This document shows positions 1 to 64,000 of a stretch of 64,000 nucleotides of DNA, one piece after another. A program made the translations under genes and the position numbers. Positions within the stretch are counted from its first letter, which is position 1, and every line of letters begins with the position of its first letter. The notes under the pieces are model-generated. The model was not told the DNA's origin and ran no database searches. It worked only from the letters and a program-made list of their open reading frames with translations. This DNA comes from Anadara kagoshimensis (lineage: Eukaryota; Mollusca; Bivalvia; Arcoida; Arcidae). The stretch spans positions 6,408,163 to 6,472,162 of the forward strand of contig CM037866.1 in the NCBI GenBank assembly GCA_021292105.1, given 5' to 3'.

Positions 1-32
1 TATCGACATCTTTTCATGGCATCTTCTAGTAT

Positions 33-290
33 TCAAACAAAAACATACTACTCAATGTCCGAATCATAATCTTGAAGCAAAGTACAAACTTTGGAACTGA
101 CAAGTGAAGTTAGACATGAACTTCCACCAGGAAAGTGAGGCCGGATGCTACGGAAGGGTAAGCACTTCTTGTATAGCTAGCTACATTCACTGCGTGTGTA
201 ATCAAAATTTTGTAAAAGGAACATGGAACTATGGGACGTTAAATATATCCAGGACAATCCTGGACACAGAGATTGTCTGAAACTTTTGTT
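33..290 (-). mobile_element. 5'-truncated 3' end of RT retroelement (copy A)
   Basis: On the minus strand this matches the 3' untranslated part of the retroelement seen best at 31512-32165 and 41024-41388. Shared blocks include the GTAGCTAGCTA block (183 on), the GGAACATGGAACTATGGGACGT block (220-241) and the tail around CATACTACTCAATGTCCG. Only the last stretch before the stop codon of the reverse transcriptase is represented. It is a non-coding fossil. Confidence 0.65.
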
Positions 291-893
291 TTTATATCGA
301 CCTATATGTGCATAATAATAGATCTATTTACCTTGCACAAACACTTGAAAGATCATTATTCAGTATTATAAACAGTTATCACAGGCACTGTTAAAATTCC
401 ATAGATCTTTATGTAGGCGGTTGGTTATATCATTTACGTTTTACGCCTCCTAATACACATCTTCATTCATTCCATGTAGGAGACACATTTGCGAATTATA
501 TTACTAGACAGTCATTTTTTTTGTCACTTACGGAACATAATAAATTCCAATTAAAATCAAACATACAAACATACCCCACACACCCAAAGCAAAGTTATAA
601 CTTTGATAGTAACAAATTAAGTTAAACACTTGTAAATTCGCCAGTAAAGAGAGACTGTCTGTTACTAAAGAATAAGCCACTACTGTTTAGTTTGCTTCAC
701 CCGTCACGTGTGCAATCAAATTTGAGAATGAAATGAACGTGCAACTTTGGAAGTTCAATACTATGCCCGTGGTAATTGTGGATATAAAAACATAATTTCT
801 ATTAACAATATTGTGATGACGACCATAAAGTCATAACAAAAAGAAATGTTTACTGAGGACAAATGGCTTAAAAGGAAACGTAATTGAAAAATA

Positions 894-1746
894 CAGTAGA
901 ACTTCGATAACTCGAACTTCGATATCTCGAATACCATGGATAACTCGAAGTAATAATTTTGTCCCGACCGATTTTCTGTATAAACTATATAAATACAATT
1001 TCGATAACTCAAACTCCTGTAACTCGAATACCCCCCGGTAACTCGAAGTAATTTTAAGGTGCAAAATTAAAAATTATAGGAAAAACAACCTTCTAAAACT
1101 CGAAATATTTTTAACAATGGGTGACCAATAGATCGTTTCAGTGAGAACATGTATAATCCGATTAATGATTGGAGATGTAGTACAGATCAAAGGTTTTGCT
1201 ACTGTATTAATGAGTATCAATTAAAGGATTAGTACTCTGTGCCGTAATGGGCGATGAAGTGTAACCGTGTACCCCATCAGTAGAAGCCGAGTTTTGTGCC
1301 GCTGGCGACAACAATAAATTTTCAGGTGATTTAAGCTGGGTTTTAATGACTAACACGTGGTAGGCACACTAGTTTTATAATTTGTATAAAATGTGCGTCG
1401 TTTTGTTTATTATAACATGCAATGTACATGGATATGTTTATCTGATTCAGTTCTTTGAATGCATTACGGTCATGTATTGGTAATACACATTTTGTGTATT
1501 TCATGTATGCGTTTGTTGCCGCCATCAGTCCTTATAAAAACATAATTAATAATTTGATTTTAATTCATTTATTATTTTATGTAATACCGGTACATATTAC
1601 ACCAGTGTATCAGTAAACCAACATTTCTCCCAAAGAAACGAAAGTTACATTGTGACGTCATTCTTCAACTTCGAAAACTCGAACACCCTGATAACTCGAA
1701 GTCATCATCGAAGTCCTGTGCACTTCGAGTTATCGAAGTTCTACTG
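894..1746. mobile_element. Non-autonomous pogo/Tigger-like DNA transposon
   Basis: The two ends are inverted repeats of about 23 bp, beginning CAGTAGAACTTCGATAACTC on the left and mirrored on the right, flanked by TA on both sides (892-893 and 1747-1748). TA target duplication and a CAGT...TCGATAACTCGAA terminus are typical of the pogo/Tigger branch of Tc1-mariner. Further copies of the ACTCGAA motif sit just inside both ends. No transposase reading frame remains inside the 853 bp, so it would have to be mobilised in trans. Confidence 0.75.
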
Positions 1747-1854
1747 TATAATAATAAATGTTTCGAACTTTTACAGCTCCTTCGGATGTTTTAGTTTCAT
1801 TGTTTGCAATTGGAAAGAAATCTTTTTCATAATTATTATTAATATTCATCACAT

Positions 1855-2172
1855 ACCCATTGAATCTTACTAAAGCCATACATTACATTTCTTGACATAC
1901 AAGAAGGTCAGTATTGCACATATGCAATACAATATTCCGTATTGCCATGGTAGCCGGAACTACTTTTAGGGGAATTCCCTTTTTTCGAGTCAGGAGAATC
2001 GCGGGCGATATTAAATATTTTTGCAAAATCAATGTTTATTTTTTTTAATTATTTCCCAGTGTTTACGATGGTATTAGTAAAATTAGTAAAATGTTAACCA
2101 ATGATGTTCAAACGAAGAGTTATCTGGTTTTTTATTTACTTCTTAAAAAGTTTTTCCAGTCAGGTTTTGCGT
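1855..2172 (+). repeat. Dispersed direct repeat, copy 1
   Basis: The stretch from ATTGAATCTTACTA to TTTTTCCAGTCAGG recurs in the same orientation at 15912-16322. Conserved inner blocks include TCCCAGTGTTTACGATGG and AACGAAGAGTTATCTG. The second copy carries about 90 extra bases. No open frame is shared, so it is not an obvious exon. It may be an interspersed element or a relic of a segmental duplication around the tail exons. Confidence 0.6.
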
Positions 2173-2209
2173 ATATATGACATCTCATCAGTCTCAATTT
2201 TTATTTTGC

Positions 2210-2282
2210 ACATGGCATACGTAGCTAGCTAAGCAGTAGTTACTTACCTTGGAGGAAGTTCACGTGTTTTCAACGTTCTATA
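2210..2282 (+). mobile_element. Short relic of retroelement 3' UTR
   Basis: Contains CGTAGCTAGCTAAGCAG and GGAGGAAGTTCACGTG, both diagnostic of the 3' region of the RT element found elsewhere in the window. Too short to date or delimit precisely. Confidence 0.4.
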
Positions 2283-2354
2283 CTGGATGTGGAGTTTAAT
2301 ATTTTGTTCGTTTGCTTTAATAAAATCTCTTACATTTTCTAAACGTGAAGAGCT

Positions 2355-4262
2355 GTAATATTGTTGATGCGGCTTTAAACAATAATTAACTCACTTACTC
2401 ACTCAAAATATTGTTTATGCGGCTTTAAACAATAATTAACTCACTCACTCACTCACAATACTGTTGATGCCACTTTAAAAAATAATTCACTCACTCACAA
2501 TATTGTTTATGCAGCTTTTAACAATAATTCACTCACTCACAATATTGTTGATGCGGCTTTAAACAATAATTCACTCACTCACAATACTGTTGATGCGACT
2601 TTAAACAATAATTCACTCACTCACTCACAATATTGTTGATGCGGCTTTAAACAATAATTCACTCACTCACTCACAATATTGTTGATGAGGATTTAAACAA
2701 TAATTCACTCACTCACAATATTGTTGATGCGGCTTTAAACAATAATTCACTCACTCACAATATTGTTGATGCGGCTGTAAACAATAATTCACTCACTTAC
2801 TCACAATATTGTTTATGCAGCTTTAAACAATAATTCACTCACTCACAATATTTTTGATGCGGCTGTAAACAATAATTCACTCACTTACTCACAATATAGT
2901 TTATGCAGCTTTAAACAATAATTCACTCACTCACAATATTTTTGATGCGGCTTTAAACAATAATTCACTCACTCACAATGTTGTTGATGCGGCTGTAAAG
3001 AATAATTCACTCAATCACAATTTTGTTGATGCGGCTTTAAACAATAATTCACTCACTCACAATTTTGTTGATGCGGCTGTAAACAATAATTCACTCACTC
3101 ACTCACTAACAATTTTGTTGATGCGGCCTTAAACAATAATTTACTCACTCACAATTTTGTTGATGTTGCTTTAAACAATAATTGACTCACTCACAATTTT
3201 GTTAATGCTGCTGTAAACAATATTTCACTCACTCACTCACTCACAATATTGTTGATGCGGCTATAAACAATAGCCGCTCACTCACAATTTTGTTGATGCG
3301 GCTGTAAACAAAAATGCACTCACTTACTCACTCACAATATTGTTGATGCGGCTTTAAACAATAATTCACTCATTCACAATTTTGTTGATGCGGCTGTAAA
3401 CAATAATGCACTCACTCGCTCACTCACTCACAATATTGCTGATGCGGCTTTAAACAACAATTCACTCACTCACTCACTTACTCACAATATTGTTGATGCG
3501 GCTTTATACAATAATTCACTTACTCACAATATTATTGATGCGGCTTGAAACAATAATTCACTCAATAACTCACAATATTGTTTATGCGGCTTTATACATT
3601 AATTCACTTACTCACAATATTATTGATGCGGCTTGAAACAATAATTCACTCACTCACAATATTGTTGATGCAGCTTTAAACAATAATTCACTCACTCACA
3701 ATATTGTTTATGCAGCTTTAAACAATAATTCACTCACTCACAATATTATTTATGCGGCTTTATACAATAATTCAATCACTCACAATATTGTTTATGCGGC
3801 TTTATACAATAATTCACTCACTTACAATATTGTTTATGCAGCTTTATACAATAATTCACTCACTCACAATATTGTTAATGCAGCTTTATACAATAATTCA
3901 ATCACTTACAATATTGTTCATGCGGCGTTATACATAATTCAATCACTCACAATATTGTTAATGCAGCTTTATACAATAATTCAATCACTCACAATATTGT
4001 TGATGCAACTTTATACAATAATTCAATCACTCACAATATTGCTTATGCGGCTTTATACAATAATTCAATCACTCACAATATTGTTTATGCATCTATATAC
4101 AATAATTCACTCACTCACAATATTGTTGATGCAACTTTATACAATAATTCACTAACTCCCAATATTGTTTATGCGGCTTTATACAATAATTCACTCACTC
4201 ACAATATTGTTGATGCGACTTTAAACAATTCAATCACTCACAATATTGTTGATGCGGTTTTT
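2355..4262. repeat. 44-copy minisatellite, 42-bp unit
   Basis: A long head-to-tail array whose consensus unit contains CACTCACTCA, then CAATATTGTTGATGCGGC, then TTTAAACAATAATT. I count 44 occurrences of the core. Unit length varies mainly by gain or loss of CACT tetramers. The first two thirds mostly carry GATGCGGCTTTAAAC; units from about 3580 mostly carry TATGCGGCTTTATAC, so the array is split into two homogenised blocks. Because 42 is a multiple of 3, the 3' block is open for long stretches (3752-3937, 3955-4155) with a 14-residue period. I regard this as a by-product and not a protein. Confidence 0.97.
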
Positions 4263-4450
4263 CATAATACTGTTGATAAGTATGATGTCTGCGTATCCAA
4301 AATATCCTAGATATTATTGTCGTATTATAGTGACTTGTTGGTTATATTCTTTATTTTAATTACACACGTGGCAGATGCTACGAGCTTACCACGATGTTTA
4401 CGTGATTAACTTAATTTTCATTTTCAAAGTTTTTACAATTGGACATCGAT
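4262..4450 (+). mobile_element. Retroelement 3'-end relic abutting the minisatellite
   Basis: Begins ACTGTTGATAAGTATGATGT, matching the codons for VDKxDVxVS near the C terminus of the RT element, followed by the 3' UTR words ACACGTGGCAGATG and CGTGATTAACTTAA. It starts exactly where the minisatellite stops, and ends about 90 bp before the first exon of gene 1. Confidence 0.6.
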
Positions 4451-4538
4451 AAGCTGCTTTTTTAAACTGTCTTTTAGACAGTTAGATGAATAAAATGATA
4501 TTTTAAATCTACGACCTTGTACACGTATATGTTTGTAG

Positions 4539-7503
4539 ATGGGGCGAAAATACTCTCATTGATTGGCAAGTCAAATATTGAGGAATATCAAGAAGCCAGT
4601 TTGAACTGCGATGTAGACAGCAAACCACCGGCAAATATAACGTGGCTACTGCCTCAAATTGGCATTAACGATCCAGCTCAAAACGAAGAAAATAACAGCA
4701 AATTAACGTTTGCTAACTGCACATGTGAGCATACTGGGGAGTATATATGTTCAGCTTCAAATAAACAAGACACTGTGGACACGAAAAGCACATTTCTTAA
4801 TGTTACATGTAAGTAATTTTAACATTTAATACTTATTTTATTGACTCACTTTTCACATTATGTAGCGTATTGCAAAATCCAACATTTTTTTTTAAAATTG
4901 TAACACACAAGCAAGAAAAAATAAACGAACAAAATTGCTATGGACGTTTATAAACATCATTAATGTGAAATACTTTTGAATTACTTTAATTTGGATATGA
5001 CATAACGTCCCATCAGCAATATTTCAGCTAATCGCAACGAGAACTACTTTATTAATAACTACTGATTTATCTATGAACAATAAAGCATGTGCAATTATGT
5101 ATGCATGCGCAGTGCGAATGTGTTTTGATGGTCTGCCGTGTATCAGCGCGCAATATAGGCGACTTTAAGATGCTAGCTCACTGGGTTAGTACGCCGCAGA
5201 CAACCGTGCCACTCGTCAGTCACATTATACTGTCACTGGGTGAAACCGTAAAGGCCAACGGCAAGGAAAATCCACTTTCTTACATGTGATCTGAATGGAA
5301 ACTCATAGCGGTTAGACCCTGGATTTGTAGACTGACGTCTGATCCCTTAGGCCCTTAATTTGGATATTGATTAGTTTTTAGTAATTACATATACTGTCCT
5401 CATCTTCCCTGTTAGTTCAGTTGAAAATGTAAAAAATTTAAAAGGGTACTCAAATATATTTAGCGATCATTACTTTGGGCACTTTGTCAAAACTATATTC
5501 CTTTTGGTTTCGTGGAGGATATGAACAAGGATCTTGTATATCTATGCAAAAAAGAATGTATAACACAGAAAATGCTAATAAAAGAATTAGCCAAAAAGAT
5601 GGAAATACTTAAACATATTGAAAGAAACTCTGGATTGTGAACACCTTTCCGGAACACCCAGTATCACTTCTCTGGTAGAAGTTTATGTGTTTAACTCATT
5701 TGCTAGTTGCTAATTTTTTGCTACATAAATAAGCATATTTATTGCAGACACGCATTGTTGTATCATGCTACGAATTAATTATACATTCATTAACCTTTTA
5801 GAAAAAACTAATTGTTTTAGAATAAAACTATAATTATATATGTTACAGGTGCGCCAAAATTTGAAAGCAAGCATCGTTTCCTTGCCACTAAGATAAACCT
5901 CGGCATTGGAGATTATTTGGAATATGAAATCAATTTTACATCGAATCCTAGAGCAAATATTATTACAGATGGAGTCGTAAATGTTACCAGTTATTCTTTA
6001 GATGCAGTCCATTATATTTTATTGGTACAAAAAGTCATACGTGATGAAGACGATATTAGGCAATATACCATTAGAATACAGAATAATTTAGGCGTAGCAA
6101 AGCTTGATTTGGATATTATGCAAAAGAAGATAGAATTGCCGGGTAAATTGCAATTTATCTCATAAAACATTTGAAATTATTCTAATTTTCTTAATTTTTT
6201 ATATATAATGGATATTTCCAAAAACATTCATGTGTGTAACGATTTCTTTATAAAAACATATTTCATTCTTCAAATTTTAATATGGGTAAATGCGAAACAT
6301 ACATAAGTCGATGCCAAACCGGTCCTTTTCTAATTCAGAAATATATGTCTAAAGAGACAGATTTAGGGACACAATTACAGTAACAAAATCCCTCAGTACA
6401 AAATTACAGATTCATAAGAAATTGATTTTAAATATCATTATCCGTGTTTCGAAAATTGTCGCATTTAGATTTTGTTATCATGATAAATGCCGAATTACTC
6501 GCGTCTCTACTCTATGTTTTCTGTTGATACGTTTCAGGTCGAATTAACTTATCTGGCCTCCGAGTTTATCACTGCCAATGTTCTTTATGGTACAATAATG
6601 AAAAAATAGAAGAATAAACTTTATTTTACCAAATTAATCAAAACAATATTTTAAAATTTATGCATTGCTTAGATTTTGAGGAATTTTTTTAATTTACGCA
6701 GCAAATAAGTTGAATGCTAATGCACCAGCAACGATATCAACCCCATGGTTATAATTATAAATTTATATACAAGTACACTTCGTGTAGCTAGGTTGGTCTT
6801 CATTATACTCCCTCGCAAACTAGTTTGAGGAAGTGTATAGGAATCACCATGTCTGTCCGTACATGTTAAGTCGCGTCCGAGACATCTCGTAATGGCTTTG
6901 GACGACTGTAAAAAACTTCACATAATTAATCTTCATGGTCCATATCTTTAATACTCTTCATGGCCCACAGGTGTGTAATGATTTTTAACCAAGGTCATAT
7001 CGGAATGGTCAATGCAACAGGGAAACATTTAAAGCTTCGTAGATGTTTGAGGCGGTGGCTCTTAAGAGGCAGTTCTAGTTTTTGCAACAATATCGCTAAT
7101 CCTGTTGTGTTAAATGTTAAAACTGTAAGGACGTCACACATAATTTACTTAAAGCAAATATATAATGGTAGCGAACAAAAGAAGGCAAACTTTGTATAGT
7201 TAAACGTGTAAATTTAATGCAGTCATTTTTTTGATATTGAAGCTTTTAAAATGGTATTTAACACAAAAATATCAGGTTGTCATTAAGTAAAAGGAAACTA
7301 TTGTTTACGTTTGCCTTTTGTAGATATTACAATATTTTGTAGCTTTAATTTCAGATATGAAAATGAAATGGCTTTTTACTGGAATTGCATCTGTCAGCAT
7401 TGTTGTTTTGGTTTCTTTGTCAGTAATAGTCGTACGTGTTTGGAAAAAGAGAAGGAAAAAGAAAACAAGAAAACGGAATCATAATGGTTATATGAATTAT
7501 TAA
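4539..7503 (+). CDS. Gene 1: Ig-domain transmembrane receptor-like protein, 5' partial
   Basis: Three exons are inferred: 4539-4808, 5849-6142 and 7355-7503, all joined in phase 1, the usual arrangement for Ig exons. Acceptors are TTTGTAG, TTACAG and TTTCAG; donors are GTAAGT and GTAAAT. Joined, they give 237 residues plus stop. Residues 1-91 form an Ig domain with C24, W36 and the TGEYIC motif (C71). Residues 92-188 form a second Ig-like domain keeping the F-strand pattern RQYTIRIQNNLG but with no cysteine pair. The last exon gives a hydrophobic helix (WLFTGIASVSIVVLVSLSVI), a strongly basic stretch (KKRRKKKTRKR) and a tail ending YMNY. Several NxT/S glycosylation sites lie outside the membrane. 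YxN is a known Grb2-type SH2 ligand pattern, so a signalling tail is possible (inference). No signal-peptide exon was found upstream within the window. Ligand and function are unknown. Confidence 0.75.
6801..6895 (+). repeat. Degenerate 'ATACYCCC...GTCTGTCCG' interspersed repeat
   Basis: ATACTCCCTCGCAAACTAG followed by GTGTATAGGAATCACCATGT and CTGTCCGTACATG resembles a repeat common in mollusc DNA. A second copy is at 62715-62790. It lies in intron 2 of gene 1. Confidence 0.45.
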
Positions 7504-7893
7504 CTCATGAAAATAACAGCTATTGAAAATGTGGTTTAGACTTAGTCACTTTTAATCTTTTTTAGCTTTAGTTAATGAGTGACCAGTACTAATTTAACTA
7601 TTGTTTTATCGATGGATGATATATAAATGAAGGTGAAAATACTGATGTAACATGTCTAGAAACTATGACATGTGTATTAGAATATCATATGCATTGGATT
7701 ACGATTAATTTAATATTTACATAGGTTCATAATCAAGGTCATGTGTGAAATAATACTGAAACGGATAGCTGCGTTGATTACCAATATTTATATAGGCATT
7801 TGTAATAGAATACTGTAGGTAATGGTCATCTTGATACAAGTTGTGGAATGCAGTGCCACGATTAGTCCACTAGTGTCAGAAGGGGATATTCAA

Positions 7894-7899
7894 AATAAA
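7894..7899 (+). promoter_or_regulatory. Candidate poly(A) signal of gene 1
   Basis: This AATAAA lies about 390 bp after the gene 1 stop and just before the putative large element at 7909. A 3' UTR of that length is plausible, but in AT-rich DNA a single hexamer is weak evidence. Confidence 0.25.
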
Positions 7900-8606
7900 A
7901 AAGACAAGCACAAGAACAACCTCCTTTAAGGGTCTTTAAGGAATCCTAAAAGATCCTTAAAGAGTTCATTAAAGATCCTTAAAGCCTCCTAAAGCTCCCT
8001 TTAAGGACCACCATCTATAAGGATCTTAAAGGTCTCTTTAAGGCCTCTTTAAGGACATTTTTAAGGATCTATAAGGCTTCCTTACAGATCCTTAATGGGA
8101 TTAATTTTCAAAAATTAATTAATTTATTGATTAATGTATTTATTTTTATTTATTTATTTACTTATTTATTTATTTATTTATTTATTTGTTTGTTTTTATT
8201 TATAATCTAACCTGCTCCGAATATTATGTCCCAGCTCTAAATTAAATCAATGTACAACTTCTGATTTATTTATTTATTTATTATTTATTAAACTAAAAAA
8301 GTGTAGTTTTGACTTTTAATCATTACGGGTTTATGCCCATAGGTAATAAACATTTCATGGTTCCTAATTGAAGATCATCAACATACCCCTGGTATCTCAT
8401 CAACAACTTACCTAACTAATTGATAACAGAAGCAAATTCAAACTCATTTTAACCAGACGATAGTATATTCTACCTGAACAATTTACCGTACGTTGTTAAG
8501 TTCTTTAATTACCTAGATGGATTTGAATGTTAATTGAATCTGATGATTGATCTACGTGAGTAGTAATGTTAGAGATACTTTTAATTGTTATTTGTGTGTA
8601 AATGAA

Positions 8607-8742
8607 TAAACAAATAAATAAATATTTTTAAAAACATTAATAAATATATAAAATTTCAGACAGAGAGAGAGGGAGAGAGATGGCAGAGCAAAGACTAGTA
8701 CATCATCAGTTTTGAAACTACCATTATCTGACATTTCTCAAA

Positions 8743-8782
<40 letters not shown>

Positions 8783-8915
8783 CATATAAATAAAAAAAAT
8801 ATTTTTAAAAACTTTAATAAATATATAAAATATGAGAGAGAGAGAGGGCAGAGCGAAGACTTGAACATCATCAGTTTTTAAACTACCATTATCTGATATT
8901 TCTTATTTCATGACC
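8607..8915 (+). repeat. 180-bp tandem duplication with AATA and GAGA tracts
   Basis: The block running AAACATTAATAAATATATAA, GA-rich tract, GGCAGAGC.AAGACT, CATCATCAGTTTT and ACTACCATTATCTGA occurs twice (8607-8743 and 8787-8905), separated by an (AATA)n run at 8740-8782. Another TTTA run lies at 8140-8190. No coding potential. Confidence 0.85.
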
Positions 8916-9081
8916 TTGAAATGTGTGTGCATTCATATAAATAAATAATCAAAAAATAAAAAATAATCATATAAATAAATAAAACTCAATTTCATAGACA
9001 AAACTGGTAGATTCCTTTGCACTATCGTCTTCATGTAATAACTCCCCAATCGATCCAGTAAAATTTTCTGATTAATTTGTT

Positions 9082-9084
<3 letters not shown>

Positions 9085-9112
<28 letters not shown>
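9085..9112 (+). repeat. (GA)n microsatellite
   Basis: Uninterrupted GA dinucleotides. Confidence 0.95.
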
Positions 9113-9115
<3 letters not shown>

Positions 9116-9279
9116 CGGAGGTGAGAGTTGTCTATCGGAACTTTTTCCCACAAGCAAAATCTATAAGCATGATTTTTTAATCATAGAATAGGTCCACAAT
9201 CCAAGTTAACGAATTTCGGGCTAATGAAGTTGTGATTTATAATAATACAATTAAAAGAAAAAAAACAAACATTTATATC

Positions 9280-9530
9280 CAGAGGCGGATCAAGAATTTT
9301 AGAAAGGGGGGGATAGGCATGTAATGTGAGAGCCAAAAGTTCTAACCTTCTAGGGGGTCCGGGCATGCGCAAAAATCCTGCATTCTGGTGCAATCTAGGC
9401 TGCATCAAAGAGGAAAAATAAGCAATATGTATTTCGGGACAGGTATCAAAAATAAAAATGAACAATATGTATTATCAACGACAAAAAAGGGGGGCATATG
9501 CCCCGTTTCATCCACAATCCTAGAACTGAC
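9280..9530 (-). repeat. Interspersed repeat 'AGAGGCGGATC...GGGGCATATGCCCC'
   Basis: The left end AGAGGCGGATCAAGAATTTT and the right GGGGGCATATGCCCC / CATCCACAATCCTAG resemble a widespread invertebrate non-autonomous element with purine-rich G runs near each end. The open frame across it is incidental. Confidence 0.45.
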
Positions 9531-10072
9531 AGACACCACAACATAACTAGCAAAAATCTTGATCTCACTGCCTTGGTTCACATGTTTCGGGAAAATCTAG
9601 TGTGAGAAAACTCGCTTTTCGAATATGGGTTCTACTTTCAGTGCACTTCGATTTCCTTCACTATCTTTGAACTTAAAGTATGCAATTTTGTTACAAACTG
9701 ACAACATATTAAACTGGGACAGGCCATAATCTCAGATAATATGTCAGTTCGCTCAAGTTTTACATTCTTGACTAATCTAAAATTCTTATTCATTGAATCA
9801 AATAATGATATAAATGAAATAATCTTAACACAGGAATGAAACTCTATACTCTGCTATCCCGTTATCCTGATTATGTTGAGAAAAAAGTAAAAAAATATAT
9901 CAAATGGTGTTGATCAAACACAAAAAGATATTAGCAGTGTGCAGCTGACGTTGGAATATCTAGGAGAGAAAGAGAGAAATTAGAGAGAATTTGGATTTGC
10001 AGTGTCGTGTACGTTTTTCGTTCTTTTTAAAAATAATTCAAAAATGGTTTATCATGCACTGTCAGATCCAGC

Positions 10073-10101
10073 GGGATGGGGATAGGTGGGTGGGGAGGGG
10101 G
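10073..10101 (+). other. G-quadruplex-forming motif
   Basis: Five G-runs of at least three separated by 1-6 bases: GGG, AT, GGGG, ATAGGT, GGG, T, GGGG, A, GGGGG. This satisfies the standard G4 pattern and stands out in an AT-rich window. No gene start is adjacent. Confidence 0.7.
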
Positions 10102-10537
10102 CACCCCAACAATTTCCCCTGCTTTCCGACTTTTTTCTCTCTCGCTTACAGCTAATAATCAAGCAACCATTGGATGGACCAGTAAATTAGTGGTATTGAT
10201 TAATTAATTCATGTACAGGTAGGAATTGCAATCAGATGATGATGTAATGTACCAGTGCGCTGAGTTATGAAAGAATTCAGGTAGTGTTGACCAGTCCTAG
10301 GTGATAATGTTATTTACCTGATCACTTAAGCATGAAAGAACCCAGATAGGGTCAGTAGATGACGTTAATTAGTAATACTAATTAAGATACTTCTGTCTTG
10401 TCAGAAAGCATGAATTTTAAACAGGGTTGTTATCAGTACTTCAAAAATAATTCTTATTCAAGGACAGATTTCATAAAGAATGATTCAATTAATCATAAAT
10501 GAATAATTGAATCTGTCTTTTGGGACCACGAGTCAGA

Positions 10538-10540
<3 letters not shown>

Positions 10541-10571
<31 letters not shown>
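10541..10571 (+). repeat. (GA)n microsatellite
   Basis: Perfect GA run of about 31 bp. Confidence 0.95.
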
Positions 10572-10573
<2 letters not shown>

Positions 10574-10963
10574 AATTAGAATAGTACATTTTTAGCACAT
10601 AAGATTATCTTTTTTGTATATGTTTATAGCGCAAAGTTCTATTTCCATATAGAAGTCCCAACTTTTGTGAATTCTCTGTACATTTTTTATTTATTTTCAA
10701 TTAGTTTTAATAGATAAATTACGTCTCATTTGACTTTTTATTCTATCCGTCCGCTATTGGCTTTATGGATCAAATCTTAAATGATAAGTGCTATTTTCTG
10801 GTACAAATGATTCTTGTGTGTTGCACTATTATACTGACTATTTAGTATAATAATGTAATAATTCATTTAATATAATAAAATTAACTTGAATGTTCAAATG
10901 GTTGTCACATAGATAATTTTAAACAAATGTGGAAAAAACGGGAGGAAGCAGACCTAACACTTC

Positions 10964-11046
10964 GGTAGCAGCCAGCTCAGTTGGTAGAGTGTCGGCTGTC
11001 CGCTCCAGAAGTGGAAGGTCGCGGGTTTGGTCTCTGGCCGGGTCTG
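10964..11046 (+). mobile_element. tRNA-derived SINE head
   Basis: CAGCTCAGTTGGTAGAGTG resembles the A box of a tRNA, and GGTCGCGGGTTTGGTCTC a decayed B box about 45 bp further on. No cloverleaf with a proper acceptor stem can be drawn, so it is a SINE head and not a tRNA gene. Confidence 0.65.
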
Positions 11047-11757
11047 ATCCAAACATTAGAAAGGGTAGTGACTATTCACTCGGAACCGCTTTTGAGAATG
11101 ACAATGGTAATAATAGTTTTTTAAACAGTTCTACCATATTTATAACATTAGGAAATGTCGCTAGTTTTACTGTTTCAATTTGTAAAGAGCACTATTATTA
11201 TATTGTTTAACATGTGCACTCCCCCTCTCTCTCTCTTCGGAAATTGAATTAATTTCTACATAATGAAATTATTTTATTTAACATTCTCACACTTTCCCTC
11301 ATAAAACAGTCATTTAAGTTACGTGCAAGATTTTGAGGATAGATTAAGATTATTACAAATTATCATTAAAACTCGTCCTTCGATTTTGTACAGATTATTA
11401 AATGTCGCTGATACAATATTAAAGTTATTGATCAAACAAGGTAATAAGTATTCGTGTTACAACAAAAATGTAACTAAATTATAAAAGACACTTTTAAATA
11501 AAATTTTCTGAAAAATTTTGTTTTAATTTCAAGAATTATTAAAAACTTTTATTGATGAAGAAGTAGTATGTTTAAGATTATATACATAGAAATGGATATC
11601 TGATCGATAATTGATCTTTATAAAAGTGATGTTTGCCAGTCAGATAAATAAGTGTATTACAGGTAAAAAGTGTGATATGCCTGCCTGCCTTCCTTTGATC
11701 AGAAATCTTTGGTCAGTTAAATTAACCAAAAATTATTCCTCTCAAGAGTGAAAGAGC

Positions 11758-11762
<5 letters not shown>

Positions 11763-11808
<46 letters not shown>
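11763..11808 (+). repeat. (AAT)n microsatellite
   Basis: About 15 perfect AAT/ATA trimers. Confidence 0.95.
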
Positions 11809-11811
<3 letters not shown>

Positions 11812-12441
11812 TATATACATTTTTAAAATTCAGTAAAAAATTTCATTTATATATTTTATTATTAAATCTGAAAGATTTAGAGCTAGTCACGTGATCCTTA
11901 GGCTACCAGGTACTGATATAGTTTAAAAATATATGATGGATATTCAAGATATTAAAGATTCTTAAAATTTTAGTTCCATTACGGATATTTAGGGATGTCC
12001 TTAAAGAGACCTTAAAGACACATTTAAGGTCCTTAAAGCCCCCTTAAAGATCCTTAAAACCTAATTTAGTTAGTCTTTAAGGGGGCTTTAAGAATCCTTA
12101 AAGGTGACTTTTCTTCTTGTGATGGACATGCGCTCTATAGGATTGGTCGCTAGTAGGAAGACCTGTCTTATTCTTGATTCACACTCCACTGACTCTGTGC
12201 TTACTTACAAAGCCGGGGCTGTCACTTTGGCTAAAGGCTTAAAGTTACTGGTTCCAGCAAATATCAAAGTTTACAAATTATAATTTATATTAAATTTTTT
12301 ATACACGGGATTGGATTCCTTAGTGTAGTTTTTTCGAAAATGTTAAATCTTTCAACATTTTTAATAATTTCATTATACACATATGATTCAGTTTATGAAT
12401 CTCCGTATAGGCTTTATGTAAATGTATTTTGTTGTTCACAG

Positions 12442-14498
12442 ACCAAAAGAGAAAACCAGAATCAACACCAAGAAATAATAAAGGGATTATGGAGACAGTA
12501 AGTTTAATAAACCAAACAAAAAGATACAGGTCCATGATAAAATCTCGATTCCAAAAGTAATGTTTAATTTAGAAAACTTTACTGTAAATGTTAGATTCCA
12601 TTAAGGGAGCAAGACAAAGTTATCCAACAATACATAAGTAGCCCTCTGGGTAAGCAATAGCGTCGGAGATGCTTAGTCTGCTTACAACAGAGATAACATC
12701 CCAGTTGTTGTAATTATTATCATTTGTAGTATTATATAAAAATAATTATAACTTAATAATAAATCAGCACTACGCCGTTCCGAACTAAAATTCATCACCC
12801 TTTAGATTCTTTTTTTTCAGCCCGAGGTTCGAGTTATGAATGTTTTTTCTACCATCTTCCCATGTTTGAGATAGAGATTTCCGCTTGCAGAAACAATGGA
12901 AGAAATTTCTATCTTTACCTCCATGTGCCTTTCTTCACCTCCACGTGCGGCTCTCAGTGACGTCACAATCAAAGGACAATTGAGTGATGTCATGTCGTGG
13001 CGACATGACGTCATCTTGCTGGAAAATGACACCCGAGTCTCCAAAATTTATATATTTTCACTGCATTTCAAATGTTTATTTTGGGAGATTAGAATAAATG
13101 ACCTTATTTTCTAGTTTATACATTTTGTAAAAAATAAAATCAGGTACAATCTGTCCGATGGTCATATTTATTTTTATGTAAAACGTTAAATAACAAAGTT
13201 AGATTTACAAAGATGGCGTCGATGTCGATGTGACTGATACTTCAAGCAAAAACTTTTCATCAAAATGGAAGAAAAAAATCAATCATGAGTTTATCCATGT
13301 AGGATATGAAAATCTCACCCGAGGGGTTGAATATTTCTGTCAAAGACTCGGCAAGCCTAGTCTCCGACTGAAATATTCAACCCCTCGTGTGAGATTTCCC
13401 TATCCTACATGGATACTCATGATAGATTCTATTAATCTTTTCCTAACACGAGTTGTGAAATTCAAATTTATAATGTTGAAAACTGAAGAATTTTCGCTAT
13501 ACTGAGGCATTAAGTTCTTTGATGTTGGAGAAACCCAAAATACCCGGAGAAAATTACGGTACCGACAGGCAAACTGGCAAATTGTCTTACAAGAGAAATT
13601 TAAATATATATTCCTAGTTGTAAGTTGTAGAGCGAGAGAGTTCTAACCCGTTTGGAGCATCCATCGCCACTTTCCTGGTTAAAATCGCGTATTTATCTCG
13701 GTTTGAGATTTGGACATGAACTGGTATGTTTGTTTTTGATTAAAAATTATTTAATTTTTACCTTCAATTATATCAAAATATTCATAGAACAAATGTGCTT
13801 TGAAATAAGTATATAATTATATCTTTAAAGCGTTGCACGTGTCAATGTAATTCTTATTGATTTAATTTCAGGATTTGAAAAACAGTTTACACGAAGACGT
13901 ATCAGAAGCAACAATACCCTCTACAAGTGTACAGTCCGACGATTTAACTTTTGACCAGGATGAATTTCAAAGATATGCACACGATTGTCAGAAGACAGAT
14001 ATTTGCAAGTCAATTAAAGAAAACGATGATGGTAATTTCCTTCAAAAGCATAGTAAATCTAAAACAACAAACAGAATTGGATTGAACCATTGTAAAGCTG
14101 CAAAGCCACTAAATTATATTGAGGTGGAAAGTCCGGTAGATAGAAAATCAACGGTGCTAGGTCAAAGCTTGAAACATCGATCAAATTATTATTTTATACC
14201 TAATGATAATGGTGTAATTGTTCCATTGAAATCAGATGATAGCAAAATCATCCTAATCCTGACCAAAACATGCAAAAACATCAAAAGGATATTGAAGATG
14301 TTGGTATCTGTAATCGAGGACTTGAAAGAGCATATGGGTACATCGTCTGAAGCTTCAAATTCTGGTTATATTTATCGTTGGATAATAAATAGCAACAGAA
14401 TAGATGACATAAAAAATCATGAATATGTGGATGGTGACGGTAACATTGACAACGATTATGTGAATTATGAGTTTTTGAAAAACAATTCCTGTGCTTGA
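12442..14498 (+). CDS. Cytoplasmic-tail exons of a receptor-like protein, 5' partial
   Basis: Two exons are inferred. Exon 12442-12497 follows TTGTTCACAG, ends before GTAAGT, and encodes 18 mostly polar and basic residues (QKRKPESTPRNNKGIMET). It enters in phase 1 and leaves in phase 0. Exon 13872-14498 follows TTAATTTCAG and is open for 208 residues to TGA, by far the longest frame in the window. It has no membrane segment and carries tyrosine motifs NYIEVE, GYIYRW, HEYVDGDG and DYVNYEFL. YVNY matches the pYxN pattern also seen in the YMNY end of gene 1. The composition suggests an intracellular signalling tail (inference). The missing upstream exon should be a membrane exon ending in phase 1; the gene 1 membrane exon is the nearest candidate on this strand. 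A decayed copy of the tail is at 15443-15690. I recognise no named family. Confidence 0.6.
13282..13423. mobile_element. Hairpin MITE with ~58-bp arms
   Basis: ATCATGAGTTTATCCATGTA...GAGGGGTTGAATATTTC is mirrored by GAAATATTCAACCCCTCGTG...ACATGGATACTCATGAT around a short loop, with a few mismatches. The 91-codon frame over it is an artefact of the palindrome. It lies in the intron before the 208-codon tail exon. Confidence 0.8.
13640..13750 (+). mobile_element. Weak retroelement 3'-tail relic
   Basis: GATTTGGACATGAACTGGTA followed by TGTTTGTTTTTGATTA matches the extreme 3' end of the RT element; upstream matches are poor. Confidence 0.4.
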
Positions 14499-15099
14499 TT
14501 AAGACAAGTAAGGAAGACAATGAATTGCATCTGAAATGGTCTAGGTCACATTTTCGATAGAAATAACTCTCGTACTATAATGTTTGCATTTAGGTGTTAA
14601 ATATTAGGGCCACTGTAAATATATTTTCAAATTTTCAAATTTTCACAAAGTAAATAAGCTGTGTATATAGATAACATTCGTTGACAAAAGATTTCTAGCA
14701 GTATTTATCAGTTTTCACCCAAATATTCATGCACAAGTCCCATTAATAGCTATGTAAGATGTGTCGCATTTATATCGAATTATTGTATTTCATATTGACT
14801 ACATTTTAATATCCATTCATACAAGCTCCATTGATAATTTTGTAAAATATTGTCGCATTTTTTTGTTTGAGTTTTTTGTATTTCATGTTGACTACATACA
14901 TTTTAATTTAATTTTTACATCAATATTCATACAAGACTTATTATAAGTTGTGTAAAATATTGCCTATACATTTGTTTTTCTGATTATTTTTTTATGAAAA
15001 CTGCATTTATTGAGAGATATATGCATGATTTTAAATTACATTTTAAATAAATCAATTTGTCATTATTTCAAGTCTTTATTTCTGTTTTCTAGACAAAGC

Positions 15100-15105
15100 A
15101 ATAAA
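15100..15105 (+). promoter_or_regulatory. Candidate poly(A) signal for the tail exon
   Basis: AATAAA about 600 bp past the stop codon at 14498, with another AATAAA 50 bp earlier. A small hairpin (CATAACCTTTC/GTGAAGGTTATG) follows directly. Typical in form, but AT-rich DNA makes chance hexamers common. Confidence 0.35.
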
Positions 15106-15442
15106 GTTTCATAACCTTTCTTTCGTGAAGGTTATGTCACGTAAATACTGTTTATTTGAAGTTGGTTTTGTCTATTGTTTGTTTTGGCGTCATATCTGAA
15201 ACGGCACTGAATTTAAGGATGGATTTTATTAGCAACGATCATAGCTAGTCAATTGTGATTTCTTTTAGCCTATATAACACGCATACTTAATGTGCTTTTC
15301 CATCTCTAATAAAGAAACAAACTCCTAAGCACATCGTACTTAAATATAAGCTCATGCATCAAAACGTTTTAGGATATAATGAGAACACTACATTTCTTCA
15401 TTACATTGTTTATTTCAAACAAAATATAATTTGTAAAATTTA

Positions 15443-15690
15443 AAAATAACATTGGATTGAACAATTTTCAAGATACAAGAGATCAAAAGGATATTAGGTA
15501 TTTAATATCTTTAATTAAATATTGCTGGATAATGAGCAGCAATAGAATTTGTGGCGTTAGAATTCATGAAATTGTGAATGGTGACAGTAACATTGACAAC
15601 GTTTATGTTAATTATGAGTATGTGAAAAATAATTTAAAAAAGCAATTGATTAAGACAATTTATGGCAGCATATACAAGGTTGTGCTCAGT
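15443..15690 (+). pseudogene. Decayed duplicate of the tyrosine-motif tail exon
   Basis: Translation gives NGDSNIDNVYVNYEYVKNN, clearly paralogous to DGDGNIDNDYVNYEFLKNN of the exon at 13872-14498. Nucleotide matches also cover ATTGGATTGAAC and ATCAAAAGGATATT, but a large internal part is missing and the shared stop codon has been lost. No splice acceptor comparable to that of the intact exon is obvious. It shows that the tail exon was duplicated in place. Confidence 0.65.
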
Positions 15691-15911
15691 TTGATGGTGG
15701 AGAATTAGTAAATAAAATCAAACACGTGTTTGAACTTTGAAAAGGCCATTTATTATTTTATGACAGTTAGACAAATATTAGATACTATTACATAATCATA
15801 TGTAATCAATTCCACTATCAAAGATGGGGGACAAAATTCCGCCCTCGACGGTATTACATAAAGTAAAAACGAAAAGCTAAAACTAAATCTAGATACAACA
15901 ATTTACCACAT

Positions 15912-16322
15912 ACCGATTGAATCTTACTATAGCGATACATTACATTTTCTTGCCATGTGATACATAGGTCCGTATCGCACATGTGCAATACAAAATTCCG
16001 TATCACCATAGTATCCGGAACTCCTTTTAGAAAAATTCCCTTTTTCGACAACAACAATATGACGTCATCATATGATACGTAATGACAAGACAATAATAAT
16101 ATGACGTCAATATGTAATACATACGTCATGTTAAGTTGGGAGAATTTACTCGAGTTGGAAGAATCGCCGACGATGTTAAAAATTTTGTAAAATCAAATGT
16201 TTGTTTTTTAATTTTTCCCAGTGTTTACGATGGTATTAGTAAAATTTTAACCAATGATGCGTAAACGAAGAGTTATCTGTTGTTTTTAATTACTTCTTTA
16301 GCAGTTTTTCCAGTCAGGTATC
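15912..16322 (+). repeat. Dispersed direct repeat, copy 2
   Basis: Second copy of 1855-2172, with an additional inner block (16040-16135) containing two TGACGTCA-like words and ATACGTAATGACAAG. Confidence 0.6.
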
Positions 16323-16594
16323 GGATAAAAAATCAATATGAAATACTGTGTTGATTGTGAATTCATTCACAGATTAAGCCAAAGAAAGCTTTTCATTTAG
16401 TTTGGTAGGGTATGTGATAAATACAAAACCACACATAAGTGGTTTTCTGACGTAGCTTGATCGCACTCGTTTATTGTGCAAAAGCATACATTACACTCGT
16501 GCACAGAGCGCACTCGCGAAATGTATCCGTCCGCAAAATAAACTCGTTCCTCAAATCATTGTGTCAACGAACTATTAAGTTGGACATTAAACAA

Positions 16595-16720
16595 AATAAA
16601 CATATTACCAGACATAGCAATGTATATTAAAGAAGACAATTGAGAATTGCATCTGAAATGTTTAGGTCAAAATTTCGATAGAAATAACTTATACTATGAT
16701 GTTTGCCTTTTAAAATTCAA
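16595..16720 (+). repeat. Relic of tail-exon 3' flank
   Basis: GAATTGCATCTGAAATG, TTTCGATAGAAATAACT and TGATGTTTGC match the sequence immediately 3' of the stop at 14498 (14515-14595). A third fragment of the same duplicated locus. Confidence 0.6.
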
Positions 16721-16722
16721 TA

Positions 16723-18216
16723 TTCTTGTACTAAGGTAACAATCAATGTTTTTATTTCTTTCGCGTAATCAGTATCGTACAATAAACTATTGTTTAATTT
16801 CAAGAAACCCGTTTACTTTTTAAAATTTATAAAGCAAAGTTGAATTTCAACCAAAGAATAATCGGATCGATAGCCTGGTTTAATTTCTGTTTTGTTTACC
16901 AATGACAAGTTTTTCAGAAATAAGAATAAAATCTAAACGGGTGTCTTTTGACAAAACTAAGTTTAGCGTTTAGAGCCATTATTACACGTTCTCCAAGGGT
17001 CTACGAAATAATAAAACTCTTAAAATGACAACACTTCTTCTCTTGCTTTTGGGTTATTTATGCTCTTGTAATTTCAAAAGTCAAGTGATAGGTCTTGTAC
17101 TTAATTAAAATCGCCCCCTATAATTATAAATTCGTTATCTAAGTATTGTAAAGTTGATTTTAATGTTGTATAAAATTTGTTTCATCTGTATTCGGTCCAT
17201 ATATATATTTATTAGAGTTATTGTATATTTATTTTCTATTAAAACTTCTAGTATAACGAAGTTCCCATTTTTCTTCTTTAATTCATTTTTTAATTTTTAG
17301 CTTTGAATTCAAAATTGTTTTTTAAAAAAAGCCATCCCTCTAGAATTACTTCTGCGGTATGAAGATAAACGTCATAACCGCATAGGGCACATATTTCTTT
17401 CTTATATTTCTCAAAGAAGTGAGTATCTTGCAAGAGATAATACTGCATTTATTTTTTAAGAAATTAATGACGTCTTTTATTATTTTGATCTCCGAGACCC
17501 CTACAATTAAAGGGAAAAATGTTAATATCGGTCATTTAGACAGGAAAAAATCGCATACGTTTAAACACGCCTGTTGATGTCAAGCACTTGTTTTATATCA
17601 ATTCAAGTGCGTACGTGAACATGAAATCTATCAATATAGTTAACATCATGAATAAGAATAAAGGCTTGTGGAAATACGGAGTAATTAACGATAAATTTCC
17701 ATTACGGTACCTCCGAAAATAATCACTTCCAACTTGCATTTAAAACAAAACACAAAATGGATCCAGCGTATATACTACGTGTTTTAGTAGTCGATCGAGA
17801 TCGATCTGGATATGTCTTCGCTTTAATAGCTTCCGTCTATACTTGGTGATGGCTATACAGACCAACTTACACCTGCACATAAAGGTCACTTTTATTGGTT
17901 TTCTTGGGTGACTTTTATAGTGATATGTCGATTTTACTTTAATTTGTCTTGGGAACTATGGTCGTGCTGTAGTAACTGTTCGTTCAATTTCATTTCGTTT
18001 TGTAAAGCTGAAACAAATAAAACATTAAAGTCTTACATCGCACAAATTATGTTATCGGATAGAACTACAACATTTTATCTTAAAATAATACGGAGAACCC
18101 ACAAGTGTTTGTTGCACAACATTTTAATTTTGTATTCATCAAGGAAATCATAATTCCCCAATCTTCAAGTTGGAATAATAATAAATGTGCCTGCATTCAT
18201 AAACATTAAATTTCAT
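16723..18216. other. Intergenic, nothing recognised
   Basis: About 1.5 kb of AT-rich DNA without a convincing exon, RNA gene or bounded repeat. The only frame over 60 codons (17908-18153) has no domain-like features. Confidence 0.5.
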
Positions 18217-18593
18217 TCATTTGAGACTGCGTTGGAAATGTATTTGACTAATTCTTATTTGCAAAGTACAAATTTTCCTTTTTAAATCTTTATATTTGTA
18301 TATAATAAAGGATGTTAGAATGCGAATAAAAGTATATCTAGCACGTATTGTAATTATAATAAAACATCCGATGATAATAGCAATTAAGATCAATATTATG
18401 ACTGGCATCACCATCACAATTAAACCAATGTTCTGTTGATCTAATCCATATCTTGGCGTTGTTTTTCTGTATTTCTGAAAAAATACAATCTTATTTAGTT
18501 TCATACTACATGTAAATACATCACGATAAAAATTACATAAAATGACGATAAAGTTTGAGGACGTAAAATATTTCTCACAATAATAATCAAAAA

Positions 18594-18775
18594 CAAACAT
18601 ACTTATCCATGTCAGAATCACGATCCAGAACCAAAGTAAAATCTTTTGAACTGACAAGTCAGGTTAGACACGTGAAATTACATCAGAGAAGAGAGGCTGG
18701 GTACTCCGGAAGGGTAATCACCTCCTGTTAAGCTAGCTACACCTTCCACGTGTTGTATAAATCAAAATGAAATGT
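18594..18775 (-). mobile_element. Retroelement 3'-end fragment (copy B)
   Basis: Minus-strand match to the RT element's 3' UTR, including GTTAGACACGTGAA, CTCCGGAAGGGTAATCACCTCC and AGCTAGCTACA (read on plus). It lies in the last intron of the gene 3 pseudogene. The adjoining 146-codon frame mixes this repeat with the membrane exon. Confidence 0.7.
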
Positions 18776-19659
18776 AACTTTTTAGTTGATGTGATTTGTA
18801 ACAGTTTGCAAATTGCTCTTATTATTTTGGTACCCGTTTATTTTAATTCAAACACAAACTACAGAAATATGAAGTTATTTGTTTATTATCATTTTTCCTT
18901 CCAATATAAAACTTTTAAAGAAAATGTTAATTGAGAACATTTTCATAGTAAGATTTATAAACAAGAGGTCAAATGGGCCACAGTACGCCCACTTAATAAA
19001 TAATGGTTAACTGAAATATTTAAAGAAAACATAAAATTGAAACCCCAATGTTAAAATTTTTTACATATAGTAAAGAACCTTTTCCAAGATAAATAACCAT
19101 TCAAGTATTATTTCACATCTGTGACATTAACCTTGATTGTTGTAAAAATATGACTTTGATCTATATCTGAAAATTATTGTTACAAAGTATGCCAACAAAA
19201 TTGTAATAGACATGCCTATAGAAAAAAAATAAATGGTTTTCATGATGACTGAACATTTTGATATTCTATTGTATTTGTCACCTTGACCTTCATTCCGTCT
19301 ATGTAACATTGATATCTTTTTATTCTACGTACCTATATCCATCCAGTCTGACGCCAATGTACTTGCAATACGTTGAGGGACATATCGATTCATTCACTAA
19401 TCAACAAGAATGTCTACCATTATCCTCTTTAAATAAACAGACATCACTTTTGGATTTCCTCTTGTTTGGTGCCTACAATATTCACGGAGTTATCATCACC
19501 TATCACTTTACTTGATTCTTATGAAAAGATTTATTCTTTTTTAAACTTAGACAGCCATTGCTTTGTATCCAAAATTATATAATTACCCTAAATATATTTC
19601 ACGTCCTATTATTCAATTTTGCTTTCATTCTCAGTTTCGATTTCACGTATTGTGATTGT

Positions 19660-19795
19660 AGATAGCTGAACAGGAGGTGCTTACCCATCCATAACACCCG
19701 GTCTCATTGCACTGATGAAAGTGTTCCGCCTAATTTGCCAGTTTCAAAATTTTTACTTTGGTTTAGAAGTGTGATTTAAACATGGGCTGGTATCA
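19660..19795 (+). mobile_element. Retroelement 3'-end fragment (copy C)
   Basis: GATAGCTGAACAGGAGGTGC, TTACCCATCC..AACACCCGG and TTTAAACATGGGCTGGTAT align to the RT element's 3' UTR, with many substitutions. It lies in an intron of the gene 3 pseudogene. Confidence 0.6.
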
Positions 19796-20009
19796 AACTA
19801 TAAACACAAACCTGCTGTATTGAATCAGAAAAGTCATAATTTTAACCGAAATTTATCGAATATTCTCTGACATTAAGTACTAATTTCGTAACAAATTAGT
19901 GATATAAAGTTACAGACTTACCAATAATGATACATTGTACTTTGCAGAACATCTAAGAGTCTTGCAATCGCTAAAGGTCGTATTTAAAGACAGTGTTACG
20001 TCAGGATCT

Positions 20010-22139
20010 GTAAATAAAGAACAAGACAAGTAAAGAATACAAAATAAACAACTTTAAAAAAGATACATATTTTGTTATAGAAGATAGACATCCCTCTACT
20101 GCTGTTATATAGCAGTTGCTTTTAAACAAATACGTCATTGTAAGTTTGTTCATCTAAGCTAGGCACATTTTTAGAAAAGACGTCGTTTTAAAGAGGCAAC
20201 AAACCCTATATCAGTCTTAACTGATTTGGGTGTGCTGAGTCCGAAAATGGTGGATACCTAGCTGAAAAATTGTTCTAAGTAGGTCAAAATTTAAATACAA
20301 AATGGCCACACTAATGAAAATGCATTTTTGCATGAAAGTTGATATAGAAGTTGTTTTGGTAGCAACAAACGGTATTAATCGAAGATTATAATATGTCAAG
20401 GCTTACTTGGGTGTTAATGAACAGAAAATTTAAACAAAATACCTATGGGCCTTATTGCTCACCTAAAAACATTTAAAAGATACTGAAATTTTAGGGGCAA
20501 CAACACCTTCGGTGATTATCATACACAAAATTTGCTACAAAATCTTGGCATGTTGATTATTTTTGCAACTTGGTGTTGTTATCTATTTATAATACTCTTT
20601 AAAAATATGGTCAAAAACTCAAATTTGCAAAAAATTATACTCCAGGGGTAACAACTCCTCTATGCATCATCGTATTCTTACAAACATTGCTACTTAGTTT
20701 GTCATGTTCATTATTTTAATGTCTTCTTTATATATAGTTTTCTAGTAAATAGCCATAAAACCAGCACAATTTGCGAAAAATCAAGTATTTTTCAGGGAGA
20801 ATAAGTCTTTAAAAAGGGGGTTTGATATTTATGAAATCATAAGATCTGATATGCCGGTCAGCCTTCGTCTCAGGTGGCCTGACGACAAAGGTCATTATGA
20901 AAAATGGTATATATTTGACTCATGTACGAAGTTCACTTGTGTAATTTTAGCCAGTTTTAAAAATTTTCGCTTTTGTTTTTGGATTGTTATTGGAACATAG
21001 GACTGTATGTCTCTATTCTGACAGCCTGCAATAAGACAGCTTTGGGTCTGTTCGGGCTTCTGGCAATTAATAAGAAGCACACAAGATGCACTTTGTAGCA
21101 TGTTAGTCTAAACATTTTAGTGGTATATCCTGCTAGCTCCCATAAGAGCTTTGTTTCTATTGAGGCAAAGCGGTACATATTTCATCCCTGAGCCCATATA
21201 ACAGTCTAAACAATGAAATCACCTGATTCATCTCTGCCAAAGAAGGCAGAGAAAGACTGTTTCATCACTACAGTTAACTTAAATACTGATGGTATTCCTA
21301 TGGTACATGTAGATTATTTCCAAAAGGGACAAAACATAAATAGCACATAATTTGTATTACTTTTCAGGCTGTTACGGAAAAATATTCAATTTAAGTGTTG
21401 TGAAAAACTCAGTAAAGGTGTCTTACTCCACTGACACAATTCTACCATTGCCTTGACTGCAATTAACGATTGTGGCTTTAAATTTTAAATTGAGTGGCCA
21501 ACTTTTTGCTTAAGCATGCGCATCAGTCTTGCTATTTACATTACCCAGTTTTATAGTGAGATGATATATTAATTGGAGCACTTTCTGAGTTATCAAGAAA
21601 ATAAATTATTTAAAAGTTACATTAAGCTCTTTAAATATCGCTGGCAAAACTGTATAGGGACTGATAAAATAATGCAATATTACCGTCAAAATATGGGGTT
21701 CACAACGTATCAATCGATATATGTTTTTAAATAATGGTTGTGATCTACCTATTTCAGCTATATCATTCTTAAAAGTTTGACGCATGATGACATAGTAATT
21801 TGGTATTTTGACATTGACAACCACAGGTTCTACATACTATTTTGCAAGAACATGTGGCAAACTCTGTATAAAAGAGTGTTCTGGAATATGTTCTTTTGCA
21901 TTCCAAACACAAGTTTCAATTTTGACTAGTAATTCCACACCATGAGCAATATTTCAGTATGGTTTTGGTTATGAACTCAATTTATTAGTCATGTAGGTTT
22001 ATTAGTGTACTATGCAAAAGGCACACATAATGAACAAACATTTAACTATAGCCACCAATTTATTTTTAGAAATTGTGATGAAAGTTTCCACAACGTGACA
22101 GATGTCCTATAGAAGCAGATGGCAAGTGTTGACGTGCAA
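20010..22139. other. Repeat-rich intergenic DNA
   Basis: No exon recognised. Recurrent words (AGGCAACAA, GGGGCAACAACACC, GGGGTAACAACTCC) and CTATGGGCCTTATTGCTCACC near 20450 point to old interspersed repeats. Frames up to 72 codons look incidental. Confidence 0.5.
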
Positions 22140-22960
22140 TTTCCGCTCCTAACCCCCCCCCCCCCTCCCCCTTTGAATCCTCTCTCTACACTACTTGAGA
22201 GTTTAAAGCTTGATTGGGTCTTTAAAATTTCACCTGGTACTCTGTATTAAGAGGAAAGAGTATCATCTGGTTCACCTGGTGCCAATATGTAAGTGGGAGA
22301 GTGGTTTGCTTGTCTATGGATTACCCTGAGTTTACGTTTGCACAAAGCCTACCATAAAATACACACATGCAAACTTCTTCATTGATTATTTCTTAGAATT
22401 TTTTTACTTTTATCTCGCCGTAAAAAGCTAAAAAATTGCTGATGTGACATTAAACAACATTACAACCTATCAAAAGTAATGTAATAAACAACAGCCAACA
22501 ATCCAAATTCAAACAGCACAAAATGTCCAATAGGCTTTTCTAGTAGGACCAGGTAAGCAACTGGAGTACAATGCTAGACAATATCTATCATTTGCGCAAA
22601 GACAACCGAGGGGTAAAAATGGGACATTGTGAGAATGAACAGCACCTGCTAAGCCCAAGCCATCTTGTCATGTTAAACCAGAAAATTGGTGCTAATACAT
22701 AGTAATAGTTACATGGTACAACAACACTATATCAAATTGTCAAAAACCTAGAACTGTCAGTGGTGTCCGACTTAAACATCCCACATAGGTTTTGTGAGTT
22801 GGTGATGAGACTTGAGTCCCTTTGACCTTTGCACCTAAATTTGGTATGCAACACATCACTTCATGCTGGTTTACATTTGTGCCGAGTTTGGTAGAAATAT
22901 ATTCGATACACAAGAGGCCCAATTGGGCCTGTAACAATCATCTGGGCCATACACAGCACA
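22140..22960 (-). mobile_element. Interspersed element ending in CAAGAGGCCC, inverted copy
   Basis: Matches 61320-62100 in the opposite orientation over many blocks, for example CAAGAGGCCCAATTGGGCCTG, CACCTAAATTTGGTATGCAAC, ACAAAATGTCCAATAGG and ACTCTGTATTAAGAGGA. A C-run (about 22146-22158) marks one side. Non-coding, apparently non-autonomous. Confidence 0.75.
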
Positions 22961-24800
22961 AAAACACAAGAAATACTCATTTTAAAAGCATTAAAAAGTT
23001 GAAAAATGCAGATAAATGAATAGGGTATATTGTGCGACGTACAGACACAAACAAAAAATTAAAAAGCTACAAGACCAAGACGCAAATAACACTAACGTAA
23101 CATCACAAAATACAAGTGGGGCTACTTCAACAGTGTGAAGATATTTCAAGTTCAACAGAAATCCCCATCTCATTTCCCGGTTTTTGTTACAAGGTCAAAA
23201 AGCACTAAACTCGTGGTACAATAACCATTTCAGTTACGATCAAAACAGCGCCTTAGAAAGTCGAAAGCATTGAGAAAAGCGTCAGTGTTCTACAAAACAA
23301 GCTCAAGTTTCAAGAATGGTCTATTAGAAAATGGCAGAAACATTTTGAACGACTAAAAAAACAAAACTGCAGCCAAAAGCTTTGGCAGATATTGAGGGAA
23401 ATCTAACTCCAAAGTCCAAAACAAATTCTAAATTAAGGAAAGCTGATGTTTGTCCCCGTTCGTTGCCAAAATCGATAGTTAGAAAACTACAATTAAGTAA
23501 TTGTTTATTTGACAAAATAAAAACTGCCAGTGCTAAAAATCCAACAGAAAAAAAGAGCATGATTAAAGCCGTTATATCGGGAAGAATTATAAAAAAGTAC
23601 CGTTATATGTGTTTATTAAGCAAAACCACGGGTATAAGACGAGATAATAAGAAACACGCAGAGTCTTTAAAACTTATGAAAATAACAAAAAGGCGTTGCC
23701 AACCATCTATAAAAACAAAACTTTTAATGCATGTATCTCGGATTTTTAAAGGGATGATGTAAGCCGATGTATGATTGGTAAGAAAGATGTCACAAAAGTA
23801 GAGGGAGAGAAGAGACAAACACAAATTTTAAATGACTACCTCTCAAACTTATACGAAAATATATGTGCCGAAGAACCTACCATCAAAGTTGCCTTCTCGA
23901 CCTTTTGCAAGCTACTGCCCATTCATATCAAACTTACATCCCTACTGTAATACCTGTCTCTGTACAATCCACCAGAATATGACATTAAAATTAAAATAGT
24001 TACGTTCACATGGAATAAATATTTCGCCAAACCCAGAAGTGGTGAAAAAACAGCCACGTTTGAAGAAATGAATGATACGTTTACACTAATTTTTGAAGGC
24101 GACGTTGAATTTTAGGAATAGGGAATTGTAAAACTTGATGGCAAGAAAAAAATTAGAATTGTAAAAGTAGTAAAAGTAGCCGCCGAGTTTTAAACATGCT
24201 GAAACAGTATGAACGTCGAATGTGTCAATACTCAATACAAGGCACTTAATGGTTTGAACGACAACCTCCCTGTCGGGCATGTTATAGTCCAGATGGATTT
24301 TGAGGAGAATTTTACGTGTAAAACAATCGATGAAATTCAATCTGCATATATTGGAATGCCACGTCAGTTACCATTCACAATGTTGTCGTGCATGCAAAGT
24401 CAGAAAATGGAAACCTGGATCACAAAAATCTAGCATTTATCTCTGACGTAAACAACCATAATTCCAATGCGGTTCTGGCTATAATCCAACAACTGGTTCC
24501 TCAACTTAAAAACGCATTTCGAATTCCTAGAACAACTTACCTTCACTACTGGGCTGATAGCCCCTCATTGCAATACTGTATCAGGTACATGTTTGACATT
24601 CTAAGTCGTCATAAGGAGCTTTTTGGAGTAGATACGATGTGGAAATATTTTGGGTGTGGTCATGGTAAAGGGTCGTGCGATGGAATAGGGATACGTGCAA
24701 AAAGCGGGCAGCTGAAGCCATAAAACAAGGCAAAGCGATAATTCAGTACGGTAAAAAATTTTATTATACCTCATTAGAAAAATACGATACTATCTGTAAT

Positions 24801-25060
24801 TTGATTGGATCGTTAGATCATGTGATCAGGGTGGAGAAAAACATCGTGTTTCCCTCTAAAAACATCATATCCCACCTATTCGGAACACACCATGACGTCA
24901 TCGATGGAGAATCGGTCACAACGTGATAGCGTTTGCCTCCGATGAGTTCCGATGGGGAAAAAAGCAATGAATCGGAGAAGGACTGATGTGTTCAGACTCT
25001 ATTTTGAAATATTTTCTTTCTTTATTTCTTTTTTATTACCATGGTTATCTTTAGGTATAG
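24801..25060 (+). repeat. Block shared with 56545-56850
   Basis: TTGATTGGATCGTTAGATCA through GTTTGCCTCCGATGAGTTC to TTACCATGGTTA recurs at 56557-56815. The copies share flanking TTTTATTATA and CCTCATT, so this may be either an insertion or a deleted second copy of the transposase-like gene's own sequence. Confidence 0.65.
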
Positions 25061-25178
25061 CCTTTTTGTGAGGGAGATATGAACACATGTTTACCTAAAA
25101 CAAGTCACATTTCCCTCGGCCTTCGCCCTCAGGAAATATGACTTTTGAACAATTATCATATCTCCCTCACAAAAAGGC
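25060..25178. mobile_element. 119-bp hairpin MITE inside the transposase-like pseudogene
   Basis: Ends are a perfect inverted repeat, GCCTTTTTGTGAGGGAGATAT against its complement at 25158-25178. A nested hairpin, CACATTTCCCTCGG/CCCTCAGGAAATATG, occupies the centre. Confidence 0.75.
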
Positions 25179-25799
25179 AATAAATGTATATTATCAGTGG
25201 GAATATAAGAGCGAAAATCTATCGCTGCTTACTTTTATTCACAGGAAGACTATAACTCTGCTTCCTATTAGAATCTGCTTCTCGCACGGTAACTGTCACG
25301 ATGAAAAACATGCTGTTATTTCGACCGAATATGGAAAAATAAAAATTCGGAATGTGTCCTGTTACTGTAGAGAATGTTTAGAAGGCACACTTTGCGAAGG
25401 TTGGGTCGAACACACAGTAAGAAACATGCCAAAAGAAGCAGAAAAAGTATCTCTGATGCGGCGGTACCAGTTGTAACGGAGAATAATACCCCTAATCCCA
25501 CATTTGAAAGTACTCCTGTTGTACTGGACGTATTACCTTCAGGTGATGATAGAGCACCCCGCTGTCTATGATAGATGCTGGTATATTGGGAAGGTTAAGG
25601 AAATATAGGATGGCACTAACAAAGTATTTATTTCATTTATGACCAAGCACGTAGGCAAACACCAGATAAGCTTCAGTTGACCAAGCAGACCAGAAGTAGA
25701 GGAAATACTAGTGATACCGAGTGATGTTTTGTGCCTGGTAGAGCCACCTTTTCCTACTGGTCGTTCGAAAAGAGTCTCTCTGACACTGAATAGCAAATA

Positions 25800-28254
25800 G
25801 TAAATTCTGAATAGGAGTGTTGGTCGAAAAAATGAAAATGTTTAGATACGTTACACTGTGCTATAAAGAGCAAAATTTTGTTTAAATGCTGTTTGGTTTA
25901 ATTTTTTTAAACAACGTTGTTTTAGACGTTTGTTGATGTTTTGTTATCGTTCTTTGAGTTTGAATGATGTAAGGGACCACACACTAGGTAATTTTAATGG
26001 ATTATATATACGTTCAAATAAAATATGTAATATGTTTTCCGATTAAGTGAATATGAAAGCAAATGCGGTTCGGAATGAACAAATTGTTTTAAACAACGTA
26101 TTGACTTGGTTGAGGTCATTCTTTTGTTATTTGTAATTTTGACGAAATCGGCAACATATACGTTACAATAGACTGACAGTTATTGAGTTGAGAAAAAGAG
26201 ATATATTGCTATTTATATCGCTGATAAAAGTGATATGATATGTGTATGAACATTATTTGACAAAAAATTGCTTTCATTGAAGAAAACTTATGAATATTGT
26301 TTCAGATTTAGAAGTTCTTAAATAAAATAATGATTTTTATATGTATACGCATTTATAATATTTTTCATCAAAAGAAAACATATCGGTGATATAGTTTTAT
26401 ATATAGCACTACTAGTATATATGACTGTTATTCAAAATAGGGGATTCTGGATTATTCTGTGCAGTCATCTTGTGTGAAAACGGAACATTTTTTTAAAAAG
26501 TGCCAAGTCACGTATCTGGTAGGCTTAAAAAAATGTGCTATGTGCATTGGCACTTGATCAGGGAAAATTGATGAGTCACTTTATACAATTTAGGACGGTT
26601 TCCTGAAAAGTACAAAGAAAAAAGTCTCTTTAATCATGAAAAAGAAACATGCAAATGGTTGACAGAATTTAAGTTCAAAATCAAAGTAAAAACAAACTCA
26701 GTTATGCCGGTGAAAACTTGGAAAATCCGTTCTACCGCTGTATTTCCACAAGGGAGGTAGGACCAGTTGTCATCGGTATGCCTCAGTTTGCCCGTTTTTA
26801 AATTTTTTACTCTGGATAAGTATGTTTGGTTTTTAATTTGATGATCATTGGCACTTTTCCTGTTGATGGTTAGAGAGAATTTCCCTACTCTTTGTAAAAT
26901 TAAGGATTGGTATTTTAGAAACAGAATCAATTCACTCAATAATTTTGTTGCCGCGAGTGCGTACTCAAACGAAATATACGTTAATAAGAAACACACCAAT
27001 TGTTCATAATCGCGGGTTGAATACATGTGCATTTAAAAATAATAATTAAGAATTCGTTACCTAACATTTGCTAATGTAACTTTGACCTCAATTGATTTAT
27101 TGCCTAAGCACCTTGGTTGATTTTCATTGTTTAAGGGTATGGTTAATTTTGCAGTGAAATGGCAATCAAAGATAGTCAATTCCATTTGAATGTTGTTGCT
27201 AAACTCGTTATGTGTTTTAAGAATTAATTACTATAATCCCGCTTTGATACATGTTCATCCATTTGTTCAAAATACCAGACAAATTTTTGAGCTCAGCTAT
27301 CAGGTGCATATTTTCACTTTGGAATTTGTTTTGGGGCGTGGTTAATGTTGGAATGATCAACAAGGAAGAATATTGAATATTTCGATTGTTATTTTATTGG
27401 TTAAAAATAGATACATATACAGTATTATAATATTGGTTCGAACGTACAAGTTGCTTTTATACACACAAAAACATACAATACTCAGACAAAAAACGTCTAC
27501 ATTGTAATGGGTTGAACTGAATGTACACACATTGTTAAAAATTAACCAATTAGCATCAAACATATTCCATAATGATCTTCCGGATCATTAAATAAAATAC
27601 GGGCTACATTTTTTACAACTATTCACTTTTTCGTCAAAGGGAGATAAGTAAATTTCGAACATTAAGTGATATATTTTAGAATAATAAAGTCTATTGTTTT
27701 GAATTTACCTCTAATACGTGGAAGATATTTATCTTTTTAATTCTTAATAGATTTGTCATAAGGCATTGTAGTTTCATGGAAATATTGGGTTGATTGTAAC
27801 TTTTTTCTTTTAAAACACGATACTTCAAAGTTTATACGCAGTGAATATATCAAACGATATTTAATCAAATGAAGTGCCTGTCCCTTAACAGCAGATTATT
27901 TGTAACCGTTTAAATAAGACACCATCTTGCCTTTCATCAAATTACCAAAATCAGAGGTTCTCCCATACATCGCAGAAATTTACAGAAAATTTTATTTATG
28001 GGGTCGCAATTATCGCAGTTAAAGAAAATGCATTGCCTCAAACAATCTGGTATAAAGGGGAAACCACTGTGTTATAGGTAATACCATTAAGTGTTATAAA
28101 AGATAAATATCCATCGCATATTTATTATGAATTTTAATAGATATACTTAATTATATAAGGCTTTCAACAACATTATTCTCGTTTGTAAGAGATTCTATAT
28201 TGAATGTATTATTCAGCAATTTGAATTAGATAGTATTTTGAAAAGCCCTGCGTA
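25800..28254. other. Intergenic with one unexplained minus-strand frame
   Basis: No domain, splice-linked exon or bounded repeat was recognised. The only long frame is 27032-26634, listed separately. Confidence 0.4.
26634..27032 (-). CDS. Unrecognised 132-codon open frame
   Basis: The frame runs from ATG-like context to stop and encodes a mostly hydrophobic N half (YALAATKLLSELILFLKYQS) and a polar middle (LKTGKLRHTDDNWSYLPCG). It has no motif I recognise, no signal peptide and no clear splice context. It is longer than most chance frames here, but shorter than the 208-codon tail exon. It could be a chance frame or a piece of an old element. Confidence 0.15.
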   Translation of the reverse strand: MHMYSTRDYEQLVCFLLTYISFEYALAATKLLSELILFLKYQSLILQRVGKFSLTINRKSANDHQIKNQTYLSRVKNLKTGKLRHTDDNWSYLPCGNTAVERIFQVFTGITEFVFTLILNLNSVNHLHVSFS

Positions 28255-28575
28255 TACTTGAACTAATTTTACCAAAGATGAAGTTTTTTTCAAACCGTTC
28301 TCGAGTCTTTCGGTATCAATCTTAATGAGGAAGATATTGATATCATCTAATACAAAATCATTATCGGTAGCCCGAACATAAATTTTGAAAATCCTCAAAA
28401 ATAGGCTTAAGTCTTATTAAGAAAAAGTATGTTCTACATTTGAAAACCAAATGTGGATTCTAAAAATTTCTAAAGAATTACTTGAACATCTTGCTTCTTA
28501 TACTTTATCTCATGTAAAAAGTATAAAAACATTTGATTTGTCTACACTATATACCACTATCCCTCAATCTTTTTT
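28255..28575 (+). mobile_element. Reverse transcriptase N-terminal fragment
   Basis: Two stretches read TNFTKDEVFFKPFSS and QMWILKISKELLEHLASYT followed by KTFDLSTLYTTIP. The latter fits the RT motif written DFSTLYTTIP in Penelope-like elements and relatives. The piece joining them is missing and frames are shifted. The C-terminal part of the same type of RT is 3 kb further on at 31512. Confidence 0.65.
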
Positions 28576-28864
28576 ATAATGTTTATTGGCATATAGAGGT
28601 ATATAATGATAAATTTTATAATTTTACATATATAATACATGTATAAATACATATCAATAGACAGCAACAACGGTTATACACCGTGATCATTTTCAATAAT
28701 AACAGTACGTAAGACAGTTATACATCGTGAATGTCCAAGTTTAGTAGTTATACCTGTTAAAGGCTAATCATGCGTGTATAAAGAGACACGTGTAACTTAA
28801 ATGGAATATTTATTGGAAGTGTTCAAAAGTAAGTACTTTATGTAATTTGATATATAATATACAA

Positions 28865-28998
28865 TTATGGACTTTTTAGTGGTTGTATATGGTGTGATAT
28901 TCACCGGAAAAATAAATATTGATCGAGGCGACAGCCGAGGTCAATATTTATTTTTCCGGTGAATATCACACCATATACAACCACTAAAAAGTCCATAA
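28865..28998. mobile_element. Perfect palindrome, 58-bp arms, 18-bp loop
   Basis: Arms 28865-28922 and 28941-28998 are exact reverse complements around a GC-rich loop (TCGAGGCGACAGCCGAGG). The motif GGTATTCACCGGAAAA recurs at 29351, near a probable far end of the same element (about 29455, TTAATTATATAATAA). Confidence 0.95.
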
Positions 28999-29779
28999 CT
29001 GTTTTATTATATAATTTAGCCACTGTGGCACTTCGGTTGACAATGTTTACTCAAATCTGTGACCAGGCAATCTAACTATTTTACCGATGTTAGATTTCCA
29101 TGCCCACCTGGTTGATCACACTAAAATCATCCCGCATAAGTTAGATCAATCTGACCTTTTAAGTCTGATTCTATGAAAAAATAAATGGCATTCAGGATGA
29201 GACACAATTAATTACACACTACATTGTAAATTGATAATGCCATAACGTCAACGTTCTATGAAAAAAATAAAAAGACAATCACTTGACTGATGACGTTCTA
29301 ATCATTTTACGGAGAACGTCAACAAAAATCGATGACGTACACCGAATTTGGTATTCACCGGAAAATCCGTGGTATATGATGTGAGATCCAATGGTCACGT
29401 GTTACCGTTTTAGCCAATCATAAAGACGGAATTTATTAATTATATAATAATATTTAATATTGACAAAATTGATACTTTTACTATATGTATATCTACATGT
29501 ATATGGATATAGTTGTGTATATATAGCATATATGTACGGTGCATATAATATATAACTACTAAACGTGGACATTGCGGATGTTATTATATAAGCTAATATG
29601 ATTCACAACATTTGTATTTTAGATTATTCAAATAAATCAATTTCCCAGTTTTCTGTTAAAATATCTATTTTGTTTTACCTATATATATCATTTTACGCAC
29701 TGAAAGTTTTGAAGGATAATATTTTGCATCATAACAAAGTTTAATTTTCTATTTTTAACTCTACATGTGTATATGTGGT

Positions 29780-30720
29780 ATCTCAGCAGCAATAATAAAA
29801 ATTGACTGGCTTACATTTTTCACTAAAGTTAAAAAGGCCAAATAAAACCGTGTTTGCACTAAGGTCAATTGATTTTTTCATTTTTATGGAAACCCAGTTT
29901 TGTATTCTATCCCAGAAATGGTGAACCGTCTGACACTCCCAGAACAAGTGTATTATTATTTCTTCCGCGTTATTACAAAAAGTGAATTTATCATTATTTT
30001 AACCCCAATTTTCTTTAAATATCGATTTGTTGCCAAAATGTTGTGATTAATTCTAAACTGAAACCATAACAACTTGTTATTTTAGTAGTATAAAAGGGAA
30101 TAGAGTATTAATAATGCCAATGTGTATCTAAATTGTTAAATATTTTTAGCAACTTAGCTTGACTCTTGGGTTTTGTTGTATTCTGAGTCAAAACAGTATA
30201 CATATCTTTACAACCTTTTAATGATTTTAGCAAAATTCTTATATGTCACGGAATAAATGGGTACTGTATAACATGAGGTCTGAGTTTGATATCAAGGTTT
30301 GACAAATATTCTTTAATTGCATTTATTACCCCGAAAATTCTAAAGTATTTGTTTTTACAGTAAATGTTTGAATAAATTGATCATATGTTATAAATCCATT
30401 CTCAGTCAAACGATCCTTAATAAATAAAATACCCTTACATTGCCAATGTTTATAATTTATTTCTTTCCCTCCAACTTTTATCAAGTGATTGTTCCAAATG
30501 CACGACGTTTGGAAATATTTCATGTGTTGCAGTTATGGACATTTTGTAAGTTTGCAAAGTAACATAGAACATGCTTCCAAAATTTGTTACTTATGTTTTT
30601 ATATGTTAATACAGGTTGTTTTGCCTTGTGTGTATTTACTTTTCGGATTTTTAACAATAGTGTAAAATATTGTTCTATATTTACATTTATGGTGTTTGAT
30701 TGTATTAAACTCTGTTTTAG
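29780..30720 (-). mobile_element. L1-type LINE C-terminal fragment
   Basis: Read on the minus strand, the segment gives YFQTSCIWNNHLIKVGGK, KGILFIKDRLTENGFITYD and KTNTLEFSG, then LQWFQFRINHNILATNRYL, KIGVKNNDKFTFCNNAEE and HLFWECQTVHHFWDRIQNW. This order, ending with the CxxC...HLFxxC knuckle after the RT domain, is characteristic of L1-like non-LTR retrotransposons. Stops and frameshifts are present, and the RT core, endonuclease and ORF1 are absent, so it is a dead fragment. Confidence 0.8.
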
Positions 30721-31511
30721 ACCAAATGAAGTTATAGGACTATAATTACATTTGCTAATGTGACGTCACTCATTTCTTGCTGACACCTATGCCCGTGACG
30801 TCATTGATAGGCTGTTCCAGGAATTGAAATTGCATGTCGTACACGACAGTGTTTTACATTTATTTCAGGATTCAAAAACAAAAATAAGATTTTCAAAAAA
30901 TCTGAAATATAAATATAACCATTGAACTGTCTAGAGAAAGAAGGAGTGAAGAGATTTCAAACCACAGGAGAGAAAGTTAAATAAACAATTTCATTATGTA
31001 ACAATTAATAAAATTCTTAACAAAAGAGAGAGAAAGAGAGTATTGGACATTAATGTGTTGCTTTATGCCAATAAATACTATAATCATATAATATATTTAC
31101 CTGTGGAAATCCCTTATTTTGTTTGATATGTTTCTAGAGAAAACTTTTTTTCCCACATACCGGTCATCCGAACAACGGGATATATTTATATATTTGAAAT
31201 CTGATTAATTTTGTTAATTTTAAATATATTTATAAATTTGATGTGTCATTCTGAAGATGTCTCTAAGCATATTACATCTATATTCTTATTTTGTCGATAT
31301 TTCTTATTTGTAATTACTTTGCGTCTCGGTACCTGAACCCACCTTACCACAAATCCGTGTATAGAAAACGCATATGTTATGATACTTAGGTTTTGTGATA
31401 TATATATATATGTATGGCTTATATTTTGACTGCTAACAAGCCAGGTTTATAGATAGAGGTGCTATAAGCCACCTATAAGCTCCTATAAGATTGGCTTATA
31501 GATAGCATTTC

Positions 31512-32165
31512 ATCCTGTGAACTCAACATACAGATATATAGCTGACGTTCCGTCTCTTAATCCTACATTTGGAGACTGTGAATGTCATATACCCTAGTGA
31601 GCTTGAAATAAAAGACACGACTGATTTATCAAGTTCTGCTTCATATTTAGACTTATACCTGATTTATGATGCCCACATAAGGCTACATTTGAAATTTTAT
31701 GGCAAACGTTATGGTCAACTTTCCTCTTCTATGCAGCAATATACCTGCTCATGTTGTATTTGTTTCGCAATAATTACGCTACGGTAGAGATTGTTCCCAC
31801 TGCAGGCTGCTTGCAAATAAATTGTTGACTCATGGATATTGCCAGCCTAGGCTTATCAACGCCCTCAAAAAGTTTTATGCCCGTCATCACAGTATTGTTG
31901 ATAAGTTCGATGTCTCTGTGTCCAGAATTGCCCTGATTATATTTGACGTCCCATAGTTTCATATACCTTTCACACAATTTTGATTATACACGTGGCGGGT
32001 GTAGCTAGCTAAACATGAGGTGCTTACTATTCAGGAGCACCAGACCTCACTTCCCTGGTGGAAGTTCACGTGTTTAACTTAAGTTGTCAGTTCCAATGTT
32101 TAACTTTGCTTCTGGATTGTGATTCGGATATGGATTAGTATGTTTCTTTTTGATTTTAAATTTAA
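31512..32165 (+). mobile_element. Reverse transcriptase C-terminal part plus 3' UTR (copy D, longest)
   Basis: Begins in the catalytic region: TYRYIADVPSLN, where active relatives have YIDDV, so one catalytic aspartate is replaced. Then comes YPSELEIKDTTDLSSSASYL, YGKR, VNFPLLCSNIPA (frame-shifted) and LANKLLTHGYCQPRLINALK with KKFYARHHSIVDKFDVSVS up to a TAG at about 31953. The 3' UTR continues to TGTTTCTTTTTGATTT at about 32155. Motif order and the DFSTLYTTIP box upstream are Penelope-like; I see no GIY-YIG nuclease. The copy is inactive, with frameshifts and an in-frame TAA after VSQ. Confidence 0.8.
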
Positions 32166-33186
32166 AAAATGTTATGAAATTTTGGTTCATTCTGGATTTG
32201 ATAAATGACTTGTGCATTTTAAATTAATACATAATACATTTAATTAAATTAACAAAACAATTATTAAGAATATCAAATTAAAATAAAACACATATATATA
32301 TATATATATATATGGCGATAAATGTTCTAGTACAGTACTGTACACCTAATTGCAAAATGTTCTCATGTCCAAAAACTGTTTCTACACATGCACACATCAC
32401 ATGTCCATGTCATCAAATTGTACTGTTTATACTGTTCAACACATGACACATGCCGGCTACTGTAGAGGCATAAATCACAACGGTATAAAGATCACTTCGA
32501 CACAACGACAAAAACAGTACTTATTAACATCAACACTAGAAACATCCGAAAATGCATTTAAATACCTTCTGGCTATTCATTGTGTGTAACAATTACTTGT
32601 TCAATAAATGTACGCATAATGTTCATACATTGACACTTATTATAATTTTAAAACCCTGTATTATCCCTAACTGGTCATCTACAATTACAAATACATCAAT
32701 TCTGGAAATTTGGAAAATACCATTAAACTCAAAATTGTGTAATAAACATCAATTTGCATAAAATTATTCCAACAATAAGCACATGTAGAAAACCCCTTTT
32801 ACAAGTATCTAACTGGTTGTGACTTTAGATAGTTATTGTCATTATAATAATAAAATTGTTACATAATAATTATTTTAAATTTTCACTGGTAATTGTATTT
32901 ACTCGTAGTTTCATCCATTAATATAAATATTCATAAAATAATAAAAACAAAAATACCATCAAATTAATCATAACAATAATTATAAAAAATTATAAAACTT
33001 ATTGCTGTCAGTCAATGCAAATATCAACACCAAGTTTCTCCACACAGGAATTAAAGTAAGACCATACAGATGTAAAATGTCTCAACCACACAGGTCCAAA
33101 ATACTTTCACTACACAGGTGTAAATAATGTAATCACAAAGGTTTAAGTCTTAACCACACACTCACAGGTTTAAATTTTTAAACACA
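32166..33186. other. AT-rich intergenic DNA
   Basis: No exon recognised. It contains a short (AT)n run at 32293-32313 and several loosely repeated ACCACACAGGT words at 33090-33175. Confidence 0.5.
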
Positions 33187-33187
33187 C

Positions 33188-33246
<59 letters not shown>

Positions 33247-33263
33247 CTATATATATATATATA
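33187..33263. repeat. (TA)n microsatellite
   Basis: Two adjacent long TA runs. Confidence 0.95.
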
Positions 33264-33294
33264 TTATTTTAGAGTCATACAGGCAAACTTATTA

Positions 33295-34120
33295 CAGTAT
33301 AACATGTGTATATAGAAAACCCAGGGGACTAAGCAAATGTGGACTTAATAGACAGATGGACTTTATATAGAGGGTCACTTTATGAACGCGTAAACGTGTA
33401 TTGTGGGTACTGGTATACAAAAAAATGAAAATTATACCTATTAAAATACCTTTTTGTTTAATTTTGTTAAAAATTATTTTTATGATATTTAAAAAATTAT
33501 TGATTATTATTTATAGAAGATATTTGAAAAGTTCATTATAATCTTAATGGGCTGTACATCTGATTACATGGTAACAGTTTATCTATCAGTATACACCTGG
33601 CTAATCTCTTTGTTTTCTTAGGAAGCAGGGTGTCACTAATTAAAACAATAGGTATAAAAACACTGCCTAAATAACAGACTGTTTCTAACTGCTGATCTAA
33701 TGGCTTCAGTCATTGAGATGAATATAAGGACTTTATGTTTTTCCCCTCAGATTTTACTTACAATGCCTCATATATACTCTTTGCAACAAAAATTTGTAAA
33801 ACTAATACAATAATGGAAGATTTAAAATAATTTTATTTCTAATCTTCAAGCATTAAGAATATAATAATTTGGTTAAAAAATTACATGAAATTAGACTAAA
33901 ATCATAATATGAAAAATAACTTTTAAAAAAAGTTGATTTAAATAGTGGACTTTATAGACAGATTGAGAAATTATTTGGGACTAAAAAGGGTGGACTCTAT
34001 TCACATTAGACAGGTGGACTTTACAAACAGGGTCATTATATAGTAAAATCCATTGGGGATACTTGTTGCTATAGACAGGTGGTCTTTATACAGAGGTGGA
34101 CTGTTTAGCAGCATATACTG
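33295..34120. mobile_element. Putative TA-flanked non-autonomous element
   Basis: Short mirrored ends CAGTATA...TATACTG, each flanked by TA, as in Tc1-mariner relatives. Near the ends lie repeated words such as TAGACAGGTGGACTTTA and AGAGGTGGACT. No coding frame. The short termini make the boundaries uncertain. Confidence 0.45.
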
Positions 34121-34124
34121 TAAT

Positions 34125-35362
34125 TAAAAATTTCAGACCATTCTTTCTTAAAAATGACCATCCATACATAACCTTCTCATAACATGGTCTGCCACCAACT
34201 CTCGACCCACAGCATGGACAGGTAAAAATTGACCGTATAAGGTATTTAATTTGCATAAAGTCTTACACAACAATGACAAGATGGCAGTATAATTACACCT
34301 TTTTCTTTACTACATTTTTTGTTTCTATGTCACCAGAATTGTTTAAATTCATACAAAACAATATATAGTCTTCACTGAATTTAATACGCTTATAGATTTT
34401 TTAAATGAAACAACAATTTTGAACTTTTAAGGATCTACATGTAATAAGTTAAAATTTTATCACTCGTCTTGTTTATTTATTTAAAATAAAGGTTATGAAC
34501 GCAAAGCAATATTTTGTTTAACTTCTTACTCATCCTTCTTATAAATTTGACCATGATTTAATGTGGAAAAGAGAATATTTGCAAACTCGACCACTAAATG
34601 AAAAAAAGGAGTTAATGTGAAAAAATAGTATTTAACTTTAAATGTTTACATTACAAATGCATTGCCTTATTTGAATCTCTTTGGAACCATTGCGTTAATT
34701 TTTCGATGACAGCAGTGTGTCACGCGCTCTGTGTAAAGCGATACGTCAGTTAATATCTTCAGCCAATCCGCTTTCGATTTACAGCGGAGGAATACATACC
34801 ACCAAGGAACTACTTATTTATTCATAATTTCCTGCGGGTTCATTCATAAATCTATCCGGCGACTGCGGGGACGCTCTTTACGAGTGGTAACAAACATAGA
34901 AATTTGTCATACTGCACCAATTTTAAAAATGATTTGAAAATAAAAAAGAATAATAAAAACCAATATTTGTTATCTTTTTTTATCAAAATAATTTTTTAAT
35001 GATTTATGACCATTTCCCATGGCCTATATAAAGATACGAAGTAAAAAAATTAGTGAGTCAGAGGACAACACATTTAAATTATGAACAACTGTTTGTTTTT
35101 CGACCAAATAATTATATTCATAGTAATATCTTACCAAACAGATTATTGTTTAGTGAAAAAAGTAGAAATAGAATTTAATTTTCAAAAGTGTTTTACGGAA
35201 CTATATTTTACGATCGCTAAGCAACGAGACAAATCAACATGGCTGTTCTCTTTATATGGTTCTACAATAAGAGTTATCTCGCTTTAAGTGTTCCAACCAC
35301 ATTAATACACCGACTTTTGGAAAATTAATAATACTTTTTTGTGGGTAAAAATAATGTAAACA
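34125..35362. other. Intergenic, nothing recognised
   Basis: A 68-codon frame at 35081-35287 has no recognisable features. GC rises locally around 34690-34880 without a visible gene. Confidence 0.45.
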
Positions 35363-35494
35363 TAAGGATTGAATGTCACTTTGAATGCTGTCATCGAGGT
35401 ATGACTGCATCAGCTCACGTTCAAAGTTAACTTTGAACGTGAGCTGATGCAGTCATACCTCGATGACAGCATTTAAAGTGACATTCAATCCTTA
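35363..35494. mobile_element. Loopless palindrome, 66-bp arms
   Basis: The arms meet at 35428/35429 (CAAAGTT|AACTTTG) and are exact complements apart from one mismatch. The ends read TAAGGATTGAATGTCACT and its mirror. Such a structure would extrude as a cruciform, and implies a recent origin or strong constraint on symmetry. Confidence 0.95.
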
Positions 35495-35584
35495 ATTAAA
35501 ATTTTCACATTATCCTAAAAATACATAATATTTAGTTTTTAAACGCGACGATTTCAATTTTCTATTGTCAACGTTCCCTTTCTA

Positions 35585-35760
35585 TGCAGGTTTTGGTTCA
35601 GGATCATTATTCTAAAGACTTATTGATATAGCAAACCAAAACTATCAAAACCATCAAAAGGTTTATGTCATCACAATATAATTGATAAGTATAATGTCCA
35701 AAATCACACTGAATCTATAGTTTCATGTTCTTTTCATCTGCAATTTTGATTATTCACCTG
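35585..35760 (+). mobile_element. Retroelement fragment (copy M)
   Basis: GTCATCACAATATAATTGATAAGTATAATGT and ATAGTTTCATGTTC...CAATTTTGATTA match the RT C terminus and 3' UTR, with deletions. Confidence 0.55.
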
Positions 35761-36224
35761 CTTAATTTTACTTGTTTTTATTAACCTTGGATTTATTACA
35801 CATGAATAAAAACATTTTTTATTATAAATTTTGATAAAATCTTAAAATTTTCGTTGTTTGTACTTGTGTGTCATACTTGTTTTTGATAAATATTATTGAA
35901 AAAATTGCATCCAGTGTTGCATTTGAGAAAACGATTAGTGTTCCATGATATATCTTTATATTATATATATGAGATTGGTCGAGATGTGATTTACTGAAAT
36001 CCTAATAGGTCCAGATTAAGAGAAAACTGTTTAATTTTCCAGGTAAAACAATTTCGATCATATCCGACTGTTAATATTAATATATTAGGTCTTTCTACAT
36101 CCATCTTAAGGAGAAGACAGTGACTTCCCTTACTTGTATTGGATCCCTAAAATTGTACAAAAATCTCTACAAGAAACAATATAAACAGTTTTCTCTAAAT
36201 GGTACATGTTGTATTATCCATAAG

Positions 36225-36340
36225 CATGTATATTGGTTTTCAAACGTTCTAACATCTTATCGCATGTAAAAATATAAACACTTTATTAATATTTCAACAC
36301 TTTACATGGCTATCTTCAATTTAAATTGCAAGAACATCTA
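36225..36340 (+). mobile_element. RT N-terminal relic
   Basis: The translation SNVLTSYRM*KYKHFINISTLYMAI resembles the LASYTLSHVKSIKTFDLSTLYTTI segment of 28255-28575. Heavily decayed. Confidence 0.4.
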
Positions 36341-37188
36341 AAAAAATCATTGAATGCCTTTTCACTACCGTAGCCTTACAAGCCGTGTTCTATCACATCC
36401 TTCCATATTCTATCATAACCTGTCCGCTAGCCTTGGCTTGTGTATCTAAGGTGCATAGTCAAACTTCAAGTCGAATTTGTGCGTCGGTGTGTGGTATGTA
36501 TTGGTAACAAAAATCGATAACTTACAAACTGACGTTTGTTCCCTTCAATAACCAATTCTGAAAAGTAATACAAAAAATGTGGAAATATTTTCATTTAAAA
36601 TATATATTAAAACAAATCAGAAAAAGTCTGTACTTGGCGACAGTCGAGGCAAACGAAAACAAAAAACTTTACAATTGTAGAACACAACCACGCCAGAATA
36701 GGAGAAAACAACACATTCTTAACACACAAATAACGAAATTCCAAATTGCCAAGGAACACAATAAAATTGTTGTTATAGAACTATTACAATGCTGCAAATA
36801 ATACTATGCTTTCAAAACAAGTAAAAACAAGTAAAAAGGAACATTTTATGATTTAAAATATGCATTTTTAAACCAAAAAATGAACAACTAGACCGTAGTT
36901 TCACAGTGTTATAACAACCATTAAGAGATAGATAATATGTCTTGTCACCCTTCAAAGAAATTTTTCGCATAACGATTGGTTAACTTGCCGGGGTACATAG
37001 AACTATGTTCGGATATCTGCCGGGGTACATGAATGCACGCGACGTGTAGCGGTCAAAGGGAAGTAACTCGTACATATCTGATGCCTAGTTACGGTAAACA
37101 AACATGGCGACAACGTACGTAAGACACACAAAATAAAAAATGAAAGTTAAAAAGATCTACCTGGTAACACTTTGAAAGGTGACAATAA

Positions 37189-37327
37189 CGTTACACAGGG
37201 CTTTTGTAGGTTACACGGCCCCACATACCCCGTCAAAGATAAATGTACCTTTTGCCTGTGGCTCAGGGTACATAAATCTCTGACGGGGTACATGGGGCCG
37301 TGTAACCTGCCAAAGCCCTGTATAACT
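37189..37327. repeat. Hairpin in duplication copy 1
   Basis: GTTACACAGGGCTTTTGTAG...CCCCGTCAAAGAT is mirrored by ATCTCTGACGGGG...TGCCAAAGCCCTGTATAAC. The equivalent in copy 2 is 39431-39567. Confidence 0.85.
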
Positions 37328-37533
37328 CATAGTACAGTGCACCGTACAGAATATTATGTTCAAAGGAAGCTAGAAGAGTGATACAAAATACAGATATAAT
37401 CTCATTAAATAAGGAATGTTATGTTTTGTATTATCGCTAATGGTGTCATTAATATTCAAGTAAAGGACTGTAGTACACGGATTGAAATTAAAAATTCTAA
37501 AGCATTAAAGTTTTCTTTTTTACAATTTTACTG

Positions 37534-37695
37534 ATGTTGATATTATTACAAGATTGTCATCAAATAGAAGATGATAGTTACATTAAGAAACCCAAGACTA
37601 CCGATCACAAAACCTTAGACGAGTTTATAGTGATGGTTTTTCACATGCCCAGTTTCGAAGGTGTTGAAATTGATTTAAAATCTTTTATAGTGTAA
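37534..37695 (+). CDS. Small unexplained open frame, 53 codons
   Basis: From ATG to TAA it encodes a polar peptide containing DDSYIKKPKTTDHKTLDEF and FEGVEIDLKSF. Its counterpart in duplication copy 2 (about 39865-39985) has a stop after DDT and a later frameshift, so it is not maintained in both copies. Probably chance, noted because its composition is protein-like. Confidence 0.15.
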   Translation: MLILLQDCHQIEDDSYIKKPKTTDHKTLDEFIVMVFHMPSFEGVEIDLKSFIV

Positions 37696-37968
37696 ATAAA
37701 TATTTTTAATAGTTCACAAAAGCATCTAAATTAGCCCGCTAAAACATGCATTTTATAAACTCCAATATTGTGATTAAATTTTACATAATTTTAAAATTTA
37801 TTATTTATCGTACAGTTATCATTCAATGATTATGCCGCCGCGCTCTAGTTTAATCTTCGTAAATGTTTTCATGATGTTTATTTTCATGAGTAATCTACTT
37901 TCACTATTTAAGCAGACCGCATTTATTCATCTAAAAATATATAAACATCAATTTATGTGTGGGAGATT

Positions 37969-38051
37969 TTATATCGCCTGTATTATCCTACCATCGGTTG
38001 GTGCGTCTCCATTACATTCGTTTTCAACATCCGTTTCGTCCCTCCGATTTC
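37969..38051 (-). CDS. Second tail exon (B) of gene 2, possible alternative terminal exon
   Basis: Minus-strand exon after TTGTATATTTCAG, same length (83 nt), same entry phase (1) and same stop position as tail exon A at 40387-40305. Encodes NRRDETDVENECNGDAPTDG then RIIQAI. Tail A reads NRRDKTNFENKCNGELLTYG then RLIPVI. Many substitutions but no indel or stop in 26 codons suggests that at least one period of selection kept the frame. The membrane exon could splice to either tail. No complete membrane exon lies between, only the truncated piece at 39060-39113. A conserved AATAAA (37803-37798 on minus) follows. Confidence 0.5.
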
Positions 38052-39059
38052 CTGAAATATACAAATAATATTGTCATCCATAAATTATATTACATGTTTA
38101 AAATTGGTCATATCATTCAAGACTCTTTTCAAGAATTTTTTCATAAAATCAAATTGTTGCAAAAATGATTCCATTAAAACTAAATATTTTTTGGGAGGAA
38201 ACAGTGTTCATAAAAAACAAACATTCCAACCATTTTGAGCTTTGTTCCAAACATAAGTAACATAAAGAACAAAATGTATATTACAAAATACTGCAAAACA
38301 TTTTATGTTATAAGTATAGTTTAAAATGATGATAATGATTAAGATTTAAATCTTTGTCAAATATAAATTTGTATAGTTTCTTATTGATGTCAGTGCATAA
38401 AATTGTGGGTTTTTTTTGTCTTCTTGTCAACCCACACTGTTTAAAATGCCTAATATTATTTCAATGCCTCATTATTTTATAAGTGTAGTGTGGTTTATTT
38501 TTTATATATATTTATCAAAGGTAACAAAATATGTTAGAATATATGTATGCCTTCAATTAAAAGTGCATTTGATTCAATTGTAACTGGTAGAATTCTGTTA
38601 ATTCACTGTCAAAGAAACAACATTCACGTGAAAGGGAAGAGCACCAACAGTCCTATCCCAACACGTCTGTTTATCAAATGTACGAAATTGTCGAAGTATT
38701 TGTTTCAAATTATTAAATTTGAATAGGAAAGACTTAATGTTATTTCAATACTTAATAATGCTTTATATTTCACTTTCTTTGAAACCCCATTGTAAGAATA
38801 TTTGGAGTAAAAACAACACTAGTGGAAATTGTAAAAAAAGTATGATTACCCCATTAAACCGTGTCAAAATTATTTACTTCTGACAAGTGACTTTAGAGTA
38901 TTTTTAAGTCATGACGACAACAAAGTACCATCTTAATTCTAACAAAAGGATTTGTTTTAAAAATTACATTAACAAAAAACTAAATTATTTTTTAAGGTTG
39001 ACAACCTATCTTTAAGGATAAGTACTTTCATTTTTCGTGTCATGTGTATTTTATTTTTT

Positions 39060-39113
39060 AAAACTAGTATGAGAATTGATTATACTTCTTATCTTCCTTC
39101 GTCTGATCAGGCA
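39060..39113 (-). pseudogene. Truncated copy of the gene 2 membrane exon
   Basis: Minus-strand sequence reads CLIRRRKIRSIINSHTS, matching CLIRQRRIKSIITSHTS at the 3' end of the gene 2 membrane exon. The upstream part with the membrane helix is missing because the duplication breakpoint falls here. Confidence 0.75.
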
Positions 39114-39430
39114 TAGTACGAACAAACAACAACTAGACCGTAGTTTTACAGTGTTAAAACAGCGATTACGAGACAATATGTCTTGTCACCCTTCACAGAA
39201 ATTTTTCCGCAAAGAAATTGGTTAACTCTCCGGGTTACATAGAACTATGTTCGGATATCTGCCGGGGTACATGAATGCACGCGACGTGTAGCGGTAAAAG
39301 GGAAGTTACTCATACATATCTGACGTCTAGGTACGGTAAACATACATTGCGACAACGTACGCAAGTCAAACAAATACAAAATTGAAGTTAAAAAGAACCA
39401 CTTGGTATCAATTTGAAGGGTGACAAAAAC

Positions 39431-39567
39431 GTTACACAGGGCTTTGGCAGGTTACACGGCCCCATGTACCCCGTCAAAGATGAATGTATCCTTTGCCTGT
39501 GACTCAGGGTATATAAATGTATGGCGGGGTACATGGGACCGTGTAACCTGCCAAAGCCCTGTATAAC
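39431..39567. repeat. Hairpin in duplication copy 2
   Basis: Counterpart of 37189-37327, with better-preserved arm pairing near the ends (GGGCTTTGGCAGGTTACAC / GTGTAACCTGCCAAAGCCC). Confidence 0.85.
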
Positions 39568-40097
39568 TTAAATTATAGTGTACTGTACAGAATACTATGT
39601 TTTAAGGAAGCCAGAAGAGTGATCTAAAATACAGATATAATCTCATTAAATTAGGAATGTTATGTGTTTTATTATCGCTAGTGGTGTCATCAATATTCAA
39701 GTAAGGGACTGTAGTCCACGGATTGGAATTAAAAATTCCAAATATATCTAAAATGTTTTTATGATTAAAATATAATGACCATATTTAAAGTTTAATTACT
39801 TACTTACAGAAGCATTAAGTTTTTCTTTTTTTTTAAATTTTACTGATTTTAAGATTTTCATCAAATAGAAGATGATACTTAAATTAAGAGACCCAAGACT
39901 ACCGATCACAAAACCTTAGACGAGTTTATAGAGTGGGTTTTTCACATTCCCAATTCAGAGGAGTTGAAATTGATATGAAATATATTACATTGTAAATATA
40001 TAGTTTTAATAGTTTACCAAACCATCTAAATAAGTCCGCTGAATTGTGCATTTAATTACCTTCAATATTGTGATTAAAGTTTACATTACTGAAAAAT

Positions 40098-40103
40098 TTA
40101 TTA
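40098..40103 (-). promoter_or_regulatory. Conserved poly(A) signal after tail exon A
   Basis: AATAAA on the minus strand about 200 nt after the stop codon. The same hexamer is kept at the homologous position (37803-37798) in the other duplication copy. Confidence 0.45.
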
Positions 40104-40225
40104 TTCATCGTCCAATTATCATTCAGTGATTATGCCACGCTCTAGTTCAATCTTCCTAAATGTTTTTATGATGTTTATTTTTATGAGTGATCTTCTTTGA
40201 CTATATGAGCAGCCTGCATTTATGA

Positions 40226-40228
<3 letters not shown>

Positions 40229-40284
<56 letters not shown>

Positions 40285-40285
40285 C
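40229..40285. repeat. (TA)n microsatellite in the 3' UTR of gene 2
   Basis: Long TA run present here but not at the homologous place in duplication copy 1. Confidence 0.95.
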
Positions 40286-40304
40286 AATTTATGTGTGGCA
40301 AATT

Positions 40305-43300
40305 TTATATCACGGGTATCAGCCTACCATAGGTTAATAATTCTCCATTACATTTGTTTTCAAAATTCGTTTTGTCCCTCCGGTTTCCTGAAATATACAA
40401 ATAAAAAGATTGTAAAAATACTGTCATCCATAAAATATATTGCATGTTTAAAAATGGTCATATCATTCAAGAGTTTTAATTGTTTCACAAAATCAAATTG
40501 TTGAAAAAAATGTGCCCGTTTTATGAGTAAGTTTGAAATGATGATGATGATTAAAATATAAATCTTTGCCAAATAAAATTTTATTTAGTTATTTATTAAT
40601 GGCAGTGTATGAAATAGTTTGGTTTATGTCTTTATATATTTATCAAAGGTAACAAAGTCTGTTGAAAATATGTATGCTTTGAATTAAAAACCACAAACTG
40701 GTAAAATTGTGTTAATTCACTGTCAAAGAAACAACATCCACGTTATAAGGAAGAGCACGAAAAGACCTATCCAAACACAATTTCAAAGTATTTATTTCAA
40801 ATTGTTAATTTTAAATAGGAATGACATAAAAACGGTCTAAAAATGACACTTAATAATGCTTTCTTTGAAACCCTATTCTAAGATTATTTGGAGTATACAA
40901 CACTAGTTGAACTATTAAACTGTGTCAAAATTATTTACTTATGACAGGTGACTTAAGAGTATAATCAAGTTATAACTGCAAAAAGTACAATCGTAATACT
41001 AACATTTTTTTTAAATTATGCATGTTCCCACTACATGGACTTTGTACAAAGAAGTAGGCTGCCTAGGCTTAACAAGGCCCTCAAAAAGTTTAATGGCCGT
41101 CATCACAGTATTGTTGATAACTTTGACGTCTCTGTGTCCAGGATTGCTCTGGATATATTTGACGTCCCATAGTTCCATGTTCCTTTCACACAATTTTGAT
41201 TTCACACGTGGCCGATGTAGCTAGCTAAACAGGAGGTGCTTACCCTTCCGGAGCACCCGGCCTCACTTCCCCTGGTGGAAGTTCACGTGTCTTACCTAAC
41301 TTGTCAGTTCCAAAGTGTTTACTTTGCTTCTGGATTGTGATTCGGACATAAATTAGTTAGTTAGTTTTTGATTAACAAAAAAAAATTATCGTTTTTTAAG
41401 GTTGACAAACTATCTTTTTTCGATGAGTACTTTGATTTTTCTTGTCATGTATATTTTATTTTTTTATAAACTAGTATGAGAAGTGATTATACTTTTTATC
41501 CTTCTTTGTCTGATCAGGCAAAATATCCATCTACCAATACACATAGACAGTATCAATAAAATTAGAGGCACAATTATAATGATAATTAATGTAGTGTCTG
41601 GTTTATCTACTGTAGCTTCGAATAATGTTGTTTTCTCTGTATTTCTGAAAAAAGAAACATCGATTGAACTTCATACGTGCAACATAATGTACAAGAGATA
41701 AATTAGAAACTTGTTATAAATTGTCCGATGTCTTAAATTGTAAATAATTAGATTTGGCAAACATGATTTACGACCCGGCAGTGTCTCTAAATAATATTTT
41801 CAATGTTCAAATGTAATTCTTACATGACCTGCGTTTTCCTTCATATGAAACATGAAAAGAGCTAGTTGTGGTATAACAAACGATATACCCATCGCTGTTC
41901 CGATTTAATTAGCTTAAATTATGACGTCATGTAATGTTCCGCGAACAATGGATGTGACGTAATTTTTATTCATAAAATCATTTATTTCAATGGAAGAAAA
42001 ATCAACAGCCGCATTGTTTCAATGAACCTTTTTGCAAATAGATAGTATAATGTATTTCCGAAGAAAGAGTTCGCAATGTTTATTTGAATTTGTTTTATTA
42101 TAGTCATGTTAGAACTGATATGATCAACATTTACCACGGGTAAATGTTGACATGCGGCGAATATATCACTCAGTGGCAAAACAACCCCGTAATATATTCT
42201 TCCGCATGTGAACTCCGGCCCGTGTATTTTTTGACGATATACCACGGGTAAATGTTGATTATTTCTCAAATATATGTATAGGAATGATCAAATTATATTC
42301 TTAAAATATTTAAAAATTGTAAAACAAATTACAGGTATAAAATATTAATAATAAATGCTTTGATTTAAAAATCGCCACATCTTTCTCGTCTTATAATTCT
42401 ATTATTATGAGTGATAAATATTATTACAACACGGTCGACATTGACAGAGTTCAAGGGGAAAAAAAATTCTCATGCTGATTAGATATGAAATTGTCCTGAC
42501 CCAAACTTGACTATATTATTCCAACACGAAAGCTGCAACGCTGAATTAAATAAACTAGTGATAAATCAAACATTACCTAATTTTGCAGCACTTGACGGCC
42601 GTTTTGGAATAAAAGTATTAAATTAATAAAATAATAATTTGAATTATTTATATAAATCGCAAATTATCTGTTTATTTTATACTACATACACACTAGGGAA
42701 GGTGTAACCATAGTCATCAATGTATATGAACTTGCAATTACGGGATGAACACCGTTGATTCAACAAGCAGCAAGAATATTTCCCTGTATCGTTCTTAAAT
42801 AGACATCGGTTGTTGTCAATTTTTCTTCCTGTGGGATCCTGAAACATTTATAAGAATATATTTACAATTCATATCAAATTCTGTGTAATAAACTATTTGA
42901 TGAGTGATTCGGTCTATCACAGAAAAGACCGAAAGCGCCACGTATGACCTTTCGTTTTCTGACGTCATAGTTTTGTATCACCAGTAATGTATGAATATAT
43001 AGGTAACATGACTACTTTTATAAACACAAAGAATCCGATTATTACTAATGCACTGTCATCCAGTTCTTTCCAGTCAGAATTTCTTACCAATTCAACTTTT
43101 AATATTGTAGTGTCAATATTAAAATGAATTGTAATGACACAGAAATTGTTTTTGGTGTTGTCGTTTTTTTTGTTGTGTTTTATTTTTTCTTTTTTTTTTT
43201 TTTTTTTCTTTTTTTGACAACTGGTGGGCGGAGTACCCAGTTTAATTCTAATAAAATCCGTTGGGTATTAAAAAGAAATTTTCACGAAAAAACATGAATG

Positions 43301-46300
43301 AATTATTCACATTTCAAAACTTTGTAAGTTGTAAGCGTCCGATTGTAATTATAAGCACTAAACTTTGTTTGAAATCGGTCTATGATGGTTTAGATCGAAT
43401 AGTTCTCGCGCTAATTTGTCATAAACGGTTTCGCGGTTTAATGCTTAATTAGACTGAGTTAGCAATTGTCACATTGATTAGTGCATTAGTATTTCATTTT
43501 TACTACGATAACTTTACACAACGAAGCAAGCTGCTTAAAATTGATTGTTGAATCAGGGATATTACAAGACAAGGCTAACTAATGCCCTCAAAATGTATCA
43601 TGGTTGTCATCACAATATTGTTCATAAGTGTGTTGTCCATAATACCGTAGATACATTTGACGCCCCATGGTTCCGTGTTCCTTACATTCGAAACTAGAGA
43701 TATAACACATTGCGTAGGTGTAGCTAGCTAAATAGAAGGTTCTTACCCTTCCAAAACGTGTATTGCCGATATTAATATTCAAACGCAGCGATGTCAAAAG
43801 TCTGAAACTGGAAGATATAGGGAATATGCAAGGCTGATAAAAATATTTAACTATGAATGAAATTAAATGATTGATTCTTCTATTCTTTATTAGTTGAACT
43901 CAAACTTTTAAATAAATTATGCAGATTATTCTATATTATTGGACTTACCAGTAAAGCTACCTGATACTTTGATGAACATTTCAGAGTCTTGCAATCGTAA
44001 GTATCTAAGGAAAGAGTTATGTCAGGATCTGCGAAATTAAATAATAATATAATAAAATGAAAACATGTTCTGGGCAATATCTAAAATAACAACATAATAC
44101 AAATCTCTAAAGCTTATACAGAGGGTAAAGGATATTTAAAACCTAGAGACACATTTTAATAGTGCAAAGCAAGAGATATGCATAATGCACTGATATTTAC
44201 AACTATTCAGCATTCATTTCAAAAATACTAAATAGCATCAACAATATTGCACGCGAATAATAAGAAGTTCCCATCCCAAAGAATCGTTAATGACCTACAT
44301 AACTGCACATATCGCATATTTCATACGAACCAAATAAAAATCTGTAATTATGTTTTTGTATTTTTTTAATTTTTTTTTATGTTAAGACTACCTTCTAAAT
44401 AGTACTGTGTTCTGCCGCTATCGTGTTTAATATATATATTTCTTGAGCTATAAGTTTGCTTATGAATTATGCCAATAAATATTATTATAATATTATTATA
44501 AAATAAATTACATTTGAAGTAACTTGCCTATGACAGATATTATTTTTTCTATAATAAGTTCACGCTCACTAATTTTTCCGATTGTGCAGGTGTAGGTACC
44601 ATTTCTTTCCTTTGTGACATTAAAGATAGTCATCTCAATGTGCAAAGATTCTGTAATGGTGACTTCAACTTGACTCTTGAATTCATCCTCAATTGTAAAA
44701 TGAGTTAGCGGTGCTATGGTTACAATTAGTTCACGTCCATGTTTTATGTATGCGTAGTCCATCTTGGAATGTTTTGATATATCCCATCGCAGAACCACAT
44801 TTTCATGTAAACAACCAATTTCGCCATGAACATTACCTGAAAACAAAATCAAAATGCGAAATGTTGAATCTACGCATTCTATATAGTATTACCTTAAAAT
44901 AATAAATAAATAAAAATAAAAAAGAAATACATTTTAAAAAAACTCTGTACATTACATAAAGCGTAAAGCTGTTTATATGGTTTTGTTTCGATCTTTTTTC
45001 TATATTAAATTTTATATGGCTGGATATAGGGCGTACGGCCAAAACAAGGATTAACAAAATTAAAGGGTCTACCCATAAGTACATCGATATATTAAATAGC
45101 CTGGTTAATAATTAATAACAACAGCGCCCTCAATAAACTTAGTCCAGCTGTAGTCAAAGAAAAAATGATGCCCAGCTATGGACATATATGTACATGGATA
45201 AGAAACCCAAGAACGAAAAGATAAAACCAACTCTTCAAAGCTTCAAATTTACGGAAAGATATTAAGTTAGGATCATTTAGCTGTGACACGCTTTTAAGAA
45301 AGATTATGAAGAGAAATAAACTCCTCATCCAGTGTTCCGCATATGCATCCGATTTTGGAGACAAAATATTGCAGTTTTTAAAATAACAGATTATGATTCC
45401 GATCATTTAGAGGGTATTTCCTTTGAAAGCGAACTACAGAAAACATCAACAACCGGACGATTTGTGAAAAGTGGATAAAGTAATCAAGCGACGTACACGC
45501 AGTATTCATTTCATGTTTAACCGCAGTATGATGTATTCGGTTTCTGAAAAATGGACCGGTGGGGTGGCGACCTCTGCAATTCACAACTACCAGACTCTTC
45601 AAGTTCTTCAGTTATTTGATTTATTTCTTATTGTTGCTTGCTTAGCCACTATCTGAGCCTCTATCAGATCTTAGATATCGTCTTAGCGGCAATAGACAAT
45701 ATTCTTAATCAGTTAGAGATGCGTTTGCCCTATCTTCGAATAACACATTAGGTGTTTTTGAAGTAACCTCAGAAACTTTAGAAACATTGAATGAACTTGC
45801 AATGGAATAATCCTCATGTTTGTCAAAGTGGAGTTAGAAATTAATCAATTGTCGGCTAGAAATAAGAAATAAAATGTTAATGTTTGTTTTGTGTCCTTCG
45901 TTTTTCATGTTTTCCATATTGTTCGATATAAGTGTATCCGCAATTTGTGATGAAATTAATATGTTTTTGCTCTGTTTCAATGCAATAATTCCATCATATG
46001 TTAATTGGTATTTAATTGATGAGTGTCAATAATTGCCAGGTGCTTTGGAAAGGTTGCCGAGAGCAGTTGGTGCAATTGATGACACCTCAACTGAAATCCA
46101 TAGACCACAAGTAATGCCACAGGCTCTGTTTTATTTTGTATACATATATTTTCAACCTAACTTGTCATTTTCAAAGATTTTACTTCTAGATTGTGCTTTG
46201 GATATGATTTAATATGTTTGTTTTTGATTTGGTAGGCGAAGTGATTTTATAAACAGTTATATAGTAATAAGTACTTAGATTACAATACTTGACTTGATTT

Positions 46301-47570
46301 TACAATCGTTTACTTTTGATGTTAATATATCAAATATTGGCGGTCATCTTGGATAATGGCGGCAATTTTACAAGATAGATGATTTATAGGGCTTTAATGT
46401 CATTCTGGAAAAGTTTCTAACATTATTTTCTCAAAATAAAGTAAAATTGCTATTCAATAACGATTAAGATATATGCAAGGTGTTATTCTACCAACATAGG
46501 CAGCCATATTGGATTTTGACAGCCATTTTTATCTTTTGTGTGGTCACCGTTAAATTTGTATTCAATGACTATTAAACTACTATCATACAAAATCTCACGC
46601 TTGTATCACAATTTGAAAAAAATGGCCCGAAAAAAAGTTTTATCTGCCGCACTAGCTGCTCTAATCGACTAACATGGAAGTGTTTAACCAAGTTTATTTA
46701 AAAATAGACATTGGAATTTGAAAATTTCCGATCGATATTCAGAAAATTTAGTGATTCGCTTCAAGATTTCACTTCAAAAACTTTCTCGAAAAATCGTACT
46801 ATCTATGGGGCGCCGTTTTACTATTTATTCACTGTTTAGTGATATCAATAATTCGATTTTTAGATAACCATAATTCGATTTTTTGATATCCATAAATCGA
46901 TTTATTGATATCACTAATTTGTCCTTATTTTAAGATATCCATAAATCGAGTTTGTGATATCAATAATTCATTTATTGATGTCCATATATCGAATTATTGA
47001 TATCACAAACTCGATTTATGGATATCTAAAAATAAGGACAAATTAGTGATATCAATAAATCGATTGATGGATATCAAACAATATTTGCAATATTCTTGAA
47101 AATAACGAATTTTCCCCATTATGACGCTGCGGAGAGGGAGAAATTATTTAAGTTTTTTCCGATTTATTGATATCCATAAATCGTCCTTATTTTTGAATAT
47201 CAATAAGTCGAATTAGTGATATCCATAATTCGATTTATTGATATCAATAAATAAATTAGTGATATCAATAAATTGAATTAGTGATATCCATAAATGCAAA
47301 TGAATTATTGATATCCATAAAACGAATTATAGATATCACTAATTCGATATATTGATATCCAAATATCGAATTATAGAAATCAATAAATTGAATTATTGGT
47401 ATCCATAAATGATTTATGGATATCACTAAATAGTGAATAAATAGTAAAACGGCGCCCCATAGCTATCTTCTTTAACCAACACCTGAGCATGTTATGTTCA
47501 TGATTATGTAATCTCTTAGGCCATGTTGAATGTTCACAGTCAGCAGTACCTGTGTGTATTAATTGATTTT

Positions 47571-47617
<47 letters not shown>

Positions 47618-47780
47618 TTCGTTTTTGTATACAGCTCAACCCTCATTTGGTATAAATGTTCAATAAATAAATAAATAAAATGAGATTTATACTATATTTA
47701 AATAATATACTAACATACGTACCAGAAACTATACCCAAAAACAACGTATGAAGTCCAAGAAGCCAGTAACGTTTATCCAT
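40305..47780 (-). CDS. Gene 2: two-Ig-domain single-pass membrane protein, complete
   Basis: Six exons are inferred on the minus strand: 47780-47723 (signal peptide MDKRYWLLGLHTLFLGIVSG), 44836-44528, 44028-43949, 42838-42690, 41644-41493 and 40387-40305. Phases agree at every junction (1, 1, 0, 2, 1), giving 276 residues. All introns are GT-AG except the second, which starts GCAAGT (GC-AG class). Residues 21-122 are a V-type Ig domain with C28, W37 and RNGTYTC (C103). Residues 123-199 are a cysteine-rich Ig-like domain (C135, C140, C161, NDTGKYSCC 172-173, C179, C184) interrupted by an intron. The helix is about 218-243, then a basic CLIRQRRIK and a tail NRRDKTNFENKCNGELL ending at TAA. NxT sites: 92, 98, 165. 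If the weak GTATAA donor of exon 5 is not used, translation stops at 41464 (258 residues). A cell-surface receptor or adhesion protein is inferred from the architecture. I recognise no named family. Confidence 0.82.
41024..41388 (+). mobile_element. 5'-truncated retroelement insertion (copy E)
   Basis: Contains the codons RLNKALKKFNGRHHSIVDNF then DVSVSRIALDIFDVP and stop (TAG), followed by the full 3' UTR (ACACGTGGCCGATGTAGCTA, CAGGAGGTGCTTACCC, GAAGTTCACGTG, GGATTGTGATTCGGACAT) and ending at TTTTTGATT. Absent from the homologous point of duplication copy 1 (about 38965), so its limits are set by comparison and it inserted after the duplication, or was lost from copy 1. The insertion lies between the membrane exon and tail exon A. 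Confidence 0.85.
42122..42258. mobile_element. Small hairpin element with TCAACATTTACC ends
   Basis: TCAACATTTACCACGGGTAAATGTTGA is itself a palindrome, and its right half recurs at 42240-42258. Inner arms CATGCGGCGAATATA and TATATTCTTCCGCATG also pair. It lies in intron 4 of gene 2 and creates the incidental 95-codon minus frame there. Confidence 0.6.
43545..43790 (+). mobile_element. Retroelement 3'-end fragment (copy F)
   Basis: TTGATTGTTGAATCAGGGATATT, AATGCCCTCAAAATG and GTCATCACAATATTGTTCATAAG follow the RT C-terminal codons, then GACGCCCCATGGTTCCGTGTTCC and GTGTAGCTAGCTAAATAG from the 3' UTR. It lies in intron 3 of gene 2. Confidence 0.7.
46150..46235 (+). mobile_element. Retroelement 3'-tail fragment (copy N)
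   Basis: AACCTAACTTGTCA, TTTACTTCTAGATTGTG and ATATGTTTGTTTTTGATTT match the extreme 3' end. It lies in intron 1 of gene 2. Confidence 0.6.
46803..47462. mobile_element. 660-bp TIR element built of GATATC repeats
   Basis: Terminal inverted repeats of about 40 bp start CTATGGGGCGCCGTTTTACT and are flanked on both sides by CTAT (46799-46802, 47463-47466), a likely 4-bp target duplication. The interior is made of variants of ATTGATATCCATAAATCGA. A nearly 200-bp palindrome is nested at 46882-47078. No transposase. A relative with the same GGCGCCGTT start and ATCCATAAATCGAATT interior begins at 48244. It lies in intron 1 of gene 2. Confidence 0.9.
47571..47616. repeat. (GT)n microsatellite
   Basis: Perfect GT run about 75 bp downstream of which intron 1 continues to exon 1 of gene 2. 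Confidence 0.95.
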
Positions 47781-48591
47781 TGTTCTTCTAACGACTATAT
47801 TGTCACTACCGGGTATTCTATTTAGTTTATCAGAACACACTTTACACAAATATAAAATTTCTTTCAGAGTCTATGGTGGGTAATGATGATTAGTTGTTTA
47901 ATTTACCTTCATATAGTGCTGTAAAGAAATAGAACATATTATTTATTCTTCCTTGTAAAACCGGAAGCATGTTATCGATTATTGATATTTAAAGGTTTTA
48001 AAAAAATCATTTATTACGTAACATAGCCATAAAATGAGACGTGGTAGAGGGTTTTAAGGTAGAGGAGTTTAAATCCTATTTTATTAGTTGCGTCATCCGT
48101 GAAAAGCAGACTTTTAATGCACGATTGTAAAATTGCAACTTTTTCTGTGGCTTTTAACCTCAATTTTATTGTATTTCATATCCATCTCTATATCTAGTAT
48201 TTTGCACATGTCACCTGTATAAGGTAATTTTCGGTATATATGAGGCGCCGTTCTAGTATTTAGTCAATATTGATGCATATCCATAAATCGAATTGTGAAC
48301 ATGCAAATAAATCGAATTAAGCGCATGCATAATTCGGACGACATAAATAATTGCTCCATACCAACATATCATTTGAAGGGAGAACCCAGCATTTCCATAT
48401 TTCTAAAATGTATTTTTGCATGTACAAAACATCGAATTATGTATTTTTTACACATGCAAAATCTTATTAGGAAAAGCAAATATCAATTTATGCATATCAA
48501 ATATGTCCCTGTTTTTTGGGGATATATCACAGGCACTTGTTTCTGATAGGGAAAAAATAACTCTATACTTAAACATAACACAAGGTATCCA

Positions 48592-48961
48592 TCTTCACGC
48601 TATCCAAACGTTTACCCACCTTGGTGTTTCCTTGTTCTTGCCAATCAAACTGTTTACCATAATTCAGTGCAGGATCAAAATCTTTTTGTACTTTCCCTTT
48701 TAGCCAATCAGAACGTTTACCGAAATTTGGTCCAGGGTCATCATTCCCAGTTGATTGTGGCCATGTCAGAAAGTGCATTGGCCAATAAAGTTTAGGTTCC
48801 GTGACACGGTTAAGAGACGACAATGACAGACATTTTATACATCCTTCTTTACCCAAATCTATGTGGATAGGATTGGTATATGTTTTTTTTTTTTTAATTC
48901 CCAAGCATTACGTCAAAACCAAAGAAAAACCAAGGGGGTAAACGTTTTGGATAGCGTGAAG
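48592..48961. mobile_element. TIR element, CTTCACGCTATCC ends
   Basis: CTTCACGCTATCCAAACGTT on the left is mirrored at 48935-48961. Inside, the words GCCAATCA and GTTTACC recur. The 111-codon minus frame across it has no protein-like motif. Confidence 0.65.
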
Positions 48962-50700
48962 TTATTTTTTTAATTTTAAGAAACAACATAGTCGGACAGT
49001 TTAATCAACCACCTCAAAAACTATAAAGGGGAGGAAGGGTTGTAAAACACTATCAATCAATTAGTTAATAACAGGATTACAATATTGATTGCACTTATTT
49101 AAAGTGGTATAGGCATACTTGTATCTTATCTTAAGTGAACATATAAGATTTATAGTGATGTTATATATCTTGACCTTAGGTCTGTTTGTTATTATCCCCA
49201 TCATACGTCATTTATGACAAGTGTAAACTACTACAAGTGCAATGGCACAGATAGTGACAATTGCCATGTAAAACGGCATAATCTGACATTAAAAAGTTAT
49301 ACTAACTGAATACATGCAAAGCGTAATTTAGTCATGATATCAAAATATGTACAAACCCATGACATCGGTCATAACGATGCGGTTAGCATGATATAACATG
49401 TACAAAGATCGTATGTAAACAAAATGTACAACAAAATCGGTTAGTTAAAACCCATCACCGCTACATATTAAGAGTCATTCTCTGTATAAGGACCAGACGA
49501 TTTGGCCATAATTTAGAAATCACATGTCTCAGATTTTGATGATGTTGCATACTATTATTAAATACACATAAAAAAACAAAATGAAAAGCCCCATGCAAAA
49601 ATTTAAATTGTCGTTGCCATGATAACCAAACACCAAGAGGCCAATCTATGAATTTCAGTCAATTTTGGGTATATATCAAATATGTATTATTTATGATAGT
49701 GATCTTGCATATTTTGTGTTTATTCGGAACGTTGATTGTAGTCCTTATGTTTTTCATGTCAAAACTGTATGATTTTACAAGGTCATATATGAAAGGTCAA
49801 GGTCATGGTAAAATATGAAACCCTTGTAGATGTTGGGGGTGGGGGTATTTGGCTCTCAATCGACAGTTCTAGTGTTAGGATTTTTTCTCAAAATTATGTT
49901 ATACAGCTATGTAAACTAATTTGGTAAATGGTCGCTTAGTATGTGGGGGGCTGATCATTGATTTGAACTTTGGCCAAGGTTTAAAAAAAACTTGTAAATA
50001 GGTGATGACTGTTCTTTTGTCAAGCACTCGACATTTAGAAATGAAAGTCAAGGGATCCTTCACAGAAAACTTTAAAAGCAAACACTTAGTGTCAAAACAG
50101 GCATAGTACGTTAAAGATTGCCATGGCAACATAAATCGCCCTACCGCTTTTGCGTTTTGCATTTTAAATGAATAAAAAGTATATACATTTAATAAGCGGG
50201 TCGTAAAGACATCAAATTTATAAATCATTTTTAAAGAAATACGAAGCTTCATGAACATTTCGCCCCCCTCGACAGCGTTTCGTAATGCAATTTTAGCACC
50301 AGTTTTTAAAATTGGTTTATCTCGAAAATGAGCAGAAGGTGCTGTTAATTATATTGCAAAGTTCTTTTAAATAATATAATTGTATTTTGGCATGCAAATG
50401 CACATTTTGGGCATTTTAACACAATTTTTGTAATGGAAGAGTTACGTCGCTTTGCCTTTGTCGACATTTTGTTTCAAATTTTGACAATTTTTTTAATATG
50501 CGTTTGACATTTTATAATCATATGTCTTAAAACACCGAACATATGCACCTTGTCTCCAATAACAATGGAATTATTAAAATTTGACATGTGTATACCGGTT
50601 TTTCGAGTTGGAAAATGGTAAAACTGTTTAGTACTACAATATACGAACATTTATGGGTCAAAGTATTCATAAAATCAATGAAAATCATAACACCATGAAA
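48962..50700. other. Intergenic with one SINE-like body
   Basis: No exon recognised. 49985-50140 holds CAAGCACTCGACATTTAGAA, ATGAAAGTCAAGGGATCC and GGCATAGTACGTTAAAGA, the body of the SINE seen at 56200-56430. Confidence 0.45.
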
Positions 50701-51474
50701 ATGAATGATTTTAGCTCACTAGGTCAAAGGACATGTAAGCTAATGGCAAAGCCTACCATGTGTATGTACATGCGTGTGTATATGTACATGTGTATTTGCG
50801 TTGCTTACTATTTTCGACTTCTCATCCAAAATTACTGGACAGATTTCACTGAAACTTTGATAGAGGCATGTATAGGCTGGTGCAATTCAGATAGATTTGT
50901 TCCTAGTGTTGCCATGGCTACTAAAGCTAGGTTATGGTGACCTTTGGGTGCAAATTTCTTTTAAAATCATCAATTATTGGAGAAAAAATCTAATGTTATA
51001 TTTGGCTTCTCTGGAGTCTTAAGCCTATAGATTGTTCATTTCCTGAAATTTAGTTGCAAAATGGGTATGCATTAAATTTTTAAAAAAAGAAGTCAGCTTT
51101 AAATTGCAAAATCTTGATTGCAGAGATAATGAATGACATGGGGTGACCAGATGTTCACTTGAAATGCCCTTCGAAAATAAAATCAAGGTCAAAGTCATGA
51201 CCTATTTATTTACCTTTGTGCTTATATTAATAATCTTGAAAACTGTCTACTTTTTATAGATATGTATATAAGAATAATGTAAGTATTTATGTAACAATTT
51301 TTTTGACATATAGATGAGGGCCACGGGTTCAAAGGTCAATGTCACAGGTGCAAAAGAATTGTTAATTATCCGAAAAACTATAAACTGTTTGTATCAGCAT
51401 GTATATTAGCAGATTGTAGCTATTGATGCAAAGATCATTTTGATGTATAGATGGGCAAGGGTTACTGATGTCTG

Positions 51475-51560
51475 GGAAGCTAAGAGGGTAGAGCACTGGC
51501 CTTTGGTTTGGGAGGTGCCAGTTTCCATTTCATGTCTGATCACACATTTTTCTTCTTCCT
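51475..51560 (+). mobile_element. tRNA-type SINE head, decayed
   Basis: GGGTAGAGCACTGGCC and GGAGGTGCCAGTTTCCATTT, followed by TTCTTCTTCCTGATGCAG. Confidence 0.5.
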
Positions 51561-52164
51561 GATGCAGTTAGTGAAGGCATCGCAAACAAGCCTTGAAAAG
51601 AGTTACGTCCATTTTTCGCGCGTTCTCTATTAATGTGCGGGAAGTCTTGGTTTCGACACTCAGGTTAATTTAGTTTGATACAAGTCTAGAAATTATTTTT
51701 GTTTGGATCAATTAAGGGTTTATGTCGTTAGTTCGGTTTCGATTCCCGGTCACACACCGCATCTTTCTACTTCCTGTTACAGTTTGGCCCTCGGAAGTGG
51801 TGGACTGGTATTTCTATAGTGTTTTCTCCCGAAAGTTGAGTTTATGACATCAGTGTTTCATCATAGTAGCAGCTACACGAACCAACTTTGTATTTTATAA
51901 AAGCTAAACATGTTCCTTGTACAAGGATACCAAATATGATCTATATCACTGAAAACAAAGATAAAAACGTTCCACTACCCCGAATTGAGAAATGTATTGA
52001 AAACTTTCAAGTGTCCTAAATTTTTAAGCTTTAGATGTAGAAGGTCCCAATTTATTTCTGGGCAACATCCTGAATCCATTACTACACACTTTAAGGTATC
52101 AGAAAAAAGTGGTGTCGGAGAATCCTGGGGGTGGTTTCACCTATTGTGCGAGGTTCCCCACTAG

Positions 52165-52250
52165 GGCGACAAGGTAGCTCAGTTGGAAGAACACTGGCCT
52201 ATAGTTCAGGAGGTGCCAGTTTCGATTCCATGGCTGACCCTGCATTTTTC
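52165..52250 (+). mobile_element. tRNA-type SINE head
   Basis: AAGGTAGCTCAGTTGGAAGA (A box) and GGTGCCAGTTTCGATTCC (B box), followed by TTTTTCTTC as in the copy at 51475. Confidence 0.65.
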
Positions 52251-52997
52251 TTCTGCAATAAGTTGTATAATTTTGTTTACATTATGTACATTTTCCATAC
52301 TTTTCCATTAAATCAACCTCTATTTTAGAAAACGTTTTAAGATAAATTTACAATTACTCTCCTGTTATTTTGTTTTTTCTAAAATAGAGGTTGATTTAAT
52401 AAAAATAATGTGTATGTATATTTATGATGATGACTATGATATTAAAATAATCTTATACATACCAGAAAATAAGCCCAAAAGCAACCAAAGGTATCCAAAA
52501 ATTATCCAAAATTATGTCTGCATGCACATTGTTCATTGTCAATTCAGTTTATCTAATATGGTTATAACAAACACGTGTTTTATATATATCTGGTTAGATC
52601 ATAATTTATTACTGGTATTTGGAGAAAGGTATTTTTTTAAATTTATTATGTTAAAGACCTAACAATAATAATTTTACTACTTTATTAAATCTGCCAACGT
52701 TCTTCACAAAAACTAGTTTTGCACTTAAGAAAAAATAAACATTTATAGCTTTATCTCATTGGCTGAATGCCAATATTTATGTATGTAATAAAACAAGTAG
52801 AATATTATAGTGGTTTTTAAGAATTTTTTGGGAATACTTCTTTGGGTTTCTTTATTTATTTGTTTTATTTTTCTTTGAACATTCAATATTTTTTTTCTTT
52901 GAAAACAAAATAAGTTTTTAAATAAGTTTCTATAATAATAAATAATGTACTAAGCCTCAGGTGAGCGTAAAGGCCCATGGGTCTCTTGTTCTGATTT

Positions 52998-53110
52998 ATG
53001 ATACTGCATTACCACTTTCCTTTTCTATGCTGCAATATACTTGCTTCTCCTGCTATTGTGTATTGGTTTAACGTTCTCTTCCCCAATATTTTCAGTATTA
53101 ATTTTAGCTT
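52998..53110 (+). mobile_element. RT fragment
   Basis: LHYHFPFLCCNILASPA corresponds to the NFPFLCSNIPASPA segment of the same RT family as 31512-32165. Confidence 0.5.
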
Positions 53111-56100
53111 GATCCGGGTATTTCGGTTACCATACAATCCAGGAAAATGTACAAGGCTTGTCATCCGATTTATTAGAAATACATTTAATTCGTTTATCAC
53201 TATTAGACTCTAACGAGAAGAAATTTTCTAGTTGAGATTTGAAAAAAATCATTGTTTTATTTTCGCAATATTTTGTATTTTATTTTCATTTATACATATT
53301 GACAGACTGAATTAATTTTTTTAAATTATATGCAAGCACAGGATTATTGGCTTGTTACGCCACTGAAAGTGGTAAATGACACAGTGAATTCTTTCTCAAC
53401 CGGACACTCTCTAAACCTGACACATATCTATAGATAGTTTCTTACGGTCCGAACCGGCGATATGCGTCGTAAACATATGCTCTGTATAGATATACAAAGG
53501 TAATCCTTACGGGTCCTACAATACAATTGTGCGTTTTTTATACTTAAGAGACAGTTCTTAATTAAAATTGCTCTATAATGATTTTGTGTCTCATAAAATA
53601 ACCACAATATATGTGTTAAAAAACAAAAATACTAACAAGGAAAAATACACAAAAAATTAAAATCATTACATTTATTTCTGTATATAGAGAAAAAATCAGC
53701 AATTTTACAAATATCGCGATTGGACTAAGAACTAAAACACCCAATATTGACCCCATGTTCTAAACCATTGATATTCACGCCTGTGTCATAGACTTAATCA
53801 GTTTGTCCACTTTCAAATAGTGTGATCCTAATGCTTTGTCGCAAATAAAAACACTTCAAAACTTAAAAACTACATACTTCACGTCATCTGAAATATTTCT
53901 TCCCCGTGATTTTGTCAAAACTGATGCCAATAATAATTGTGATATATAAGTGATTTCTATTGTAATTGATGACCTTAGTTGAACCTTTTATATATGCATA
54001 TCATATGGGGTGACTAAGAGAACATACTACAGCTGAATTTTAGTGAAAAATGTAAAATTTTCTCACGGTAGAAGAATAACGGAAAAAGTAAAGATAGAAC
54101 TAAAAATATTTTAGGTGCGCTTTTTGTTTCCAAAATAAAATATGATTGCTAGGTTTCGGAAATTTAAACATTAAAGATGAACAATAGTGGCCTTATAAAT
54201 TGCTAAAACCGCGAACTTATATGACGTGATTCTTTAGAAACACATGGACCAATCAAAACCTTAGATTGTCCGACGGCAGAACCAATCAGCACACGTTTTA
54301 ATGAACAAAGTGCGACCATGGAAAATATGGGATGATGGCGACCTGAGAAGACGTGGCAGTTTTAATTCTATTTGAATTGTTTTTTAGTGTCAACGTAAAG
54401 CAGCAATTTCAGTGCTCGAATGTAAATGCAACTTTTTACGTAGTCTTTTAACCTCAATTTTATAGTATTTTAATTTCTATATATCGGGGTCATCTTGCAC
54501 CCGTCGTCTGTTTACAGGCGTATACACACATTTGTTTTTCATTTCAAATTTTTAGATAAAGATTTAAGTTATTCTGTGAGTACCATTAAATATGCATTGC
54601 CTGCATAAAATTTCTTCACGTCTAGGGTTAAGTGAGGATTTGTGACTGAGTCATCTCTCGAATTAGTAATGGTCCTATGTCCCAAAGCTAGTAATTTGAC
54701 TCTGGCTACTAAAATTTGACTGACTTGCAACAAAATCCCTACACGCCACTTTCATTTAAAAAGAAATTGCTAGTTTGCATGTGAACTTGGACCCAAGCCT
54801 GAAAACTGGCTCTGTTACTGGCCGTAATGGGTTGTAATTTGGACTGCTTGGTGTTCAAAATGAACATAGTTAAAATTGCTTGCCGAAGGTTAGTGGTTTT
54901 CTCCAGGCGTTCTGGTTTCCTCCACCACTCTACAACCTTATTATATACGAATAAATCTTGACTGGTGTAGAATAAAACATGATTACTCCACTCTTTACCA
55001 CAGGTGCTTGTGGACAGGAACCCCCCCCCATCGACACTTGGGGTGATTTATTGTTCTCTTTGTTATATTTAAGTTTTATGCAGTAATTCTCAATGCTATC
55101 GCCGGATTATATTGCAGAATCACTAAAAAAAAACCAACATTTTGTAAAAACAACCCTCCAAGTGTCGATGGGGGTTGTGGGGTGGGTTGGATTCTGTCCC
55201 CAAGCATCTGTGCTCTTTACATCTAGTCTAAATCATTTTAATTTATTGAAACTATACAGAGGCTTTGATAATAACACGAATTAAACAGAAATTTCAGAAA
55301 TGATCTCTAAGAAGAAAAATACAAATTAAGGCTAACTCACTGGTTTAGCTAATGGGATGTTTAAACAGTTGAGGCCCTGATCATTAAAGTTGAAATCACA
55401 GTTATTGCCCTATATCAAAGAGGTTCCAAGTAAGTGGTGTGTGGAATAAATTCTTCCATGTGTGTCGTGCCATTTTTGAAATACATATACTTTTGTTGAC
55501 TCTGTTTTTCATTTCTCTATGAGACACTTTTTAACTTAACCTGTTTGTCTATTGATGTTAATTAGTGTATTCATGTGAAAGCATCAAGTCTCTTATTTTT
55601 TGTTTTTTTACTGAATACATTGTCATCCATAAATAACTGTACAAAGTTATATTTCAATATTTTAAAACTGTAGATTGGTAAATTTACAACCATGTAATAG
55701 CACGCAATGAAAAGTTAAAAACACTTATTAAACAGTGCTTTGTAGGTACACAACTTTGTAAGCATATACAAGTGGTATCTTTAGTCACATTCTGTTTTTA
55801 TAAGTATTGCTATCATGTTCTTAAGTACGCCTATAGTTTTTTTCTAGTTTATGACATCTCCGTAGCAATTTTTGTACTTGTATATGAAAAGTAATTGGTG
55901 TGGGGTAGAGTGTAACAAGTGTATTTGAATACAATAATTTACAAATTTAAGGTATTTTATTTGGTTAAAGAGAAAAAAAAATTATGTTTTAGTTTTAGTA
56001 ATGTTTTCACCCAATGCACTTCACTTCATGTCATTGCTATAACAAGATATTGACTAGAAGGTTTAGGTACTATAGCATTTTTAGAAAATAGAGGCAGAGA

Positions 56101-56199
56101 AAATTATCTTCTGAAAGGACATTCTCAAGAGTGTTTAGAAAAATTCTTATTATGGCTATATCACAAGATACAAATGTGAACAAACGTTTATATCTTAGA
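53111..56199. other. Intergenic, mostly unrecognised
   Basis: No exon seen. A C-run with ATCGACACTTGG at 55021-55043 is mirrored by CCAAGTGTCGAT at 55158-55169. The block 54350-54500 resembles 48030-48200 (TTTTAACCTCAATTTTAT and flanks). Confidence 0.4.
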
Positions 56200-56430
56200 A
56201 GACTGTTTAATTTGTATGTTGGAGGTTGTGGGTTCCAACACATACTAGGATCTAACCTAGATTTGAAAATAGGTGACTGTTCTTCCGTCAAACACTTGAT
56301 ATTTAGAAATGAAAGTCACAGAGTCTTTCCGAAGAGACATTTAAAACTCTACCCTGTTTCACTGTGGGCATGGCATATTAAAGAACCTTTCCTGTTCATT
56401 GCAATGATCACACTGCAAAGGTAAAAATTT
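56200..56430 (+). mobile_element. SINE with tRNA head and conserved body
   Basis: GGAGGTTGTGGGTTCCAAC is a B-box-like head. The body has TTAGAAATGAAAGTCACAG, ACATTTAAAACTC and GGCATATTAAAGAACC, a layout known from mollusc SINEs with a shared central domain. The 97-codon frame over it is incidental. Confidence 0.55.
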
Positions 56431-56544
56431 CCGCAATTTCACTTAATAAGCAAAAATCTGTGAGGTTTTGTCTCACGGCGTGAGATATGGCATGTATGAC
56501 TTATTGCTGGTGACACATCAATATAAGTGAAATACTTTTTATTA

Positions 56545-56850
56545 TACAGTACCTCATTGATTGGATCGTTAGATCATGTGATGAGGGTGGAGAAAACATC
56601 GTGTATCCCTCTGAAAACATCACATTCCACCCCTTTGGAACACACCATGACATCACAATGATATGACGTCATCGATGAAAATTGGTCACAACGGTCTAGT
56701 GTTTGCCTCCGATGAGTTCTGATAGGATAAAAAAAAATAATGAAGGACTGATGTTTTAACCTTCCAGGCTGTCTATTTAAAATATTTTTTCTTTCTTTCT
56801 GATTACCATGGTTAAATGTTCATATCTCCCTCACTCAAAGGTACTAAATA
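56545..56850 (+). repeat. Second copy of the block at 24801-25060
   Basis: See that entry. Ends near TTCATATCTCCCTCACTCAA, which corresponds to the MITE arm at 25158. Confidence 0.65.
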
Positions 56851-57964
56851 TATATCAACGTGATACCCCATTCTATCAAACAATTAATCAACCTTTATCC
56901 AAAAATGCAATTTGGACGGGCTGATGATCTTGTTAGGAAATAAGATGTTATTAATATAGGAAGGACTTCCATTTGTATCCGGTACATTTGTACTTAAATT
57001 TTAATTTCGAATGAAAAAGTCTAACATTGATTGAATCAAGCCATTTTGAATTTTCTGTGAAAAATATTTTTTTCAATACTTATGCAGAATTAAATGGGCT
57101 AGGTTGGGATGGACTGGGGATTTGTAAAAATGATGATTTAGCAAGAAATTTAATTTGGTATAATTAATATTTATATACATGGGTGTAAAGTACAGACCTG
57201 TTGAAAGCTAGTGGACAAGAGATAGATAAAATTTGTAGACAATTTAACATGATATCTTAGCAAGCAGTTGAGTTTGTGAAATAGTAAAATTTAAATACAT
57301 TTATATATCAATATATTCAGCTAGTGTAACAATAGTATTGGACTTAAACTTTCTCTTCTTTGTTGTTGTCCAGAAGTTTTCAAATTTATTATCAACAATC
57401 GGATCTTAATCCAATACCACGATAAAACTTGATTTATGTACACCTTGATTTATGACACTAAGATAGCTTATCAAAGGTTCTTAATCCTTAAAGTTTATTG
57501 CTTTGGTAATGATAACTACTTAAGTGTCTGTTACATTTATTCAACTTGATTTATAGAACAGCGTTTATGGTGTAAAGTAAATTCTCTTAATTTATAATTG
57601 AATTCCAGGTTTACGAATTTAGAGCAATGTTAGAATTTAGAATTTAGAGCAATGTTCGAAATCTGTAAACCTCTTTTTTTTGTCCCACATGCTGAGATGT
57701 AGTGTAGTGGACATTTTCAATTAAATTTGACCAATCAGAAAAAAGGTTACCTGGACATTGAAGAAGCACATGTTTATGTTTATTTATTTCACAAATATAA
57801 ACTAACCTATTACCTAGAGACATTTTAATTTAATTACATGTATATCAGATAAAATTAAAACTGGTATATGGAATAGACAATCTATCCTCATAGAATTTAG
57901 CTGTTTGAGGTACTGATCATAAAGATTGAACTTTAATTTGGTACTGCGTCTTATAATTACTTCT

Positions 57965-57965
<1 letters not shown>

Positions 57966-58002
<37 letters not shown>
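57966..58002. repeat. (GT)n microsatellite
   Basis: Perfect GT run next to the tandem duplication. Confidence 0.95.
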
Positions 58003-58003
<1 letters not shown>

Positions 58004-58010
58004 TGAAGTT

Positions 58011-58454
58011 GATGAGATACAGGGAGTTACCTTTAGGATGTGGTCTTCAAGGTGTGTGGATGTGTGTTTAAATTGAATGTATACTTTAGATATTATTACG
58101 TTGTACATAGTGTATATGAACTGTAAATACAATTTCATGACATATAATTATTAGGTAACTTTAAGTAATAGCTCGGTGACAAGTTGAACAGAACTTTCTG
58201 CACTTAAACTAAACTTTTGACATGATGAGATACAGGGAGTTACCTTTAGGATGTGGTCTTCAAGGTGTGTGGATGTGTGTTTAAATTGAATGTATACTTT
58301 AGATATTTTTAATATGTTGAACATAGTGTATATAAACTGTAAATACAATTTCATGACTTTATAACTATTACGTAACTTCAAGTAATACCTCGGTGACAAG
58401 TTGAACAGACCTTTCTGCACTTAAACGTTTAGACTTATGTTAAACTTTCGACAT
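58011..58454 (+). repeat. Tandem duplication, 212-bp period
   Basis: GATGAGATACAGGGAGTTAC through GGTGACAAGTTGAACAGA and CTTTCTGCACTTAAAC occurs twice with few differences. Frames repeated on the minus strand are incidental. Confidence 0.9.
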
Positions 58455-58539
58455 GTCATTGCTGTATGTTGCATTATTGCAGATCAGTTGTCATGCGGTG
58501 AATTTGGCTGTGACCTTCAAGATGTCGACCCTATAACAG

Positions 58540-58935
58540 AAGGGAGAGTACACCTGAAAAAACACTTCCTCATCTTAGTGCCCCAGCTGAGGATTGAACC
58601 CAGTCCTCCCTGGTGAAAAGCAAGCATTGAACCACAAGTCTAAAAGACCAGAGAGTCAGACAGTAAATCAATATGTTTACCTACCATTAACAATACTACA
58701 ACACCATGACTAGCTCAGCCCCAAAACATTCCTTCCCTGTTGTCTTGAAATTTCCCACCTTGGATATTACGCACAACCCCTCAGTGGGTTATTTTGTTGG
58801 GCGACAGATGTAACAGGAGGAAGAAAACACCTGAAAAAAACCACTTCCTCAACAAGTGTCCCGACTGAAGATCGAACCCAACCCTCCTAGGTAAAAAGCG
58901 AGCATTGAACCACAAGGCTAAAAAATCCAGATTTA
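58540..58935 (-). mobile_element. Two tandem SINE copies
   Basis: Minus-strand heads at about 58600-58660 and 58870-58935 (GTGGTTCAATGCT, GGGTTCAATCC / GGGTTCGATC), each followed by AGGAAGTG and TTTTCAGGTGT. The spacing is about 280 bp. Confidence 0.6.
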
Positions 58936-59737
58936 AAAGTCTGGCATTTTATCTGCTATATACAACACAACACTGCAACTAGCTCAGCCCCACTACACCC
59001 CCCCCCCCCCCCCCATTGAAGAGCACTAGATTGTATATGTCCTTGCTGCAATTAATCATTAAAGCTGGTAAATATACTTTACAAAAATTAAAGTTAAAGA
59101 CCACTTCAGTACATTATTTAATTTTGTAGAACGTAAATCATATCATTTCATCTTCGCACCTCTCGTAATTTTTTTATTGAGTTGATTTCATGCACAAAAA
59201 ATACAACTTCATTACATCATTTGAAAGAAGAGAACAAGAACAAACTACAGATGGATTTTATATTTTCCAGTTCTTGGATTATTATCTAAAATCTTACATC
59301 GGTCCCTAACTTTTTTGTTGACTATATAAAGGGTGCAATTTATTTTATATGCATTTAAAATAAATAAAAAGTTAGATACTTTATAATGATTTGAGAACAA
59401 AGAAATCTAGGTTTCGCTGTTTCAGAGTTCAATTTACAATCTCTAGTGATTTTAATCACCTTGAAAGTATATAGAAATTGCCCTTTCGAGTTTTCATTCT
59501 AGGTAGAACCATGGTGCAGTATACTTTTTATATTGCCAAATCATCCAATCGTTAAGGCTTTAGTGGGCATTATTGGCCACTACATACATGCCAAATATTG
59601 ATATTATGATGTTTTAAAAGAATGTTTTTTGAAATTGCCCCCCCCCCCCTTCCTCTGAAAATCCTAATTTGAACAATGCCCTTAAATCTGTTTATTCATC
59701 TGTTTGGCTGTCTGGCTCATTATAATGTCCAATTTTT

Positions 59738-61372
59738 AGCTCACCTGGCCACAGGCCATGTGAGCTTATGGCATGGTGAGGCAAATGTGCATGCCAGCGT
59801 TCATGCATTAGTAAACTTTAATCTTCTTCTCTGAAACTACTAGGCCAATTGAAACCAAATTTGCTGTGGAAGGTCCTTGACTGAGTCTAAGTATTGTTTA
59901 TTCAAATCATGGCGATCACATATCCAAGATGGCAGCTGTTAACTGCTAAAAATAGACAAAAACCTAAAAAATCTTTTTCTTGAACCACTCATTTCAGGCA
60001 AAAACTGATGTTATATTTGGATTCTACATAGTCTTAATCTTAAAGTTTGTTCATTTCGTGAAATTTGGTTTAGAATAGGTTATGCGTTTTTGCGTTTAAT
60101 TTTATTTCGTAAAATATTCTCAAATTGTTATAACGAATATTTAATCAGATAATGACATGGGTTTCAGTTTTCACATATTCTTGTTATTACCTTCAAAAAT
60201 GGGGTCAAGGTCGATTTTGAAGGTCATGACCTAATTTGTTACCTTTCTGATTTTATTTATTATCCGGAAAACTATAAACTTTTTGTATAGGCATGTATAT
60301 TAGAATATTGTCGGTATTGATGCAACAATCATTTTATGACATAGATTAAGGTCACGGGTTTAAAGATCAAAGTCAAAGATGTGAAACAATACTAAAATGG
60401 TCGATTATCTTGAATGTATGATCATTTTGATGTATATAAAATGGTAATGGGTTTCAAGGCAAGGTCACAGATGCAAAACAATACCAAAATGTTTAATTAC
60501 CTCAAAAACTATAAACTTTTTTATAAGCATGTATATTAAGTAACTATTGGTAGTGATGTAACCATCATTTTGATATATAGATTAAGGTCATGGGTTGAAA
60601 GGTCAAGGTCATAGATGCGAAAGAATACTGAAATGGCTAATTAACTTGAAAACTATTAACTTTTTCTATAAGCATGCATATAAGGATGGTGTAGGTATTG
60701 ATGCAATGATAATTTTGATGTATAAAAAAAGGTCATGGGTTCAAAGGTCAAGGTCACAGGTGCAAAACAATACCAAAATGGTAAATTATCTTGAAAACTA
60801 TAAATTTTTAGCTCAACTGGCTATAGCCAGCTAAGATTATAGCATGGTTAAGTTGGATGCATGCATGTCCTTGCGTAAACTTTTGATATTCTTCTCTGAT
60901 ACCACAAGGCCAATTGAAAGCAAATTTGGTGTGGAAGGTTCCTAGGTAAAGTAGCTCAAAGTTTGTACAAGGCAACCTTGTATGAAATCTATCATTAACA
61001 TGTGCATTCAATTTGCCATCAATTTTCTTCAAATTTGTAATATAGAAAGTAGATACTTAACCATATAACAAATGTAAAGAGTTTTTCATTGACCTAATTT
61101 TAGCAAATTATGCAAATTGGGTCAAGTTTTGACTGTTGAGCATTACAGGCCCTTTTGTTGCATATTTTTATAGTTTTTGATTATTTTTCTCCCTCCCAAG
61201 ATAAATAGCAAAAATTGCAAAAATGATTGACATGACAAGATCTAACTAAGAAACAAGTTTCATAAATATCTGAATATACACATCAGAGTTATTGCTTCTG
61301 AAATGTAGTATTTCTTGTGTTTTTGTGCTGTTTATGGCTCAGGTGAGCGTTACAGGTCTAATTGGGCCTCTT
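59738..61372 (+). mobile_element. AGCTCACCTGG...CAGGTGAGCG element with internal repeats
   Basis: Starts TTTTTAGCTCACCTGGCC with hairpin GGCCATGTGAGCTTATGGC and ends GCTCAGGTGAGCGTTACAGG then GGCCTCTTGT. The centre (60190-60800) has about four copies of a ~125-bp unit containing GGTTCAAAGGTCAAGGTCAC, TGCAAAACAATACCAAAATGG and CTTGAAAACTATAAA. A second internal head (TTTTTAGCTCAACTGGCTAT) is at 60806. No reading frame of note. Confidence 0.75.
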
Positions 61373-62100
61373 GTATATCTTCCATGTCTATTAATGGATA
61401 TAGATCAAACTTGGCACAAATATAAACCAGTATAAAGTTATGTGTTGCATACCAAATTTAGGTGCATAGGTCAAGGGGCCTTAACTCTCGAGACCCAATG
61501 ACAAAACCTGTCGGACATACAAGTAGATTTTACTGACAGTTCTAGATTTTTGACAATTTGATACAGTGAGTGTACCATGTGACTAATACTATGTAGTAGC
61601 ACCCAGTTTCTTGAATGACAAGGTGGCTGTGACTTAGTAGGTGTTGCTCATGCTCACAAGGGCACATCTAAACCTGTCGTTTGTCTTTTTTTTTCATAAA
61701 TGATATTGTCCAGCAGTGAACTACAGTTCCTTACCTGGTCTGACTAGAAAAGAGTTTAAGTATATGTCTATTGGACATTTTGGACGTTTGAATTTGGATT
61801 GTTGGGTTTTGCTTATTACATTACTTTTGATAGTCTGTGTTGTTGTTGTAATGTTGTTTAATGTCCCATCAGCAAGTTTTCACGACGAGATAAAAGTAAA
61901 AAAATCTCTAAGAAAAATCCAATGAAGAAAAATGTGTGTATTTTATGGTATGCATTGTGCAAACCTAATCTCAGGGTGACTTTAAGCTTGAAGCTCAGTC
62001 AGTAATCCATAGACAAACAAACAACTCCACCAGTTATACTGGAACGAAGGGGGGTACCAGGTGATACTCTGTCCTCTTAATACAGTGTGCCAGGCAAGGA
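61320..62100 (+). mobile_element. Interspersed element, direct copy
   Basis: Opposite-strand match to 22140-22960. A fragment also appears at 62825-62905 (GGTTCACCTGGTATCAGTAT). Confidence 0.75.
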
Positions 62101-62114
62101 AACAGACTATCTCA

Positions 62115-62195
62115 AGTCAATCTGGGTTCAAACCCTCAACTTTCTACTCCCGAGGCAGATGCTCTGTCACTGAGCCATCAAGGTGGTGATGCTAT
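62115..62195 (-). mobile_element. tRNA-derived SINE head
   Basis: Minus strand reads GATGGCTCAGTGACAGAGCA and GTTGAGGGTTTGAACCCAG, good A and B boxes. Confidence 0.65.
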
Positions 62196-62339
62196 TGGCA
62201 ATTTATTCTGAGTATCTATATTTTTCGTTTTTTAGCAAATTCCTAGTTTTCCTTAAGAGACTGTAAAAACTGATGTCCTGTGTCATAGCAGGCATAGTAC
62301 ATTAAAGAAACCTCCCTGTACATTGCCCTGAAAACACTG

Positions 62340-62520
62340 AAAAATAATAAAAAATCTGTCACTTCACCTAGGGCTGTGCGGCATCTCGATGTAAGTACAT
62401 TATTCTTGACTGGGACATAAAAAAACCCATTCAAACAAGGTGAAAAATAAAAATTTTGCCACTTCACCTAGAGCTGGTGACATCTTCATGTAATTAGAAT
62501 ATTTTTGGCTAGACATAAAA
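62340..62520. repeat. Imperfect tandem duplication, ~105 bp
   Basis: CACTTCACCTAGGGCTG...ATCTCGATGTAA recurs as CACTTCACCTAGAGCTG...ATCTTCATGTAA. Confidence 0.75.
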
Positions 62521-62714
62521 CCCAATTCAAGCAATTTCCTTGAGAATGTTATGCATGATATAGTTTGCAAACCTGGCACTAGCCCATGAACCATATAAAA
62601 CATGGGTGCTATTGTATCGTCTGTGGTGTGTGGGAAGTTCTTGTGCTTCCAGTATTCTTGTGACTGAACTTTTCTGACGTATAATACTGTTAATGGCATA
62701 ATGTCAAACCATTT

Positions 62715-62790
62715 ATTTATACCCCTGCAAACAAATTTTAGGGGGTATATAGGAAACCCTGTCTTTTTGTCCGTCTGGTACGTCCCAATA
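62715..62790 (+). repeat. 'ATACCCCTGC...GGGGGTATAT' repeat
   Basis: ATACCCCTGCAAACAAATTT, AGGGGGTATATAGG and TTTTTGTCCGTCTGG: second copy of the repeat at 6801. Confidence 0.6.
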
Positions 62791-63244
62791 TCATTTCCGC
62801 TCAGTATCTTCCATGTCTGGCTCATGCAACATGTGGAAAAGTGAATTTTCCCCTACTGGTTCACCTGGTATCAGTATAATGTGACTGGGGGAATGGTACA
62901 CTTGTCTGCGGTGTACTGACTCGGTGATCTAGCACCTTAAAGTCATAGATTAATCCATAGAGATTAATAAAGTAGTTATTCTCACGAATAGCTAAAAAAT
63001 TGCTGATGCCATTTTGTGAGTTAGATTTCAGTAGCTTTTTTTATGTTGATCTACAAATGGATCATCTTATTCAGCAGCGTACCTGTTCGTAGTTAATCAA
63101 GGAGCCACACTTCAAATGGATGATCCAAATTGTAATGTTTGAGCAATGATTTTTGTTTTTTTCTTAATAATTGTTTCATCACTACTTGATAAAGCAATTT
63201 TTAGTTGAGTTGAAGCCTACCTCGACATGGGACCTCGTTTATTT

Positions 63245-63392
63245 TAAGTTTCAAACCAAAAGAATCGTGACTTTCATTTCGCAATGCTGAGTGCTTGAAA
63301 AAAGAACATTAAGTCTTGGTCAGGAACCCAGGACCTCCCATTTACGGAGCGAGCACTCTACCAACTGAGCTACCACAGTGGTTCCCAGAGTG
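63245..63392 (-). mobile_element. SINE with tRNA head
   Basis: Minus strand: GGTAGCTCAGTTGGTAGAGT, GGGAGGTCCTGGGTTCCTG, then AAGCACTCAGCATTGCGAAA and TGAAAGTCACGATTC. The A and B boxes are the best preserved in the window, but no full tRNA fold. Confidence 0.75.
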
Positions 63393-63497
63393 TTGTAGTG
63401 TTTTTAGTGACAAAATAGCTACAATTATTTGGATGAGAGAAACAGTCTGCACCAATCAGCTTCAAGAATATTTTTGAATGAATAAGTAAATGAATAA

Positions 63498-63660
63498 TTA
63501 CAGTCAAACCTGTCTATAAAGGTCACACAAGAGAACCAGTAAAGGGGGCCTTTATGGGCAGGTGGCTAGAGGTGTGCGGTATTTCTGGTATACCGGTCCA
63601 TTTTAAGTAAACCGGTAAACCGCGGTTCACTTTTTGAAATATCGGTACTTCGGCAAATTC
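63498..63660. repeat. Interspersed repeat fragments
   Basis: CAGTCAAACCTGTCTATAAA resembles a mariner-type terminus, and is followed by GTGCGGTATTTCTGGTATAC and ACCGGTAAACCGCGGTTCA, which look like a second repeat. The rest to the window end is unremarkable. Confidence 0.4.
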
Positions 63661-64000
63661 CGTAAACACGAATCTACGGTAATTGACGATCTTATAAAAC
63701 AACGATATTCGATTAAGTTAAATCATTTAGAATCATTTTAAATTAATTTACATGCATTTAATGATTTCAATATACCATAAAAATACAGATTAAGTAAAAA
63801 TTCTAAAAGTTATTAACATTTCGGTTTAAAAAAGAGGAAAATAGATAGCATGGTTGGATTTTCCAGTCAAGTTCTATATTCTAGTCGGACAATTTCAGTG
63901 GCGATGAGCATGGTTTATGGTTTAACTGTTATGACATTTGCGACACGCAGCATGACTGTAAATGTGCTTTGTTCCAAATTTCATTTAAGCTTTTTATTAC

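Follow-up and report, generated by a model that had tools for sequence, protein, structure and literature searches.

Do the exons predicted on the minus strand at 40305–47780 of the window, the whole stretch of 64,000 nucleotides analysed here (C10:6408163–6472162, in a genome of 1.115 Gb and 36 contigs), make up a real gene, and what kind of protein would that gene encode? We rebuilt the model on the minus strand and refer to the gene as locus A, with exons named signal, V, C1, C2, TM and tail, of 58 + 309 + 80 + 149 + 110 + 83 nt. The signal exon (47723–47780) holds the start codon and the signal peptide MDKRYWLLGLHTLFLGIVSG and ends in the phase-1 donor G|GTACGT, while the V exon (44528–44836, phase 1-1) encodes a V-like Ig domain and ends in ATAG|GCAAGT, a GC donor that makes the second intron a GC-AG intron. 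C1 (43949–44028, phase 1-0, donor GTAAGT) and C2 (42690–42838, phase 0-2, belonging to what we call the type 1 3' module) encode the first and second halves of a Cys-rich second domain; the TM exon (41535–41644, phase 2-1) encodes a stalk and the transmembrane helix LIIIIIVPLILLILSMCIG, with a mean Kyte-Doolittle value of 3.2 over 19 residues; and the sixth exon (40305–40387) encodes the cytoplasmic tail GNRRDKTNFENKCNGELLTYGRLIPVI, followed by the stop codon. Spliced together, these exons keep one reading frame (cumulative phases 1, 1, 0, 2, 1) down to a stop at 40305; the donors read, in order, GTACGT, GCAAGT, GTAAGT, GTATGT and GTAGAT, and all five acceptors are AG. The first-pass annotation had likewise assembled a complete gene with five junctions of phases 1-1-0-2-1 at these positions, although the 276 residues it gave for the product come to 262 in the rebuilt model. 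Its argument that the fit of the junctions exceeds chance also holds, because the paralogs repeat both the exon order and the splice sites. Every exon of A has an open frame and usable splice sites, and judged from its sequence the predicted gene is very probably real.

The paralogs lie close by. When a 258-aa version of the product was searched against its own genome, all 24 matches at E≤1 among the best candidates scored fell at C10:6.265–6.805 Mb; with a query of C1, C2 and TM exons of a second type, 21 of 24 among the best candidates scored fell at 6.266–6.804 Mb, the remaining three, elsewhere, being weak (E 0.25–0.41). No confident family copy outside this interval was found among the best candidates scored in these two genome searches. 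The family consists of at least eight loci at C10:6.26–6.81 Mb, resolved from matches that, within the window, reached E≤0.01, and the seven besides A lie on the same contig, within an interval of 0.55 Mb: B (V at 6318553), C (V at 6265566) and G (C1 at 6354673) on the plus strand, and D (V at 6609702), E (V at 6766033), F (V at 6804826) and W (C1 at 6428170, inside the window) on the minus strand. They are interleaved with a second Ig family, and the local cluster proposed at first pass is supported.

Exon order is identical across the family wherever exons were found. The C1 exon is present at all eight loci, in each with the donor GTAAGT; the V donor is AG|GCAAGT at all six loci with a V exon; the signal-exon donor is G|GTACGT in the four loci where that exon was found (A, D, E and F); and the V paralogs of A are 69–82% identical. 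GC-AG introns account for 0.8% of junctions in human protein-coding genes according to the excerpted text of PMC7242645, so a GC donor kept at all six loci is uncommon without being exceptional. In A, D and E the frame stays open from the signal through the TM exon, E's C2 and TM exons being assigned by position alone, at least 9.5 kb downstream of its C1. Three of the eight loci are broken: F has a frameshift in V, and in both G and W a stop comes early in the frame of the TM exon. W (18217–20008, minus strand) comprises C1, a C2 with an in-frame TGA and the interrupted TM exon; no V exon of W was found in the window among the matches listed, nor one of G in the stretch fetched. Upstream of B and C no signal exon was recognisable within 7.5 kb and 6.5 kb, respectively, including by a heuristic scan, and a candidate in B, a match of E 1.1, was disregarded. 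B's TM helix is less hydrophobic than that of A (1.97 versus 3.2), and a match at 6280696 (E 0.02) may be the TM exon of C.

The tail exon is the weakest part of the model of A. A second copy (A2) lies at 37972–38052 on the minus strand, within a tandem duplication (36876–39142 versus 39121–41552), and locus B carries two further copies, making four homologous copies in all. In all four the tail frame is the same and stays open to a common stop; the acceptor is conserved, and the copies differ in length by 21 nt, in frame. The tails of A and A2 are identical at 65 of 81 positions, a divergence equal to that of most flanking windows, with differences at the three codon positions numbering 8, 4 and 4 (5, 0 and 3 between the two B copies), and in this A–A2 comparison no excess conservation of the tail exon over most of its flanks was found. 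A coding tail is probable, not proven, since the frame is open in every copy and yet has diverged like its surroundings.

The alternative that survives best concerns this same end: the gene may finish in the TM exon, giving a 258-aa product with the basic tail IRQRRIKSIITSHTSL, with the tail exon spurious. The TM exon of A is also open through 41534–41464 on the minus strand, up to a TAA at 41464, an AATAAA lies at 41460, and the read-through region aligns in locus B and is well conserved there. However, B does not share the stop, A–B identity continues beyond the stop of A, and the common stop, conserved acceptor and in-frame length difference of the four tail copies speak for a genuine exon, which leaves this ending possible but doubtful; both isoforms, of 262 aa and 258 aa, may exist. 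The A protein has one ITIM-like motif, LTYGRL, which is absent from the other three tail copies, and the ITSM motif TxYxx[VI] was absent from the four tail sequences when these were read by eye. For genes of the second type, a cytoplasmic tail exon was sought and none was convincing.

The second Ig family differs in having long tails. Its member in the window is an Ig receptor gene on the plus strand at 4499–14498, which we take to be the 'gene 1' of the first-pass annotation, with an Ig exon at 4499–4816 (Ig_3, E 1.1e-11), a second ectodomain exon at 5821–6165, a TM exon within 7324–7500 and an exon for a 210-aa tail at 13866–14498. This tail carries the ITIM-like motifs LNYIEV, SNYYFI and VNYEFL; the paralog at 6361 kb has the same three, and the copy at 6285 kb has LNYIEV and the variant SNYYSI, the third motif not being seen in the stretch fetched. 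At least three ITIM-like motifs arise in 1.8% of composition shuffles (P 0.018), which makes the tail only moderately unusual for its composition. The paralogs at 6285–6292 and 6361–6367 kb are on the minus strand, downstream of C and G on the plus strand, and the window copy (+) faces W (−), so that the opposed strands form three convergent pairs. Moreover, the loci run B(+), G(+), long-tailed(−), long-tailed(+), W(−), A(−), a mirror-symmetric arrangement that suggests an inverted segmental duplication, in line with identities of about 0.90 for A–B, 0.936 for the C2 exons of G and W and 84–90% for the long-tailed blocks. Close to D, E and F there are weaker Ig exons (6592, 6741 and 6790 kb; 29–30% identity), a hint that the same association of two families may be present there.

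We call the first domain of the A family Ig-like because of its conserved W and NGTYxC: W17 and N78-G-T-Y81-x-C83 are invariant in the five members compared, the first Cys is present in four (it is Tyr in locus C), and four of the five have a candidate Cys pair. Pfam V-set (PF07686) matches all five members at E≤1 (best E 0.007) and Ig_3 matches four, with no Pfam match better than E 0.0033 in any of them, below the cut-off among the scores listed; for V-set, member 1 scores 16.6 bits and the 262-aa product 17.4 against a cut-off of 26. The second domain has several conserved Cys and no convincing Pfam match among the five members, and NCBIfam returned nothing relevant (best E 0.039); the first-pass annotation called this domain Ig-like, whereas we assign it to no class. 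With no match above curated cut-offs, the gene is, as first described, one of no obvious named family; the HMMER check suggested at that time gave Ig matches, all sub-threshold among the scores listed, and nothing convincing for the second domain. An AlphaFold model of the V exon built with five sequences was poor (pLDDT 39, strands and coil only).

A V domain followed by a second domain, a TM helix and a short tail is a common adhesion layout. A has this layout, and it might be an adhesion protein (CTX/JAM/CD2-like), homophilic or heterophilic and with no immune role, that lies by chance in a duplicating region. Weak PDB profile matches, all at E≥0.001, include CEACAM5, contactin-3, neuronal growth regulator 1, sodium-channel beta-3, CD48 and OX-2 (CD200), but they cover mainly the generic F-strand motif (four alignments inspected), and copy-number turnover, module exchange and ITIM-like neighbours fit recognition or immune families better; we regard such an adhesion role as unlikely. 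The viral proteins UL141 (E 0.032–0.072) and Adeno E3 CR1 (E 0.026–0.096) were set aside as relatives, their matches being sub-threshold and mostly over the generic Ig motif. Proteins of the CD2/SLAM group have a V domain without the canonical disulfide, a second domain with two disulfides and an ITSM in the tail; a resemblance to CD48/SLAM was considered and not established.

Pairwise comparisons point to constraint in the ectodomain. NG86 omega for V is 0.30–0.76, every one of the 10 pairs falling below 1; C1 stays under 1 in 20 of 21 pairs, the exception being B–C at 1.43; and C2, in a set that excludes E and W, does so in all 14 computable pairs of 15. For V and C1 joined (loci A–E, with F, G and W left out), pN/pS is 0.34–0.76, which is under 1 for each of the 10 pairs, and six reach a one-sided P<0.05, the pairs being non-independent and the P values uncorrected. 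These six include all four pairs with A: A–D at 0.34 (P 1.7e-4), A–C at 0.46 (P 4e-4), A–E at 0.45 (P 0.007) and A–B at 0.57 (P 0.018). The A–B comparison of the TM exon with its read-through end goes in the opposite direction, with omega at 2.03 over about 60 codons. The ten pairwise tests on V gave no hint of positive selection, and the cluster, described at first pass as diversifying, gains no support from them for diversification of an adaptive kind, all ten V omegas lying below 1.

A could still be a recent pseudogene or a non-expressed relic of a birth-and-death cluster, given that three of eight loci are broken and that its own tail exon lacks excess conservation. This is improbable, as no exon of A is interrupted, its splice sites are usable and pN is below pS in V and C1 against all four paralogs, in pairwise tests that are blind to very recent loss in A alone.

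The central feature of the family is that its front and back halves have been swapped between copies, which would be a way of making new recognition molecules. Two 5' modules, each made up of the upstream region and V, can be told apart, as can two 3' modules of ancient divergence, which run from the second half of domain 2 onwards (half-domain, stalk, TM). A combines I with 1, B II with 1, C II with 2, and D, E and F I with 2; all four combinations occur, a four-gamete pattern that indicates exchange. A tree of the 5' part (V through the intron to C1, loci A–F) joins B and C at 100% bootstrap and places A on the D/E/F side, whereas the C2 tree of all eight loci separates A and B from C, D, E, F, G and W at 100% bootstrap, on a branch of 0.79 substitutions per site; C2 nucleotide identity is 0.966 (96.6%) between A and B against 0.54–0.59 between A and the other six. 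Informative sites in the V exon (loci A–E) support ADE|BC 13 times, AB|CDE four times and other splits at most three times, and among these five loci no single split prevails between 44250 and the end of C1.

Introns and flanks follow the same division. B and C have common 5' flanking DNA (6315468–6318900, 80–88%), with an insert in C; the B flank does not align with A, D, E or F, except at repeats, over a 241-nt stretch of D and in the few bases immediately preceding V. A and C do not align upstream of V, and the 5' homology of A to B ends at the V acceptor. The intron-1 sequence of A is common to D, E and F, in a comparison whose subject did not include 36–64 kb of the window, and the signal exon of A has counterparts in the same three loci. 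A–B identity, gaps left out, is 0.75–0.86 over 44850–44251 and 0.85–0.96 from there to 40451, and amounts to about 0.90 across the 3' introns. The relationship of A switches from the D/E/F side (5') to B-like (3') in a zone at 42838–44250 on the minus strand; an exchange point in the C1–C2 intron, read from BLAST segments, was replaced, as window profiles place the start of the zone near 44.25 kb. E and F, whose identity is 99.9% across 921 nt in the 5' block against 91.0% in C2, may have the same exchange history at a recent scale, and an assembly artefact may be involved there. That selection or alignment error rather than exchange produced the conflict between the 5' and 3' trees is very improbable. 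In its favour, the C2 alignment is short (147 nt), types 1 and 2 are very diverged, and nothing but position, 9.5 kb downstream of E's C1, links the C2 exon in question to E; against it, the conflict reaches the 5' flanks (B with C) and the 3' introns (A with B), all four module combinations are present, and E and F differ between the two blocks.

Taking these observations together, we favour, with moderate confidence, the reading that A is a functional short-tailed surface protein of recognition or ligand type in a module-exchanging IgSF cluster. Its product would be a single-pass type I membrane protein with a signal peptide, a V-like Ig domain, a Cys-rich domain, a TM helix and a short tail of about 20–27 residues. 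The family would grow by tandem and inverted segmental duplication, with birth and death of copies, and recombination would combine either 5' module with either of the two old 3' modules, the split second domain letting a V module pair with a different membrane-proximal module. The V domain would make contact with a binding partner in cis or trans, and the short tail would add little signalling, which would fall to other receptors, for example the neighbouring long-tailed ITIM-like genes, whose products are also the putative binding partners of A. The surface location of A, its binding role, its link to the ITIM-like genes and its immune context are what we infer in this reading. A bolder conjecture, to which we give little credence, is that the 0.55-Mb interval is an invertebrate recognition complex, histocompatibility-like and independent of that of vertebrates, in which short-tailed ligands, their interchangeable 5' (V) and 3' modules recombined between loci, co-evolve with tail-to-tail ITIM-bearing receptors that read them. 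Exchange of V and 3' modules in the germline between adjacent receptor loci, with all four combinations preserved in one assembly, offers a concrete system in which to study how new recognition proteins arise in animals whose receptors do not rearrange, and with the tail-to-tail ITIM-like genes alongside, a ligand-receptor relation could readily be tested.

In vertebrates, the paired-receptor clusters (LRC/KIR, CD200R, SLAM/CD2) hold short-tailed beside ITIM-tailed Ig receptors, show birth-and-death and exon exchange, and have a V plus second domain layout. The present cluster may be comparable, a short-tailed family lying beside one with ITIM-like tails and copies being born, lost and exchanged, but the two classes are different families arranged tail-to-tail, and Pfam and PDB profile searches gave no sequence match above noise. 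At allorecognition loci of the Hydractinia type, polymorphism decides between fusion and rejection. Among invertebrates, the Hydractinia Alr genes of the allorecognition complex, in the excerpted text of PMC11067881, are clustered single-pass IgSF membrane proteins with many pseudogenes; the likeness is one of description, and the present cluster, known from one assembly, differs in that two local families are interleaved. Molluscan IgSF membrane receptors described as immunoreceptors, CgIgIT and CgIgIT2 of the oyster, are covered in part of a review (PMC11999971), where CgIgIT2 has five Ig domains and a tyrosine motif, termed an ITAM in the review text, while a title cited there speaks of an inhibitory receptor. 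They compare with the neighbouring long-tailed genes rather than with A, in which, unlike CgIgIT2, a single Ig domain is recognisable and no tyrosine motif is conserved. The FREP and VIgL proteins treated in the same portion (PMC11999971) are IgSF recognition proteins of molluscs, as A may be, FREPs having a fibrinogen domain; A differs by its TM helix, and the 262-aa product has no match to a fibrinogen-related domain at E≤1. A literature search that covered few subscription journals returned no description of a matching family or of such reassortment with ITIM-like neighbours. As far as these excerpts go, clustered invertebrate IgSF receptor families with pseudogenes and oyster Ig receptors with tyrosine motifs are already known (PMC11067881, PMC11999971), and the unusual part of the present locus is the preserved four-way reassortment of modules together with tail-to-tail ITIM-like neighbours.

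A tandem duplication of ~2.3 kb, in which window positions 36876–39142 align with 39121–41552 at 71–78% identity, carries the tail exon of gene A, the short-tailed Ig-like membrane protein gene of the window, along with the 3′ end of that gene's membrane exon. At a longer range on the same contig (C10), Ig exons and genes of this family are spaced in a way that points to segmental duplication, relating 6533–6615 kb to 6684–6768 kb at a period of ~150 kb. A dispersed repeat of ~300 bp was found in the window at positions 41061–41386, 31845–32170, 30–272, 18584–18768 and 577–829, as well as in the stretches fetched for several paralogs, and could serve as a substrate for ectopic recombination. 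The intron between the signal and V exons of gene A carries, at 46834–47431, imperfect arrays of a GATATC-rich 22-bp unit, which include inverted copies.

The window also holds W, a broken copy from the family of gene A (18217–20008, minus strand), lying in convergent orientation with a long-tailed Ig receptor gene (4499–14498, plus strand), which comprises two ectodomain exons, a TM segment and a long tail with three ITIM-like motifs. Paralogs of this long-tailed gene were located at C10:6361–6367 kb and 6285–6292 kb. Upstream of the window gene we observed a satellite array of ~42 copies of a 42-bp unit (2445–4261), and the same array is also present upstream of a long-tailed paralog, at about 6367–6371 kb.

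Elsewhere in the genome, exons scoring above the V-set Pfam cut-off are densely arrayed at C10:3.38–3.51 Mb and C18:57.7–58.2 Mb, apparently representing further tandem V-set families.
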